From: Thozetella sp. PMI_491
Taxonomy: Eukaryota; Ascomycota; Sordariomycetes; Chaetosphaeriales; Chaetosphaeriaceae
Assembly (NCBI GenBank): GCA_021432635.1
Contig: MU270019.1
Span: forward strand, 62,001 to 126,000
Direction: 5' to 3'
Length of the DNA: 64,000 bases
The notes below the pieces were generated by a model. It was not told the DNA's origin. It saw nothing but the letters and a program-made list of their open reading frames with translations, and searched no databases. The stretch's first letter is position 1, and each line of letters starts with the position of its first letter. Positions 1-64,000 of this stretch are shown here, one piece after another. Position numbers and translations under genes: made by a program.

Positions 1-471
1 GAGCGCATGCCTGGACGCTGCCGGTGCAGTTAACCATGTAGTCGCACCCGCCATCAGTTATCTCGATAAGCTTCTCAGTAACGCTCTAGCCTTGGAGATC
101 CAGGGGGTTGACGAAGTCGGTGGCTCCCAACTTCTCGAGCCGCGCCTGCTTGGACGGGTTGATGTCGACGACCATAACCTTCCCAGCCTTGCAACACCGA
201 GCCCTGTATCACGGACAGCCCGACGCAGCCAGCGCCAAAGACGGCGAGTGTCGCACCCGGCTCGACGTCTGCGGCGACACGTGCCGCGCCGTAGCAGGTG
301 GTGATGCCGCAGCTGAGAGGCACCCGCAATGCTGCAGTTTCGATCACAGCTCCGACTCCAACGGATATCTCCTACGACAGTTACGGAGCCGAGTACTCCG
401 ACTTCCGGGGCAATCCCACCCAGCCCCAGCGTGTTAAAAGCGGATTCCTTGAATGATCCCTTGGGCGGCAT
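1..471 (-). pseudogene. Zinc-type alcohol dehydrogenase remnant, frameshifted and cut by the window edge
   Basis: On the minus strand two frames together give the middle of a medium-chain zinc alcohol dehydrogenase (aryl-alcohol/benzyl-alcohol type). About 350-180 encodes [12 protein letters not shown] followed by a Rossmann nucleotide-binding loop ([15 protein letters not shown]). About 175-90 encodes [20 protein letters not shown] in another frame. The break lies inside the helix after the GxGxxG loop, so at least one frameshift separates NAD-binding strands that must be continuous. Upstream sequence ([14 protein letters not shown]-like, 471-380) is in yet another register. The 3' part lies outside the window. 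A sequencing error could explain one shift, but the crowd of other broken genes nearby favours real decay. Confidence 0.6.
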
Positions 472-479
472 CGATATTA

Positions 480-750
480 TGGCCCATCAACCCGATCCTT
501 ACTCTCCTGCTCCTTCAATGCTGGACTCCTCGGTCCCGGTAATTTACGAGATGCCAGACCCATTCCTCATACGTCGCAGCTCAAAATGGCCACGAAGAGG
601 TTGTTGCGATTCTTTGCGAGTATGGTGCTGCAGTCGATGACCCGTATGACGCTTAGTTATAGTACTCTACATGCTCCGTCATCTAGCGGACATACGCAGG
701 TGATTCATATCTTTCTTGCGTATGGCGCTATTTTTGATACGGCTGGTTAA
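480..750 (+). pseudogene. Ankyrin-repeat remnant
   Basis: Two degenerate ankyrin repeats can be read on the plus strand. From about 573 the frame gives AAQNGHEEVVAILCEYGAAVD and then a stop at 654. From 661, one base out of register, it gives STLHAPSSSGHTQVIHIFLAYGAIFD and then a stop at 748. Both fit the ankyrin consensus (G-H-x-x-V-x-x-x-L-x-x-x-G-A). The preceding 480-570 may be the start of the same protein but is not recognisable. No intact start-to-stop frame exists, so this is a broken fragment of a larger ankyrin protein. Confidence 0.6.
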
Positions 751-965
751 CTTTGGTGGAGCTGCCTAATTTTACAAGCCTAGCTACTTTGCCGACATTT
801 TGCAACTTAGAATCTACTTGTCACGGCATTTACATTGAGCTTGACCCACGGGCCTTTTATTAAGTTAACTAAATGGGAAAAGTAAAAACAAACATAACTA
901 GCTACTTAGGTTAACAACTTTCGTTTCAATCGGCCAAATTGTCTCTCAACCTTCTCGAAGCCCCC

Positions 966-2291
966 TTATATAATATGAGAAAGAGGGGACCATTCCCAGA
1001 GCTGTCCTACAGAGCCTGAAAGCATCAGTTTACGCTCCGTACGAGCGAATCTCTTGGACTCTTTCTCCTCTCCTTCAAATCCTCTTACTCCAAGCGTTTG
1101 AGAAGGGGCTTGTTTGCTTACATACTCTGCAAGCCTAAACACCTTTTTACTCTCATACCCGTTTTCCCGTTCTACCAAGTCTGTAGGGTACTCGTACTCG
1201 CCAGATAGGTTCCCGGTTTCTGCCAAAACTCTTGGGGTTTTCTTGGCTCTCTCTAGTATTGGATGGGCTTTGTTGCGTGGCCCTTCCTCCTCTAGATACC
1301 GTGTTGTATTTCTTAGTCCCCATTCTAAACCATCTAAAAATTGTGATGCTGGATGGGTCTTGTCGCCTTGGTCTGAGAATGTCTTAAATTCTTCGAGAGT
1401 TCGGTATATGTTTTGATATTGCATATGGAAAGTGCCGTTATCGCCAAACCGAAGTGCTGTGGGGGGCCACTCTGTGGATCCTTGTTTTAGGTTGTAACCC
1501 CTTTTCCTATGCTTATTCAGCGCATCTGTCCTTCGCTGCTTTCGAGCGGGAGAACCCTGCGTATTTTTCCAGATAGTTCCAACTTTCGACGCTGACTTGT
1601 CGTAGAACATGTGACCGGCGACAAAACCTCCAACAAAGCACTGGACGGGGGTAGAGTGAAACCGATATATCACTTGTAGGCAGCTCAAAGGCTGACCATA
1701 GTGATGGCAAACTATAAGTTGAATCTTATGTAAACGGTTCTCTTTTCTCACATGGCCAGTAATAACAGAGAAGTCACCTTCGCCAGAGGCTGTAGAAGGA
1801 TTATCTTCTTCTTCTTCTTCTTCTTCTTCTTCTTCTTCTTCTTCTTCTTCTTCGTCCATAGCCAGGTCATCTTCTTCAGGGAGAATATAGCGGAGTTTCC
1901 CTGCGCTTCTGAGGACCTCTATCTCGTGATTCCGGCGGTATAAATAGAGACGGCGGCTCGCTAGCGGCTCCAAAAACTGCTTCACTTTGTTTAAGTCGGC
2001 ATTGTCTGGGTCAGTATCGTTTTGGTCGGTATTTCGTAGCCAACTCAAGACATTTAGTACTTCCCCAGCTTGAATACTTATTCTAGATTCATCTCCGTCC
2101 AAAAACTTGACGATTCGGGTTTCAAGCAGATCCCACTGTACCCCAGAATCTTCGAGAGCGTTCATTATTGTTACGACAGACGACGTGCATCCGTTCACGT
2201 AAAAGTCCCAGTCAGAACCTTCCTCGGCCGAACCCGGCACAAAAAAGTCAAGAGCTCGAGATCCGCTTAAAACACATTCAGTGTCCGCCAT
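966..2291 (-). CDS. Hypothetical protein with nucleotidyltransferase-like motif and poly-Glu tract
   Basis: Open frame of about 441 residues from the first ATG at 2291. The frame stays open upstream to about 2474 without an ATG, so a small 5' exon or an upstream start is possible; the upstream part begins with an F-box-like LPVEILENI. Shortly after the ATG comes GSRALDFF, then SDWDFYV some 15 residues on. This resembles the G-S ... D-x-D active-site signature of the nucleotidyltransferase (polymerase beta-like) fold, as seen in a fungus-specific family. Residues about 155-175 are a run of glutamates encoded by the GAA/GAG tract at 1803-1853. The C-terminal half is basic and not recognised. 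It may be an antitoxin-like or RNA-modifying nucleotidyltransferase, but no substrate can be inferred. It is the only intact ORF in a stretch of broken genes. Confidence 0.55.
   Translation of the reverse strand: MADTECVLSGSRALDFFVPGSAEEGSDWDFYVNGCTSSVVTIMNALEDSGVQWDLLETRIVKFLDGDESRISIQAGEVLNVLSWLRNTDQNDTDPDNADLNKVKQFLEPLASRRLYLYRRNHEIEVLRSAGKLRYILPEEDDLAMDEEEEEEEEEEEEEEEEDNPSTASGEGDFSVITGHVRKENRLHKIQLIVCHHYGQPLSCLQVIYRFHSTPVQCFVGGFVAGHMFYDKSASKVGTIWKNTQGSPARKQRRTDALNKHRKRGYNLKQGSTEWPPTALRFGDNGTFHMQYQNIYRTLEEFKTFSDQGDKTHPASQFLDGLEWGLRNTTRYLEEEGPRNKAHPILERAKKTPRVLAETGNLSGEYEYPTDLVERENGYESKKVFRLAEYVSKQAPSQTLGVRGFEGEEKESKRFARTERKLMLSGSVGQLWEWSPLSHII
1803..1853. repeat. Trinucleotide microsatellite (TTC/GAA)
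   Basis: About 17 perfect TTC units on the plus strand, read as GAA/GAG (glutamate) in the minus-strand ORF. It is in frame and therefore tolerated, and its length is likely to vary between strains. Confidence 0.95.
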
Positions 2292-2710
2292 CGTAGCAAC
2301 GAGGGAGATACAATTTTTGAAGGTGGACGAGAGATAGACTATCGGATTTAGTCTATCATTCGATACTTGCGCTAGAGCTGGTGTCTCTTCGGCAGAGATA
2401 GCATCCTTTAGTGTGAGTCTAGCGGTTATATTCTCCAAAATCTCTACCGGAAGGTTAATTGACGGCGGTGTCAAATCTGGGCCCGGGCAATTTGGAAACG
2501 AAAACTCTACCGGCTTGTTTGGCTTTAGTGCGACGTATTTGTTAAGCCGGGATGGAATGAGACATATAGCCTTGAGGCAAAGCCTTGTATTTACCTGATC
2601 TAAGTACGGCCAAGGCTTTATTGCTATGTCGACCTTCCATAGCCTGGTGAGATCATATTAAGTGTCCTGCGACCATCTACGCTGCCTAGGTAGAGAGAGA
2701 TATTGACGAA
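2292..2710. other. Intergenic, no gene seen
   Basis: Region upstream of the nucleotidyltransferase-like ORF. The minus-strand frame extends open through about 2474; beyond that only stops and no convincing coding sequence are seen. Confidence 0.4.
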
Positions 2711-2966
2711 TCACGCGGTTCGCCTACAGGACTCAAGATCATCGAAGCCGGTCTTGATATCAACCATTCCGGTCTTGACATCATTGACCCAGTCCTTGAT
2801 ATCTTTTTGTTCTGCATAATGGCCAGTCTTGGCCAACTCCTTGATTGCTGTTGCCGCATGTTTGATGTTTTCAAGGTAGCTACCAAAGTTGTACTTTTTC
2901 CATGATAAAACCGCATCTGCCAACTGGTCTGGTGCCCCTGCTTTAACCACCTCGAAACGTTGTACG
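2711..2966 (-). pseudogene. C-terminal fragment of an unrecognised helical protein
   Basis: Minus-strand frame reading FEVVKAGAPDQLADAVLSW, continuing as a charged helix-rich segment with KELAKTGHYAEQKDIKDWV and ending at a stop near 2711. No ATG opens the frame; upstream it runs into a C/G homopolymer near 2980. The composition (regular Lys/Asp spacing, no low-complexity bias) suggests a true coding remnant rather than chance. I do not recognise the family. Confidence 0.35.
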
Positions 2967-3019
2967 TGTGTGTGTTAGGCCCCCCCCGGGGGTGGAGGGG
3001 TTGGTTTAGTTCAATAGTA

Positions 3020-3580
3020 GGCTCTTGCGGACATAGTCATTGTGGCCCGTCTGCTGGTTAACCTAGTTGGCCTCGAAGCCCGAGAACGGCATATCCTCCT
3101 CATACAAGCTCCAGCTGACGCCGGCGTCCTCGAGCAGGTCGACAATGGTTTTGACGCTGTAGCCGATACCCGTAAATGAGTCGCTGTCGACGCCATGCGT
3201 GCTCAGGCCCGCGGCTACGACGTAGTTGGGCTGGGATGGGTGCGTAATGGCGTAGTAGTTGGTCAGGCTGATGCCCTGGCTCGCGAGGTAGGCGAGGTTA
3301 TCTGTAACCGGCCGTGCCTATGTGGTCAGTAGCCGTGTCTTCTTATTCAAAAAGGTGGCACGAGACGGAGAGACTCACAGTCTGATATGGCAACGTCATA
3401 GTCCGTGTTCTCCAGGCAGATCTGCACGAAGCGGCTGAACGTCTTGCCGGCCACTTTGGATGTCGAGCTGAGCTTCACCGCTGTGGCGGCCGCCTTGGCG
3501 ACGACGCTGGCTTTGGTGCACGTGTACTGCGTCTGGACGACGGCGCCGAGCACGGTCGTGCCGAGGACGAGAAGAGTTTG
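3020..3580 (-). pseudogene. Secreted acid phosphatase (PhoA-type phosphoesterase), degenerate
   Basis: Minus strand. Exon one (about 3570-3380) gives a hydrophobic leader (QTLLVLGTTVLGAVV), then KTFSRFVQICLENTDYD, the N-terminal signature of fungal PhoA-type phosphoesterases. An intron (GTGAGT at about 3378 to CAG at about 3326) leads to an exon with NLAYLASQGI, NYYAITHPSQPNYV, TIVDLLEDAGVSWSLYEEDMP and then a TAG. Immediately after the stop the same frame continues with VNQQTGHNDYVRK, which the intact family also contains, so the stop interrupts a once-continuous gene. The block around PNYV is shortened compared with the family, no in-frame ATG precedes the leader, and the C-terminal half is absent. 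The intact enzyme would be an extracellular phosphate-scavenging phosphatase. Confidence 0.65.
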
Positions 3581-3639
3581 TCTGCGTTATCATTCTGTCG
3601 CGTGAGAGTGAGTGAGTGAGTGATCTCTTCAATTCAGAC

Positions 3640-4541
3640 GAAAGGCGGCGGACGAGCGAGACCGGGCGTTGCTTGACGGGTTGGCTAAACTATCCGCCCA
3701 GGGGCCCAAACAAGAGGCATCGCAAGTCCTCATAGGGCGCCAGGATACTCACCACGCCTCGGATGACCTCGGGTGACTCGAGTTGGAGGCCATAGCAGCA
3801 CCTCGTGAACTAATGGCATCCCTCGTACTGTAGACTCGGTAGCATTCTCGGTCGCCCGTCTAGGCAAGTGGCCAGTATAAGCACCACCCCTACAGTGGCA
3901 CGAGCCGCATGAAGTGCCGGAAGCAGCAGGATGTGCAGCGCCACGGTTTGTGTAAGCAGCGCACCATCCAGTCAGATGCCGTATGCGGACACCGTGGGGT
4001 TCAAGGCTTTCAGCGCCAGGGCCGTTCGGAATCTCCTTAGCCCCCCGCCGCCCGCCCTACGGGCGATCACTTGCAGCGAAACGGTCCTCAATGGGGTAGT
4101 TTCATTGAATTTCGCTCTTCTGACTTGCTGTTAGCGTTCTGGCTCCCCAAATGCAAGCTGTCACCATGTTCTAGTCTGGTTCTCAGGATGAATACAAATG
4201 CCAAGACCCGCAACGTGCCCGCCGGCTTGAGCTAATCCTGGTAGAGGCACCGACGTCTGCAGTTCATGCCAAGTTTCTATAAACCGCGGCTCGGTCAGCT
4301 CTTCTTGTCCCGAATATTCGCATCTGCAACATTCACCTCAAAGCCGCACCACCCGCACCACCCGCAGGCGCCGCCAGTTCCGTGTTGGACGAGTCAGTCG
4401 AACGAAGCCTGTGGCTTTTGGGTCAACCCACGGGTCCGGCGAGCCTGGCAAGGTTAGACTGCCACTGAGGACTGAGTTGCATCAGCACCACAAAGATGCC
4501 ACTATCTGCAACGACAATAGCAGTCTGCCGCCGCAGGGGGC
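3640..4541. other. Intergenic, no supported gene
   Basis: About 900 bp with only short frames of atypical composition. A CACCCGCAC-type short repeat lies near 4,350. No motif is recognised on either strand. Confidence 0.4.
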
Positions 4542-7500
4542 TCAACGCGATAGAGGAAGCGCCGGCTCCTTTGTGAACAGCTTATCAATCTCCACCCATA
4601 GGTTGCGCTGCCCAGGCCTGGAGAGCTCCCAATGTCTGGTCTCCTTGCTCTTGGTGTTCTTTTCCTTGCCGGGGTCAAGTGGCGGGTACCTGAAAAAATG
4701 CCATAGCGTGACGAAAACAAAGACTACACCGCTCAGGAAGAACTTGACGTAGACGGCGAGAAAGTATGTAAACAGCGACACGACGACGATGGTGTACAAG
4801 AACTCATTTAGGCCCATGGATGAGAAAAGTGACTGGTTGCGCTCCGGAATGGCGAGCACGGCCTAGTATCCGCGTGAGTGAGCTTGGGTGGTACACGGGA
4901 CAGGCAGGAATACCGGCGAACGGAAACAACTTACCGCCATGAGCGTGATGGGCAAGTATGCGATGGTCAGGTACGTCAGCCTCTCTACCGTTCCGTTTTG
5001 TTCAATACTGGTCCTGCTGTCTCGCAGAGTAAGGAGAGCCGAAAGCTAGAGGGTTTCATTCCGGTCAGCTCTCAAGTACTTCCTTCCAGCGATCGAAACA
5101 GTAGCACTGGGGGCGCGGCATGGAACTCACAGCGTCCTTGTAGCGACTGCTCAGGCTAATGCGGTGTGCCAAGCTCTCATTTTCCGCGGTCAAGTCTGCT
5201 AGGCTGCTCTCAAACATGCCGAGATACTCTTGGCACATTCTCTCGAGGACATCGCTCCTCTTGGTGGTCCGGCCCGCCTATGAAGCATGACGGCAGAATT
5301 TAGCAAACCCGTAATCTTTGCGAATTGAACCGCAAGTTTGCCCTGTCCGGGGACTACATACCTCCTCGATCTGCTCAACAAGGTCTGCTCTGGCTCGGCG
5401 TATGCTCTCGAGCGACTCGCTGAGGCTGTTTTGGATCTTTGACAGGGCCTCCAAACTCCAAAGGCCGAGCTTGAACTGGTCGACGGACTGGTGCGACTCC
5501 TTGAAAGCGTCGTCAAGGAAGATGTCCTGGTGGTGAGGTATGACGTCTCAGTGCTGTTCACTCAGAAAGACAGAGGGAGAGAGAGAAAGCGCAGAAAAGG
5601 GCTCTCGTCAGATTAGATATTATAATAAAGAGGCGAATGGAATGTCATAGGTAGGAGAATTAAGAGAAAAGAAAAGAAGGAAAAAATAAAAAAAGAAAAA
5701 GAAAAAAAACTCACGTCGAGATTGAGCAGCGAAACAAACTGCTTAATGGCCTTCTTGTACTGATTCGTAATCATCTCGCATAAGGCCGCCAGTGCCAGTA
5801 AAAACACGAGACAGCGCGCCGTGCGAGGCTGGTGCACAAACCTCTGCCATACCTCGCGCGACTCGCGCACAAGGCGGGCGAGGCGGTCGCGATCTGCCGT
5901 GCGCGACACGATGGCGCACTTGCTGAAATCGCCAAAGTCGTTCGTGGAGAGGACTAGCGACGAGATGGTCAGCTTGAGGGGCGACTTGGGCAGCTCCACT
6001 CCGATGCGCTTGTTGGTGACGTTATCGCGCTGGTAGACTTCGACCTTTTGCAGGTCCTTTGGCAGCTGTATGGGCGCCTCCTGGTCTGCGTCCGACGCGT
6101 CCTTGTTATGCGCCTTCTCCGACTCATACTTGGGCAAGATGAGCTTGTCTTGGAGATTTAGAGTCGGGTCCACAACAAAGGGCCGTGGCCCCGTCTCGTC
6201 CGGCTTATCTGCCTTTTCGAGCTCCTCTTCGTCTTTCTGCGACACCCAGCTACTTAACGTGATGCTGGCCACCCATGTCTGGCCGCGCTGGCATGAGTAG
6301 CGCGAGAGGCTGAGGACGTGGTTCGTTAGGGCAGCGGATGTCTCGCGATGCAGCACGTAGAGCAGTAAGGTAAGTAGCCGCTCTGAGAGCTTGGTGATGA
6401 TTCTGGTGCACCTTGTTTAGCAAAAGATTCTGCGCTTCAAAAAGATGATGGAAAGCCAGAAACAGCTGGACAAGCGACGAGCCAGGAGGAAAGTAGTCTT
6501 ACACGAAGCGGTGCTGGACGAGTTTGTCAACTAGCTGGATGGGGCGTGCCCTGTCAGTAAAATATCTTTTCTCGTAGTAGGGGCAGGAGAAAACTCACGC
6601 TGTCCGAGAGCAGCCGTATCACGGCCTTATCCGAGACGACGGCGCTCTCGTGGCCGGGATGGTGTTCCATCCTGTTATCGTCGGTCTTATTACCGGCGGG
6701 CTTGCGACCGCCGACATCGCGATGTCGAGGAACACCTTCGGGGTGCGTGTCTCCCGGCATTTTTACATTCTCGAGCGTCTTCGGCACTCTCACACCATAG
6801 TAATGCCGAATGCAAGCTTCTATGTGAGAACCCGTCGGGTCTGCGAGCACTCTCTGACCGTCTTTTGTTGTCCGTCCCATGGCCACAATGTCAGAGACGG
6901 AGACCGACCCGCGGAGGGGCTCCCAGGTGAGAGTCTCCGTGAGGTACTTGATGGAAAAACAGAGCGATCCCAAGCTCTTCTCCGTGTTCTCCACATACTC
7001 CTTGAGAGCAAGGGGCGGCTTCTGCTTGTTTGTGAAACGCGGCTTGTACCGTTCTGGTGTGTCTTCCAGGGAGTGTGTAAAGTTTGGTGGATGATAGATT
7101 CGGGGCGGACGGAAACTTCTCCAAGCCACTCTCTCAGACTGAGAGAGCGAAGAAAACGACGAGGAGGAAGAGGAGGAGGATGATGATACGGCTGCCCCGC
7201 CCGTGCTACTACCGTTGCTATCGGCGGCTTGCATACTTGTGCCAGTCCGGCTTTTCTCGGACAGAAATGTGGGCTCGGTGGCCGGCTGTGGCCTTTTGGC
7301 CCTCATAATCTTCTGGCGCAGGTCCAGCAGCGTCGAGGCGACAACGGAGCTCGCCTCAGACCGCAGCCACGACTGAAGGGCCTTCAGGTGATCCCTCTCC
7401 CACGACGGGACGAGCGTGGCCTCGTTGTTAAGGAAATTGGAGACCCTGTTCTTGTACCTGTCAAAGTCGTCAGTATTGTCAATCACCTTTTGGAACAATT

Positions 7501-10500
7501 CCGAGTCCAAGTCCTCGAGTCCAAACGTGGCGAGGCGGCTGTGATGGCACAGAGCGTGTATCTCCCAAGGCCCCGACGTCGGCCCGTCTTCTTCAACGGA
7601 ATGCTGCCCAGGGTTGACGCACGACGTCCAGCGACGCTGCTTGAGTCGCCGGATTGTCAACGAGGTGACCGTTCCGTGCGACCCGCTCATGGTCTCCAGG
7701 CCCAGCTCGGTGGCCAGCAGAGCCAGCCTGTCCGTCAGCTCATCACCCGGCGTGTATGGCTGATTCGCCGACAATTTTGCCGCTGCGGCTACCTTGGCCA
7801 CCTTGCTCAGCTTCAACACCTTGGCTTTGAGGTCTGGCGTCTTGAACCACTCCGGAAGGATGTGGTTCTCGCAGAGACTAAGCACAGAGGCATAGTGGTA
7901 CCACATGAGAAGGGGAATCTTGTCTCTGACATCTTTGTGGTACCTGAAGTTGTCCAAAGGTAGGCGTTCTGGGTCGAACAGTGGTGGCAGGGCGGCTGGC
8001 GGCAGGTGAGGAAAAGTGCCCACGACTTCGTCCCACTCGATCAGGCGCTTCCGGAGCCGGCGGTCCCTGTGGTTTCTGATAATGTACCACAGGGTCATCA
8101 TGACGTAATAGTAGTTGGACTCGCCTGGCACGAAATTGTCTGGCATCAGTGTCCTTTCACCTGATCGGCCGGGGCGCAGTAATGCCTCGACGATGTACCT
8201 GACGATACCGACGATGGCTGCCTGGATGCGAGTGCACTGGAAGTCCGCTGTTTCGTACATTTCGTTTATGTCAGTGTGGTCGAGCTCCAAATCCTTATAA
8301 GGAGAGTAGGTGTCTGCGCTGACAACGTTCATGTTTGGGTGGTCGTGCGCAAGGTGGCCGTGCATTGTCCCTTGAAAATTGGATGTCTCGGCGCGACGCA
8401 AGCCCCCGGCCGAGAGAGGCGCACAATCTGCCCGGACCTGCGATAAGAACGAGTATGCTTTGACTAGGAACCGGGCTTTCCAGCTGTAAAGATGTTTGTC
8501 AGATGCCCGACGGTCAACCTCACCAGTAGATGATTAAAGAATCGCCGGGATTTCCAGAAAAAACTCACAACAGTGCTTTAAGATCGACATTGGGCCAATG
8601 GAATATGTTGCTGATCATGACGGCCTCCCATCTGGGTTTCAAAAGGATCCAGTTATCTGCGTCCGGCTTTGAGGGCGACTTGTCGATGCCGGGCCGGTGA
8701 TCAGGCAAATCGAGCCCCTTGCCCTTGCCCTTGATATCTCCTGTGGAAGAGATCTCTCCTCCGCTGGCGACGCCCTCTCCCTCGCCGGAATCCATTCGAG
8801 TGGCGTCCTCCTCGTCCTCGATGACGTCCTTAGTCTCGTAACCCAGGCGACCCTGTTCGGCCCCATTGGATCCAGCCTGTTGCTTGCGCTCTGCAAGTCT
8901 GTCGGTTTCCGAGGATTGGGCCATGTGAGTGGGCCCCCCGACTGCGGCGTCGCTGCTGCTGGACGATTCGGCGTTGCCTGACGAACCCTCTGGCCCCCCA
9001 TCGGCAGGATGTGCATCTTGCTGCGAGTCACTGTCACTACTGCCTGGAACAGGGATAATATCCACAAGTAGCACCTTCTCAAGGCTCCGCCCTATCAAGC
9101 GAACCTCGACCAGGTCAGACGGCGAGTCGATCTTGCGTTCTCGCTCGAGGAAGATGGTCTCCCACATGGCGCCCGTCGCGTTCTTGCTCCTGGGGTCGAC
9201 GCCCACGTAATCATAGACCTCCTGTGAAGTGGGAATCTTGGGCCAATCCAGCTCTTCTTCCGGCCACAGCTTCAGGGCGTCCTCTATGGGCAGCGGTCGC
9301 GGTTTTGCAGTAACCCACGCCTTCAACTGTTCTGAATAGAGGTCCTCCCCCTGGATTTCGAGCTTCTGTCTCAGAGACGGAACCTCGGTGAGACGGATAG
9401 CGGCGAGGAAAGTCACGTGCTCCCTGTCCTCCAAGTCAGGGTTGGCGGTGAAGCGGCCGAAGGCGTTGTAGGCAGGCACCTCGCCCTGGTAAGGATAGGT
9501 CTCGCCGAGCAGCGCGCCGCTGTCCGCCTCGATGGGCGAGATGAATAGGTCGAGAAGCTGATCTCCTACTTGTTTTTTTGAATCGAGCTGGTAGACCTTG
9601 GCTTCGAGCCCCGCGGCTCGGGAAGTGTCCAGAAAGCGCATGCACTTCCGGCTCGAGAGGTTGATGACCTCACCATTTTCCCTGAACGGTTCGCCGTCGA
9701 CCCTGTCTTTGGTCGCAAACGACACGAACCACACAGGGCTACCGATGGTGAGGACGATCTGCGAATCGACGTTGAACTTCCGTTTTTGCTCGGAGGGGAT
9801 AGAATCCTGGCGGTTGGCCTGCTCGATGCGAATGACCTGGTAGAGGATGCAGTCCTTGATGAACGAGAACATGACACAGGTGCCCACAATCTGGGGCCTT
9901 TCTTGGTCTTCGGCGCTCAAGGGATGCGGGTACAGATGCGGTTGGGCGGCGTTGGCCGCCCCCGCCTGCGGAGGTTTGCTCTGGTGGCTGTCATCTGGGT
10001 CCCCCTCGTTGAAATAGAGATGGTACTCGTTCAGGGGCCAGCGGTAGTTGAAGCAGCCACGCTCAATCGGTTCGCCGAGCTTGAAGCTCGACCCTTCGTC
10101 GCTGTGGCCGGGGTTTCCCTTGTCATATTTCTCTCGGTCTGTCGATACTTCGAAGCCAAAAGTAGACGGCCCACCGAAGAGGCTCTGCGCGCGGGCCACG
10201 GAAGAGTACAACGACGTCTCAAAGTCGCCTCGGACCAAGATGAGGCCGTCCTTCTTCGAAGGCGCCGAGAGGTTCAATATCTCGCCGCCCTCGTTACAGG
10301 AGGCGGCGCAACCCTCAGCGCCAAACTCAAAACTCGTCGAGGGAAGATTTGAGAACGGAGAGTAACTGATATAAGTCGATCCTGTCGAGGGGGCGGATGC
10401 GCTGTGGTTAGCATGTGACGTCGCAGGAATGGATGCTGATGGAGAGGAACGAAGATGGCAGTCCGGCTGGCTGGCTGGCTGGCTTCCCACTCACCACGTG

Positions 10501-10573
10501 CATCCCGGCGGAGCCAGTTGAAATCCTCCTTCATCTCATCTGGCACATCTGCCCCAGCCGCGTCCTGCGCCAT
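4542..10573 (-). CDS. Very large fungal membrane protein with CorA-like C-terminus
   Basis: I join about nine exons into one protein of roughly 1,740 residues. Exon 1 (10573-~10496, MAQDAAGADVPDEM) splices in phase to the long exon ~10375-8567. A GTGAGT...CAG intron leads to 8484-~6599, followed by a short exon (LVDKLVQHRF), then ~6428-5716, ~5541-5361, ~5278-5132, ~4985-4936 and 4864-4542. Domain order: a Ser/Asp-rich N-terminal half without a recognised fold, acidic low-complexity around 9,000-8,700, a central helical region, a coiled-coil-like stalk (QNSLSESLESIRRARADLVEQ), then two membrane helices (LTYLTIAYLPITLMAAVL and LNEFLYTIVVVSLFTYFLAVYV). The stalk plus two hairpin helices resemble the CorA-like ends of fungal membrane proteins. 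The GMN selectivity motif is absent, so magnesium transport should not be assumed. Intron 1 contains a GGCT microsatellite near 10,465-10,483. Exon joins near 6,430-6,600 are the least certain. Confidence 0.65.
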
Positions 10574-11701
10574 GGTATAATCACCGCCGGCAGAAGACGT
10601 AAAGGTTACGTAGTGACTCCGGAAAGCCTCTCATTCACAACAGTAGTGTCGTGCTTTGGAGTAGCTCTCAAGCCGACGAGTCTCGCGCAAACAAATGCAA
10701 CTAGTAACAACAGCGGCTCTTGGTGATTGGAATAAGTCTACGTCAGAGCACGCTAGAAAGGCGAGGCTCTGCGGCTCTTAAGGGATTGCGCGCTGCGGCT
10801 GAGGGAGCTCGCCATCCCATGCTCCTGTTCGCCCTCAGCAGGCCCTCTGGGGGGAACCCGGCAGCCGTCATTTCGAAAAGAGGCCCTCAGAGTATAAAAG
10901 AGTCGTCGGGCCATTGGAGGACGGTGACTCTACAGCCACTAGCTTCATACACGTCGCTCAGCTGGATGGGAGACCTCGAGCCAACCACATCGAGGCACGG
11001 AGCGGGACGGTGAGCAGGGAGGGTGCGCCCACTGCCGCCTCGCGCGCCTACCGCCTGGGCCAGGACGAGACCCTGGGGCTCGGCCCCCAGCGCCACGGAG
11101 AGGGGTTAAATGGCACCTCAGAAATGATGATGCGTGCCGTCCCGCCGCTTTGGCTACTGCCGCTCAGAGTGGTCTCGAGGTGTGGTCGGCACTGCAGTCA
11201 AAATGCGGGCCGCTGTTTGGTGGAGAATTGGGAAATGCCAATCATCGAGGACTGCTGCTGGGTGTAATCGACCAGGCTTGGGATTGCTGACATGTCGATT
11301 GGTTGCGACCGTGTTACCAAGGACGGGCGGAATGCACGAGCGCTTTTTTCTTCTCAGCCGAGCAGTGAATCGAAAATGTTGTGTCAAGCTCGGAGGCGTG
11401 TGGGACTTTTTCAACGCGAACGATTCCCTTTTCCCTCTGGGGTCATCCGAGATGTCGGGCCTGGCGCCGAAAGCATGAGGCAACTGTCCCGATCGAGACT
11501 GCGTGTCTAGCCCAGTTCAGTAAGGGCCCTGCGGCTGAGACTCTTCACACAATCGCACACTAACTGCTGGCGCCGCATTTAATAACTGGGCCTGAAGGCG
11601 AGAGCAGACAGACAGGATGCAGAGCCGCAAGAGATTCCATCTTTCAGTTGCGTGCTGGGGTCTTCGAACCGTCTCGAGACACACAGGTCCAAGATCCCAA
11701 C
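10574..11701. other. Intergenic, divergent promoter region
   Basis: Lies between the start of the large CorA-like gene (minus) and a frameshifted gene on the plus strand. No open frame here has coding character; it presumably holds both promoters. Confidence 0.4.
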
Positions 11702-12441
11702 ATGCAGGCTCGTGACGACGAGACAGCAGCCTGGGAAGCGTACAATTCGGAGCGCAGGAGTTCGGGACTCCCGACGCCGGAGCACTACCGGGTGTCGGGT
11801 GAAAGCGAGCATCAGCAACAAGTCCCTTCGCCATATCATGGCGCTCGCAAGGCTATGCGCCGCAGCAGCCATGGGGGCACGCAGATGAGAACGCGAGCGC
11901 GAACGCGTACGGCGCCGCCGCAGCGCTGCCGTTTCTGGCTGCCAGCCACAACGACATGAACGTGTACCCTACGGGGACAGCTGCTGACGGGTATGGAGGT
12001 CCGGCATGGGCATACGACAGGCCGGACGCGAGGAACTCGGGGGCCGAGCAGCAGCAGCAGGATGCCTACCACTCCCCACAAAGCCAAGGGGATGATCAAT
12101 TCTTCACCCCTCAGGACGTGGTGCCGCAACATCATCACCCCAAGCCTCATGGCATCCCGTCCGTCACTGCAGCAGCAGCAGCAGGAAAAGACGAGTTTCA
12201 CCCGAGTCCGCGCCCCAATGCCCGCAGGCTGACGGGGCGACAAAAGCTGGGAGCCGTCGAAATGCTGACAGCCGTCGGCACCCTGTGGTTCTTCTGGGCC
12301 GCGGGCGACGACAACAACCTGTGGCACCAAGTGAGAGGGTCCAGCCGGCTCTGGCTCGTGGTGACCATCGCGGCCGAGGCCGTGCCGACGCGGGCCCCAG
12401 TATGCGGCTCTCTCACCTCACAAAACCAAAAGCCCCCTTAG
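11702..12441 (+). pseudogene. Gln/His/Pro-rich protein remnant, frameshifted and truncated
   Basis: A start at 11702 gives MQARDDETAAWEAYNSERR and continues to about 11843 (QQVPSPYHG). One base out of register the text goes on as SQGYAPQQPWGHADE and AAAALPFLAASHNDMNVYP through 12441, so an extra base at about 11840-11850 breaks one gene. The C-terminal part (GRQKLGAVEMLTAVGTLWFFW) looks like the beginning of the first membrane helix of a fungal integral-membrane family. The frame then ends early, before further helices. CAG-type codon runs produce the glutamine stretches. The family is not identified; it is either a pseudogene or an assembly indel in a rapidly evolving surface protein. Confidence 0.45.
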
Positions 12442-14338
12442 CGAAGCACGTCACCCCGCCTTCGTATAGGATGGGGAATTGTTATTTATGGCCCAGCAGC
12501 GGCGGAGAAGCCACAGCGGCAGACTCGGGCCAATCGTCGTTGGTTTCGCAATGGACGGTGGAGGATGGGGAAATGATTTCGCGCAGCTGAAAAATAGCGA
12601 CTGGGGTGGGTGGGTAGCACTGCATAGGTAGGTACAGCACCTTGACCTTTACACCTCCTCCAGGGCAACAGAGGTTAGCGCGTGAATGGGCTACTAAGTA
12701 CCCAAACAGCAAATTTCATATGCAGAATAACCTTTCCTGACAATTCCAGCGCCAACGTCTGTTACCGTGGCGCACATGCACCAAGTCCCAGTCAGCTCCC
12801 ACACTCCCCGTCACAAAGGGGGTCTGAGATTCCAGTGGCGTCTGCCGCGTGAGCCTAGCAATCCCTCCCGTTAGCCATCAAAGTCCCTCACCGCACCGAC
12901 ACTCGCCCGCCCGCGTTAGGCGCCCTTCTCAGCCCATAAGCTATTAACTCGATAAAAGAGTAACTAATGTCAATGTTATTGACCTGTATCATCAGCTCCG
13001 TAACAAAAATAATGTAGATCAAGGAAGTTACCATAACTATAATCCCATATCCCCTAAACATAATCTACTCCTTCTTGTTGACGAGTTTTATAAACCGACA
13101 CTGAGCCGATGTCTCATTCTAAGCCACTGTCTCTTCAGTTGATATGCCGGTCTCAGGAACAACATCCTGCTTGAACGGCCGGACGACTAAACTCAAACAG
13201 ATGTTAAGTAAGACATCAATGAGGATTTTATCGTAATGAAACGGCTGGTCAGCCTTTTGTCACCACCTCTTAGTTCTTAATTTAGTGGGCTACAGTTATA
13301 CCAGACTTCGCAAGATCAGATAAGCCACGTCATGGTTGCTTCTTTACTCCAGGGGCTGTTAAAACAAAGTCATATATTATACCGGATCAAGGAATCTGCT
13401 TAGGTAGCTATCTTTAAGCCTTGCCCAACAGCCTGTTCTATAAACACTATTAAACCTTATCCTAGTATAACTCTTAAAGCGTGATTAACCATCTCTATTC
13501 TCTATACTAACTTATAATAGTACAGTGAGAGTAAGACAGTGTATTTTCTCATAACTGGCCAAGGTCTTCCTATTGAGTAACCAGGGCATAAGTATATACT
13601 ATAAAGAGTTAAAGTTAAGATTCAACACTTTAGTTAAGTTATACCTATAGCTTTTGATTAAGTAACAGAGTAGGTCTAGATAGGTAGGTTTTGATTGGAT
13701 AGAAATGGTAGGCCATGGTGGGTCGCTGTGGGGCTCCCCTAAGCGAACGGAGGAATCAGAAATCGGAATCCCCAACATCGACACAGGGACTACAAAGAAT
13801 CCACTGCTGAGTCAGGCTGTGTCTAAAAGCTACTCAGAGACTTGTCTTCAATACAGAAGTTTTGTGATTTACAATTGTAGATTGGATAGAGGATAGACTA
13901 GGGATGACACAAGGGTCTGCAATCTCTGCGTCTTTACTCTGGCAAGCCAAGCGGTTCTAGCCTTAAATAACTATGAAGTCTTGATATGGTGACGACTCTC
14001 TTCAGGTCTGGTAGGCTTGGCTGTGACTGTGACATGCCGGTAAGTGGGGTGGAGGGGCGTAGGACCGACGAAAGAGTCAAATATATATGTCTGTGGGGAG
14101 CAGGCTGTGGATATGAAAAAGTACCCCGGTCCGATTCTATGCAAGCTTGGATCCCGTAGGGAAGTAGTCGAGCAGCTTACGCAAAGCTGACGTGTGGCAA
14201 CTATATGGGATTTGAGCATCTTTTCAGTATATAACGTCCGAATATGCCATCACTGCAAGGCAGTTTTCAGTCAGATCGGCTCCCAACGTCGCTCCAATCG
14301 TCACCGTCCGACATTTCTCCCGCGGTCCAGTTACAGAC
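12442..14338. other. Gene-free stretch containing an AT-rich degenerate block
   Basis: About 12,950-13,690 is markedly AT-rich and dense in stop codons on both strands, with no recoverable frame, in contrast with the GC-rich flanks. This is what a repeat-induced-point-mutated or long-decayed transposon looks like, but I recognise no transposase motif or terminal repeat. The remainder (12,442-12,950 and 13,700-14,338) holds no convincing gene; the last 300 bp presumably include the promoter of the dioxygenase-like gene. Confidence 0.45.
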
Positions 14339-15326
14339 ATGAAATCTATGTACACCACCGCCTTCCTCACAGCCATCGGTGCTGTACTTGCTCATCCTGA
14401 GAAGCTCACAGCGGAGAAGGCGAAGCAGGAGCCTGCCTTAGTCGGGCGATCGTCGGGCAACTGCGCTCGCGCGATCGAGGCTCGGAAGGCTGAGATCTAC
14501 AACAAGCGGGCCTTGCGCCTGAAGCAGCGTCGAGCGGCGCCAGGAGTTTCGAAACGAAACGAGCTCAAGTACACAACGATTCAGAACAACACATGTGTCT
14601 TGGCACCGGAGACAGTTTGGGGCCCCTATGGTATTGACGGCGAGATCGTTCGTCACGATCTGCGCGAGCTTAGCTCGGGGCAAGAAGGCCTCGACCTGTA
14701 CCTTGACATCGGGGTTATTTACGTCACCACCTGCGAGCCTCTACCCGCAGCTGCTGTTACGATACGGAGCTGCAACGCAACTGCTATCTACGCGGGATTC
14801 ACGGGGATTGACCCAGACACGGCCTCCATTTGTGACGGCTGGACGACGCGCTCCAATGGTCTCACTGACGATGAAATTTTCTTACGTGGTATCCAGACTA
14901 CCGATGAGAGCGGTATGGTCGAGTTCCTGACTCACTTTCCGTACAACCCACATACATGTCACCGTGCAGGCAAGCATCACCAATGGAACCAGTTACTCTC
15001 AAAGTGCCGTCCAGCACCTCGGTCAGCTGTTCTTCGACGAGGACTTGATCAATAGTGTTTACAATCTTTCGCCCTATTCCGCTCACTTGGCTACTCTCAA
15101 TCGGACAACTAATGCCGAGGCCAAGCTCTTCTCCACGGTTACTGCCGGAGGCTACAGTGCCCCCATCAGCGTGGAACAAATCGGGGACGGCATTTCAGAG
15201 GGCTTAGTTGGATACGTGAGCTCTCTGCTGCCATCCCCTTGTTCCCAAATTTAACTAACCGGCTTACAGATCACTATTGGTGTGAACTCGACTGCGGATG
15301 ATCGAGCCGATGGATATACCTCATGA
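14339..15326 (+). pseudogene. Secreted intradiol ring-cleavage dioxygenase-like gene, frameshifted in the active site
   Basis: A signal-peptide-like start (MKSMYTTAFLTAIGAVLAHP) is followed by the extracellular fungal intradiol dioxygenase pattern: NNTCVLAPETVWGPYGIDGEIVRHDLRE, then a beta-strand core (LYLDIGVIYVTTCEPLP) and FLRGIQTTDESGMVEFLTHFP. At about 14,945 the frame is lost. One base out of register it resumes as PHIHVTVQASITNG, HLGQLFFDEDLINSV and EGLVGY, then an intron (15,216-~15,269) and ITIGVNSTADDRADGYTS with a stop near 15,326. The segment between HFP and HIHV, which in family members carries the Y-x-G-R stretch next to the two iron-binding histidines, is missing along with the frame. 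The usual IWHCN is IRSCN. Loss of frame and of iron-site residues makes this very likely inactive. Confidence 0.65.
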
Positions 15327-15826
15327 AGCCAATGTGAAATGAAATAGATAGGCCATATTGGTCAAAGGGGAGGATAAAGACTTTGGCCATTCTTCGTTGT
15401 TGGAAACAAGAACTTGTTTATAGGCTCTGACAATAGAAAAGACCACCCAGCATTGGTTGGGCTAAATACTCTGATACTGAGAAACAATTGAGAGTCCTAC
15501 TGGAATTACAAAGACTAGTCCCCTTTCTCCTCGGGGAACCGGTATTGGCGGGTGTAATACCCGACCTCTTGTCGTCTTGATAGGGAGCGTCAGTCATACA
15601 GAATATAACCAGCTCGCTATGGCCGGCCCTATCTTCGCTTACCTTCCAGCCCACCATCTAACCCCGCTAACCCCATCGCTATTTAAATCACGGTGAGTAG
15701 AGCTGGAGGATAACATAGAGAACCCTGGTAGAAAACCTTTTTGGCGAAAGTTGAAAAAATAGATATTATATCAACAGTTGGTAGAGATTGGTACATGCTA
15801 AATCCGAACTCTATATTGTACGTAGG
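15327..15826. other. Intergenic between convergent genes
   Basis: No coding sequence seen. It lies downstream of both the dioxygenase remnant (plus) and the permease (minus), so it should hold the two 3' untranslated regions. Confidence 0.4.
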
Positions 15827-17689
15827 TTAAATGGCGTCTCCCTCAATGGCTGACTCCTTCATATACCGCTTGGCATCGTCCGGATGACTGACTCCGATAT
15901 TCACTCTCTCAGTACCATCAATCACCTCCACGTCCTCATAGATTGAATGCTGAATTAGCGTGTCCTGAGACGGGAACATCCAGTTCAATCCGGCATGAAC
16001 GATAAATGTCGAAGTGAAGCCATAGAGGTAAAACATGTCGTAAAGGTAGGAACCACCCCCAATCTCAATGCTGGGGTTGACGGCTGCAGCCAAGCCGGGG
16101 AGCAAGGGGACGACGCCGACGAGCAAAGCTACCGCAGCGCGCCAATTAGTACCCCCGGCGTTGCCGTAGCTATAACGGGCGGTCTTGCGATACAGAGCCG
16201 GCACGTCGATATTTCTCTTCTTGACGACCCAATAATCGCAAGCGAGCAAGGCAGCGATCGGGGCTAGGAAGACTCCGAGAGCCCCCATAAAGTTCAGCAG
16301 CGACTCGGCCGAGCTGATGATCTTCCAGGGGACCATAATCCAGCTGGCCGTAAATGTGACAATAATGGCTCCCCGACGGATATTAATATACTTCGGGAAC
16401 AAACTTGTCAAGTCGTTCGAGCAGGAAATCACGTTGGCAGACAGGTTGGTACCGATCTGCGCAACGCACCAGGAAACTCCGACAAAGAAGGCAGCAGCCC
16501 TGCCGCCAGGCCCATCCCAGTGAGACGCGAGAGCAAGGGGGTCCCAAACGTATTCGCCGTAGACGACCTTTGCACAGGATGTCCCAATAATGCCGAAAAC
16601 GCCGAGGGAGGTCATTAGCAGGGGCACGAAGAAGACCTGCCAGTAGACGCCGCGTTCGTGCTTCATATAGCGCGTGAAGTCGGCCACATTGGTTCCCATG
16701 GTCGCCCAGCCGCCTGTCATTGAGCTCATGGACGAGACTATCAACCATGCCTTTGCGGAACCGGACACGGTCGGTTCCTGGTTCCAGATATCGCCGGCAC
16801 CGCTTGCTAACCGGGTCATCCCGATGACGGTGCCGACGGCGCATGTGATGACAATAACTGCTTTGAAGACGAAAAACCACCGGAGTTTGTGTGGGTGGAT
16901 TAGAAGGAATGGGAACTGGACCGAGAAGAAGACAAAGTGAGAAATCATCTGCTGTGTCGTAATTCCAGCTGACGAGGGCAAATGGTTTGGAATGCTACCA
17001 GTAGGAACCGTCGTTAGCTTGGCTGCCATTAAGGCTAAGTAGCGGTACACAGTAGTGAGACTTACTCCAGAAATGAAGGCCAAATAGCGCGAATTACTTG
17101 GGTCATTGCTGTCGACCCGGAATACGTTTGGATTGCTAGGAGATTCTGTTAGCTTTCCCTTCTTCACCCAATGTCTTCTAGGGCTAAGAACGCACCATGC
17201 CAAAACAAAGCGGTCACCATTCTGATGATGACTGGAAACCGGCTGAAGAGAAAACCAAAGCTTGATCGGGCAACTACTGGGAACGGAACATGCAAAGAAG
17301 CACCGGCAGCACCGTTGAGGCAGAGGGGAATCGTGATCGTGATCATGCCTAGAATTAGGCAGTATAGGGCTTCACGCCTGTCACCCTCCCGTTAGCTGAA
17401 GGCATGGCTGATGAGGATACGACCTCACATACCATGTGAGACCGACGGCTATGATAGCAGATGCGCCAGCCCAGCTTTGAGCGGACAGCCCATCGCTCAT
17501 CCAGTACCCAAGGATGGTCCAACTCGTCCAGGTGCGGTGCTCCAGAGGGGTCACGTCGGTGTCACGATTGCTCCATCCGTTCTCGTCGGCGAACGTGACG
17601 TTTTGTTTCTCAAGGATCCAACCCTCCTTACTCTTCTTGGAGGCGATGTTTCGTCTCGCCGATTCCAGTCTATTTCGAATGCGGTCCAT
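15827..17689 (-). CDS. NCS1-family permease (uracil/uridine/allantoin type)
   Basis: Exons about 17689-17433, 17377-17197, 17135-17066 and 16994-15827 join in phase with short GT-AG introns. The N-terminus (WSNRDTDVTPLEHRTWTSW, then LGYWMSDGLSAQSWAGAS) is typical of fungal NCS1 nucleobase/allantoin transporters. It is followed by helices with GMITITIPLCLNGAAG, VPFPVVARSSFG, IQTYSGSTAMTQVIRAIWPSF, NVADFTRYMK and FGIIGTSCAKVVYGE. The whole protein would have about 12 membrane helices and a cytoplasmic C-terminus (HSIYEDVEVIDG). It is expected in the plasma membrane, importing a purine, pyrimidine or ureide with protons. It is divergently transcribed from the dioxygenase gene across a 511 bp promoter rich in GATA sites, tying it to nitrogen control. 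Exact substrate (uracil, allantoin, biuret-like ureide) cannot be read from sequence. Confidence 0.88.
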
Positions 17690-17870
17690 GGTTTCGGCTT
17701 CAAATCACCAAAAGCAAGTCTCCTTTGGGGGGCCGTGTGAATCGATGCTGTCTAGGTGCTGTTCATCATGCATAATCGCGTCCGTAAAAGGGGGTTTTGT
17801 AATAAGAGGCCCAGAACGGGTTCTTCTAGTGCGCTAAAACATGCAGATTGCCCAGGCACCTATTCCCCAC

Positions 17871-18064
17871 AGATAATCCTTAGCCCAAGCTTAGTCGTTC
17901 CTGAAAGGCCTTCTTATCTACGGTGGACGATAGTTTATCGCGCTGGCCGACGGGCCGGTTTATCACAGTCGGTGGAGCCTGTGGGCCCGTCGACATCCCC
18001 CCTTTTCTAGTCATTTGTCAATCCGGTCGCGTAAGGTCCATGCGAGTCGCCGCTATCGATAGCG
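17871..18064. promoter_or_regulatory. Cluster of seven HGATAR (AreA/NIT2-type) sites in a divergent promoter
   Basis: Within 194 bp of the intergenic region I count: AGATAA at 17871-17876 (+), AGATAA on minus at 17914-17919, CGATAG at 17928-17933 (+), CGATAA on minus at 17935-17940, TGATAA on minus at 17960-17965, and a perfect 14 bp palindrome CGCTATCGATAGCG at 18051-18064 containing overlapping CGATAG sites on both strands. HGATAR is the known binding core of AreA/NIT2 nitrogen GATA factors; paired sites within about 30 bp are typical of functional promoters. The region lies between the permease and the dioxygenase starts, so both are probably nitrogen-derepressed. Confidence 0.65.
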
Positions 18065-18200
18065 ATATCGCAGGCATCTGCTCCCCTTAACTCCCGGGAG
18101 ACATCCAGGAGTGATGCAATCGCTGTAGAAGACGCTTCCACTAAGTAGCGCTCATCCCATTTACATCTTGTTCCATCCCAACTTTCAGCCAAGTTAACAA

Positions 18201-19315
18201 ATGAGCTTCACATCCTTCGCCGGAAACCAGCGGATGATTTCGTCTGATACGGCACGCACCGCCGATTTCAGCGAGATTCCAGTCATCTCCTTGAAAGCAC
18301 CCAAGGCGGAGCTGATCGCACAGCTCACAGACGCCTGCACACGCGTGGGCTTCTTTTATATTAAGGACCATGACGTGCCACAAGAAAAGATCGACCGCCT
18401 ATTCAAGACAGCAGAGTCGTTCTTCGCTCAGGCCGCAGATAAGAAGAACGAGATCAACTACAAAAAATCCAGAATTCTGCGGGGCTACGAGCCCCCAGCT
18501 GAGGTCCGGACAGACGAGACTCGCAAGCCTGACATGAACGAGGCCTTCAACTGGGGCTACGAGAAGAAACTTGATCCTACATGGGACAGCAGCAAGGGCT
18601 CCCAAGGTAAGAGTTCCCGAGACCACTCTACAAAGAGCATCGTCGCTGACGAGACAATGGCTCTTCCAAAGAATGGGCCGAGAACCCCATGTCCGGGCCC
18701 AATGTGTGGCCAGACATGCCAGGTTTTCAAGAAACTGTTGCGGATTATTACGCTGAGCTCCTTCGCTTAGCTAGACAAATGATTAAATACTTCGCCGAGG
18801 TGCTCCACTTGCCGCCAGACTTTTTCGACAGCCTAGTTTCCACTCCAGGAGCTATGGGCCGCCTGATTCACTACCCACCACAAAAGGCTTCTGATCCGGA
18901 GGCGCTAGGAATTGGCGCCCATACTGATATTGAATGCTTCACCATTCTATGCCAAGGGACGGTACCCGCTCTCCAGATTCTCAACAGTGAGGACGAATGG
19001 ATCCAGGCACCGCCGGTGCCGGGTACCTTCGTGGTCAATATTGGGGATTTGCTGGCCCGCTGGACGAATGACCGATTCGTGTCGACCGTCCATCGTGTAT
19101 GGAATATCACGGGTCAGGAAAGATACTCGATTCCTTTCTTCTTTGGTACCAACTATGACGCCACCATTTCGACGCTTGATTCGTGTCTGGACGCGGGCGG
19201 CAAGACAAAGTATGAGCCAGTTCTCGCTGGTGACTATGTATGGAAGAGGCTTTCGGCCAGTCGCGTGGACCAGAAGGAGCTGAGGACCCAACCGGCACAA
19301 GGAACTGTCGCCTAA
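18201..19315 (+). CDS. Fe(II)/2-oxoglutarate dioxygenase, isopenicillin-N-synthase-like
   Basis: Start ATG at 18201; one intron 18607-18671 joins SSKGSQ to EWAENPM in phase, giving about 345 residues. The N-terminal DIOX_N-type domain (IPVISL, ACTRVGFFYIKDHDVP) precedes the jelly-roll domain. The iron ligands are visible as H219-T-D221 (GIGAHTDIECFT) and H276 (STVHRVWN), with the 2-oxoglutarate arginine in R286-Y-S. The layout LLARWTNDRF...STVHRV...RYSIPFF is shared with fungal thymine 7-hydroxylase, among other members of this large clade. With a nucleobase-type permease across the shared promoter, oxidation of a pyrimidine, purine or ureide is a reasonable guess, not a proof. Soluble, cytosolic. 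Confidence 0.85.
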
Positions 19316-20215
19316 GCGCCTCGTAGTTCAATCCCAAACTTTAGGATAGTAAAATAGGAATTACGGCGTTGGACACATAGTTTAACGATGTGCTGGCAAG
19401 TGCAACTACTTCCCATTCTACAACACTCTAATATTTCGTTGATACCTAGAAATATAAACCTACTCTTCTATTCCCCCAATGGCCTATTAGCTCTTTGGCA
19501 TGGTATTGGACCAGCACGGCGTTCAAGACGAAACATCAACCGCCTAGGTCCAAAAACAACTAAGAGTGCCCACAAAGATCTTGGGCAACCTCCACACGCT
19601 AGCAGGGATGTACAGTGGGATAGCAGGGGTCAACACGGCTTGCAGCTAACTACCGCATCTAGCGCTGACAATGTTTGTCGTCGCCGCCGGCAAGACCAGG
19701 GGCCCGGCGCCGGCGCCGGCCGTCGGCGCGCTGACGACATTTTATCCTAGCCCGCCCAGGCCATCTCGTCGGCCACATCGCCATGAGTAAGTATGAGCAT
19801 GGGGTTTGTCTGCATTTTCTTGGCGTGCGAGATTTTCTCTTCCTCAGTGAATCGTCATCTCTCAGCTTCGTCCACGAGCCATCCGCAGCTCAGACATCGG
19901 CCGCACGGCTAGAGGCCTGCTCACGGCGCTGGTAGATTGTTTCGCCTTGTGCTCGCTTTGGGGACTACACGCAGTTGCATACCAAGTCCTCAGTACCTTT
20001 TCTTCTTCCACGAATCTGTGTTCAGTTGTACAAATAATCCCTACACGGAACAATATCGCCAAATACCCTGTATCTCGCCCACTGAAATTTAGGTAATTAT
20101 GAACTAAGACCGCTGGGTCCGTGGTGTGTTTCAATCAGCTAATGACTATAACACCAGCAGCAATCATTTTGAGGTTCAATAGAGTCACAAGGGAAACCTG
20201 AACTCATCGTAGGCA
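19316..20215. other. Intergenic, possible relics but no supported gene
   Basis: About 900 bp between the dioxygenase and allophanate hydrolase genes. A GC-rich stretch with GGCGCCGGCGCC repeats lies near 19,700. Short frames here, such as one reading KILGNLHTLAGMYSGIAGV near 19,580, could be a relic of an earlier membrane protein, but no complete gene is present. Confidence 0.35.
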
Positions 20216-22114
20216 ATGCCCGAAGAAATGCCTCGCACCGAAGGGCATGGCAAGGATCGAGATCAAACTCAGGATGCGGGACCTTTCCCTCTGACGATTG
20301 CCGAGTGGAGAGCAGCTCAGCTCCTAGCAGACGGCCAATCTCGCCTTCTTTCTCTCGTGAAACATGCCGCCTTAGTCAGCCCAATAGCCTGGATTTCCAT
20401 GGCGACTCCGGAGCACATTATGGAACAGTGGGCATTTCTCGAAGCGAAACGCGGAAATGCAGCCAATATGCCGCTCTGGGGTGTACCGTTCGCGGTAAAA
20501 GACAACATAGACGCTGCAGGCTTTCGCACAACCGCAGGCTGCCCAGCTTTTGCCGGGTCCGTTGTGACAGAGGACTCCCCCGTGGTGGCTAAGCTGAAAG
20601 ACGCGGGTGCCGTGGTTATCGGCAAGACCAACCTCGATCAGTTTGCCACAGGTCTCGTTGGTACACGCTCACCTTACGGAGCCGTTCCGAACTCGTTCGA
20701 CCAGTCGCGCGTGAGTGGCGGATCCAGCTCAGGTAGCGCAGTTGTTGTTAGCGGAGGGTTTGTTCCATTCTCGTTGGGAACGGATACAGCAGGCTCTGGC
20801 CGCGTTCCAGCTGGACTAAACAACATCTTTGGACTGAAGCCGACAAGAGGAGCGTTAAGCATTAGAGGGGTAATCCCGGCGTGCAAGACGCTGGATTGCG
20901 TCTCGATTTTTGCCCTCACGATTGACGATGCTTCAGAAGTATTACGTGTTATCGAAGGCTTTGACGCGCAGGACCCCTACTCAAGGAAACGACCTGCAGA
21001 TTCTGCAAATATGGGATACGGATACGGCATCGCTGCAGCTATCTGCCGCAATCCGCCCTGGTTTGGTGAAGTAGAACAACAGCAGGCCTACCTAGTTGCC
21101 CTTGAGAAGGCCAGAGCACTCGACTGGAAACTGGTGGAAACTGACTTTTCCCTCCTATTCGATCTAGCGAAATTGCTATATGAAGGACCATGGGTAGCAG
21201 AGCGCTATGAGGCAATCCGCAGCTTCCTTGAGGGATCTTCAGCCGAAGAGATGGATCCAGTGGTCCATGGAATCATTCTTAAAGGGCGCGAGTTCTCAGC
21301 CGCAGATGCATTCGCGAGTGAATATCGCCGTCGAGAGCTCTCACGCCAAATCGAAGAAGCCTTTTCGCAATATGATGCAATTTTAGTACCTACAACACCA
21401 ACATTCCCGACGATAGAAGATGTTGGTCGCGAGCCAATAGCGCGGAATTCCACTCTGGGAACGTACACCAACTTTGTTAACTTCATGGAATGGGCAGCCC
21501 TGTCTGTGCCTGCAGGGTTCAGGTCGGATGATCTGCCTTTCGGCATCACATTTATAGCGGGACAGTGGAAGGAGCCACTGCTACTTCATCTCGGCCGTCA
21601 GTGGGTTGCCGGAGAGTCGAGACCGCTTGGGGCAACCGGGCGGAAACATGTCGAGCCAGCGCCTGCGCCCCTGAACCTCGCCCCGGCGCTACAAACTACT
21701 GTTTCCCTAGTAGTCGTCGGTGCCCATCTTTCGGGGTTTCCTTTGAACAAAGACCTCGTTTCCCGCGGCGCAACATTCGAGCTGGCTACAACCACGTCAC
21801 CGCACTACCAGCTTTTCTCCCTTGAGCCGAAGAATGGAATAAAAAAGCCAGGGCTCAAGCGCGTCGCAGAACATGAGCAAGGGAGAGCGATCGACGTCGA
21901 GGTGTGGGCATTGCCTGTAGACCAGCTTTGGAGTTTCATGTCAACCATCCCACATCCGCTAGGGCTTGGGTCGGTGGAGTTGAAAGACCAAGCCTGGAGG
22001 CTAGGATTCATATGTGAGCCCGTGGGGCTGCTCAATGCGACCGAAATCACCCACTTTGGCGGTTGGAGAGCATACATGACCCAGCCGCCCAAGGTGCCAC
22101 AAGTCATGCAATGA
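20216..22114 (+). CDS. Allophanate hydrolase (amidase domain plus AtzF-type C-terminal domain)
   Basis: Intronless, 632 residues. Residues about 25-460 form an amidase-signature domain: VPFAVKDNID (catalytic Lys95), GGSSSGSA (Ser170) and TAGSGRVPAG (nucleophile Ser194). The spacings Lys-75-Ser-24-Ser match those of characterised allophanate hydrolases to within a residue. Residues about 500-625 carry the allophanate-hydrolase C-terminal domain (VVVGAHLSGFPLNKDL, TSPHYQLFSLE, VEVWALP, PLGLGSVELKD, EITHFGGWRAY). This domain separates true allophanate hydrolases from general amidases. The reaction is allophanate plus water to two ammonia and two carbon dioxide, the last step of biuret or ATP-dependent urea breakdown. 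Ascomycetes usually carry this activity fused to urea carboxylase (urea amidolyase); here it stands alone beside a biuret-hydrolase-like fusion. The start at 20216 is the first ATG of the frame. Confidence 0.9.
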   Translation: MPEEMPRTEGHGKDRDQTQDAGPFPLTIAEWRAAQLLADGQSRLLSLVKHAALVSPIAWISMATPEHIMEQWAFLEAKRGNAANMPLWGVPFAVKDNIDAAGFRTTAGCPAFAGSVVTEDSPVVAKLKDAGAVVIGKTNLDQFATGLVGTRSPYGAVPNSFDQSRVSGGSSSGSAVVVSGGFVPFSLGTDTAGSGRVPAGLNNIFGLKPTRGALSIRGVIPACKTLDCVSIFALTIDDASEVLRVIEGFDAQDPYSRKRPADSANMGYGYGIAAAICRNPPWFGEVEQQQAYLVALEKARALDWKLVETDFSLLFDLAKLLYEGPWVAERYEAIRSFLEGSSAEEMDPVVHGIILKGREFSAADAFASEYRRRELSRQIEEAFSQYDAILVPTTPTFPTIEDVGREPIARNSTLGTYTNFVNFMEWAALSVPAGFRSDDLPFGITFIAGQWKEPLLLHLGRQWVAGESRPLGATGRKHVEPAPAPLNLAPALQTTVSLVVVGAHLSGFPLNKDLVSRGATFELATTTSPHYQLFSLEPKNGIKKPGLKRVAEHEQGRAIDVEVWALPVDQLWSFMSTIPHPLGLGSVELKDQAWRLGFICEPVGLLNATEITHFGGWRAYMTQPPKVPQVMQ

Positions 22115-22653
22115 AGCGGCGGCTCCTTGCTCAAGGCCGACGCCACGGTGCCTGTACTTGACTGCGAAGAGACTGCCATATGTAACGGGGCCAAAGAACA
22201 ATGGAGCGAGCAGAAAAATCATGGCCTGACCTATGCGGCTTGCTCTTTGCCGTGATCTCCCGCTGTTGACTGTGCGGCATTTCGACTACCATCCCAACTA
22301 GGTACATACTAGATCCATTTCCCAATTCCCAGGGCCGAATATCGCACATTACCCTAGAGTAGGCAAATAGCGTATTCCATTTTGGCCAACATATCTCCCT
22401 ACGTATTAATCTACCTTAGGCAGAGAGATAGGTTAATGACCTTGGCGGCGCCCCATGTCTCTGATATTGGAGCACACCAAGTGGGCCCCCCCGGATCGCG
22501 GTTGGTAACAAAGCAGTCTCCACTCGGCACCTCACCTGACGCGGGATTTCCCCTCTGCCCGAACCTCAACACTCCACATGCCGTAACAAGCTGCTATCTT
22601 ACATACGCATCATCTCCAATCGCCATCTGCTGGGAAGTAGTGGGACCGGCAGC
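22115..22653. other. Intergenic, promoter of the Zn2Cys6 regulator
   Basis: No gene. An AGATAG site at 22426-22431 and a CTATCT near 22,592 are single GATA-type sites; weak evidence for nitrogen control of the regulator. Confidence 0.35.
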
Positions 22654-24459
22654 ATGTCCTCGTCTCGGCCTAGGCCGTGCGACATGTGCCGCCAGCGCAA
22701 GACGCGATGCGTCAAGCAGAGTGACCAGAGTCAGTGCATTCTCTGCGCCTTTCACGATAGGCAGTGCACCTATTTGCGAGGCCCTCGCAATCGCCAGCAG
22801 CTGCGCCGTACTGTTCCGTCGCCAGCATCGCCAAGGGATGTACGCCAACCAGAGGATCCTCGCACGCCTTCTGTCGACGAGGGACTTGGGGCCAGTCCCG
22901 AAACTAAAAAGGACGAGCCGGAAGGCGACTCACACTACCCGAGTAACGAGACGTCGCTGTCTTTGCTGAACGGCACTCTGGGGTTGGATTTGGATACACA
23001 TCCAGAGTACGTCGGCCCCACGAGCCATCGGGAACCAGCTCTGCTAGACCTTCAGCAGCACCAGGTCAGCCTCGGCTATGACTACGGCCCGCTAGAGCCC
23101 TCCACGTGGCCAGCTCGCCGACTCAACGACCGAAACATGTTCCTCATCTGCCCGGACGATGGGGTGGCTTCAGAAGAGCGACGTATCGCGGACTGTGACG
23201 CAATCGAGAACAGCATATCGCCCATGGGCAGCTCCTTAGTGCAGCTTTACTTCAAAGTCGTGCATCCTAGCTTTCCCATCTTGCACAAAGGCGTCTTCCT
23301 TGCCAAACATGAAATATCTCATCGTTTGTTCTCCCCTCCTTTGTTAGCAGCTGTGTACCTGATCGCCCTGGACTACCACATTTACGACGCCAGCATAGAC
23401 CAAGAACTGGTCAACCCTGGCGACGAGAGTGGGCAAGCAGTTCTAGAAGCCCTGGCCGAGCGGACCATGGCAGATGATCTCAAACGGCCAAAGTTGAGCA
23501 CTCTAGAGGCCGGCTTGCTTCTCCTCCAGCGGTGTCGCATCCGTGCGGAAGCCTCCAATTGGATGTTCTCAGCGCAGATGGTCGCCCTGGCCCAAGGCCT
23601 AGGACTACACGTGAATTGCGAGGACTGGGACATCCCCGAGTGGGAGAAGGGCCTTCGGAAGCGGCTTGGGTGGGCATTATACCTGCAAGATAGATGGGGG
23701 GCCTTAATTCACGGCCGGCCGCCCCTTTTCAACGATGATGATTGGGACCTGCAGCCTTGCGTACAGGCAGACTTCCCAGAGCCTCCCATTGATGAGCATG
23801 CAGGACCGGATGCCGGGCTCTACGTTTATACTGGGGGGGAACTCTTCATCCAGCACACCCAGCTTGCCCGGATCCTGACGGAGGTGATGAAGAGGTTCTA
23901 CACGAGCGTTGCTACAAAGCCGGGGGGGAGCTTGGATCGAATGGGCGCGGTCGCGGCGACGGAGATGGCAAAGCCATTGATGCTACAGCTGCGCAAGTGG
24001 CATGCAGATCTGCCCGATCATCTACGCCTAGAGACCACCCAGCCCAGGAAACTTTCGGCGAACGGGTCTTTGCATCTCGCATATGTCGCTGTCGAGGTGG
24101 CATTGCATCGGGCGCTCGTCAGATTACTCACTCCTTCTACGCCGCCGGAATTGGTCCAGGCCGTTCGGCTAGCCGCCAGGAACCGCGTACAGAGCGCGGT
24201 CAGTTTGCTAGAAGGCCTCCAGCCAGAACACACCGGCGCTTTTTGGTGGGGCGCATCCGCATATCAGGTCGCTACCGTCGGCAGTCTAGCATGCCTGCTG
24301 TGGGCGACGTCTGAAGGCCAGGACGAGATGCAATGGTGCGCGAAAAAGGTGCAAGATTTACGCTGGATCCTCAGAGTGCGGTCCAAGGCGTCCCTGTTTA
24401 TGAAGGAGGCCCTGAAGTTGATAGAACAAGACCTAAGCAGCTTCATTCCAGCCACATAG
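22654..24459 (+). CDS. Zn2Cys6 transcription factor, Dal81/TamA-like, within the ureide island
   Basis: Intronless, 601 residues. The N-terminal binuclear zinc cluster has Cys at 9, 12, 19, 28, 31 and 38 (CDMCRQRKTRC ... CILCAFHDRQC), a canonical C-x2-C-x6-C-x8-C-x2-C-x6-C. Residues about 190-400 are the fungal-specific transcription factor middle domain (LVQLYFKVVHPSFPILHKGVF, then GWALYLQDRWGALIHGRPPLFNDDDWD). The run LQDRWGALIHGRP...DDDWD resembles the Dal81/TamA group, co-activators of ureide, urea and GABA use in fungi; this assignment is from memory of the motif. It sits between the allophanate hydrolase and the fusion enzyme, all on the plus strand, and is the obvious candidate pathway-specific activator of the cluster. 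Confidence 0.82.
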   Translation: MSSSRPRPCDMCRQRKTRCVKQSDQSQCILCAFHDRQCTYLRGPRNRQQLRRTVPSPASPRDVRQPEDPRTPSVDEGLGASPETKKDEPEGDSHYPSNETSLSLLNGTLGLDLDTHPEYVGPTSHREPALLDLQQHQVSLGYDYGPLEPSTWPARRLNDRNMFLICPDDGVASEERRIADCDAIENSISPMGSSLVQLYFKVVHPSFPILHKGVFLAKHEISHRLFSPPLLAAVYLIALDYHIYDASIDQELVNPGDESGQAVLEALAERTMADDLKRPKLSTLEAGLLLLQRCRIRAEASNWMFSAQMVALAQGLGLHVNCEDWDIPEWEKGLRKRLGWALYLQDRWGALIHGRPPLFNDDDWDLQPCVQADFPEPPIDEHAGPDAGLYVYTGGELFIQHTQLARILTEVMKRFYTSVATKPGGSLDRMGAVAATEMAKPLMLQLRKWHADLPDHLRLETTQPRKLSANGSLHLAYVAVEVALHRALVRLLTPSTPPELVQAVRLAARNRVQSAVSLLEGLQPEHTGAFWWGASAYQVATVGSLACLLWATSEGQDEMQWCAKKVQDLRWILRVRSKASLFMKEALKLIEQDLSSFIPAT

Positions 24460-24986
24460 AGAGACCAAAATGCAGCTAAAAGGCATACTCGAAAGAGAGA
24501 GACGGCGCTCTGAGTGCTGCAACATGGCTACAGCGCAGGATGGTGACAAATCTGTGTTGGCTGTGCCATTGGAAGAAACTCTCAGCGCATTATGGAGCTT
24601 CAGAGGCGTGTTCATGACGGGAGCCAATAACAAGCTCCCTGCGACTTCGGAGATTTGTTATCAGCATGGCCCCGTTTGTCGCCGCCGGCGGGCGCGTGAC
24701 AGGCGGCGGGCGGCGAGCGGCGGGCGGCGGGCAGTGGGGCTGCGGGGCGAGTTACAGGACCGAGGCGCCCGGGCGGCGGCCAGATAAGGGATTGCCGGAG
24801 CCGTAACGGATATGTGACGGACGCGCCGCGGGTTACGACTTCCCACGCGCCCGCCCGATACGAAGCGATCACTCTCAGACCTCACAACAAAATCTCTAGA
24901 AGCCTTCGATCAGATAGGTTGAGGAGTCAGCCAACAGCTCGGCGGATCGTGAGTGAGTCGCGTCGCAACTCTCCTGATCTGGCACA
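24460..24986. promoter_or_regulatory. Promoter region of the fusion enzyme with GATA sites and a GC-rich tract
   Basis: Two HGATAR sites precede the fusion gene: AGATAAG at 24782-24788 and AGATAG at 24912-24917. Between about 24,690 and 24,780 is a G/C-rich tract of imperfect CGGCGGG repeats. The sites fit control by the nitrogen GATA factor, as in the divergent promoter at the other end of the island. No coding sequence is seen. Confidence 0.5.
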
Positions 24987-27182
24987 ATGAGCTCCGACAA
25001 GCGTGGCTATCTTAGCTTCGCAGCTGCGAAACCGTATGCCTTCGAGTTTCATCCTTCACGCACGGGACTGGTGCTGATCGATATCCAACGCGATTTTGTG
25101 GATCAGGACGGCTTCGGGGCGATCCAATGTGGCGACGCAGCCGTCTTCTCAACTGTGCGCTCGGTCGTCGGGCGCGCGCAGAAGGCACTGCAGGCTGCGC
25201 GAAGGTTAGGCTTACATGTTATCCATACGCGCGAGGGACACCTGTCGGACTTGTCAGACCTCAGCGCGGCGAAGAAAGACCGACAAGTCAACGCGCCAAA
25301 CGGCCATCATGTAATGGGAATCGGAGAGCAGGGACCGATGGGCAGGCTCCTCGTCCGCGGTGAGAAGGGGCACGATATTGTGGATGAGCTGCGCCCGCTG
25401 GCCGGAGAGGTTGTGATCGACAAACCAGGAAAGGGTTCATTCTGGAACACGGACTTGCATCGCAAGTTAATGGCGAGGGGGATAACGCACCTACTCGTGT
25501 GCGGCGTGACGACCGAGTGCTGCGTCACCACTACGGCGAGGGAGGCGAACGATCGTGGGTTCCAGTGCTGCATACTCACTGACTGCACTGGGGGATTCGA
25601 CCAAACTTTTGTGCAAACTTCACTCGACATGATTTGCGCGTACGACGGGCTTTTTGGCTTCACGGCAACGAGCGTGGAGTTGCTCCAGTGCATGGAAGAG
25701 CAGACAACTGTTCTCACCCCGCCGGCAACACCCCCAGAATGGGACGGACAAAGCTTGGGACTCGCTACGTTATCTTCGCTATACCGACAAGGAGTCATCA
25801 CCCCCGAGCTTGTCGTTGAAATGACGTATCGCCGAATCGAAGAATACAGTCGCCAAGATCCAGCGGTCTGGATTCACTTGAGATCGAGAGAAGAGCTTCT
25901 TGAAGATGCCCGGTTACTGCAAACCAGGTACGCCGGGAACGGGTTGCACGAATTACCTACTCTCTATGGCGTTCCTTTTGCCGTAAAGGACAACTTCGAC
26001 GTCGCTGGTACTCCAACAACCTCTGGCTTCGCCCCGAGCGCGTATACTCCAGCTTCGACCGCTGCCGTTGTCCGTCAGCTCCAGTCTGCTGGAGCGATCC
26101 TGGTCGGCAAGACCAACATGGACCAGTTCGCTACCGGCCTTAGTGGCTGTAGATCCCCTTACGGTACACCCTCGAGCGTCTTTGGTGATGGCCGTTACAT
26201 CTCTGGCGGGTCGTCTTCCGGATCAGGGGTCGCTGTGGCCGCTGGCCTGGTGACCTTCTCACTTGGAACCGACACAGCAGGTAGTGGTCGTGTCCCTGCA
26301 GCTTTGAATGGGATCGTAGGTTATAAGCCCACGAAAGGAACCCTCTCTGCCCTTGGAATGCTTCCTGCCTGTCGAAGCTTGGACACTGCTTCTATATTTG
26401 CGACATCCGTTGGGGACGCGCGAAGAATATGGTGCGTCCTCGATGAGTGCGACAACGAAGATGTCTTTTCGAAAGCTCCATCTTCTCTTCCCCTTGAGTT
26501 GGCCGATTATAGGCCGCTACACGAGGCGGGTTTCACTTTTGCGATTCCGCCGGCCTCAGCACTGAGCTGCTGCTCTGAGTCGTACCTGTCAGCGTTCGAG
26601 AACGCTTGCCAACGACTCGAAGGACTTGCAGGTCGGCGGGTACAACTGTCGGAAGAAGAATACCAAATGTCGTTTGAAAAAGCCACAGGGTTGTTGTACA
26701 GCGGCAACTTGGTGACAGAGAGGGTTGCGTGCATCGGCCCCTCATTCATATCGGAGAACCTCGCGAAGTTCCACCCGACAACGCAAAGCCTGTTCAGAGC
26801 CGTTTTGGCTCGGGACGCGAAGCCGTGGGACGTGTATGCGGATCAGATTGCGCAAGCGGAGGCAACAAGACGAGCCTCAAACCTCTTCTCCAAACATGTT
26901 GGGAAGATCGATGTTCTCGTCACGCCAACCGTTCCACGCCACCCCACTATCAGCGAGATGGAGGCTGATCCTATCGCGCTGAACGCACTGATGGGAGAGT
27001 TTACTCATTTTGGAAACGTATTAGATCTATGCGCTATTAGTGTGAGTGCCGGTACGGTGGATGGCGGCATGCCTTTTGGTCTGAGCTTGAACTGTGCTCG
27101 GGGCATGGATGGTAAAATGTTTGATCTAGCCGAAGCATTTGAGGGCAATCAAGCAGCTGAAGGGAAGATTGGAAATCTATGA
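24987..27182 (+). CDS. Fusion of biuret-hydrolase-like isochorismatase domain and allophanate-hydrolase-type amidase
   Basis: Intronless, 731 residues, two enzymes in one chain. Residues about 20-235 are a cysteine hydrolase of the isochorismatase fold with triad D32 (VLIDIQRDF), K146 (VIDKPGKGSF) and C179 (GVTTECCVTT). The flanking text HVIHTREGH, GKGSF and AREANDRGF is shared with bacterial biuret hydrolase BiuH, and the K-to-C spacing (33) is the same. A linker (TPPATPPEWDGQ) leads to an amidase-signature domain, residues about 258-731, with K334 (VPFAVKDNFD), S409 (GGSSSGSG) and S433 (TAGSGRVPA), spaced exactly as in the neighbouring allophanate hydrolase. The AtzF C-terminal domain is absent here. 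Predicted: biuret to allophanate plus ammonia in the first half, allophanate breakdown in the second. Triuret, ureidoacrylate or another ureide remains possible for the first half. Confidence 0.85.
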   Translation: MSSDKRGYLSFAAAKPYAFEFHPSRTGLVLIDIQRDFVDQDGFGAIQCGDAAVFSTVRSVVGRAQKALQAARRLGLHVIHTREGHLSDLSDLSAAKKDRQVNAPNGHHVMGIGEQGPMGRLLVRGEKGHDIVDELRPLAGEVVIDKPGKGSFWNTDLHRKLMARGITHLLVCGVTTECCVTTTAREANDRGFQCCILTDCTGGFDQTFVQTSLDMICAYDGLFGFTATSVELLQCMEEQTTVLTPPATPPEWDGQSLGLATLSSLYRQGVITPELVVEMTYRRIEEYSRQDPAVWIHLRSREELLEDARLLQTRYAGNGLHELPTLYGVPFAVKDNFDVAGTPTTSGFAPSAYTPASTAAVVRQLQSAGAILVGKTNMDQFATGLSGCRSPYGTPSSVFGDGRYISGGSSSGSGVAVAAGLVTFSLGTDTAGSGRVPAALNGIVGYKPTKGTLSALGMLPACRSLDTASIFATSVGDARRIWCVLDECDNEDVFSKAPSSLPLELADYRPLHEAGFTFAIPPASALSCCSESYLSAFENACQRLEGLAGRRVQLSEEEYQMSFEKATGLLYSGNLVTERVACIGPSFISENLAKFHPTTQSLFRAVLARDAKPWDVYADQIAQAEATRRASNLFSKHVGKIDVLVTPTVPRHPTISEMEADPIALNALMGEFTHFGNVLDLCAISVSAGTVDGGMPFGLSLNCARGMDGKMFDLAEAFEGNQAAEGKIGNL

Positions 27183-27488
27183 TAATTTAACATGAATCTT
27201 AGGTCAATAAGAGACCGTACAAAATACAGTCCTAGTCAGACCTCGAGAAAAGTAACCTTTGCCTCCGACAACGAGAAACCTTCTGGCGATACCGACAGCT
27301 GGATAGGTCATTACCGTATCGGACAGCTTCTCAAAAGGAACTGCCTATCTATATATACATCACAGCTGCTGCTTTCTCAATTACGGACGCTCTAGCCTGA
27401 GATGTGACGGTCATGTCTCGATCAAAATTGACCGACAAACAAGAAGGTAGCTTGACAACAAAAGAGGTTATAATTCGAGCCAGTCATG
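27183..27488. other. Intergenic between convergent genes
   Basis: No gene seen; 3' ends of the fusion gene and of the PQQ-type protein gene face each other here. Confidence 0.4.
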
Positions 27489-29384
27489 CTAGAATGATCC
27501 TCCAGCAGTGCACATCGCTGGCTCTATGTCAGCTGATGTATGACCACCCTCCATCAGGCTTTGAACGTGGCATGTTGACGCCGTTGAAGGCAGCTGCCAC
27601 ACCTGAAAGGTCCCGTTCTGAGGAGCCTCCAACCCGGCGTACCCGGTGCCAAACATGACGTAGTCGTGCACTGCAGACATGACCCCATGAAAGTAGGCAT
27701 CGAGGTGCCACTCTCTCAATATGCTTCCCGTCTTCTTGTCTAGGGCGAGGAAGCTCCCCGGTCCCACGCCGGCGCCGAGCGGGCCGCCCTCGGTAAAGTT
27801 ACCACTGATCCCTGTCAGAAGCACATCGTTCACAACGGCCGGCACGACGATGCTTGTTGTGTTTCGCGGCGATGCGATCTGCCAAGCAATCTTTCCGTCC
27901 TTCAAGCTCGCAGCTCCGAATGCACTGTTCGAGATGACCGTCTTGCCATCGCCAGCCGGCAATGTGTAGTTGACGCGATTCCAGTTCACCACAGTGTAGT
28001 AAACTTGTCGATCGTCAGCCGCAACACCCCAAATGAGCCCTCCTTCCAGGCCCGTTGGTCCCGTAGACGTCATCCAGAGCACCTTCCCAGTTTGGGCGCT
28101 CAGTCCCCATAGCGCCGAGCTCTTCTGGCCCACAACAAGCATATCCAGTCCGTCCGGAGTGTGTGCAGATCCCAAGATGAAGGTGGGCGCCATTCCCAAG
28201 TCCACATCTGGGCCAGCGGTAAAGTTGCACTGGGGCCCACCGCCGCTCCCAGGCGCGATGAGATCCGGTACACAAGCGGTGTTCCACGGATCCAACGGCC
28301 CGAGCCTCTTCACCCAGTTGATCCGCCCAGTCGGGATGTCCAGTGCCACGACTGAGTCGAGCATGACGCCCTTGGGTAGGCATTGTGCGCCAACTTGTCC
28401 GTCTCCTACGACGGTTAAGTTGACTGTTGCATCGTGGCATTCTTCGAAGGGCTCGGTAAGTGAGTACATATTGCCGCTCCCGATAAATACCTGGTTCCGT
28501 ATCGGGTCGATTGATGGCTGGCCACCCCACACGGCGACCCCGGAAAGCTCAGAGCCAGTCGGGATCATAGCAGTTTTCCAAATGCGCCTAAGCCTGCCGT
28601 ATCGGAGCACAAAAGCATTCATAGACCCCACAAAGGTACAGCATTCGTAGTCAGGCACGATGCTCGCAGTGGCCTCTTCCAGACTGCTTACGCCAATGAG
28701 GATGAGGCCTTTGTAAACTGTAGGTGACTGTGTCAGAACCGCTGAAGGATGCTCGTCCACTTGCACAGCGTCGACTAGTCGCCCAGTGCGCTTGTCGAGT
28801 GCCATAAGCAGTGCTTGTGCTTGGCTTCCAATGAATAGAACGTCCCCATCCACTGCTGGCGTAGTACGCGACAGTACCGGAAGGAACGTCTGGTTCGGGT
28901 TCAGCGGACGAAATTCCAGGATCAGTCGAGTGACGTTGGTCTGCCAGATCGTCCGGCATCTGCGATAGTCCAGTGCCACGACAAGCCCACTCCAGGTTGG
29001 GTAATATGCAATCCCATTCTCGATGAACGGAGCAGCACTCACTCCGGGGCTGTACTTTTTGGTGCATACTTGAGCTAGCAATTTGGCGTTTGACTTGTTC
29101 ACGACAGCGTCCGACCCCGCCCAATGGTTATTGTATATCCCAGCTCCCCATCCAAGCCAGCTACCTCTTCGGCTCGGCGAAGGCTGAGAAGAAGGTATTT
29201 GCGCTGCATCCCCTGCATCATCAAAGAGCCGACTAGTTAGGTGAGTATCGTCGATGCTGTCCAGTTGCATAAGAACCTGCTGGTCGGAGTCCATATTTTC
29301 GAACCCGGTCGAGCTGAAACATGCCTTTATAGCGAAAGCAAGTAGGAATAAAGAGGTGAGACCCCCACGCCACGGGAGCGCCAT
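27489..29384 (-). CDS. Secreted PQQ-type beta-propeller protein (quinoprotein dehydrogenase-like)
   Basis: Intronless, 631 residues. It has a signal-peptide-like start (MALPWRGGLTSLFLLAFAIKACFSS), then GWLG-like WLGWGAGIYNNHWAG, the opening of fungal and bacterial PQQ repeat proteins of the polyvinyl-alcohol-dehydrogenase type. Repeated propeller blades follow (NGIAYYPTWSGLVVALDYRRCRTIW, TPAVDGDVLFIGSQ, MLDSVVALDIPTGRINWVKR, ALWGLSAQTGKVLWMTS, FLALDKKTGSILREW), each ending in a tryptophan-docking-like A-x-D-x-x-T-G-x-x-x-W pattern. No cytochrome c CxxCH motif is present, so it would use an external electron acceptor if it is a dehydrogenase. Expected outside the cell. Substrate unknown. Many fungi have several such genes without known function. 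Confidence 0.82.
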   Translation of the reverse strand: MALPWRGGLTSLFLLAFAIKACFSSTGFENMDSDQQVLMQLDSIDDTHLTSRLFDDAGDAAQIPSSQPSPSRRGSWLGWGAGIYNNHWAGSDAVVNKSNAKLLAQVCTKKYSPGVSAAPFIENGIAYYPTWSGLVVALDYRRCRTIWQTNVTRLILEFRPLNPNQTFLPVLSRTTPAVDGDVLFIGSQAQALLMALDKRTGRLVDAVQVDEHPSAVLTQSPTVYKGLILIGVSSLEEATASIVPDYECCTFVGSMNAFVLRYGRLRRIWKTAMIPTGSELSGVAVWGGQPSIDPIRNQVFIGSGNMYSLTEPFEECHDATVNLTVVGDGQVGAQCLPKGVMLDSVVALDIPTGRINWVKRLGPLDPWNTACVPDLIAPGSGGGPQCNFTAGPDVDLGMAPTFILGSAHTPDGLDMLVVGQKSSALWGLSAQTGKVLWMTSTGPTGLEGGLIWGVAADDRQVYYTVVNWNRVNYTLPAGDGKTVISNSAFGAASLKDGKIAWQIASPRNTTSIVVPAVVNDVLLTGISGNFTEGGPLGAGVGPGSFLALDKKTGSILREWHLDAYFHGVMSAVHDYVMFGTGYAGLEAPQNGTFQVWQLPSTASTCHVQSLMEGGHTSADIEPAMCTAGGSF

Positions 29385-30830
29385 GACGAGCTGTATTCAA
29401 AATGGACTTGAGAATAGCGACCAAACATCAAAACTAATGAGAAGGATCTCTACCATCATTATAGGCTTAAATACATGTACTCTTATATTGGCAAGCATCC
29501 TCCACCCTAGCACACTGACGTGAGTGTGGCTGAACTGGGCTGACCACCACCATATCCACTTTGGGATGTATATCCTGTGATGACCCGCTCCTTGCACCTT
29601 GGAGTCAGCAACGGTTACGGCGGGAGGGAGGGCATGCTAACCCTACAAGAAAGAAGGCGTACGTCATACCAATGGTTGGATGAATCTATTCGCTCTAGGT
29701 TCCACGCTTTGCCTCCGTGGCTGAGTAATGGTCATGTTACGATATTCCATTCTCAGGCTAGTTCATGGGTGTGGCTTTTGTTCTTTCGGAGCTTGGGAGT
29801 AGATTTTTTTTTTAAAAAAAAAAAATTTGAAGTCGTGCTCTCGCTGAGTCGGGATATTTACCACGTGAATATTTAGTTAGTAGAAATCATCAACAGCAAT
29901 CCTGTGGATTAGAAACTCTCCTCCCCGGAACCAGGGTTGTTTGTTGATCAGTCCCTTGAAGCTCTCAGCCGGTTCTCTAAGCATGGCCCAACAAGGTAAT
30001 CTCAGCGATCTGGGAGGTGAGACGGCCGTGCCACCCTAGCTCGACCACTCTGATGCCCACAATGCCTCTGCTGACACTCTGTTACCCAGTGGACGAAGTT
30101 AACTAAGGATCCTGATTTGTGTCAGGTGAACGGTCCAAACCGGGGCATATATTCTAAGGGGTGCACTATATATCCTGCTACGCCAACATCGTTTGCGCCG
30201 CGAGCAATTCGCTATAAGCAACATCTTACTCGAATAATATTACCCATCTAGTAACCTATGTAGCTGGTTAACAGTAACGCTGAAGTAGCTTAGCTCGGTA
30301 GCTAGCTTCGAGTTGAGCTAAGACGAGAAGAGGGGAGTTGTAACAGTGGAGTGATTAAAGGTATCGATCCTGGATAGGTCGTATCTTGCCCTATGCTCTA
30401 TATTAGTTTCTGGTGTATCTATTCCGTACTTCGTAGTAATTGAGGTCGAAAGGGGTTAATAATTCTGCCAGGCTACTCAACCCCCCACCCCCTGCCCTTT
30501 CTTCCCTGCAACACCTCTGGAGTGGGTCGATGAGACGCTATAGTAGTCCGGACCGGGGCCGGGGACAAGCATTAGGCCGCAGGAACATTTCCCGCCGCCG
30601 TTAGACGCGGATTAACGCTGTCCTGGTCAAGCATAGCGTTAGAGGGGAGCCTCCGCTTGTGGGACAAGACAAAAATCCCTTCGGCGAATCCAGGTTATAA
30701 TCCTCTTGTTGTCGCTCGGGTTGATTGCCACGTGTTCCCTTGCTTTTTGGCACCTATATCCTTCGGTTGTTCCCCCCCCCCCCCCCAATCGATTCACCTA
30801 TCCGCAGCGGCGCACCCGCATCCCAAGGTC
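29385..30830. other. Long gene-free region with T/A homopolymer hairpin
   Basis: About 1.4 kb without a supported gene. At about 29,808-29,826 a run of ten T is followed directly by about twelve A, a perfect hairpin. A run of about fourteen C sits at 30,773-30,786 just upstream of the lactonase start. The rest is AT-rich with scattered stops; it should include the promoters of both flanking divergent genes. Confidence 0.45.
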
Positions 30831-31751
30831 ATGGGGGACGGCGAAAACGGGCCGGTCGGCCTTACGTTCATGTCCACCGGCTCGGTCCAAATTCGGACGG
30901 CAATGCGGAGTCAGCCTATCCAAAACAGCATTATTGCCATGCGGCGCCTCCGTGTTTTCACGGATAGGCAGTGGTCCGAGCCTTTACCAATTGGAGTGTT
31001 CCTTATTTCCCACCCGAATGGGCCCATTCTGTTCGACACCGGCGAGTCCCCAGCATGCAACAATCCCGGGTACCGCCCAGTCTGGAGCCCCACGCGCTTG
31101 CTCACGCGGACCAAGATCGACCCCGAGCATGGCATCGTCGCTCAGCTGCGGGCCAACGGCGTCGACCCCGGCGATCTGCAGGCCATCGTACTGAGTCACC
31201 TGCACGGCGATCATGCTGGGGGTATGCCCGAGCTGGCGGCAATTGCGCCCAACGTGCCCATCTATCTAGCCCGCGAGCAGTGGGACGAGTTTGGAAACAG
31301 CCCGATGTATGCCACTTTTAAAGGCTGCTCCCCGAATCACTGGCATGCGGGTTTCGCGCCCCAAATCCTTGAGTTTACGTCTGGACCGCTGGGGCCGTGG
31401 AAACAGTCCTCCAACATCACTCTAGACGGGCGTGTCGTGGCGGTGCCCACTCCTGGTCACGTACGTGGCCATATCTCTCTAGTGGTGTACGGAAACCATG
31501 GCGGCACTAAGGATGGAGAGCCAACCACCTATATCTTGCCGGGCGACGCCACATACGGCGTGGACTTGCTCGACATGGAAGCACCGGACGGGATCAATGA
31601 TGATCCCAAGACAGCCTTTCAGAGCCTGCTCTTGATAAAGGAATTTGCCCGACAATACGATGTCGTTGTCCTCCCAAGCCATGACCCTCACACTCCCGCG
31701 CTGCTTCGGGAAAGAGTGATCTACAAGCCCGGTGCAAACCCAGCCAAATAA
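30831..31751 (+). CDS. Metallo-beta-lactamase-fold lactonase-like hydrolase
   Basis: I choose the ATG at 30831 (MGDGENGPVGLTF), because the open frame upstream passes through a poly-C run and lacks coding character. That gives 306 residues. The zinc site is complete: SHLHGDHAGG (HxHxDH), PTPGHVRGHIS, LPGDATYG and the distal LPSHDPHTP. The substrate-facing N-terminus (FLISHPNGPILFDTGE) is like that of N-acyl homoserine lactonases (AttM/AiiA type) of the same superfamily. It would hydrolyse a lactone or ester, probably in the cytosol as there is no signal peptide. Acyl-homoserine lactones are one possible substrate; mycotoxin-type lactones are another. Confidence 0.82.
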   Translation: MGDGENGPVGLTFMSTGSVQIRTAMRSQPIQNSIIAMRRLRVFTDRQWSEPLPIGVFLISHPNGPILFDTGESPACNNPGYRPVWSPTRLLTRTKIDPEHGIVAQLRANGVDPGDLQAIVLSHLHGDHAGGMPELAAIAPNVPIYLAREQWDEFGNSPMYATFKGCSPNHWHAGFAPQILEFTSGPLGPWKQSSNITLDGRVVAVPTPGHVRGHISLVVYGNHGGTKDGEPTTYILPGDATYGVDLLDMEAPDGINDDPKTAFQSLLLIKEFARQYDVVVLPSHDPHTPALLRERVIYKPGANPAK

Positions 31752-32104
31752 TAACCAAGATGATATCGTTCTTGACGCATGCAATAGATCAACTCGTTAT
31801 GTAAACAATATTCGGGTATTTCGCGATTGTATCATCTAGAAAAACTACCCGAGACATTAGGCAGCACTCGGAAAAGAGTGCTTGGCCACATGTCATACGA
31901 TCTCCCGTGCCGTAGCAATGTAGGATGCCCAATAGCTCAAATACCTAGTACGACCCCCTGCGCTCAACTCAATGGTTATTATCCGGACAAGCTGGCTTAG
32001 TTAGACAGTCACATTATGTCAAAAACTTGAATCAGAGAAAGTACATTTCTCGAGAGAACGGAAGCAAAGATGAAAAAGAGTACATACCAAGACAATTTCC
32101 ACCC
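31752..32104. other. Intergenic between convergent genes
   Basis: No gene seen. Holds the 3' ends of the lactonase and of the DUF3176 protein gene. Confidence 0.4.
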
Positions 32105-34514
32105 CTACACTTCGTGAATGACTTTTGTAGATAGGCTGAGCATACCGCCGCTGTCTAGTCGAATCTGGACTGTCGCTGCTTGTTTCTGGAGTTCTTGGCA
32201 ATCCTTCATTTCGGTAAGCTCTATCTTAGCCCTACTATCATTGTCCAGCGCTACCAGAGTGGCAATTGCTGAGCTCTTTAGCACCTTGGTTTGCGATTTT
32301 TCCGTATCTAGTATCGTCATGATTAAGACCAAGGTAGCGAGAAAGAGTTGGGTGCCTAGAAAGGCCAACCAGCCCCAGCTCACGAAGACAAATGTCTCCA
32401 GGCCTAAGGCAGCTCCCGAAATGTTGTAAAAGTAAGTGAGGCCGTCCTTTGATATGGCCGTTGAATTTTCCGGCTCGGTCCGCATGCTAGCGTGCAAATT
32501 AGCATATATCGACTGCCAAATACAGCCGAGCAGATTGAGCCCATCTTGACCCTCTTATGTTCCTATACATGCAGAGCTCGAAGCAGATAAATACGACTGT
32601 AAAGGACACCCAGGCTCACCTATTGGTCATGCCCATACTGATGCTAGCCGCGAAGGTATTAATTATTTCATGTATCTCCTCCGGGGTAGAGCCGGCACGG
32701 GCTAGGTTTGAGGTGCCAAAATGTAATCCTAAGAAGCCGGTAAAATACTCTCCGTAGTATAGTGGATTGGATCGGGGGTCGGCTGCATAAAGGGCGTTGA
32801 AAGCACCAGCTAGCACATTTGTCATATAGTTCATGATGGAGAAGCTTGTGCCAAACAAATCCGAGCCTGTAGCGGAGTCTGGCTTTTCTGGGTTCTTCAG
32901 ATAAATCTTGGGTCTTGGTTTTGTGCCCCAGTCGTCATAATCGTAAAAGCCACATCTGGTCGCGGCGTTGTTATAGGTTGGGACGGGGCATTTTGCGTAA
33001 ACTTTGGCATCCGACGATTGAGATGACACCTCATACGCAGACTGTAGGATTTGTGATGTGGGTATGTTGTTGGACACGGAAACATTGTATCTTTGGACGC
33101 AAGGATGGAATAGGACTTCTAAGGCGTAGAATGTGGTAAGATTCCTTTTGGTTCCCCACTCATATGGAGACGAGTAAATGGCTCCGAAGGACAAGATCTG
33201 GGCTGCCATCAAGTCAGGGTCACTCTTAAAGGCGAGTGAAGTTCCTGGAGCCAGTGGTGACACGATCACGCTCGTCAAACTTTGAGTGACCATATATGGA
33301 CCGTTTGGAAGGGAGACGTTGAATTCCGTGGCGTTTGGTTGAAACAGCGCTGGATTGGTGACCGTCGAGTCGGTGTCTTTGACGAGAGCAGGGTCGATTA
33401 CGCGAACCTGCAAAGACGAGGTCACGTTTGCTATCTGGTGACAGATAGCTAGAGATTGGAAAATGGGAAAGGTACAGTTGGATGTCGGGCATGTGGGGGC
33501 CAGAGGCTGGATGGGGTGGTTATAGGCATCCTCTGCTCCATTCTGCGCCGAGTAATAGAGTGTCGAATTACTAGTTGTGACCTTGTAATTCTGGACCGCC
33601 CTTATCGAAGCTATGGCATCGGTAGGCGCTAATCTCGAAGGGTATGAAATCAACAGCTGGGTCACGGAGGAGCTGACTAGACCTAGCACGGTCACGAAGG
33701 CTGCGATACTCGTAGGGTGGCTAAAAGCAGCGTCAACTCAATGATACTGGGGTTGTACGCGTCTAGGTAATTGGACGAACTCACCGCCATCGCACCTTAT
33801 ATATCAGGCCAAGCGAACCCCAAACACCCCGACTCGAAGCATCAAATAGCTCAAAGTCAGCTAGGGCATGGCTACCCCGGCTAAACCAGTTCCACTTCAT
33901 CTGGCTGATGCATGTGGTGATAGGGATCATGAACCCAGCGTGGCTCAACGAGGCGAAGAAGGATATAAAGGCGTTGAGGGTAATGTTGAATGGAAGAGAC
34001 GGAAGAGGCCGGTCGTTATACGAGCAGAGGACGGCAATAATTACTTTATAGAGTTAAATTGCTAGAGCTATGTCATGCAATTTAAAAATGCTCACTTACC
34101 CACGAACGAGACAAGACTGAAGACTAGGGCTATAGCCTCGGGTATCCACAGCTTCCAATTCGCCGATATTTTAGTGGCTCTAGGTGCCACGGCCACAACG
34201 GCCATAGGTTTGCCCGTGCTAGTCTGGATGCATAAACTCGGACTATCCCTCCCGGCTTGAGAGTCGACATGCGTTGTAGGAGTCAATTCCGGCGATAAGA
34301 GGCTCAGTCGCGAGTCGAGAGCTGGCCTCGCCTCTGTTGCAGCACCGGTACGCGAATTCTCATGGCTAGTAATGGAATCGCCTAGATCCACCGAATCGGA
34401 CAAAGTAATTGCGTAGTCTGTCTCATTTTCTCGAGTGTCACTGGCGGTGGGGACAGTTGGGGGGACATCAGAGGTGTCAGCCCCGCTGTTGTCCGGCGTG
34501 GCATGCATTATCAT
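32105..34514 (-). CDS. DUF3176 integral membrane protein
   Basis: At least four exons on the minus strand. The first starts with ATG at 34514 (MIMHATPDNSG, Ser/Thr/Asp-rich tail) and ends in the first helix (WIPEAIALVFSLVSFV). The next gives YNDRPLPSLPFNITLNAFISFFASLS and ITTCISQMKWNWFSRG, then DFELFDASSRGVWGSLGL. The long exon ~33,720-32,620 carries a second helix and a large extracellular loop with many N-glycosylation sites and paired cysteines (CPTSNCTFPIF, CVQRYNVSVSN). The last exon (~32,500-32,105) has the final helix (FVSWGWLAFLGTQLFLATLVLIM). YNDxPLPxxP...LNAxIS...ISQxKWxWF is the signature of DUF3176 proteins, numerous in filamentous fungi and of unknown function. They sit in the plasma membrane or endomembranes. 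Confidence 0.8.
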
Positions 34515-35276
34515 AAGTGGTGGTACCACGTACGGTCTGGGAAATAAAAGGGTTTCCCAACTATAGATAGCTGGACTGAGATCTGGAGAGAGGAAAAGTA
34601 TCGAGATTCGGCTAACATGTCTGAGGGCTAACTACGCAGTGGGCGTTCCTTTTATCCTGCTTGACCGTTTCCTCTACCTCCGGACATGACACCCTTGAGC
34701 CTAGATAGACTCAAGAGAGGCTATCATTGTTAGCGCCATTGGTCAATAGCTCTTTCGGAATGACCAATCGCTATGCACCGTTACTTGGCTGTCCCTGTTT
34801 TATAGGCCGAAGCTTGCTAGCTTGGAAGATAGAGCTGCCTTGGCGGAAGGACTAGACTATTGTGGTACTAAACTCAGCTATTTTCAGTCATCCACCGCGC
34901 CAAAGTACTATAGATTATGCATGTATGCGCCTAGTAACACTTTCTTACTCAGCAATAATTGCTATTCCCACCAAGGATGCGGAACGGGCGGACCATTCAT
35001 TGAAGAGTTGTGAATCCGCTCGAGAGAAGTGACGCGGGAAGTGGGTGTCTAAGTTGTGGTCGACAGAAAAAGAAAGGGAACAAAAACTAAAAAAAAAAAA
35101 AAAAAACACGATGTTAGTATAATGCAAGAGAAGAAATTGCTTACTGGACCACTACTGATCTAATGGTGATCAACCCTCAAGATCATTCTTCGATCACTGT
35201 TGATCGGGTCGTGATCGCATCCCGGTTGGTTGGGTCCTTGCGTACCTCGCCTGAGGTATTCGTTTTGGGGTTCTGC
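34515..35276. other. Gene-free region left of the foldback element
   Basis: No supported gene. A run of about nineteen A lies at 35,088-35,106. The 120 bp before the foldback contain repeated GATC-bearing words but no coding frame. Confidence 0.4.
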
Positions 35277-35824
35277 CGCTGTGTCTTCCAAACGAATCTT
35301 GAGTGGTTCCAAATTTTGGGAGGACTGCCACCACCACCAGGCAGTTTTGCAAAATTTTGCTATAATATATACACATTTTATAATCGCGCAACTACAGCTA
35401 CAACCATAAAAATAGATCAGTAGATTAAACAAATCGTAGGCTATATGCACATATATAATATATATACGCGCATCTACTTGCATGTGCACGCGCACGCCCC
35501 CTAAAATCACCAACTTTTGGTAAAAAAATGCCAAGAAAACGCCAAGAAATGCCAAGACTTCTGCCAAAATTTTTATGAACTTCTGTTTCTAACGATTCCT
35601 CTAAACTGCTATGTGTGCACGCGCAAGTGGATCCGCGTATATATATTATATATGTGCATATATTCTACGATTTTTTTAATCTACTGATTTATTTCTTATA
35701 GTCATAGCTATAGTTGTGCGTTCATAAAATGTGTATATATAAAATTTGTAAAACTGCCTGGTGGTGGTGGTGGGAGTCCTTCCAAAATTTGGACCCACTC
35801 AAGATTCGTTTGGAAGACACAGCG
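35277..35824. mobile_element. Foldback (long inverted-repeat) element, MITE-like
   Basis: Left arm 35277-35490 and right arm 35614-35824 are imperfect reverse complements over about 210 bp each. Both begin at the outside with CGCTGTGTCTTCCAAACGAA and run inward through AATCTTGAGTGG, a CCA repeat, CAGGCAGTTTT, CACATTTTAT, CAGTAGATTAAA, TATGCACATATATAATATAT and GTGCACG. Differences are scattered point changes and a few 1-3 base indels. The 123 bp spacer (35491-35613) is AT-rich with three copies of GCCAAGAAA-like words. TGC stands immediately outside both ends (35274-35276 and 35825-35827), a possible 3 bp target duplication. No transposase is present, so it is non-autonomous or a segmental palindrome. 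A transcript would fold into a roughly 200 bp hairpin. Confidence 0.8.
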
Positions 35825-36349
35825 TGCTTCACCGCTGTCTTACGCGCTAGGTCCATTACAGGGCCGCGGGGTCGTGGCTGAAGCCTCGCTCGTACGCGGA
35901 CAGGTGTCTCGAGCGTGCTCATGAATCGTTCCGGCAACGTGAGAATACGCCTGGTCAAGATCTTACCGGACTCTGCTCGCTATTATGCCGGGCGGGAGAT
36001 GCCGACGAAAAAAAGCCTAGTTGCTGACTTGAAGACCACGGTGGGACGGCTGTTGCTACAAGGAGAAGTTTCTAGTAATTGATTTGTTTGCTCTACAAAT
36101 TAACATCAAGCTGATCACCTTGAGCACCTACCTGAGTGGAGCAGGCCATACGTCTGTCGACGGCGATATTTTGGGATTCTCCCATTGATGTTGGCCGGCG
36201 GTGCCCGAAATTTGCTCGGTGCTCTGTAGGAGGTGAACGATGTCGGAACCATGATTCATATGCTAGTGTTTTACATGGCGTTGCTTGGGGCTACGAAGGA
36301 GACATCGTTGGCCTGCGTTTGACAGAGAGAGACATCGACGGTCTATAGG
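35825..36349. other. Gene-free region right of the foldback element
   Basis: No complete gene. A short frame near 36,270-36,347 (HGVAWGYEGDIVGLRLTERDIDGL) has coding-like composition and could be the relic of a larger gene together with the next ORF. Confidence 0.35.
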
Positions 36350-36703
36350 ATGTCCGAGCTGGGCTGCACCAGATTCCTCGAACGCTCTGTGGCGCCGTTG
36401 CTCCAGGAAATAGTCGCATCTGACCCGTATAAGCCCGAGTTCATCTCGGAAGCACAAATGCGAAGGTGTAAGCTGCGTCTAAAGGATTTACGGGTCAAGT
36501 TCGACACTGGAACTAGGGGCGGCAAGACGAGGGGCGGCAAGACGAGGGGCGGCAAGACGAGGGGCGGCAAGACGAGGGGCGAAAAGCTTGACCTGAGCCA
36601 TCCGTGGTTCTGGGCTAGATTCACACTTGTTGGGAATGCAGACTACAGGATATTCATTGGCGCTCCTTACAAAATAAAAGAAAAAAATGAACGCGCTACT
36701 TAA
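36350..36703 (+). CDS. Small hypothetical protein with TRGGK repeats
   Basis: 117 residues from ATG 36350. Residues about 1-50 are an ordinary helical segment (FLERSVAPLLQEIVASDPYKPEF). Then come near-perfect TRGGK pentapeptide repeats from the 15 bp minisatellite, followed by LDLSHPWFWARFTLVGNADYRIFIG. The repeat unit is a multiple of three, so the frame tolerates copy-number change. I do not recognise the protein, and it may be a fragment of a decayed gene that starts upstream. Confidence 0.35.
   Translation: MSELGCTRFLERSVAPLLQEIVASDPYKPEFISEAQMRRCKLRLKDLRVKFDTGTRGGKTRGGKTRGGKTRGGKTRGEKLDLSHPWFWARFTLVGNADYRIFIGAPYKIKEKNERAT
36511..36585. repeat. 15 bp minisatellite, five units
   Basis: Five tandem copies of GACGAGGGGCGGCAA. 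The three middle copies are identical and the first and last are slightly diverged. It is in frame with the surrounding ORF, where it encodes TRGGK. Confidence 0.95.
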
Positions 36704-37412
36704 CGGGTTGGCGTCATGTATCCAGTAGAATATCGTAGGGAGGTCAACTCTAATAGCGCAATACTTTAACAGGAAATAGGATCCATAGTTGTGCTGCTGG
36801 CTGCTCTGGGGGTTATGTTTTCCCATGATGTTCCTCCTTATTTTTTGGCAGACATACGATGCCTAGCCGCTATTGCCCCTGTTGTTAACGTTTAACAACT
36901 TTCCATTTATATAGGGATGTGTTAGGGTGCCTGCTGACAAACGATCCATAGGGTGTGTAAACCACTTAGTTATATAGCTTTTATTCGGCCGGTTGTACTC
37001 CGTGCATTACAGAAACTCTACTTGTACTGTAGACACTCACTCGAGCGCTCGCTTAAAGCAACACCCCAAATCGCTCCTGCGGCTATCTTAAAGCGGCGTG
37101 CTAGGGCAAGCTCCAGGTGAACTTTGTCTGTAATCCCGTGGAATTACCAGCCACTCTATGATCTTGGCTGTTTAGGCTCGGCCTTGTGTCGCTTTTGGGA
37201 AACGCCCCGCTCTGCTCTGCAGCGCCTGCTCTGGACCATGTAGGGCAAGTTGGAAATGGCTTCCGCCTGCATGAAGGGAGCGCTAACGGGAACGCCTGCG
37301 GCCTGGCTCCCAGATTGGCTGGGGGGTTGCTCTCGGCGTCCTGACCCGCCTTTTAATTTCGCCCCCTCAACCCCTCTCAAGCCATACTCGAACGCTACAG
37401 CAGAAAGACAAG
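36704..37412. other. Intergenic, P450 promoter region
   Basis: No gene seen in about 700 bp; presumably includes the P450 promoter. Confidence 0.4.
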
Positions 37413-39264
37413 ATGAGCTCCGAACAAAGCTTCCCGGCAGCGCTGCTGCGAGATTTACTCGCCGAGCTCAATCGTTTCTCGAACAATACGATTGTTACAG
37501 GCATTGTAAGCTTCGTGGTCGCACTGTTCCTAGCGAACGCGCTGCGTAGCTGGTACCGCCTGTCCCACGTGCCGGGGCCGTTCTGGGCGGCTTTTTCCAA
37601 GTACTGGATGGTGAGCTACTCGCTCAAGGGACTACAGCCTTTCGCCATCCAGGAGGCTAACGAGAAATATGGTAGGTCCACCGTCGCTATGTCGCTCCCT
37701 TCGAGTGGCAGGTGGCCACCCGTGACTAAAAACTGGAAACGCAGGATCGCTTGTGCGCATCGGACCTAATGAGCTAGCGACGGACGACCCCGAATTGCTA
37801 CGCCGTATGATGTCTATCCGATCGGACTATTCGAGAGGACCGTGTAAGTGGTAACTTCCAGCTGTCAGCTGTTCAGTCCATTTAATCATGAAGAATGTAG
37901 GGTACAACGCTCTCCGTTTCGAGCCTGGCAAGGATAACTTATTCTCGATGCGTGATGACGATGCCCATATGAAGCTGCGCAACAAAATGGCAGCAGGCGT
38001 AAGATTTTTTCTAATTTCTTCTATGGCGGGAGCCTTCAACAAATAGCGTTACTAATGTTACGCAGTACTCAGGAAAAGAGAACGAATCAATGGAGCGCAC
38101 CGTCGACGCGCACATTGCCGTGCTTATCAGCTTGCTAGAACGCAAATATCTTTCCACATCCCAACGCTATCGTCCTGTGGACTTTGCTCAGAAGATCCAG
38201 TTCTTCAGCCTTGACGTCATCAGCGACCTGGCATTTGGCCAACCGTTCGGGTATATGGAGCAAGATGATGATGTATTCGACTTCATCAAGATCACGCGCT
38301 CCTTCTTTCCTGTTGCTCTCGTGATGGCTAACGTACCATTCGTGGTGACAGTGCTGCACTCGCCGCTCTTCCGAGGCCTCTTGCCCAAGGCGAGCGACAA
38401 ACTCGGCTTTGGTGCATTTATTGGGTGAGCTAACGAGGAAACAACTCGAGGCAGCTAACGGAATGCTAATTACCGTGATAAGAGTCGCAAATAAGAAGGT
38501 GGCCGAGCGATTTGGACCTAATGCTATGTCGCAGCCTGACATGCTCGGGTCCTTCATACGGCACGGCCTGAACCAGGAAGAGGCCTCTCGGGAATCAATA
38601 CTTAACGTTGTCGCCGGAAGTGATACCTCGGCAACCACCATCCGCGTAATGATGCTCGGCCTCCTCAGCAACCCAGTTGCCTACAGAAAGCTTCAGAAGG
38701 AGATCGACGATGGTATCAGAACTGGGAAGATCTCGTCCCCTGCGACTGATGCCGAGGCACGCCAACTGCCCTATCTACAAGCCGCTATCAAAGAAGGACT
38801 TCGCATCAAGGCTCCAGCGGCCGGTCCACTCTTCAAGACTGTACCCTCGCAAGGCGATGTTATTGATGGGAAGTTCATCCCAGGGGGGACACAAATTGGC
38901 CAGTCGCCGTTCGGCGTTTACCACTCCAAGAAAACATTTGGCGAGGACGCTAGCCTCTTCGTGCCGGAGCGCTGGATTGATGCGGATGCTGAACGATTCG
39001 CAAAGATGTCGAGCGTTGTTGATCTCGTTTTTTCTGTCGGCAAGTGGCAGTGCCTGGGCAAGCCGGTGGCATTCATGGAATTGAACAAGGTCTTCGTTGA
39101 AGCGAGTATGCACTGCTTTGTTATTGGATACGATTAAGTGTGACGATTGAGTGTGACTAACGCAAACGATTATTAGCTCATGAGGCGCTTTGAGTTCGCT
39201 ATGGCCCGCCCAGAGAAGCCTTTGAGCATCGTAAATGCTGTGAGTGGCGTTATTCCCCCATGAC
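37413..39264 (+). CDS. Cytochrome P450 monooxygenase (pisatin-demethylase-like group)
   Basis: Exons begin at 37413 and splice in phase at EKYG/SLVRIGP, SRGP/W-YNALRF, KMAAG/YSGKEN and FGAFIG/VANKKV. A last small exon (39177-39264) gives LMRRFEFAMARPEKPLSIVNA. The N-terminal helix (IVTGIVSFVVALFLANAL) anchors it in the ER. The diagnostic motifs are VAGSDTSATTIR (I-helix oxygen site), KEGLR (E-x-x-R), FVPERW and the heme loop FSVGKWQCLGK with the cysteine ligand. The final intron (39102-39176) has a GC donor (GCGAGT) with a CTAAC branch point and TAG acceptor; reading through it would end the protein early after CFVIGYD. The heme loop has Lys-Trp where most P450s have Gly-Arg-x, a mild departure. 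Substrate unknown; no biosynthetic cluster around it. Confidence 0.85.
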
Positions 39265-39741
39265 CACCTTTATAGTATTGATAAGTAGCTCTAGGGTATT
39301 TGGCTCATTGAGGATTTTCCCGTACGAATAACTCGGCGTGAGCTGGAAATTTAGAATATTGTGTATGCCTTTTATTCGTTAAAGTCGGGCAATAAGACAA
39401 AAAGGTGTCCGCTAGCGCGTTGATCGGAATTTGCAATGCCGTCGGAAACTAAAATCCAAGACGATGCTACCAATATTTATATTGACTTCGTAAAGGAGGA
39501 TTTCGGCAATTCGCCTCGAGGCGGATATTGCACATATAGCATACGGCCGGGTGGCTGAATTCTCCAAGTGCAGTTACGCTCTTGTCAAGAGTCTGTACCT
39601 TGGCATTAGGTTATTGAGCATAGTCTCTAGGCTCGTCTTGAATCACACAAAGAGTTTTCACTTTTCATGTGTTCTGGGCGGCCATCGCTTATACCCAAAT
39701 TCAAACTTTGGGTAGGACGCATTGGCTATTTCGAAGCTCTC
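39265..39741. other. Intergenic
   Basis: Nothing convincing. A 40-codon frame at about 39,436-39,558 (MPSETKIQDDATNIYIDFVKE) is too short to call. Confidence 0.35.
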
Positions 39742-40368
39742 TTATGTTTGGAGCACTGCCTTTATTTTCTCTTCCCACATCATCAAACCCGGAACCTCCA
39801 AGTCTTCCTCCTTGGCTTCATCATCCCACTTCCTCAGTCGGCACATATCTTTGCACCACGGAGATGCGGCGAAGGCTTCCTTCTCCTCTCCGGCCATTGG
39901 CCCTCCCTGGTAGACGAGGCTTTGCTTGCTGGCATCGCTGAGGCGCGCATGATACTCAGGCTCTGTGGCACAGAGAAACCTCTTGGCCGCAACATGAGAC
40001 TCCACCAGGCGAGCAACCTTCTGCGGGAAACCAAGTGCGAGGAGAAACCGTGCGCCTAATACCTCGTGCCCGATCCGACCAACGCTATCCGTTACGGATG
40101 AGCCCATGTTCTGGACGCCGGAAAACTCGGCCAGCACATGCTTGAGGTCGTCTTCCGGCGCAAACTGCCCTATATCGTGAAGAAGGGCTGCGACCTGGGT
40201 GGAATCATCTGCCGGAGGAGAAGCAGAGGCGGCTAGGGCGCCACATTGGAGAGAGTGTTCGGTCTGTGAGATTGGCTCCCCTATGTACGGCGTGTTGGCT
40301 GCTCCCTCGAGAACAGACAAGACGTACTTTGCGACGGCAGACGGAGTGAGAGGGTTTGGGAGCCCCAT
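39742..40368 (-). CDS. PhnZ/TmpB-like HD-domain oxygenase (phosphonate C-P cleavage)
   Basis: Intronless, 208 residues from ATG 40368. PhnZ-type HD oxygenases use a mixed-valent di-iron site to cleave the C-P bond of a 1-hydroxy-2-aminoalkylphosphonate, giving glycine (or glycine betaine for TmpB) and phosphate. The residues fit: Y28 and E31 (NTPYIGEP) at the spacing of the PhnZ lid residues Y24/E27, H38 (TEHSLQ) seven residues on as in PhnZ, H64-D65 (ALLHDIGQF), H101 (GHEVLGARFL), H125 and K129 (ESHVAAKRFL), and the W-D-D near 181-183. LSDASKQSLVYQGGPM is the substrate-loop pattern of this group. Its neighbour, same strand, 465 bp upstream, is a PhnY-like dioxygenase that would make its substrate. 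Confidence 0.82.
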   Translation of the reverse strand: MGLPNPLTPSAVAKYVLSVLEGAANTPYIGEPISQTEHSLQCGALAASASPPADDSTQVAALLHDIGQFAPEDDLKHVLAEFSGVQNMGSSVTDSVGRIGHEVLGARFLLALGFPQKVARLVESHVAAKRFLCATEPEYHARLSDASKQSLVYQGGPMAGEEKEAFAASPWCKDMCRLRKWDDEAKEEDLEVPGLMMWEEKIKAVLQT

Positions 40369-40833
40369 GTTGGTAAATGGAGAGGGACGTGCCGACAAGT
40401 GATTCTACTTATGGGAAGAATTTCCCTCTGCAGGTATCTGATTAGCCATCTAAGTCGACTTAGATATGTCTGAGGAATGTAGGGATTGGGTGGGTCTAGA
40501 CATTTTAATCATCGTCACGCTATTCGCTATGTCCAGCCAGCCAGCAACCACTACATCATGCGGAGATATCCCGCAAGGTCCCCCACGTCTGATCCCCGTT
40601 TCCCACCAATGTCCACTGGCCACGACAGCACGTGGCGCAAAACTTGGTCCCCCTACCGGAGGCGATACTGGCCCTCAAAAATGGATACACTACAGCACCT
40701 ACCTTGTTCTTCTTCGTGTGAGTCGGGCCTGAGAGCGAGGCATCGCACCAATCACCTGAATGGTGTTAAGGAACAAGGAAGAAGGTATCATGCCGATGCG
40801 TCAAACAAATAGAGGTCCAGTTTTGGTAGACAC
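40369..40833. other. Intergenic, promoter of the PhnZ-like gene
   Basis: Lies between the stop of the PhnY-like gene and the start of the PhnZ-like gene. No coding sequence seen. Confidence 0.4.
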
Positions 40834-41822
40834 TTAAAACACTATCTGGCGGCCAACATCGACACTGAGCATCGGGGAGCCGAATCCATAACGGAGGGCG
40901 CCCTCCTCGTACTTCTCTCCATTCTTGCGCATGTGCGTAGCGGGCCAAAGATTCTTCCGGTCTTCATAGTAGGATCTGTGCAAGTCCCCCTCGCGTTTGC
41001 AGTTGTACGTAGCATATACTGCCTTTCTATGGCCCTCACTGTTGTTCGGGCCACTTCGATGGGCAAGGTACGATCCGAAGATGAGTAGCTGGCCTGTTGC
41101 TATGTTAACCTTTGATGTCTAGGGGTTTATGCCGAGGTATCATAGCTGCGTACCGGCCTTTAGCTCAACTGGCGTCCATTCCTGCGAGTCGACCCAGCTC
41201 GACTGGATACAGTGATCATCCTCATTAATAGGGATGTTCATAGCATGGCTCGCATTGACAACCTCAAGGCCACCGTTCTTAAGATTTGATTCGTCAACTG
41301 CCAGAAGAATGGTTAGATGTTTGACGTCCTTAATATGCGTATACGCCACAGCATCAATATGAGGGGCGAAGCCTCCTGTGAATGTAGCCTAAAGTAAGTT
41401 TCCAGTATTTCAGTTATGTCTTCAGGGTATCGCACCGCTCCCAGCAAGTTTGTAGTTGATCTTTTCCTTGAAAAGGAGCATCGGCTCCTCGGAGAGCTCT
41501 TCTAGTAAGCCGAGAAGCTTTTTCCCCCGAAGAAGCGTGCCGAAGCCATAGTGGCTATCGGCGTAGTTCTCAGTTCGGCAGAGAACTCTTTGACCCTGTG
41601 CGTTTACCTCCTATCCCGTGTCAGCAACCACATAAGAGACGGGGTTTAGATGCGGCGATGATGTACCTCGTATGGCATGAAATCCGCATCGTCGGTTGCC
41701 TTCCAGTCATGCACCTCCTGGGCCCATCCCTGAAGATCTTGGACCTCCTGCTTGGAGAGGAAGTCCCGCACGATCAGGTAGCCGTTCTTCCTAAAGAAGT
41801 CCAGTTGCTCGGGGGTAACCAT
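40834..41822 (-). CDS. PhnY/TmpA-like PhyH-family Fe(II)/2-oxoglutarate dioxygenase
   Basis: Four exons join in phase to about 270 residues from ATG 41822 (MVTPEQLDFFRKNGYLIVRDFLS). Introns follow MPYE, KLAGSG and ELKAG. The iron ligands are H116-x-D118 (GGFAPHIDA) and H196 (YLAHRSGPN), with the 2-oxoglutarate arginine about R207 (EGHRKAVYATYN). KINYKLAGSGGFAPHIDA and AHRSGPNNSEGHRKAVY match the pattern of the phytanoyl-CoA hydroxylase family branch that includes PhnY, which hydroxylates 2-aminoethylphosphonate at C1. On its own the PhyH fold would say little about substrate. The adjacent PhnZ-like gene and Git1-like transporter make phosphonate hydroxylation the best reading. Cytosolic, no signal. 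Confidence 0.78.
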
Positions 41823-42542
41823 CTTGGATTTCTGGAATATACTAGCACGAGGCGATGGGCCTAACTTGACTGCGTATCTACCTCAACGGTCCTCTCACGA
41901 GGTATAAATTAACGAATTTCGGCGCGTGCCCCGAGCCATTGGTCATAAAGATGTTGTCGCCGCTCATCGTTTTGCAGCATATGCGAACCCCACCTCTCCT
42001 CGGAAGGCCGGGCTGACTCCCCACAACCAACCAGGGCCGTTTCGGGCCACATTCCCTGCATGGGGCCCCATCGAGAACAAGCTCAGGGTGCACTACCGGC
42101 ACACGTGGTGGGTGCCCTTCCGTCTTGGCAACGAATGATAGTGCCAAAGCTACCCACACTTGCTGCGGCAACAAGCCCACCCGCCGGCAACATGTCCGGG
42201 AGAGAACGGTAGCGTGTGGCATCTAGAGCAAATTCCAACAACGGGAAGCAACCTAGGTGGACCGAATTGGCCTGAAGGGGCCGCGACAGCGTATCCGCTG
42301 CCATGCATACTACTTTGACGAAGGGTGTCGATTGGGCCCACTGCTGTGGCTCGCTTGTGCAGACCCGAGAAGGTAATTTACGAGCCGCAGGTAGCCATCC
42401 CGGTGTGCTGGAAGTAGCTTTTAGCATTTCGGTTGTACTTAAATAACAACAAAGACCTGGGCGGGGAAATGAGCTACAGCTGCATCTTCTCTTAGCTCAC
42501 GGAGGCTTCTGAAAACTCGACGCTTTGAGAACGCTGCGCAGC
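41823..42542. other. Divergent promoter, PhnY-like gene and Git1-like transporter
   Basis: No gene seen in about 720 bp. The PhnY-like gene (minus) and the transporter (plus) start on either side, an arrangement consistent with shared control. Confidence 0.4.
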
Positions 42543-44212
42543 ATGGCCGAGACTGATCACGACATTGCTAAAGAGACCTCGGTCTCGGGCCCCCATGATG
42601 CTACATGGGAGCCCTCCAAAGACAAACCCACCGAGGCCGGCCTCGACGCGCAGAAAGTGGCGCAAATAACGCGCACGTCCTCCATCATGATGGTGCTAGT
42701 CAGCGGCTTGGCCCTCTTCTCAGATGGCTATAATGCCCAGATCATCGGCTACATGAACCCCCTCTTCAGCGAGCTGTATCCAGATGGCTTCAGTAAGACC
42801 ATCAAGACCCGTCTCTCCAATGCCTATTTGATTGGCGAGATCTTCGGGATGCTCTTCTTCGGCTGGGCCATTGACAGGCTGGGCCGCCGTACCGGAATCG
42901 TGTTTGCGACACTATTCCTGGTGTTCGGTATTGTGCTTGCCACGGCGGCGCACGGAAAGGACAATCTTGGCATGTTCTGGATGATGATTGTCGCCAGAGG
43001 CATTGCTGGCTTCGGAGCCGGAGGCCAGTTTTAACTTCACTTGTCACCTGGGAGCAGCTCACTAACGTACACTAGGCGAATATCCTACCTGCGGGACCGG
43101 CAGTACTGAAGCCTCGGATGAGTCCGACTATGTCCGGCGCCGCCGTGGTGTTCTCGTGGCCGTGGCTACAGATTTCGCAATTGACCTGGGCTTCGTGGTC
43201 GCCGGTATCGTCGCGTTGATTGTGCTGGCAGCCTACAACCAGCAGGTTACCGAGGGTGTGTGGCGTATCAACTTTGGTCTTGGCTTTGTCTTGCCGGTTG
43301 GGCTGCTATTTTTCCGCCTACGCCTTGTAAACTCGACACAATATCGCAAGCACGCTATGCGCGAGCAGATTCCGTATGGTTTGGTGCTGAAACGCTACTG
43401 GAAGCCGATGCTGGGCACCTCGCTGGCCTGGTTTTTCTACGACTTTGTGGTAGGTCCAAACTTCTTTATGGGGGTCTCTGGTTAAACTAAGAACTAATTT
43501 GGAGCAGACGTACCCCTTCGGCATCTTCAGCGATACCATCATCGGCGACCTCAACCCCAACAATACCGTGTTCCAGAATATCGGGTTCGGTACAGTTGTC
43601 AACTGTTTCTATCTTCCCGGTTGCCTTCTTGGTGGCTTCCTAATGGATCGCATTGGACGTAAGCAAACCATGTGCCTTGGATTCGCTGTCTGGGCCGTTA
43701 TGGGATTTGTTATTGGCGGCGCCCTGGACCCCATCCAGAGTGTGCTTCCTCTATTCATTGTCCTCTATGGTATCTTCCAGGCGGCAGGCGAGATGGGCCC
43801 CGGTGTAAGCGATATTTCCTTTAAACATTGTCTAATTTTCTAGCAGTAGCTAACTCTCTAGGTCGCTACCTTCCTGTGTGGCGCCGAATCTTTCCCAACT
43901 CCCTTGAGAGGACACTTCTTGGGTCTTGCGGCTGCTGTCGGTAAGGCCGGGGCCGCTATTGGCACTCAAGTGTTCACGCCCATCCAAGACTCATTTGACG
44001 ATACCCAAAAGGGCGTCCAGGCGGTCTTTCTCATCGGCGCAGCCTTCTCAGTGATGGGTGGCTTGGTCGCCTGGTTTTTGATCCCGGATCGGGAGCGAGA
44101 TCTTGAGAACGAGGACACTCGATTCCGGGCATATCTCAACGAGAATGGATACACTGGTGCCTTCGGAGACTCGCTCGAAGAAGAGGTCAAGACAACTAAC
44201 TTTAGGGCTTAG
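42543..44212 (+). CDS. MFS transporter, Git1-like (glycerophosphodiester/organophosphate:H+ symporter)
   Basis: Four exons from ATG 42543: to 43023, 43076-43449, 43508-43804 and 43862-44212. The protein has about 520 residues and twelve helices. Family marks are SDGYNAQIIGYMNPLFSELYP, GRRTGIVFAT in loop 2-3, GFGAGGEYPTCGTGSTEASDES, FYDFVTYPFGIFSDTI and DRIGRKQTMCLGF. These match the phosphate/glycerophosphoinositol (PHS, Git1) group of proton symporters. The first intron uses a GC donor: a GT donor nearby would destroy the conserved GEYP motif, whereas GC at 43024 restores it. It is divergent from the PhnY-like gene across 720 bp. The likely role is uptake of a phosphonate or organophosphate to feed the two oxygenases, although glycerophosphoinositol is the known substrate of family members. 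Confidence 0.85.
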
Positions 44213-44526
44213 TTCAGGTGTCATTAGAGCCTGACGTGAGTTGTTTGGGAAACTATATGATAATATTGAGAGCTCTTTAAGCTATAGAACTCTTACAAAG
44301 CCTTCGGTTACTGAAAGCCAATAGGAACGTTGAATCTAGCAGCAATCTAAGATACAAGGCTATCTTTTGGTTTTACAAGGATAGAAGACTTTCCGCGTAA
44401 GTCTGCCAATGTTCTCTGCCTTAGCAAGCAAGACAACATTTTCAATAGCCAAATTTCAGGAAAGTCTATATTAGTCTGTCACAAAACCTATGAGACGTAA
44501 AATGAGATCGTCGCTTAGATAGACAC
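44213..44526. other. Intergenic between convergent genes
   Basis: No gene seen. AT-rich 3' ends of the transporter and of the glycosyltransferase gene. Confidence 0.4.
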
Positions 44527-46238
44527 TTAGCAGTTCAAAAAGCCTAGCACTTCTGCGGCAGCCTTCTCTCGGCCAGCCTCCTCAGGATGCCGTGCTGCCA
44601 AGTCCTTAGCCCTTTGAAGGATCGATTCCGCCTCCGGACCGAAGAGAATTTCCTCAAGAACAGAAGATAGTTCTTCTTGCTTCCATCGCGGCTTGGCCAT
44701 TTGGTTCGCCCACTTTCCAATTCCTAGCAGCTCAACGCGGTTGGCAAAGTCATAGCAGTCGGACCACGCAGGAAGTAGCGCCTGTGGAACGCCAGTGCTG
44801 CCCGAATGTATGCGTCAGTGTCTTCGTACGCCCAATTTGAATAGATTGGACAAAAGCTTACCATAATGCCTCGTAAAACGAGTTCGCCCCGCCATGATTG
44901 ATGGAGCAGATGACATGTCCAGATTCGAGCACCGATTTTGGTTCCGCGTTAACCCAATCTGTAATTCGCACTCTGTCGACGGCCAACTCGTGTTGAAGAA
45001 CGTCAACTACAATTTGCCATTGCCCCTCATACACATCCCTTGCTGGCTTCGCTCCGTCTGCTCCCGGCTTCCGTCCAATTTTCCAGAGTATTTGTAATGG
45101 TTTGGCTCCATCCCTTTCAAATGCGCCAGCCTGGTCTAATACTGATTTGAAGGCAAGCGCCATCTCACGTGCTTCTGCTGGGTCGGCCTTAAGATGCGTG
45201 CCCAAGTTCACGTACACTGTGCGCCCATGGCCGAGCCAATCATACAGCGCAGGGTCCACGCTCCTTATCGGTGCCACGGCTCTAACTATAGGACCGCACG
45301 GTGTGACGTGGGGTGGCAAGACAGCAAAGGGATAGTCAATATCTGGGCTAATAGCGACAAGTATTCGAAGGCCTGGTGGCGGAGCCTTCAGCACGCCCAT
45401 CTCCATAGCAGTCATGAGGGAAATGGATGGGTCGTCCACTTCCTCACGGAGAAGCTGGGTCGTTTTCTTCATGCCGGGATCTGTCAAAACTGCGTATGCA
45501 GCTACCAAGTTGAGGAAGATGTTGCGCGGTATCAGGCTCCACGGCAACGGGAATGGCATAGCGGAGCAGGTGCTAAGACGCGTATTAGGATACTGGGGCA
45601 CATTCGTTTCGCTTTCCGCGGGCGGGCCGTTGGGCTCGGAGTTCTTTGGTATTGCACCATGAAACTTACAGGGGATATTTCCAGAGCATCGCCAAACCCG
45701 GCTGCAGGGGAAGCGCGAAGTCTTTGAGCGTATTTGGGGCAAGGACCATCCACTTGAGCTTCATGTGATGGCAGAGCGTGAGACCCGGTGTGAAGAGTGG
45801 CTCAAGCACTATGAGATCGGGCTTGACTTCTTCCAGGACTCGCTCCGACTCATGGTAGATGGCGGTGAATTCGGCTGGGCGCCAGGGAAGCATCACAGAT
45901 GGAATCAGGGAGACGCATTTGGCCGAGTTCAACAATCCCGGGGTTAGGTCGTTAGCTGGGGCTATCCCGATTTCGGGACGGAACGATGCGGGCCCCCAAC
46001 TGGTTCCTTCGATTTGGTGAAAAATAAACGACTTTACCGCCGAGCTGCGCGACATGCTAGCCGTTGCGAAATCCGACGCCGCCTGGACTGCATCCCGGAG
46101 CGGCTGAAAAGAGGCAATGTGAATTTGGACGTCCGGTGCGGCGACGGCCAGGGAGTGAGCAGTAGCGAGCACTACATTGGCCTGGCCATAGTCGCTGTTG
46201 GTGAAAAAGAGAACGCTCTTGCCAGCGTTCATTATCAT
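44527..46238 (-). CDS. UDP-glycosyltransferase (GT1-type)
   Basis: Three exons. The first (46238-~45667) reads MNAGKSVLFFTNSDYGQANVVLATAHSL. An intron leads to SAMPFPLPWSLIPRNIFLNLV, and a second intron near 44,860 leads to GVPQALLPAWSDCYDFANRVELLGIG, ending at TAA 44527-44529. The C-terminal domain has the nucleotide-sugar pattern RTVYVNLGTHLK ... ITDWVNAEPKSVL ... INHGGANSFYEAL ... GVPQALLPAWSDCYDFA, a GT1 signature. The family transfers a sugar from a UDP donor to small hydrophobic acceptors such as secondary metabolites or sterols. No membrane segment is seen. The acceptor is unknown; the adjacent ERG2 might hint at sterols but is more likely coincidence. Confidence 0.82.
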
Positions 46239-46654
46239 TTCGTTTTACTTGATAAATGGTGTCTATGTTGCTCCGAAAGAATAGTGTCGAAGAAGTGGGA
46301 TTAAGTGAGTGTATTTAAACTACGTTTCGCAGCGCATCAAGCATAGGATGGCTTCGACATCAATACAAGTCACCCGGCGATGTGTCTCGGTCGCCGCATA
46401 AGCTGACAAAAGAGTCAATAATGCGTCCTGGTGTCGGCATTGGCGAATTATGCAGCTAGAGGAAAACACCCCTGACAATGGCCTCTCGGTAGGTCCTATC
46501 GCTACAAGTCCAGCTGGACTAGCCCCAATTAAGTAATTTTTTGCGTTGCCACAAGGGAAACTTGGCCATTTTTGCGCAACCACCCAAATGTTGCCTAGCA
46601 TCCCATTCCAGTCGAATACGGAGCGTACATATAGGCAGCTGCTGACTGCCCCAA
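46239..46654. other. Intergenic
   Basis: No gene seen; promoter of the glycosyltransferase and 3' end of ERG2. Confidence 0.4.
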
Positions 46655-47486
46655 TCAGAGTTTCCCCTTCAGCGCATTCTTGAGCATCTCGCGCCCGGTA
46701 ACGATTGCAGTGCGCCACATCGTCGGGAAGTCGAGCGTACTTGTGAAACCGTCTGCGAAGCCGAAGAACAGCATTGGGGGGATCCATCCTCGAGAATATT
46801 CCAGCGCAAAGCCCGCCTCGGGCAGCCTGTACTGCTTGACGGTGCCGCGGCTAAGATGATGCACACTCCCCGGCGGGTATACCTCGGGCTCGAACTTTCC
46901 TGGCACAAAAGCGAGTTCTGTGCCCTGCAGCATGTGGAAGTAGTTGTCCACCATGTACCTCCCAGAGTGTCCTTCTGTTCCCGTTGCGGAGCCTAATAAC
47001 CGCAGTCACGTTAGAACCCGAAGAGATGTATTGTATGGTAAGATCGGATCGAAGGAAAGGGAGGACAGACCGAAAATGATCACGTATTCGGTGAGGCCTG
47101 CGAGCTATGTCAGATGCCGAAAAAGCAAATATTTGGGATTGAACCGCGTCTAGGAGAGTCATACTAGCGTGGATGATGTACATGGCGCCCATGGCACCAC
47201 CGGCGTTGTTGAACATCCATTCCTCGTCGTGATTAACGTAGCGCTTGGTGGCCGCTCGCTCTCCGAGCTCGTCAACAATAAAGTCTACCATTGCTCGGGT
47301 GTTGTTGCCGTGGGCTTGGATGCTTCGCTTGGCCAGATCGTGCAAGTGGTCGAGCTCAAAGACATAGAATGACTTGAGATTCCGATCCAGGAGGTAAAAC
47401 ACAGGCATCAAAAGCCCCAGCAACAGGGCCACCAGTGTAAGGCGGCCGCTGAGCGCCGAGGAAGAGGAGGAGGATTTGCGAGGCAT
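46655..47486 (-). CDS. ERG2: C-8 sterol isomerase
   Basis: Start at ATG 47486 (MPRKSSSSSS). Exons 47486-47166, 47097-47071 (only 27 bp) and 46992-46655 join in phase to about 228 residues. An N-terminal membrane anchor (LTLVALLLGLLMPVFYLL) is followed by [96 protein letters not shown] and ALEYSRGWIPPMLFFGFADGFTSTLDFPT. This is the near-complete signature of fungal ERG2 and sigma-1-receptor-related proteins. It moves the C8-C9 double bond of fecosterol to C7-C8 in ergosterol synthesis, in the ER. It is intact and single-function; its microexon explains why the ORF breaks near 47,170. Confidence 0.95.
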
Positions 47487-49222
47487 CGCGAAGGGCCGTA
47501 GCGCGGGCAGGCTCTGGTGTATCTGCGAATCGCGATCTTGAAGCTGGGCTGGAGAAGGAGGGAAAGGCGTGAAGGAAAAGTAGAACAGCAATTCGTCGGC
47601 CCTGCGGTCTGGATGGTTTTAATGTTGAGTCCGGCTTCTAGTTAGCTAATTGGTGATTGGTAATTGGTACGTACCTTACCTACCTTGCCTTCCCTTCGGA
47701 GGCAATTGCCTAGAGCTTGGCAGTGGAGCTTCGAGGTGGTCTAGTAAAAAGTTGAGCCAATAGGAGGCTGTGCATTCCTCGTACCCGACCGGCAGCCGCG
47801 GGGCGGGAAACTGCGCTCCCGGAAGCCCAAAATCAGGCCATGGCCTTTAAGAGCAACTCGATTGCCGTGCCATCCACTCTGGCGGCCGCTTCCCAGCGTA
47901 CATGAAGATGGGCAGGCCAGTTGCTTCTTCTCTAGACACAGCCTCAACATAGAATGGGCCCACACAGTCCCTCTAATAGCGTCCTCGGCCTTTTCAGTGT
48001 CTTCGGCGTCTTCAGCACACTGCTTGTGTACCAAGCCAAAAGGCACCACCACCAGCTACGATTGTCTGATATTAGTGCCTCCACAACGCGTGCTTTTGCG
48101 CTTAGTTGCACTGGCTAGCGAAAGTTCCAGGTCACTGATTAACCTTCACTTCCACCCGCAGAAAGTGTAGCAGGCGTGGGCGGTCCCCAAAGTAACCCCT
48201 AACAGCCCTACCCGCTTCGCTGTGGCTAATGACCGCGGAGTTTCGGAGCGTAGCGCACCCTGCGGGGCTAACCAAGCATATGTCTAACCCTACGCCTTAC
48301 CCGAGGGGTGAAGCGTACAGTGGGAGGCCTTCTCACGCCATGGGCATGTGCCTGGTGCAGCTAGCACAGCGGGCATCCCCTACTTCCTACAGGATAGTGC
48401 TATTTAGCGAGATGAAAACTTGAAATTTATACTTCCCAGAGACTGAATCCTCTGCAATCTACGGCCCAAGCAGGATGCACTAATAACCTCTTTAAGGCAA
48501 AAATTACCCCAACACAACAATGAATTAGAGGGCAAAACTTCTCTCAACAAAGGCCGATCAACTCGGCGGGAGATCTGAGCCATCTTGAGGCAAGTGGTTG
48601 AACGGCTTGGGGTATTGCAAAGCCGAGGACTAGAGGGAATCGTCTCAACTTAGGCAGAGCCCTATGGACTCATGCATACTTGAGAGGGTCCTCTTTATCA
48701 CTGCTTTAGCACTACATCATTAGGGAATAAACGCAACATAACTACCGTGTTAACAATCGCAGGCCCAGCGCCCTTGCTCCCTCCCTCAACTAGAACCAGA
48801 ACTATTACGTGCATTGGAAAGTGTGTTTAATGAGCTGATGAGATCAAAATCCTAGAGCCTTTGATCGATAGCTTCAACTGGGAGTTTTGTTCTCGCAACA
48901 ACAATGACTGAATATGTTGTGGCATTAGCGTCGTCCGAGCCTCTCCTACGACGCTTTCACTGACTCGCACAGGAACTTGAGAGGCATGTGCTAATTGTAA
49001 GCGCGCACTGTCCGGGATATTTCAACAGCCGACACCGCCGGTTCTGGCCGGACTAGACGCTAGACCAAAAGGGAGGCATTGGTGCGGAGAAGCCGGGCTC
49101 CCGTCAACATCAACCACCTCAACAAAGAGCCGAGCACAGCAATAACCCGGATCCCCGCCTCCGTGCTAAATAATGTTTTCCGCAAGAAGAATCATCAGTC
49201 GGTAGCTGCATAGGGAAATAAC
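47487..49222. other. Long intergenic region
   Basis: About 1.7 kb between the divergent ERG2 and Zn2Cys6 regulator genes. Only short frames with no motifs; no repeat or RNA gene recognised. Confidence 0.4.
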
Positions 49223-51685
49223 ATGGCGTCTACTGGACAGGAAGCGAGAAGCGGTAGCCGTGGCCATTTGGGCTCAGTTGCGTGTGAGGCATGTCGAAGG
49301 CTCAAGGTTAGTCTTCGGACCCTTTAGAGAACTTTTTTCTTCTCCCTGAGGCGACAACAAGGCGATTAACTAGTCTACATAGATGAGATGCGTGAGGTCA
49401 CAGCAACAACGAGCCGGGGACAATAGTCCTGATATCAGCACCCAAGGTACTTGCGACCGCTGTGCACGTAAGGGCCGGACCTGCATCACCCCAAAGGCTG
49501 GCCAGCCAGGACGTAAACCCGGTGTGGGGCCACTTCGAGGCGTCAACAAGGCCTTGCGCATCCTCCGATCTGAGCTCCAAAAAGCCCACAGTCTCGAAGA
49601 GAATGGCTCGCCCATCCTTGGAGGCGAATTCGCAAGGCTTCTGCGTCAAGTAGAGGGCACGATCGCTCTAGAGTCCGACAATGCGGGTATGAGCACATCC
49701 GCCTCCGGTGGCTCCGATCCAAATCCGTCTCGACCAAGACCTACCGCTACGGACCCGGGTCAATCCACTATTCCACCGCCGGCCACAGTTAATTCGCTTC
49801 CATTGTCAACTGTGCTGCTGGAACCGCCTTCCCAGCACTCACGTACATCGCCTACCAGCGGTGAGCAACACATGAGCAACCCCATCGCGCTATTAGTACA
49901 AGCGTCCGAGGAGTCACAATCAACTCAACGCATAGTCGATGGAGACGACACTGGGCTACGCAACACCACCAACCTAGCATGCGCGCTTCTTCGCCGTCCA
50001 GGCTACGTCTCGCTAGGACTCAACCTTCGCCGCGATATCCTCGAAGAAGGACTAGATTCTCTCTTTACCCACGCCAGTCAATCACGCAATATTCCCACCC
50101 TCTTCGCTTCATCAAGTAGCAGCAGCCAAGCACGCGATCTCGGTCCCAATCTCGACCCTGTTAACCTCGGGCTGGTGTCTATGGACGAGGTTTGCCGCTT
50201 GTTCGCGATGTGAGTATTTGGATAGCATTGCTCTCCATTATCTGCCGTTACCATTCACACCAGGGAGCTGACTGAGCGTCTGGAAGCTACTTCGAACGCC
50301 TACACCCCTTCAATGCCATTCTCGACCCAATTCTCCACACCCCTGATTTTGTGCGTTCGCGTTCCGCACTCCTCTTCACTTGGATACTTGCACTTGCCGC
50401 ACCCTTCGAGACCGACTCCTCCATGGTAGCAAAGAGACTCGTGTACCACGGAAATAAGCTCTCAAGATATGTTTACTCTCAAGGACTGAGGTCTATCGAG
50501 ATCATTCAAGGATACTACATCTCCCTCATATCGGACCGCCCCATCGATCAGTCCTTCCAAGAAACGTCTTGGATGTACAAGGCTTTTGCCTTTGGTATGG
50601 CAGCAGAGCTCGGGCTGCACCGGCCTTGGAATGACCAAGCTCAAGCGCAAGGAGAGAAAGAGGACGAACTCAGAGACCGAATTGCAAGGAGTGAGCAGCG
50701 CACATGGCTTAGGATGCTAACCTGGGAACGTGCACAAGAGGCTGCCCTTGGGAGGATGAAGCCGATTCTCCAAGGAGACTTGTCCTTTATCCAGCTCGAC
50801 TCCTGGTGGATGCATCCCTTGGCCGACGCCCAAGACCGGAATGCTTGCGCAACCTTGCACTTCCGGAACCTCTTGGCTCTCATCTACGAAGAGGTAAGGC
50901 GAAAAATGTCGAGCGACGAGCCGCGTGAGAACCTGCACTGGGTCAAGAACTATGTCGACTCGGTTCTGGAACCCTGGCGAGCCAGTTGGCTGCCCGACGT
51001 GGGGGAGGCTTATGATTTATCAGATGCTTTCTTGAGCATTGTCTTCATGTATGGCCGGTTATGGACCTTGTCATTCGCCCTAAGTGGGCCCCAGAATGCT
51101 CATCTCGAATATTTAGAGGTTCGCACGACCATGGAAGACTGTTTTGAGGCGGCAATCCGTTGCTGCGAGGAGTCTCTTGGCTTCCTTGATCGCATTGGGG
51201 AGCCGCTCTACTGTATGAACACCCCAGTATGGGTCATGATTTCGTACGCCGGGGTTCTCTCGATGAAGCTGTTTCAGTTTCTATATGGGGCTAGAGAAGG
51301 GAATAACGTTGAAGTCGTGGCTCTCGTCACCCAGGTGGCACTTCAGCTAGAGCGCGCTGGGAATACTCCAGCCCACCGTCTTGGAGTCTCCGCCATATTT
51401 GGACAACAACTCTTCTTAACTCTTAGGTCATACGCTTCTTCGCTGGGAGGCCTGGCCATGGGATCAAGACAGACTACGCAGAGACAGGATGATAGGGGTG
51501 CCGCCGCTGCATACCAGGATCCTGCATCGAGAGACGGCAGAAGTCCTGCCGTCGTGCTAGACGAAATGCCGTGGCCCATCGCTCCTCCTGCTAGCACCGT
51601 TGATCCCTTCTTAATGACGCCTCTATTTCCGGATGAAGAGACTTTTCCACTAGATGAGTCTCTTTGGCAACTTTTTTGGAAGTAA
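49223..51685 (+). CDS. Zn2Cys6 transcription factor
   Basis: Start ATG 49223 (MASTGQEARSG). Introns at 49307-49382 and 50210-50286 join RRLK/MRC and RLFA/IYFERLHPFNAILDP in phase. The zinc cluster has C21, C24 and C31 (CEACRRLKMRC), then C52, C55 and C62 (CDRCARKGRTC). The loop between the third and fourth cysteines is about 20 residues, longer than usual. The middle domain shows LFAIYFERLHPFNAILDPIL, FTWILALAAPF and GLHRPWNDQ, typical of the fungal-specific regulatory domain. The C-terminus is acidic and hydrophobic (DPFLMTPLFPDEETFPLDESLWQLFW), a likely activation tail. Target genes cannot be inferred; the oxidoreductase downstream is one candidate. Confidence 0.82.
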
Positions 51686-52530
51686 ACTCACCGGGCTTTG
51701 CTATACCGAGACTATTGGAAACACCCTTTGACAAGGATCATCAGCAAGGGCACTGTCGGACCGGCGCCTTTTAAATTTAGGTAGCTTAGCGGCCCAATAG
51801 AGGGCTCCCTCCTTCTTTTGTAACCACTGGGGCTACTGAATGTATACGTTAGGTTACAAACTCGACTATTGACTCGTTCCTCCCTCACCTTGCCCGGGAT
51901 ACATGGCCCAGAGAGTTTATCCTGATTGCACGCAGAATGGAGAGGGCCACAATGAGAAAAATATTGACATGGGGACCAAGGTAGTGTCGATTTAATACAA
52001 CGCACAGTGTATGCAGCTTCTGTATCTGTTGCTTTATCTGGGGCAACATCCGGGGCATTTTTTGAACGAGCCAGTCCCATGGGGAGTCAGACTGGAGTGG
52101 ACGTGAGGTGTACGTCCCTAAACATCTCAAAGTGGTTTTATGGTGGCCTTCTCGTTTTAATGCGACCAGGAAATGAGGCGATGGCAAGTCTAGACCGAGG
52201 GTTATAAGCAAGCGTACTGCAAAGTGGCTGGACAGGCAAGTTGCTGGCAGACCTAACGGGGCGGTTGCCTAGGTGGATACTGGCCCGGTCAAGTGTAACG
52301 CCACCCTCCGGAGCCGGTGGGTTACGAAACGTCCGGTCCGGACACAGACTGTAGGTGCGGCACCACGATTGAATGAAGAATGGACGCGTTGAAGAGGGCA
52401 TCGATCATGGACAAATATATAAAAACCCCGCACGCAGCGCGAATGCGTCCTCATATTTGACTTGCTCAACTTGGGATACGTCTGCACACTATTTCTATCA
52501 AGTAACCAAAATCGTTGCCAAAAACTATCG
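51686..52530. other. Intergenic
   Basis: About 840 bp without a supported gene; contains the promoter of the oxidoreductase. Confidence 0.4.
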
Positions 52531-53655
52531 ATGATGTCTACAGGCGCAGATCAAGTCGCTATCACCGTGCTCGGCGCTGCTGGGCTTATTGGGAAGCGCC
52601 ATGTAGACCATATTATACGAAGCCCGCTCACACGGCTCCATAGCATCGTTGACCCAACTCCGGAGGGTGCTCAACTTGCGGCTAAGCTGGGGGTACCAGC
52701 ATTCACGTCACTCGAGGAGCTCGTCAAGTCCTTCACCGAGTCTAAGCCACATGGCGCCGTCATCGCTACTCCCACTCATCTTCATGTCTCCCAAGCACTC
52801 GAACTCATCAAACACAACATCCACCTCCTCATCGAAAAGCCCGTGAGCGTCGACGTGAAGACGGGCAGACAACTTCTTCAGGCAGCGGCAGCTTCCGGGA
52901 CGGCCAGCATCATTGCGGGGTACCACAAGAGATTCAATCCCTACAACCAAGCGCTGAAAGCAGCTGTCGACTCTGGCGACTTGGGACGCATCGTTGCCGT
53001 GCAAGGCGTCTGGGCCGGGCGCAAGCCAGATGCGTATTTCACGCAGGGTGCTTGGCGCACCAAGAAGGGTTCTGGCGGCCCAATCATGATCAACATGAGC
53101 CACGAGATTGATATCTTCCGCTACATCTTTGGCGAAATCACGCGCGTGTTCCACGAGCCTGGGCCAAAGTTGCGAGGGTATGAGGTTGAAGAGACTGGTG
53201 CAGTGACGCTGCGCTTTGCGTCCGGTGCTGTGGGAACATTTGTCTTCAGCGATACGGCACTCACCCCATTTACGTTTGAGGCCGCAACTGGGGAGAACCC
53301 AGAACTAATCCATTGGTCGGGTTGCGACGTGTACCGCGTCATGGGGACCAAGGGTAGCATAGAGCTTCCGTCACTGAAGCGCTACTACTACTCTGGAGAA
53401 AAGCAAGATGGCTGCTGGACGGACGAGCTAGCCAAGGACGACTTGTATACGCCCACTCGAGATCCCGGGCGATTTCAGTACACCTACGACAATGCCCCCT
53501 TCACCAAGAGGTTGGTGCACTGGGTCGATGTAATTCAGAAGGGTGCTACGCCGAACTGCACACTCAAAGATGGGATCATGGCCACCAAGATCTTAGATGC
53601 TCTCGTAGAAAGCGCAGAGAAAGGTGTGCCTATAGACGTTGAAGTTGAAAATTAA
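52531..53655 (+). CDS. Gfo/Idh/MocA-family NAD(P)-dependent oxidoreductase
   Basis: Intronless; two ATGs at 52531 and 52534, about 374 residues. The Rossmann N-terminus reads ITVLGAAGLIGKRHVDHI, then VIATPTHLHVSQALELIKHNIHLLIEKPVSVD, with the EKP lysine typical of the family. The C-terminal domain has GGPIMINMSHEIDIFRYIFGE, where the H-x-x-D pair is the usual catalytic site. The family oxidises or reduces sugars, inositols or related polyols. No signal peptide. Specific substrate unknown. The open frame extends upstream to 52462 but without an ATG. Confidence 0.85.
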   Translation: MMSTGADQVAITVLGAAGLIGKRHVDHIIRSPLTRLHSIVDPTPEGAQLAAKLGVPAFTSLEELVKSFTESKPHGAVIATPTHLHVSQALELIKHNIHLLIEKPVSVDVKTGRQLLQAAAASGTASIIAGYHKRFNPYNQALKAAVDSGDLGRIVAVQGVWAGRKPDAYFTQGAWRTKKGSGGPIMINMSHEIDIFRYIFGEITRVFHEPGPKLRGYEVEETGAVTLRFASGAVGTFVFSDTALTPFTFEAATGENPELIHWSGCDVYRVMGTKGSIELPSLKRYYYSGEKQDGCWTDELAKDDLYTPTRDPGRFQYTYDNAPFTKRLVHWVDVIQKGATPNCTLKDGIMATKILDALVESAEKGVPIDVEVEN

Positions 53656-54031
53656 GTACGGGAGCGGAAGGTAGCAAAGAAAATTTAACCAAATGGCATG
53701 GCCCAAATTTATTGAACATGCTTTTGCACCAGTTTTATGATATCTAGGTCACATCATGGCAGAAAAAGCACGTTACTGTGAAAAGGGACTCCATAGGCCG
53801 ACCCCTGGAGCCCGTGGTCAATCAGACAAGGCAGAGTCTCGGCTCAGTTGCCAGTTAAGGCAGCACTATTGCAACCTCTCGGCATGCTTGGCGGTGCGGG
53901 GGGTTAGGCCGCTCGTCCCATTTCTTGTTCCCCCCTCCCGGCTGCCTGTGCAATAGCTGTTGTTCTAGACGATTGCGTGATCTTTAGCTACCTTGATCTG
54001 TGACACAATAGGAAAGGTCCCTATTGTGATC
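53656..54031. other. Intergenic
   Basis: No gene seen between the oxidoreductase and the sulfotransferase genes. Confidence 0.4.
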
Positions 54032-54937
54032 ATGGGTGGCGTTCCGTCAAAGGCAGATCCCTCTAAGACTTTGCAGGTCATTGGGGCTGGCTACTCTAGG
54101 ACCGGCACAGTCTCCATGCAGATAGCCCTCGAGAAATTGCTCGACGGGCCGGTATGCCATGGTGCTACGCATGTCCTTAGTCGCGAAGCAGGTATGGCAA
54201 AGAGATAGTGGAATTTAACCAACATCCATATTAAAAGCTAACACTTGAGATAGAATACCTCAAGAAATGGATCCACGCCTGGCGCGCGCGGCGCGCAGGC
54301 GACAAGGAGACGACGTTGGAGATTGTCAAGGAGCTAAGTACAGGATACGTGGGCTGTACCGACATTCCGAACATAATTTTCACGCGTGAGATGCTGGAGC
54401 TTTACCCAGACGCCAAGGTCGTCTTGGTGAAACGCGATCCCCTGAAGTGGTGGAAGAGCTTCAAACCCGTGCTGGCCAATGCCGACGCTTGGTTCCTCCC
54501 TTATCTGAGCCTCCTCAACAAAGACCTTAAGTGGTTCCCTCCTATGATACAGGAGTGGAAGAAAGACTGCGACGATATGTGTCGAGCTTCGGGAAGGAAA
54601 CCCGGTGATTACGGTCCATGTGAGTCCAAAATCGTCCACTACTGGAGAATCGGTAGCTAACACGTGAGCAGGGATAGTCGAAGAATACAATAAACAAATA
54701 GAGGAGTCAGTTCCGAAAGATAACCTCTTAATCATGACCGTTGACCAGGGCTGGGAGCCTCTCTGCAAATTCCTAGGCAAGCCGGTTCCAGATGAGCCAT
54801 TCCCTAGGGCTAACGATGCGGAAGCTGCCGACAAATACGCAGCGGGAATATTCTTGACGATGGCGATGCAGTGGGTCAAGACAGCTGCCCTTGTCGGTGG
54901 CACAGCTTATCTAGGTTGGTGGTTCTTGCAGAGGTAG
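54032..54937 (+). CDS. P-loop sulfotransferase-family protein with C-terminal membrane anchor
   Basis: Start ATG 54032. Exons 54032-54190, 54255-54619 and 54672-54937 join in phase to about 262 residues. The N-terminal VIGAGYSRTGTVSMQIALEKL is the 5'-phosphosulfate loop of the fungal Sulfotransfer_4-type proteins. FTREMLELYPDAKVVLVKRDPLKWWKS is the 3'-phosphate-binding region. The C-terminus (WVKTAALVGGTAYLGWWFL) is a single membrane helix. Such proteins are common in ascomycetes, often annotated loosely, and their acceptors are unknown. Confidence 0.82.
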
Positions 54938-55096
54938 ATTCGGAGAACCATGACTTGAGATTGTTTGCATGGGGCGATGCAGCCTTCAGGCCGGATATCT
55001 CTTATTTCCTTGAGAATTTCCTCAAAGAGGCCGAAACAGTACTCACGAGTTTATATGATTAGTTACAAGGCACCAAGCTGAAAACCTGCTCGTAAA

Positions 55097-57514
55097 TCAT
55101 GGATATGTAATGTCAGACTTGCCGCCGGGCAGCATCATGTGGAATGTCCAGCCTTGCGATTCATAAACCCCAAGAGCAATCTTTGGCAGCCACAAGGTTG
55201 ATACGGTAGGAATCCAGAACTCGCACTTTTCACTCCTTAAAATCTCTAACCCGATCGCCCATGAGCGCTTAGCACGGCCCACATCGCCGGCGTTAAGCTG
55301 GGCGTGAGCGAGGGATAGATGTATGACCGCTGCGGTGAAGCCTCTTTCCGACTTAAGAGTGTACATGCGCTCGACTTCTTGGAGAGCAAGCTGCCACCGC
55401 GCCACGGCATCGCCAAGATCCGGCTGCATGTGGGCTATGCGCGCTGCGGATAGGAGCATACGCATATGTAGTTGCTGATCATGAAGATCGTCCAGGGTGC
55501 GTGGCTCGAATGGTTCCATTTCTCTGAGCGCCGAATCGGCAGCTGCCAGCTTGCCCAGTCCAATGTTTGCCTCCACAGAAGCCAACAAGAGTCGACGAAA
55601 GCCACGACGTGGTCTGTCCGATTCGTCAATGTTGCTCAGCTCGGGCTGTGACATCTCAGCAGCTCTAGCGTACTCCTGCATTTCGCAATAAATATCAGCA
55701 AGTCTGCCGACCAAAATGCGACGTGTATTGAGGCGTATAGGCTTTGTAGTGTCCAGGCATAAGAACTGCTCCAGGGAGGCTCTCGCCGCGCCAAAGTCCC
55801 CGACAGACTGGAAGAATCGTGCGGCCGTACTCTGAAGCCTAAACATAACCTCTATATCTAGAGATGATAGCGGATGCTCCGCCTCCCACTTGTAAATAGA
55901 GAAAGGTACGTCGTTGTCGTAGCACTTGATCTTGTTCTCAATCTGGGAGATATGGAGGCGGCCTTGGAGCGCGTGATCGCGACGGCTGGACGGCTTTGGA
56001 CCCCGCCACATGAAGCTTTCTATCTGTGCCTTCGACCTGTCTAACTCTCCATCGATTCGAAGGAGCACGCTTTGGAAGAGTACAACCGAGGCATGAAGAT
56101 AGTATGGCATCGACTTCTGTAAGAGGGATCTGGCTTGCTCGACGGCAAAGCGACGTATGGCGACGGAGTCTCTCTCCCCGAAGAAAAGAATAGCCTCTAG
56201 AACCTGGATTCTGAGTGATTTGGGAATCTTGTAAGCTCTGGTGGCACTTTCTAATATCGGCCAAACCGCTTGCTTTAGTGATATGGGCCTACGGGAGTAA
56301 GCAGCAATACGCAGCAAGTCAGGGGTCTCCGCCATACCAAGTTGTGTTTCCTTCATAGCATGGTGGACAGGCAAAGCAAATAAGCCTTAAAGCGGTGTCC
56401 CCGAGGACTTCCACGGTTCGGGGGAGCAAGACATCAATAAAAAAGGATATCGTATCCGGGCGAAGCGTCCACGAGACGACGTGTCCTTCTAACACAGACT
56501 GGACAATGGATGGATCTTCCGCCACTTGAGAGAATGCCGTTTCCTCTGATAAAGTACGAATTAGTTCCTCAGGTAACCCTGATTCGGAAGCGGAGATGCA
56601 TTCAATCTCTCCCTCGGCATTCCATCGCCGCTGAGGAGAACGGACGCCTTTTAATAAGGCTTCGGGGATGCCGGAGCCGCCCAGTGCGTGAAGTACGAGG
56701 AGCAGCTGATCGGAAGCCGGAAGCCAGTCGTCGTAATCCACAGCAAGGTTGTAGTACGACAACGGCGGCTCGGGATCTAGAATCCCCAGTTAGCGCCCCA
56801 TAGCCATGCTGCAAACTAGGGGACAACCAACCCCGAAGATGCGTCAAAACTAGACGCTGAACTAAGTTTGTGTACTGCTCGACGCGTGCACCGAGTGAGA
56901 TTAAATGGGCAAATACTTGCTCATCGTCTATGTTTAGATATCTCTCGTAACTGTGTGCTGGATTAATACTTCTTGCTGCACGCATCTGGAAGCACGTTTC
57001 CTTACGTTGAAGGGGGGACGTTGAGTGGGAGCCAGAAGACAGCTCCGACGCCACCAAGCTTTCGAGCAATCTTGACATACTTCCTCCCCGAATTCCGAAT
57101 ATCTGCGAGATCGACTTGTTCTGGGAAAAGGCGGGCAATCCGGGGTGGTGCCAAGACCTCCGCATCTAGTTTCGACCGAAGGAAGACTACTACGCAGGCA
57201 AGACGCCGCCGCAGTTCTGTATGCACGCGACTGACAGGGGCAGCCCAGAATCCATCAACATCATCCCTGAACGTTTGGCACACTTGGTTGACGGGTGCAA
57301 GGTCAACCGAGTCCACGGAGAGGGCCTTATTAGTACGCTCGTTAGTTGCTGTAATTCTGTACTGGACATCGCGCGTGAGCGACTTGGATTTGGTTAGAAG
57401 AGAACGGAGATATTTCAGATGCTGGTTAAGGGCAGGTATCAAGTCTCTAGCTCGTTCCTCGTCATAGTGCTCGGCAAGGAGGTGGACGGCGCTACAGAGG
57501 CAGCACGTATCCAT
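55097..57514 (-). CDS. TPR-like helical-repeat protein of unknown function
   Basis: Four exons join in phase to about 730 residues. The first starts at 57514 (MDTCCLCSAVHLLAEHYDEER) and ends in NVPPST. The next (YERYLNIDDEQVFAHLISLG) runs to THLR. The third (DPEPPLSYYNLAVDYDDW to CYEGNTTW) joins by a 49 bp intron to PISLKQAVWPILESATRAYKI. The C-terminal 420 residues are helix pairs of TPR type (RRILVGRLADIYCEMQEYARAAEMS, RRLLLASVEANIGLGKLAAADSALREM, AVIHLSLAHAQLNAGDVGRAKRSW). The N-terminal part is unrecognised. It is likely a scaffold or regulator; nothing catalytic is seen. Divergent from the next MFS gene. Confidence 0.7.
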
Positions 57515-57982
57515 TGCGTCTCAGAGAAGCGACACTCGGCTGTCGTGAGCGACGACAAGGCCTCTCGCTCTGTAGAAACTGGTGATCCGCACTAAAGCAA
57601 AAATTAAGCGGCGTTTACTCGTAACTGCGACTAGCCGAAGTACTAATGTGGACGCCACAGGACTCCGCCTTGTCTCCTCCAGTTATCTTCGTCTGATGGA
57701 TCAGATAACGCACCTGAGTCCCGGAATGTCCCGATTCGCCAGCATCTGTGAGCCCTGAAATTAAGATGGGGTCCCGCTGCCAAGGATACTAGCACTGGAA
57801 GTACGTCGGTGGGTCGAAAGGCTAGCCTGGACCGGGACGTGGGTGAGTGCTGGGGGAGGTAGTCTGCAGGGGAATGTAGCATGACTATCACTTGTAAGAA
57901 TTCTTCTCGGCCAATTCTCTGTCTTTCCAAATCACCTGTAGCAATCACCGGTCTCTCGATTCCCCGAAGCATCACCTCCGTC
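57515..57982. other. Divergent promoter region
   Basis: Between the TPR-like gene (minus) and the MFS gene (plus). The MFS frame may begin already at an in-frame ATG at 57881. Confidence 0.4.
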
Positions 57983-59692
57983 ATGAACCGGTCGCCGCTC
58001 AATCACTCTGACAGGCACGAGCCAGAACCGGTGCCATCGGACGAGACGCCGCTTCTCCAAGGACATGTAACGAGCCTTCCATCGCCGGAGGAGCCTCGAG
58101 CCATCTCCTGGGCGTCCATCCCCAGAAAGGGACAGCTGGCCGTCATTGTCTTCGCCCGTTTGGCAGAACCGCTAAGCGAACGGTCTCTAACCTCTTACCT
58201 CTTCTACCAGCTAAGATGGTTCAACCCGAGCCTCGACGCTGCTGAAATCGCCAAGCAGGCAGGATACCTAACAGCTGTATTTGCTGCAGCGCAGTGCCTG
58301 ACATCAATGTGGTGGGGGCGTGCCGCTGATCACCCTCGCCTGGGCAGGAAGCGCGTCTTGGTGATTGGCCTCGTGGGCTCGACCATTTCTGCGTTGGGTA
58401 TGGGCTTCTCAACCTCTCTATCGGCTGCATTCTTCTTTCGGTTCTTAGCTGGTTCGCTGAACGGCAACATTGGCGTGCTCAGGACCATGGTCTCGGAGGT
58501 AGTTGATGATAAACGGTATGTCCCCGTCAGGCTAGGAGCAAAAGAAGCAAAGAGCCAGTTCAGTGTTAAACCGAGTAATAGATATCAGTCTCGTGCCTTC
58601 CTCCTTTTGCCTATGTGTTTCAATGTCGGTGTCATCATCGGACCGCTTCTCAGTGGTGTTCTTGCAGACCCCATCCATTCCCTTCCCGGTCTCTTTGGCC
58701 CAGGGTCGTTTTTCGGAGGCGTGGACGGTGTTGGATGGCTCAGAGCTTTCCCATACGCACTACCTAACCTTCTTTGTGCCTCAGTCCTGGCCATGGCCGC
58801 TCTTGGGGTGATCTTGGGCCTTGACGAGACGCACCCGCGACTACGACATCAGCCAGATCAGGGTCGCAGGCTCGGCGAATTCCTCATATCGACAGTTCTC
58901 AGACGCCAATCGTCCGGGCATCCCTATCATGCCGTGGGTAGCGACGGCTCATCTGCGTCATCGGGTCTCGTTCACGATACTGAAAGAAGTACAGCGCCAA
59001 CCCTTGACCCCGAGACCAAGCCGCGGCCACCGTTTAGTGCTGTCTGGACTAGAAATGTCTCCCTGAACATGCTGCAGCGGTTTCTCCAGTCACTGCATGT
59101 CTCTGCGTTCAACTCAATCTTCTTCACTCTCCTGCCGACTCCCAAGGCGGATAGCCGCCAATTTCACCTTCCATTTCGCTTCACCGGCGGCTTAGGGCTC
59201 TCGAGCGAGAAGATGGGCCTTGCGAACACTACCATTGGGATGATCGGCATCCCACTGCAACTATTGCTTTACCCCAGACTCATCGGCAGTCTCGGCGTAA
59301 GGACCTCGTATCGCGTCTTTCTCCCACTGAGCATTGTCGCATACTTCTCGCTGCCTTATCTTGTTCTTCTGCCTGATGACATAGCCCTCGTCTGGACATG
59401 CCTGTCAGCTGTGTTGACGATGCACGTTCTGTCCCGCACATTTGTCAATCCGGCAACCATGATGTTGGTGAATGACTCGGCTCCGAGTCCGGAGCTGCTT
59501 GGGACGGTGCATGGCCTGGCGTCTAGCATATCAAGCGCTGCCCGGATCATGGGCCCCGTGGCTGGTGGCATGATACTGGGCTGGGGCCTTGGTCACAACT
59601 TGGTGGGCTTACCGCTGTGGCTTTTGGGAATCGCAGCAGTAGTGAACTGGATCATTCTCTGGTGGATTGAGGATGTGAACATGGCTCCCTAG
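57983..59692 (+). CDS. MFS transporter (Zrt/tetracycline-resistance-like fungal clade)
   Basis: I place the start at ATG 57983 (MNRSPLNHSD); an in-frame ATG at 57881 is also possible. One intron of 66 bp begins near 58516 (GTATGT...AATAG). Its removal gives DDKRYQSRAFLLLPMCFNVGVIIGP, a conserved block of this clade. Because it is a multiple of three and has no stop, retained transcripts would still be translated with 22 extra residues. About twelve helices, with loop 2-3 motif WWGRAADHPRLGRKRVLVIG and a long cytoplasmic loop around 58,830-59,030. Substrate unknown; plasma or vacuolar membrane. Confidence 0.82.
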   Translation: MNRSPLNHSDRHEPEPVPSDETPLLQGHVTSLPSPEEPRAISWASIPRKGQLAVIVFARLAEPLSERSLTSYLFYQLRWFNPSLDAAEIAKQAGYLTAVFAAAQCLTSMWWGRAADHPRLGRKRVLVIGLVGSTISALGMGFSTSLSAAFFFRFLAGSLNGNIGVLRTMVSEVVDDKRYVPVRLGAKEAKSQFSVKPSNRYQSRAFLLLPMCFNVGVIIGPLLSGVLADPIHSLPGLFGPGSFFGGVDGVGWLRAFPYALPNLLCASVLAMAALGVILGLDETHPRLRHQPDQGRRLGEFLISTVLRRQSSGHPYHAVGSDGSSASSGLVHDTERSTAPTLDPETKPRPPFSAVWTRNVSLNMLQRFLQSLHVSAFNSIFFTLLPTPKADSRQFHLPFRFTGGLGLSSEKMGLANTTIGMIGIPLQLLLYPRLIGSLGVRTSYRVFLPLSIVAYFSLPYLVLLPDDIALVWTCLSAVLTMHVLSRTFVNPATMMLVNDSAPSPELLGTVHGLASSISSAARIMGPVAGGMILGWGLGHNLVGLPLWLLGIAAVVNWIILWWIEDVNMAP

Positions 59693-60405
59693 TGGAACTG
59701 CTCCACCGAGTCCTGTAGCAAGAATCCGAATAGACCTAGAATTATCATAAACTAGTGACTCGTGCACCCCAGATTGATTAGTTTTGTCTGCAGGTCCAGC
59801 AACTCGGGTACTAGCTGCTACAGCCTCGACGTTGCCGACAGGGTCCATTGTGGGCTCTCGTGCTTGCGGGAATGGCCATGTTTGACGATCCTTGGACCCA
59901 ACATCAAGTGTCTGGGTTCGCTCGCAGTCACTTATTGGCTACAGTGTTGATTCCGTTATCGGATCAGCCGCTGCTGTTCCATGAGACAGGCCGTCGGCGG
60001 AAAGGTGTGACCAGCTCCCCGCATCGAGGGCATCTCTCGCGGTGAGGGGGTCCGGGTGGGCTTTGATCCCTGTTAGTCTGGCCCTTGGCAAGGATATTTC
60101 TCTCACAGTGAGCAAAAAGCAAATGCAAGAATCCTTGTCGCAGTGGCCCGCTTTTGTTATCAGATCAAAAAAATTTATCAGATCAAGCCCTGGCGCCTCT
60201 CCACCAGCCCACCACATAGTAGAGGTCTGGTCAGGCCCTCGAGGATAGGCCCCAAGAGTCAGTGGCAGGCGCCCTTGGCGCCCATTTGATCGGTCGCCTG
60301 ATTGCCCCACAGAACAACATGTGATGGCCATCTTATCAATCAGATCTCAGCTTCGTGGATTGTGTTTCCTACAACGCAACACATGGCTTTGGAAACCGAC
60401 CCGGG
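59693..60405. other. Intergenic, promoter of the ferric reductase
   Basis: About 710 bp. Contains the paired iron-GATA sites described separately and a third partial one near 60,332. No coding sequence. Confidence 0.45.
60157..60183. promoter_or_regulatory. Paired SreA-type iron-responsive GATA sites upstream of the ferric reductase
   Basis: Two copies of TTATCAGAT (60157-60165 and 60175-60183), the reverse complement of ATCTGATAA, which fits the ATCWGATAA consensus known for the fungal iron repressor SreA. They are 18 bp apart, about 225-250 bp before the ferric reductase start. Confidence 0.65.
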
Positions 60406-62274
60406 ATGGATGTGGTTCAGGCTCTCAGACCTCCGAGTGCAAAGCAACTCAGAAACGAGGAAGCCTTGAAGATATATGCTGGTTTCCTCTGTAGTCTGAT
60501 TGCTTTTGTTACTGTGGCTCGCCGGTTGCGCGGTTTCTTGAACAAGTCCCCAGGCTCGAAGGCATCGAATGAATTTCAATATGCCAGTCGCAAAGGCAGT
60601 CTCTTAGTCTTGCGGTACAAAACACAAATATTGGCCCTAATTTACAGAGCACTAACGTATTCGCAGAACGTTGGATAGACGGCCAGACTGGAAATGGCTG
60701 GGTCGACCTTCCTATGGACTCATCATATTAGTTGTCATCTACGTTATTGGCAACGCCGTTCTCTCTGCAACCCATCTTGCTAGTTATCGAGTAAATCACT
60801 GGGCATCTAGATTTGGATGGTAATACTTATTTTCCCCTAAATATAGTCTTGGCTCATTCTGACATGTATTCTTAGGCTGGGAGCTGCAAACATGGCGCTG
60901 TGCGTCTTCTTCGGGCTGAAGAATACACCACTCGCTCCTGCGGCTGGCATTTCGCACACCCAGCTCAACATTCTTCATCGAGTCGCGGGATATACAGCAA
61001 CATTTCTAGTCCTGCTCCATGCGATCTTCTACACCGTGCACTTCGGCCTCCAAGGCCGCTGGGAAACCTTGATCGAAGAGGGTAACATACAAGGTATCGC
61101 ATCTGGGGTTGCCATGCTCATTCTCTTGATGGGGGTTTTTAGGCATCGGGCCTATGAAACTTTTTACATCACCCACGTCACTGCCTTTGTTGCCGTAGTG
61201 ATTCTAACGGGGCTTCACAGGCCCGACTGGGCAAAGAAGCTTCCAGTCGTGATGGTCTTTATCGCCTCCATATGGACGGTTGATCGCATCATCCGAGCAG
61301 CAAGGATGTCTTACCACCTGTTGAATAACCAAGCGGCGCTGTATCCTCTTCCAGATGGGGCTACCCGGTTGCTTCTGAAGAAGCCTAGAAACGAAGCCGC
61401 GTTACCGGGATCACATATCTTTCTATGGATTCCACGTCTTCGCCTCTACGAGGTGCATCCATTTACTATTGTGAGTAACGGCCCCGTGGGCCTAGAGCTT
61501 ATTATAAAGCCACAGGAAGGCTTCACCAGGGCCGTTTCCGATTTCGCAGCCCGACACCATGGGCGTACCGTCTGGGCTTCGGTGGATGGACCGTATGGTT
61601 CATTGCCCGATATCGAAATGTATGATAAGTTGGTTCTCATTGCCGGAGGGGCTGGAGCAGCTTTCACTTTTGGTTTCGTGAACTACGTGTTGAGCCGATC
61701 TGAGAGAGCCAAGGCCCTGTCTATCGAGTTTATATGGGCTGTTAAACGCACAGGTATACACGCTTGTAGCCCGGATTTGAAACCCGCTGACATTTGGGAA
61801 GAACATCTTACCTGGTTTCTCGAACATCTACAGAGGCTTGCCGCAGCTCGTCCTACCGTGAAGCTGAGACTCTATATCACCAGCGAGAAACCGACTACAA
61901 ACCGACGTGATGGTGTACGTGCAACTCTCACATCTGCATCTGAGGAAGTTCAAGACGCCGCAGAAGATGCGCTTTTATCGAACCACAACTCGTCCCACTA
62001 CGGGACTCTACCTGAGCTAAGAGATATAGACAAACTGTTGAGTGCAGCCGGTTTGGAGGACATCGAGTACAATGGCGGCGTAAAATTTACGAAAATGGAT
62101 ACGGAAACTGTAATTCGCGAAGCGATGGCGTCACCCGGGCATACACAGCAAGCTCTCCTGGCAGCTTGTGGGCCAAAATTGCTGATGGATGCTGTGAGAG
62201 ACTCGGCTGACGTCTGTCGGACCCAGTTATCCTGCAGGATAGATGTTCACTGTGAGGATTTCGGTAGCTGTTAA
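60406..62274 (+). CDS. Ferric reductase (FRE family, plasma membrane)
   Basis: Start ATG 60406 (MDVVQALRPPSAKQ). Introns of about 50 bp each join VLR/TLDRRPDW and FGW/LGAANM in phase, giving about 590 residues. Heme-ligand histidines lie in the membrane helices: NILHRVAGYTATFLVLLHAIFY and FYITHVTAFVAVVILTGLH, the paired His pattern of the ferric reductase domain. The FAD-binding HPFTIVSN and the NADPH-binding IAGGAGAAFTFGF follow, then the C-terminal NAD domain ending with LLAACGPKLLMDAVRD. It reduces extracellular ferric iron or siderophore-bound iron with cytosolic NADPH. The upstream SreA-type sites support iron-repressed expression. Confidence 0.9.
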
Positions 62275-62814
62275 ACCTAGTTACATCCAGAAAGGCAGCT
62301 GTGTCCACCTGGCTGGGCCAAGGCTAAATCCAAGCTGCCCGTTCCTACACCAGCGAGTGGTACGTTTCCACCCCTGCTACCCATACACCAACAGAGCATG
62401 TACTTCCCGTCTAGTTACAACCCTCCGATTCACTTTCGCGACGGCCCCTCTACCAGGGAGCTCCACCAATCGCTAGCTAGCTTGTGGCGAACACCTCTTA
62501 GCATGCAAGCGAGTGAAGCGACCCCTAATTAGCGTCCATTTAGTTCTTGCATCCCGCTAGCAGGGACCCCCTAACGAATGACCCATGCACACATGCATCG
62601 GGGGCTTCTGTGGGTTCCCAGCCCACCGGCAGGCTCTCGGTGACTGCCAGCCGTGGCAAAATTTATCTGATCGATCAGATCAGATAAGATGGCATAAAAG
62701 CCGTTCATTCGAACTGTCTCCTGTATTGTTTCTCTTGCATCCCGTTCTCCGTCCTTCAACTTGTTTCTGTTTTGGCCATTTTCATCCCCCCAAGAGACGC
62801 CGTGATCCGCCAAG
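62275..62814. other. Intergenic, promoter of the MFSD1-like gene
   Basis: No gene. Carries a dense iron-type GATA element at 62,663-62,687 described separately. Confidence 0.45.
62663..62687. promoter_or_regulatory. Palindromic pair of SreA-type GATA sites upstream of an MFS gene
   Basis: TTATCTGAT at 62663-62671 (reverse of ATCAGATAA) and ATCAGATAA at 62679-62687 face each other, with an extra ATCAGAT between them at 62674-62680. Both outer copies match ATCWGATAA exactly. They lie about 130-150 bp before the ATG at 62815. Confidence 0.65.
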
Positions 62815-64000
62815 ATGGCTCTCAACGAACCCCTTCCTGCGCCTGTGCCGGCTTCGGACGAAGCCACCACCACGGCCGCTCACTCTGAGCCCGACGAGAA
62901 GCGCATCGCAGAAGTCTCTAGCCATTCCACTGAGCAACCCGAGGGACTCAGGGACTTCCCATTATCATGGAAACTCACAGCTCTCGTTTGTGGCATCATG
63001 CTTTCCTGGGGCTCGTCGTTCTCCGAGAACACTCTCGGCCCCCTCAAGAGCACTTTGATCAAGCAGCTAGATATCAACAATGCCCAGGTTTGTATTTGGC
63101 ACCGGCGTGAACATTCGAGGCCGAAACTGATGCGGCTTAGTACGGAGCCATATCCTCCGCTACATCACTCGTGAATACCGTGCTCCCGATTATCGGTGGA
63201 TACGGCCTGGACTACTACGGTGTCGAATGGTAGGCTCATTCTCAATGTAAAATTGAAACATCTACAAGGCCGAGAAATTGTAGATCAATGTGTGAACTTT
63301 ACTAAAACTTTTTACGAACAAGGGGCTCAATGGCTTGCTCGATCGCAATCTTCCTCGGCGCTATCGTATCGGCGGCCGGTTCCAACCAAGACTCGTTCGG
63401 CCTCGTCATGGGTGGTCGAATTATCATGGGCTTCGGCAGTACCGTAATTGAGACATGTACTTCCAAGGCCAGTTACCGAATGAGGACATGCCATATACTA
63501 CCAAACTAACGCGCATATATAGATATTGGCCCATTGGTTCCAGCACAGAGGGATCGGTCTAGTTTACGGTTTGGACTTGTCGATTGGTACGTCAAAAGCG
63601 GTATAGATTCCATACATTTCAAGCTTCATGCTCTGACTATATTTTATCGGAATTTAGGCAAGCTCATAGTGCTAATGGCCAAGGCCACCGCGGTTCCGAT
63701 GCGAGATGCTTCCTCGTTCTGGGGCTGGGCGCTATGGATCCCCGCCATTGTCTGCTTCGCCAACCTGTTGCAGAACATCTTCTATGTTTGGTGGGCCTGG
63801 AGCCGTCCAGATTGGACACATATTCCAACGGGCCGCAAACTGGCGATCGAAGCACGTATTCGAGAGCAGTCCCGATCCGAGACAGGCGAAGTTGTCACCG
63901 TCAACACCCGCGCGAGCTCCCGACGAACTAGCGCCCTGCCCGACTGGAGGGTCCTTGGGCGTGTCCCGCGTTTCTTCTGGCTGGTCGTGTGCACCCAGAT
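62815..64000 (+). CDS. MFS transporter, MFSD1-like, partial at window end
   Basis: Start ATG 62815 (MALNEPLPAPVPASDEA). Exon one ends at NNAQ (about 63087). Introns then join YGAISSATSLVNTVLPIIGGYGLDYYGVEW, GSMACSIAIFLGAIVSAAGSNQDSFGLVMGGRIIMGFGS and, after further short introns, GLVYGLDLSIGKL. The gene continues through WALWIPAIVCFANLLQNIFYVWW to the window edge (DWRVLGRVPRFFWLVV). The block LPIIGGYGLDYYG...GGRIIMGFGSTVIE is typical of MFSD1-type MFS proteins, lysosomal/vacuolar in animals. The 3' half lies outside. The paired SreA-type motifs upstream suggest iron control, unexpected for the family. Exact exon ends after 63,480 are uncertain. Confidence 0.75.

Follow-up and report, generated by a model that had tools for sequence, protein, structure and literature searches.

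An NCS1 permease, a Fe/2OG dioxygenase and an isochorismatase-amidase fusion in a candidate nitrogen-catabolic gene island of Thozetella sp. PMI_491

The window analyzed here, a 64,000-nucleotide stretch of contig MU270019.1 from the ascomycete Thozetella sp. PMI_491, carries five genes side by side at positions 15827-27182, all present as intact, open frames. They encode an NCS1 permease on the minus strand and, on the plus strand, a Fe/2OG dioxygenase, a stand-alone allophanate hydrolase (AH), a DAL81-like transcription factor (TF) and a fusion of an isochorismatase-like hydrolase (IHL) to an amidase. A preliminary description had proposed these five identities and this arrangement, and both are borne out, the domains matching by Pfam. 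It had also proposed a cluster with its own uptake and regulation; permease and regulator are indeed present, and a catabolic role is likely. The features are:

15827..17689, minus strand: NCS1 permease gene, four exons spliced, 558 aa; PF02133
17690..18200, strand not applicable: seven HGATAR (GATA-factor) sites in the promoter that permease and dioxygenase share
18201..19315, plus strand: Fe/2OG dioxygenase, intron 18607-18671, 349 aa; DIOX_N and 2OG-FeII_Oxy (Pfam)
19674..19691, plus strand: motif TTTGTCG/CCGCCGGC upstream of the AH gene, assessed by genome motif count and shuffles
20216..22114, plus strand: stand-alone AH, single frame, 632 aa; Amidase and AH_C (Pfam)
22654..24459, plus strand: DAL81-like TF, single frame, 601 aa; Fungal_trans (PF04082), six-Cys motif, named relatives
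24675..24689, plus strand: motif TTTGTCG/CCGCCGGC upstream of the fusion gene, overlapping the palindrome CCGCCGGCGG at 24682-24691
24987..27182, plus strand: IHL-amidase fusion, single frame, 731 aa; Isochorismatase and Amidase (Pfam), Tyr219

With its start at 17689, the permease gene has exons at 17689-17433, 17377-17196, 17135-17066 and 16994-15827. The last-exon frame alone matches PF02133 above the cut-off (199.1 bits, Pfam scan); the NCBIfam scan of this protein covered that 458-aa frame. The window AH is assigned by TIGR02713 (738.4 bits against a cut-off of 511) and by its AH_C domain (PF21986, 152.6 bits), which has no match elsewhere in the genome, making this its only such AH; it clusters with other filamentous-fungal rows. 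The TF combines Fungal_trans with a six-Cys (Zn2Cys6) motif at residues 9-38, PF00172 being absent from its domain matches at E 0.001, and some of its relatives (53-57% over the matched half) are named Dal81/TamA, by annotation only. In the case of the dioxygenase, 74 PDB sequences are matched at E 0.001, the best at 177 bits and thymine dioxygenase at 127.5 bits. The HxD...H metal site (H219, D221, H276), the RxS that binds 2OG (R286, S288) and Phe292 are all in place, and the position of thymine 7-hydroxylase (T7H) Tyr217, which follows HxD (HTDIE) and was read from motif spacing, carries Ile in all 31 aligned rows. Residue roles in T7H follow PMC4787775.

Promoter signals are unevenly distributed. 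The permease-dioxygenase promoter holds 7 HGATAR sites where 1.47 are expected (0 of 200 shuffles), and the interval between a second IHL-amidase fusion of the same genome (C11) and its own NCS1 permease holds 10 GATA sites against 2.92 expected. In the TF promoter GATA sites are not enriched (2 against 1.52), and the AH promoter has none (2.37 expected). Nitrogen-type signals enriched in one promoter thus support the preliminary description; the cluster is probably under nitrogen control. The motif TTTGTCG/CCGCCGGC occurs four times genome-wide, and the AH and fusion promoters account for two of these occurrences (1 of 200 shuffles); it was spotted by eye before counting, a post hoc choice, with six promoter pairs compared.

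The IHL half of the fusion retains the Asp-Lys-Cys catalytic triad (D32, K146, C179), and its best solved relatives are the triuret hydrolase TrtA and the biuret hydrolase BiuH. A gap-free alignment to TrtA and RhdBiuH places Tyr219 where these enzymes have a substrate-binding Gln (Gln202 in TrtA, Gln215 in BiuH). In BiuH this Gln binds biuret, in TrtA it binds triuret, and its change removes most of the activity in both enzymes (PMC5806882 and PMC7948467). The fungal alignment comprises 121 rows, that is, 120 listed fusions (the window fusion included), all sharing the IHL-amidase architecture, so that the fusion itself is not rare, plus the C11 fusion, which is identical to listed row P0102. 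Site 219 is Y in 79, F in 18, Q in 21, H in 1 and N in 1 of the 120 listed rows, hence aromatic in 97; among 86 prokaryotic IHL open reading frames (from 67 of 68 loci) the same site is Q in 85 and S in 1. The C11 fusion keeps Gln. Since Phe is tolerated, the ring rather than the hydroxyl seems to matter. The aromatic rows form one clade in one tree; a second tree, computed after leaving out columns 218-219, requires two changes. The remaining active-site residues are nearly invariant: the IHL triad, the E72/K132/E160 equivalents, the amidase Lys-Ser-Ser triad and Tyr571/Arg579 each persist in 119 to 121 of 121 rows, the Lys-Ser-Ser triad and the Tyr/Arg pair in all 121. The pair aligns with Tyr299/Arg307 of the G. 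bethesdensis AH. The amidase half scores 420.7 bits with TIGR02713, below the cut-off of 511, and a Pfam scan found no AH_C domain in it. Of the residues expected for attack on biuret, the catalytic triads are thus in place, but the substrate-binding position is Tyr and not of the biuret type.

Neighborhoods within the genome and across ascomycetes place some of these genes together repeatedly. Six of the 37 NCS1 loci of the genome (fragments merged) have a dioxygenase of the window gene's family no more than 5 kb away, against 0.27 expected under uniform placement, and five such neighbors remain without the window pair. NCS1-amidase pairs number 5 (0.46 expected) and dioxygenase-amidase pairs 2 (0.51 expected), the latter excess being unclear. 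The gene association goes beyond chance. In Pestalotiopsis fici, Oleoguttula mirabilis and Zasmidium cellare the locus tags of dioxygenase and fusion follow one another directly, and in four further genomes the two lie on one contig; in Phlyctema vagabunda both are present on separate contigs. Outside the tagged pairs, contig sharing was read from identical contig size in bp. By this measure, 7 of the 23 listed dioxygenase rows of at least 60% identity (over their half of the query) match the contig size of a listed fusion. All seven linked fusions are aromatic at site 219, an outcome expected about one time in five given 97 of 120.

Other partners recur in other combinations. In Venustampulla a fusion, of the Gln type, lies two tags from an AH; in the nearest relative a 6,674-bp contig carries both fusion and TF; elsewhere an 18,518-bp contig carries both AH and TF; and the tag of a TF relative in Verticillium longisporum adjoins a lipoyl-bearing urea-amidolyase fragment. 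A contig match at 4,575 bp between P0078 (a fungal fusion) and P0161 (a bacterial-type AH) is likely false, which makes the 6,674-bp and 18,518-bp matches weaker than locus-tag evidence. The full island was seen in no other genome among the matches listed. For the dioxygenase-fusion pair, co-location rather than scatter is borne out across genomes. The association of TF with AH has the look of an older one, linked to urea amidolyase, so that the island seems to be a combination of two modules and a permease.

The reading we favor, at close to an even chance, is an oxidative catabolic cluster, probably nitrogen-controlled, for a substituted ureide or oxidized N-heterocycle (a candidate substrate class) rather than for biuret itself. 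Its computed basis is the anatomy, the catalytic residues, the Gln-to-aromatic change, the recurrent dioxygenase-fusion and NCS1-dioxygenase neighborhoods and the GATA enrichment; the whole reaction sequence, from import to induction, we infer as follows. The NCS1 permease would take up the compound, which the dioxygenase would oxidize to a ureide, H2N-CO-NH-CO-R. The IHL half would remove the terminal amide; aromatic residue 219 would pack against R, in place of the hydrogen bond that the bacterial enzymes make to a second amide. Next to cut would be the fused AH-type amidase, its Tyr/Arg pair holding the new N-carboxylate, ahead of decarboxylation of an unstable intermediate; such instability of intermediates is on record (PMC6219798). 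Any allophanate would be converted by the AH to ammonia and CO2, and the DAL81-like TF would activate the genes, the signal perhaps being allophanate, which in yeast induces Dal81/Dal82-controlled genes (PMC4589623). Several points count against this ureide reading. With an R other than an amide, no allophanate would have to arise and the AH would be idle, and in other species the listed matches placed neither AH nor TF next to the dioxygenase-fusion pair. The GATA-free AH promoter, the unenriched TF promoter, the one-in-five chance that all seven linked fusions are aromatic, the two changes required in the second tree, the post hoc origin of the AH-fusion motif and the presence of a biuret-supplying cyanuric acid hydrolase in the genome also weigh against it.

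A simple pathway for biuret, triuret or cyanuric acid, along the lines of the preliminary description, is rather unlikely. Here the permease would import the substrate, the IHL half would yield allophanate or, with triuret, 1-carboxybiuret, whose breakdown the amidase half and the AH would complete, and Tyr219 would be tolerated in the fused fungal enzyme. The kinship with TrtA and BiuH, a Glu at the E160 place as in TrtA, the Venustampulla fusion near an AH and the 16 of 68 prokaryotic IHL loci holding an open reading frame of at least 380 bits with the window AH all speak for it, and two successive amidases would suit triuret (1-carboxybiuret, then allophanate; PMC6219798 and PMC7948467). 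It also stays alive because a cyanuric acid hydrolase (CAH), which would supply biuret, is encoded 1.48 Mb from the island; a fungal family of this enzyme is already in print (Dodge 2013, as cited in PMC4051656). However, the window fusion lacks the substrate-binding Gln, so that the C11 fusion is the better biuret candidate, the Venustampulla fusion being likewise of the Gln type. The window fusion also falls below the biuret amidohydrolase equivalog cut-off of 370 bits (NF050097; 224.4 for the whole protein, 227.8 for the domain piece), the dioxygenase is left without a role, and AtzH was not found in this genome.

Somewhat less likely again is a chance juxtaposition of two unrelated modules, in which TF and AH, a remnant of a urea-amidolyase locus, would act on urea or on allophanate produced by a urea carboxylase elsewhere, beside a separate permease-dioxygenase-fusion set. 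The AH-TF contig, the Verticillium longisporum arrangement, the grouping of the AH with filamentous-fungal rows and its GATA-free promoter agree with it, as do the urea carboxylase domains on C3 and C20, the urease on C4 and the single AH_C of the genome. Yet TF and AH sit between dioxygenase and fusion rather than flanking them, the rare promoter motif is common to AH and fusion, and the fusion is linked to AH in Venustampulla and to TF in the nearest relative.

Extending the ureide reading beyond this locus, it is possible, at somewhat less than even chance, that ascomycetes hold a widespread, undescribed oxidative route in which an aromatic-type fusion, a dedicated Fe/2OG dioxygenase and an NCS1 permease handle a substituted ureide; a pocket switch would separate it from the biuret/triuret-type fusion, and a urea-amidolyase-type AH and a DAL81-like regulator would have joined it here in one island. 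If true, a eukaryotic nitrogen-salvage pathway would be added to those for allantoin, urea, uracil and nicotinate, and a concrete substrate question would be posed for the aromatic type that dominates the listed fungal rows. Many named rows carry no more than the annotation "allophanate hydrolase" or "amidase", names that may therefore hide a different substrate. With both fusion types, CAH and a single full AH in one genome, a split of function could be tested within a single species. Urea- or triazine-type soil residues might be a further target for a new ureide hydrolase.

Among known systems, BiuH (Rhizobium leguminosarum 3841) and TrtA (Herbaspirillum) share with the window fusion the IHL family, the Asp-Lys-Cys triad, the Glu72/Lys132 equivalents and a neighborhood with AH; unlike them, the window IHL is fused to an amidase and has Tyr for the distal-amide Gln. 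With AtzF and the amidase half of Dur1,2, the window AH shares the TIGR02713 equivalog and AH_C, and the fusion amidase shares Lys-Ser-Ser and Tyr/Arg. The differences are that the AH stands alone without urea carboxylase and that the fusion amidase has no AH_C and scores under the equivalog cut-off. In atzDGEHF (Pseudomonas sp. ADP) and the CAH-BiuH route of R. leguminosarum, amides are removed one by one with AH last, as proposed here, and a CAH is likewise encoded in this genome; the distance of that CAH, the missing AtzH and the added permease, dioxygenase and TF set the island apart. The closest known dioxygenase systems are HxnY of the A. nidulans nicotinate cluster and T7H of N. crassa; at the Tyr217 place of T7H, which some T7Hs fill with Phe or Trp, the window-type dioxygenases aligned have Ile. 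The yeast DAL/DUR regulon (Dal81/Dal82) likewise couples a DAL81-like factor to enzymes making or using allophanate-like compounds (PMC4589623); unlike in yeast, the genes here are physically clustered, and their enzymes suggest neither allantoin nor urea as substrate.

The window corresponds to C5:62001-126000 of the source genome (72.3 Mb in 157 contigs), and the five genes of the proposed nitrogen island were confirmed on the sequence at the positions that the preliminary description had claimed for them. The genes for the allophanate hydrolase (AH), the DAL81-like transcription factor (TF) and the fusion of an isochorismatase-like hydrolase (IHL) with an amidase each run without interruption; the other two and the flanking genes are as follows:

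17689-15827, minus strand: NCS1 permease, four exons, 558 amino acids
plus strand: dioxygenase, one 65-bp intron, 349 amino acids
14339-15055, left of the permease: protein with a signal-like N terminus
27489-29384, minus strand, right of the cluster: PQQ-type beta-propeller protein
30657-31751, plus strand, right of the cluster: metallo-beta-lactamase-fold protein

The last two genes seem to mark the right edge of the cluster. The protein encoded at 14339-15055 gave no match in a Pfam scan, and its sequence recalls, on our assumption, extracellular intradiol dioxygenases. Family scans assigned the permease to PF02133, the dioxygenase to DIOX_N and 2OG-FeII_Oxy, AH to Amidase and AH_C, TF to Fungal_trans, and the fusion to Isochorismatase and Amidase. 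With 738 bits, AH passes the 511-bit cut-off of the allophanate hydrolase equivalog. The IHL half of the fusion scored 224 to 228 bits against biuret amidohydrolase, below the cut-off of 370.

The closest alignment of this IHL half is with the bacterial triuret hydrolase TrtA (212 bits), followed by biuret hydrolases (188 and 175 bits). In the alignment, window residues Asp32, Lys146 and Cys179 correspond to TrtA D24, K129 and C162, and Glu83, Lys149 and Glu177 to E72, K132 and E160, with Tyr219 occupying the place of TrtA Gln202 and of Gln215 in the biuret hydrolase BiuH. The amidase half retains, by alignment-based numbering, Lys-Ser-Ser as well as a Tyr/Arg pair, the latter corresponding to the residues with which AH holds the carboxylate. 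Substitutions at the Gln site are reported to be costly: in BiuH, both Gln215Ala and Gln215Glu increase KM by a factor of more than 25 and reduce kcat (PMC5806882), and in TrtA, Gln202Glu removes more than 95% of triuret activity (PMC7948467).

Both domains are present in all of the best 120 of 8000 scored relatives of the fusion, the window's own among them, and site 219 is Tyr in 79, Phe in 18, Gln in 21, His in 1 and Asn in 1. The site-219 alignment also took in the spliced 731-aa protein of contig C11, a second copy of, and identical to, the listed protein P0102 (Thozetella sp. PMI_491). Among 86 prokaryotic IHL ORFs (67/68 loci), site 219 is Gln in 85 and Ser in 1, and the place of TrtA Glu160 holds Glu in 56, Asp in 22 and His in 8; the eight bacterial relatives with His at this place (BiuH Asp173), from loci L069-L075 and L078, perhaps represent another substrate class. 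A FastTree phylogeny of the IHL domain, with TrtA and the biuret hydrolase RhdBiuH as its root, unites the 97 aromatic rows in a single clade (support 0.994). A second tree, built without columns 218-219 from 93 chosen rows (40 of the 97 aromatic rows, the 23 remaining listed fungal rows and 30 of the 86 prokaryotic ORFs), separates the remaining fungal rows by a branch with SH-aLRT 94 and the prokaryotic rows by one with SH-aLRT 100, and requires two changes for the aromatic rows. Because one tree gives a single aromatic clade and the other two changes, a single switch between Gln and aromatic residues is possible, in a direction that is uncertain. At the 80% level the types differ in six columns, 218 and 219 included. 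The source genome carries one fusion of each type, Tyr in the window and Gln on C11; a separate IHL gene on C80 (L021:4866-5690) has Asp at the TrtA Glu160 place and Glu at the Gln site (read by eye from the next exon).

The C11 fusion (L018:263-2523, minus strand) is divergent from an NCS1 permease (about 3927-5934, plus strand); this permease ranks with the window permease's nearest paralogues, at 40 to 67% over five pieces. With fragments merged into 37 NCS1, 44 dioxygenase and 71 amidase loci, pairs within 5 kb numbered 6 for NCS1-dioxygenase (0.27 expected under uniform placement), 5 for NCS1-amidase (0.46) and 2 for dioxygenase-amidase (0.51); some pairs may be duplicates of others. Dioxygenases of the window gene's family lie less than 2 kb from NCS1 permeases at five more places (two on C2, one each on C20, C21 and C36), possibly other nucleobase-type catabolic pairs, and in a bacterial locus (L062:5785-7675) an NCS1 permease directly 3' of an IHL gene pairs the two families as in the fungus. 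The source genome has a single AH_C domain, that of the window AH; it carries urea carboxylase domains on C3 and C20 (fragments also on C14) and urease on C4, and AtzH has no match in it. TF matches of equal score and identity at C8:3183-4610 and C38:4831-6258, near the contig starts, are perhaps one duplicated contig end.

Co-location in other fungi was judged from locus tags and equal-sized contigs of the listed proteins. Dioxygenase and fusion have adjacent tags in Pestalotiopsis fici (PFICI_02745/02746), Oleoguttula mirabilis (LTR36_007316/007317) and Zasmidium cellare (PRZ48_002933/002932), and are on contigs of equal length in Xylariomycetidae sp. FL2044, Xylariales sp. PMI_506, Teratosphaeria nubilosa and a Septoria; both Sordariomycetes and Dothideomycetes are represented here. 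In the nearest relative, fusion and TF (79% and 78%) lie together on a contig of 6,674 bp; AH and TF do so elsewhere on one of 18,518 bp, and fusion and AH are close in Venustampulla echinocandica (BP5553_10690/10692). In Verticillium longisporum (BN1723_002617/002618) AH and TF matches are neighbours, the AH match being a lipoyl-bearing fragment that we read as a probable urea amidolyase. The dioxygenase-fusion pair recurs in other ascomycetes, and all five genes together appear in no genome among the matches listed, an absence that means little because the matches are the best 120 per search, with close proteins clustered and full-length urea amidolyase left out by size.

HGATAR counts in the control regions were judged against expectation and 200 shuffles per stretch. 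The permease-dioxygenase promoter holds 7 (1.47 expected) and the intergenic stretch of the C11 fusion-permease pair 10 (2.92 expected), reached by 0/200 shuffles in both cases; 3 precede the window fusion (0.96 expected, 13/200 shuffles), 2 precede TF (1.52 expected, 92/200) and none precedes AH (2.37 expected). Three outside control stretches gave 3 vs 2.65, 1 vs 1.33 and 0 vs 4.46. The pattern TTTGTCGN{0,3}CCGCCGGC has four genome occurrences, at 19674 before AH, at 24675 before the fusion, on C1 and on C35, and the reversed control pattern has two. For the AH-fusion promoter pair, 1/200 shuffles gave an equally long common block, about 0.03 after correction for the six promoter pairs compared.

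The putative substrate is taken to be either a substituted ureide or an oxidised N-heterocycle, on three grounds: the enzyme lacks the distal-amide Gln but retains the residues that surround the scissile amide; the Gln site also accepts Phe; and the fusion is accompanied by an oxidase and by a permease of nucleobase type. The joining of two hydrolases would let an unstable N-carboxylated intermediate be handled within one protein, which makes sense because intermediates of this kind are reported to decay in water (PMC6219798). A biuret pathway is the less probable reading; its main support is a cyanuric acid hydrolase (CAH) in the source genome, 1.48 Mb from the window on the same contig:

C5:1606168-1607073 (L118), minus strand: cyanuric acid amidohydrolase, 344 amino acids, one 62-bp intron

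Its protein aligns at 238 bits with a solved CAH and at 158 with barbiturase, scores 356 bits against the NCBIfam CAH equivalog, just under the cut-off of 360, and retains the Arg that is reported as Gln in barbiturases (PMC4051656). The Gln-type C11 fusion is, however, a better candidate for biuret, with the window AH downstream. A separate origin of TF and AH from the permease-dioxygenase-fusion set would fit the history of those two genes, but gene order, the motif shared before AH and the fusion, and the fusion-AH proximity in Venustampulla weaken it, and we consider it unlikely.

Among the papers listed from the open-access literature, neither an IHL-amidase fusion nor a biuret or ureide gene cluster was found described for a filamentous fungus; the authors of the TrtA study mention triuret genes in some fungi (PMC7948467). 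A survey of 64 fungi reports urea amidolyase only in Sordariomycetes and Saccharomycetes and, for Dothideomycetes, amidase genes that are separate from urea carboxylase (PMC3073912); we infer that some of these separate amidase genes may be IHL-amidase fusions. For the substituted-ureide or N-heterocycle cluster, a DAL81-like factor would fit, by analogy, the precedent of yeast, in which Dal81 and Dal82 are reported to mediate the response to allophanate together (PMC4589623).
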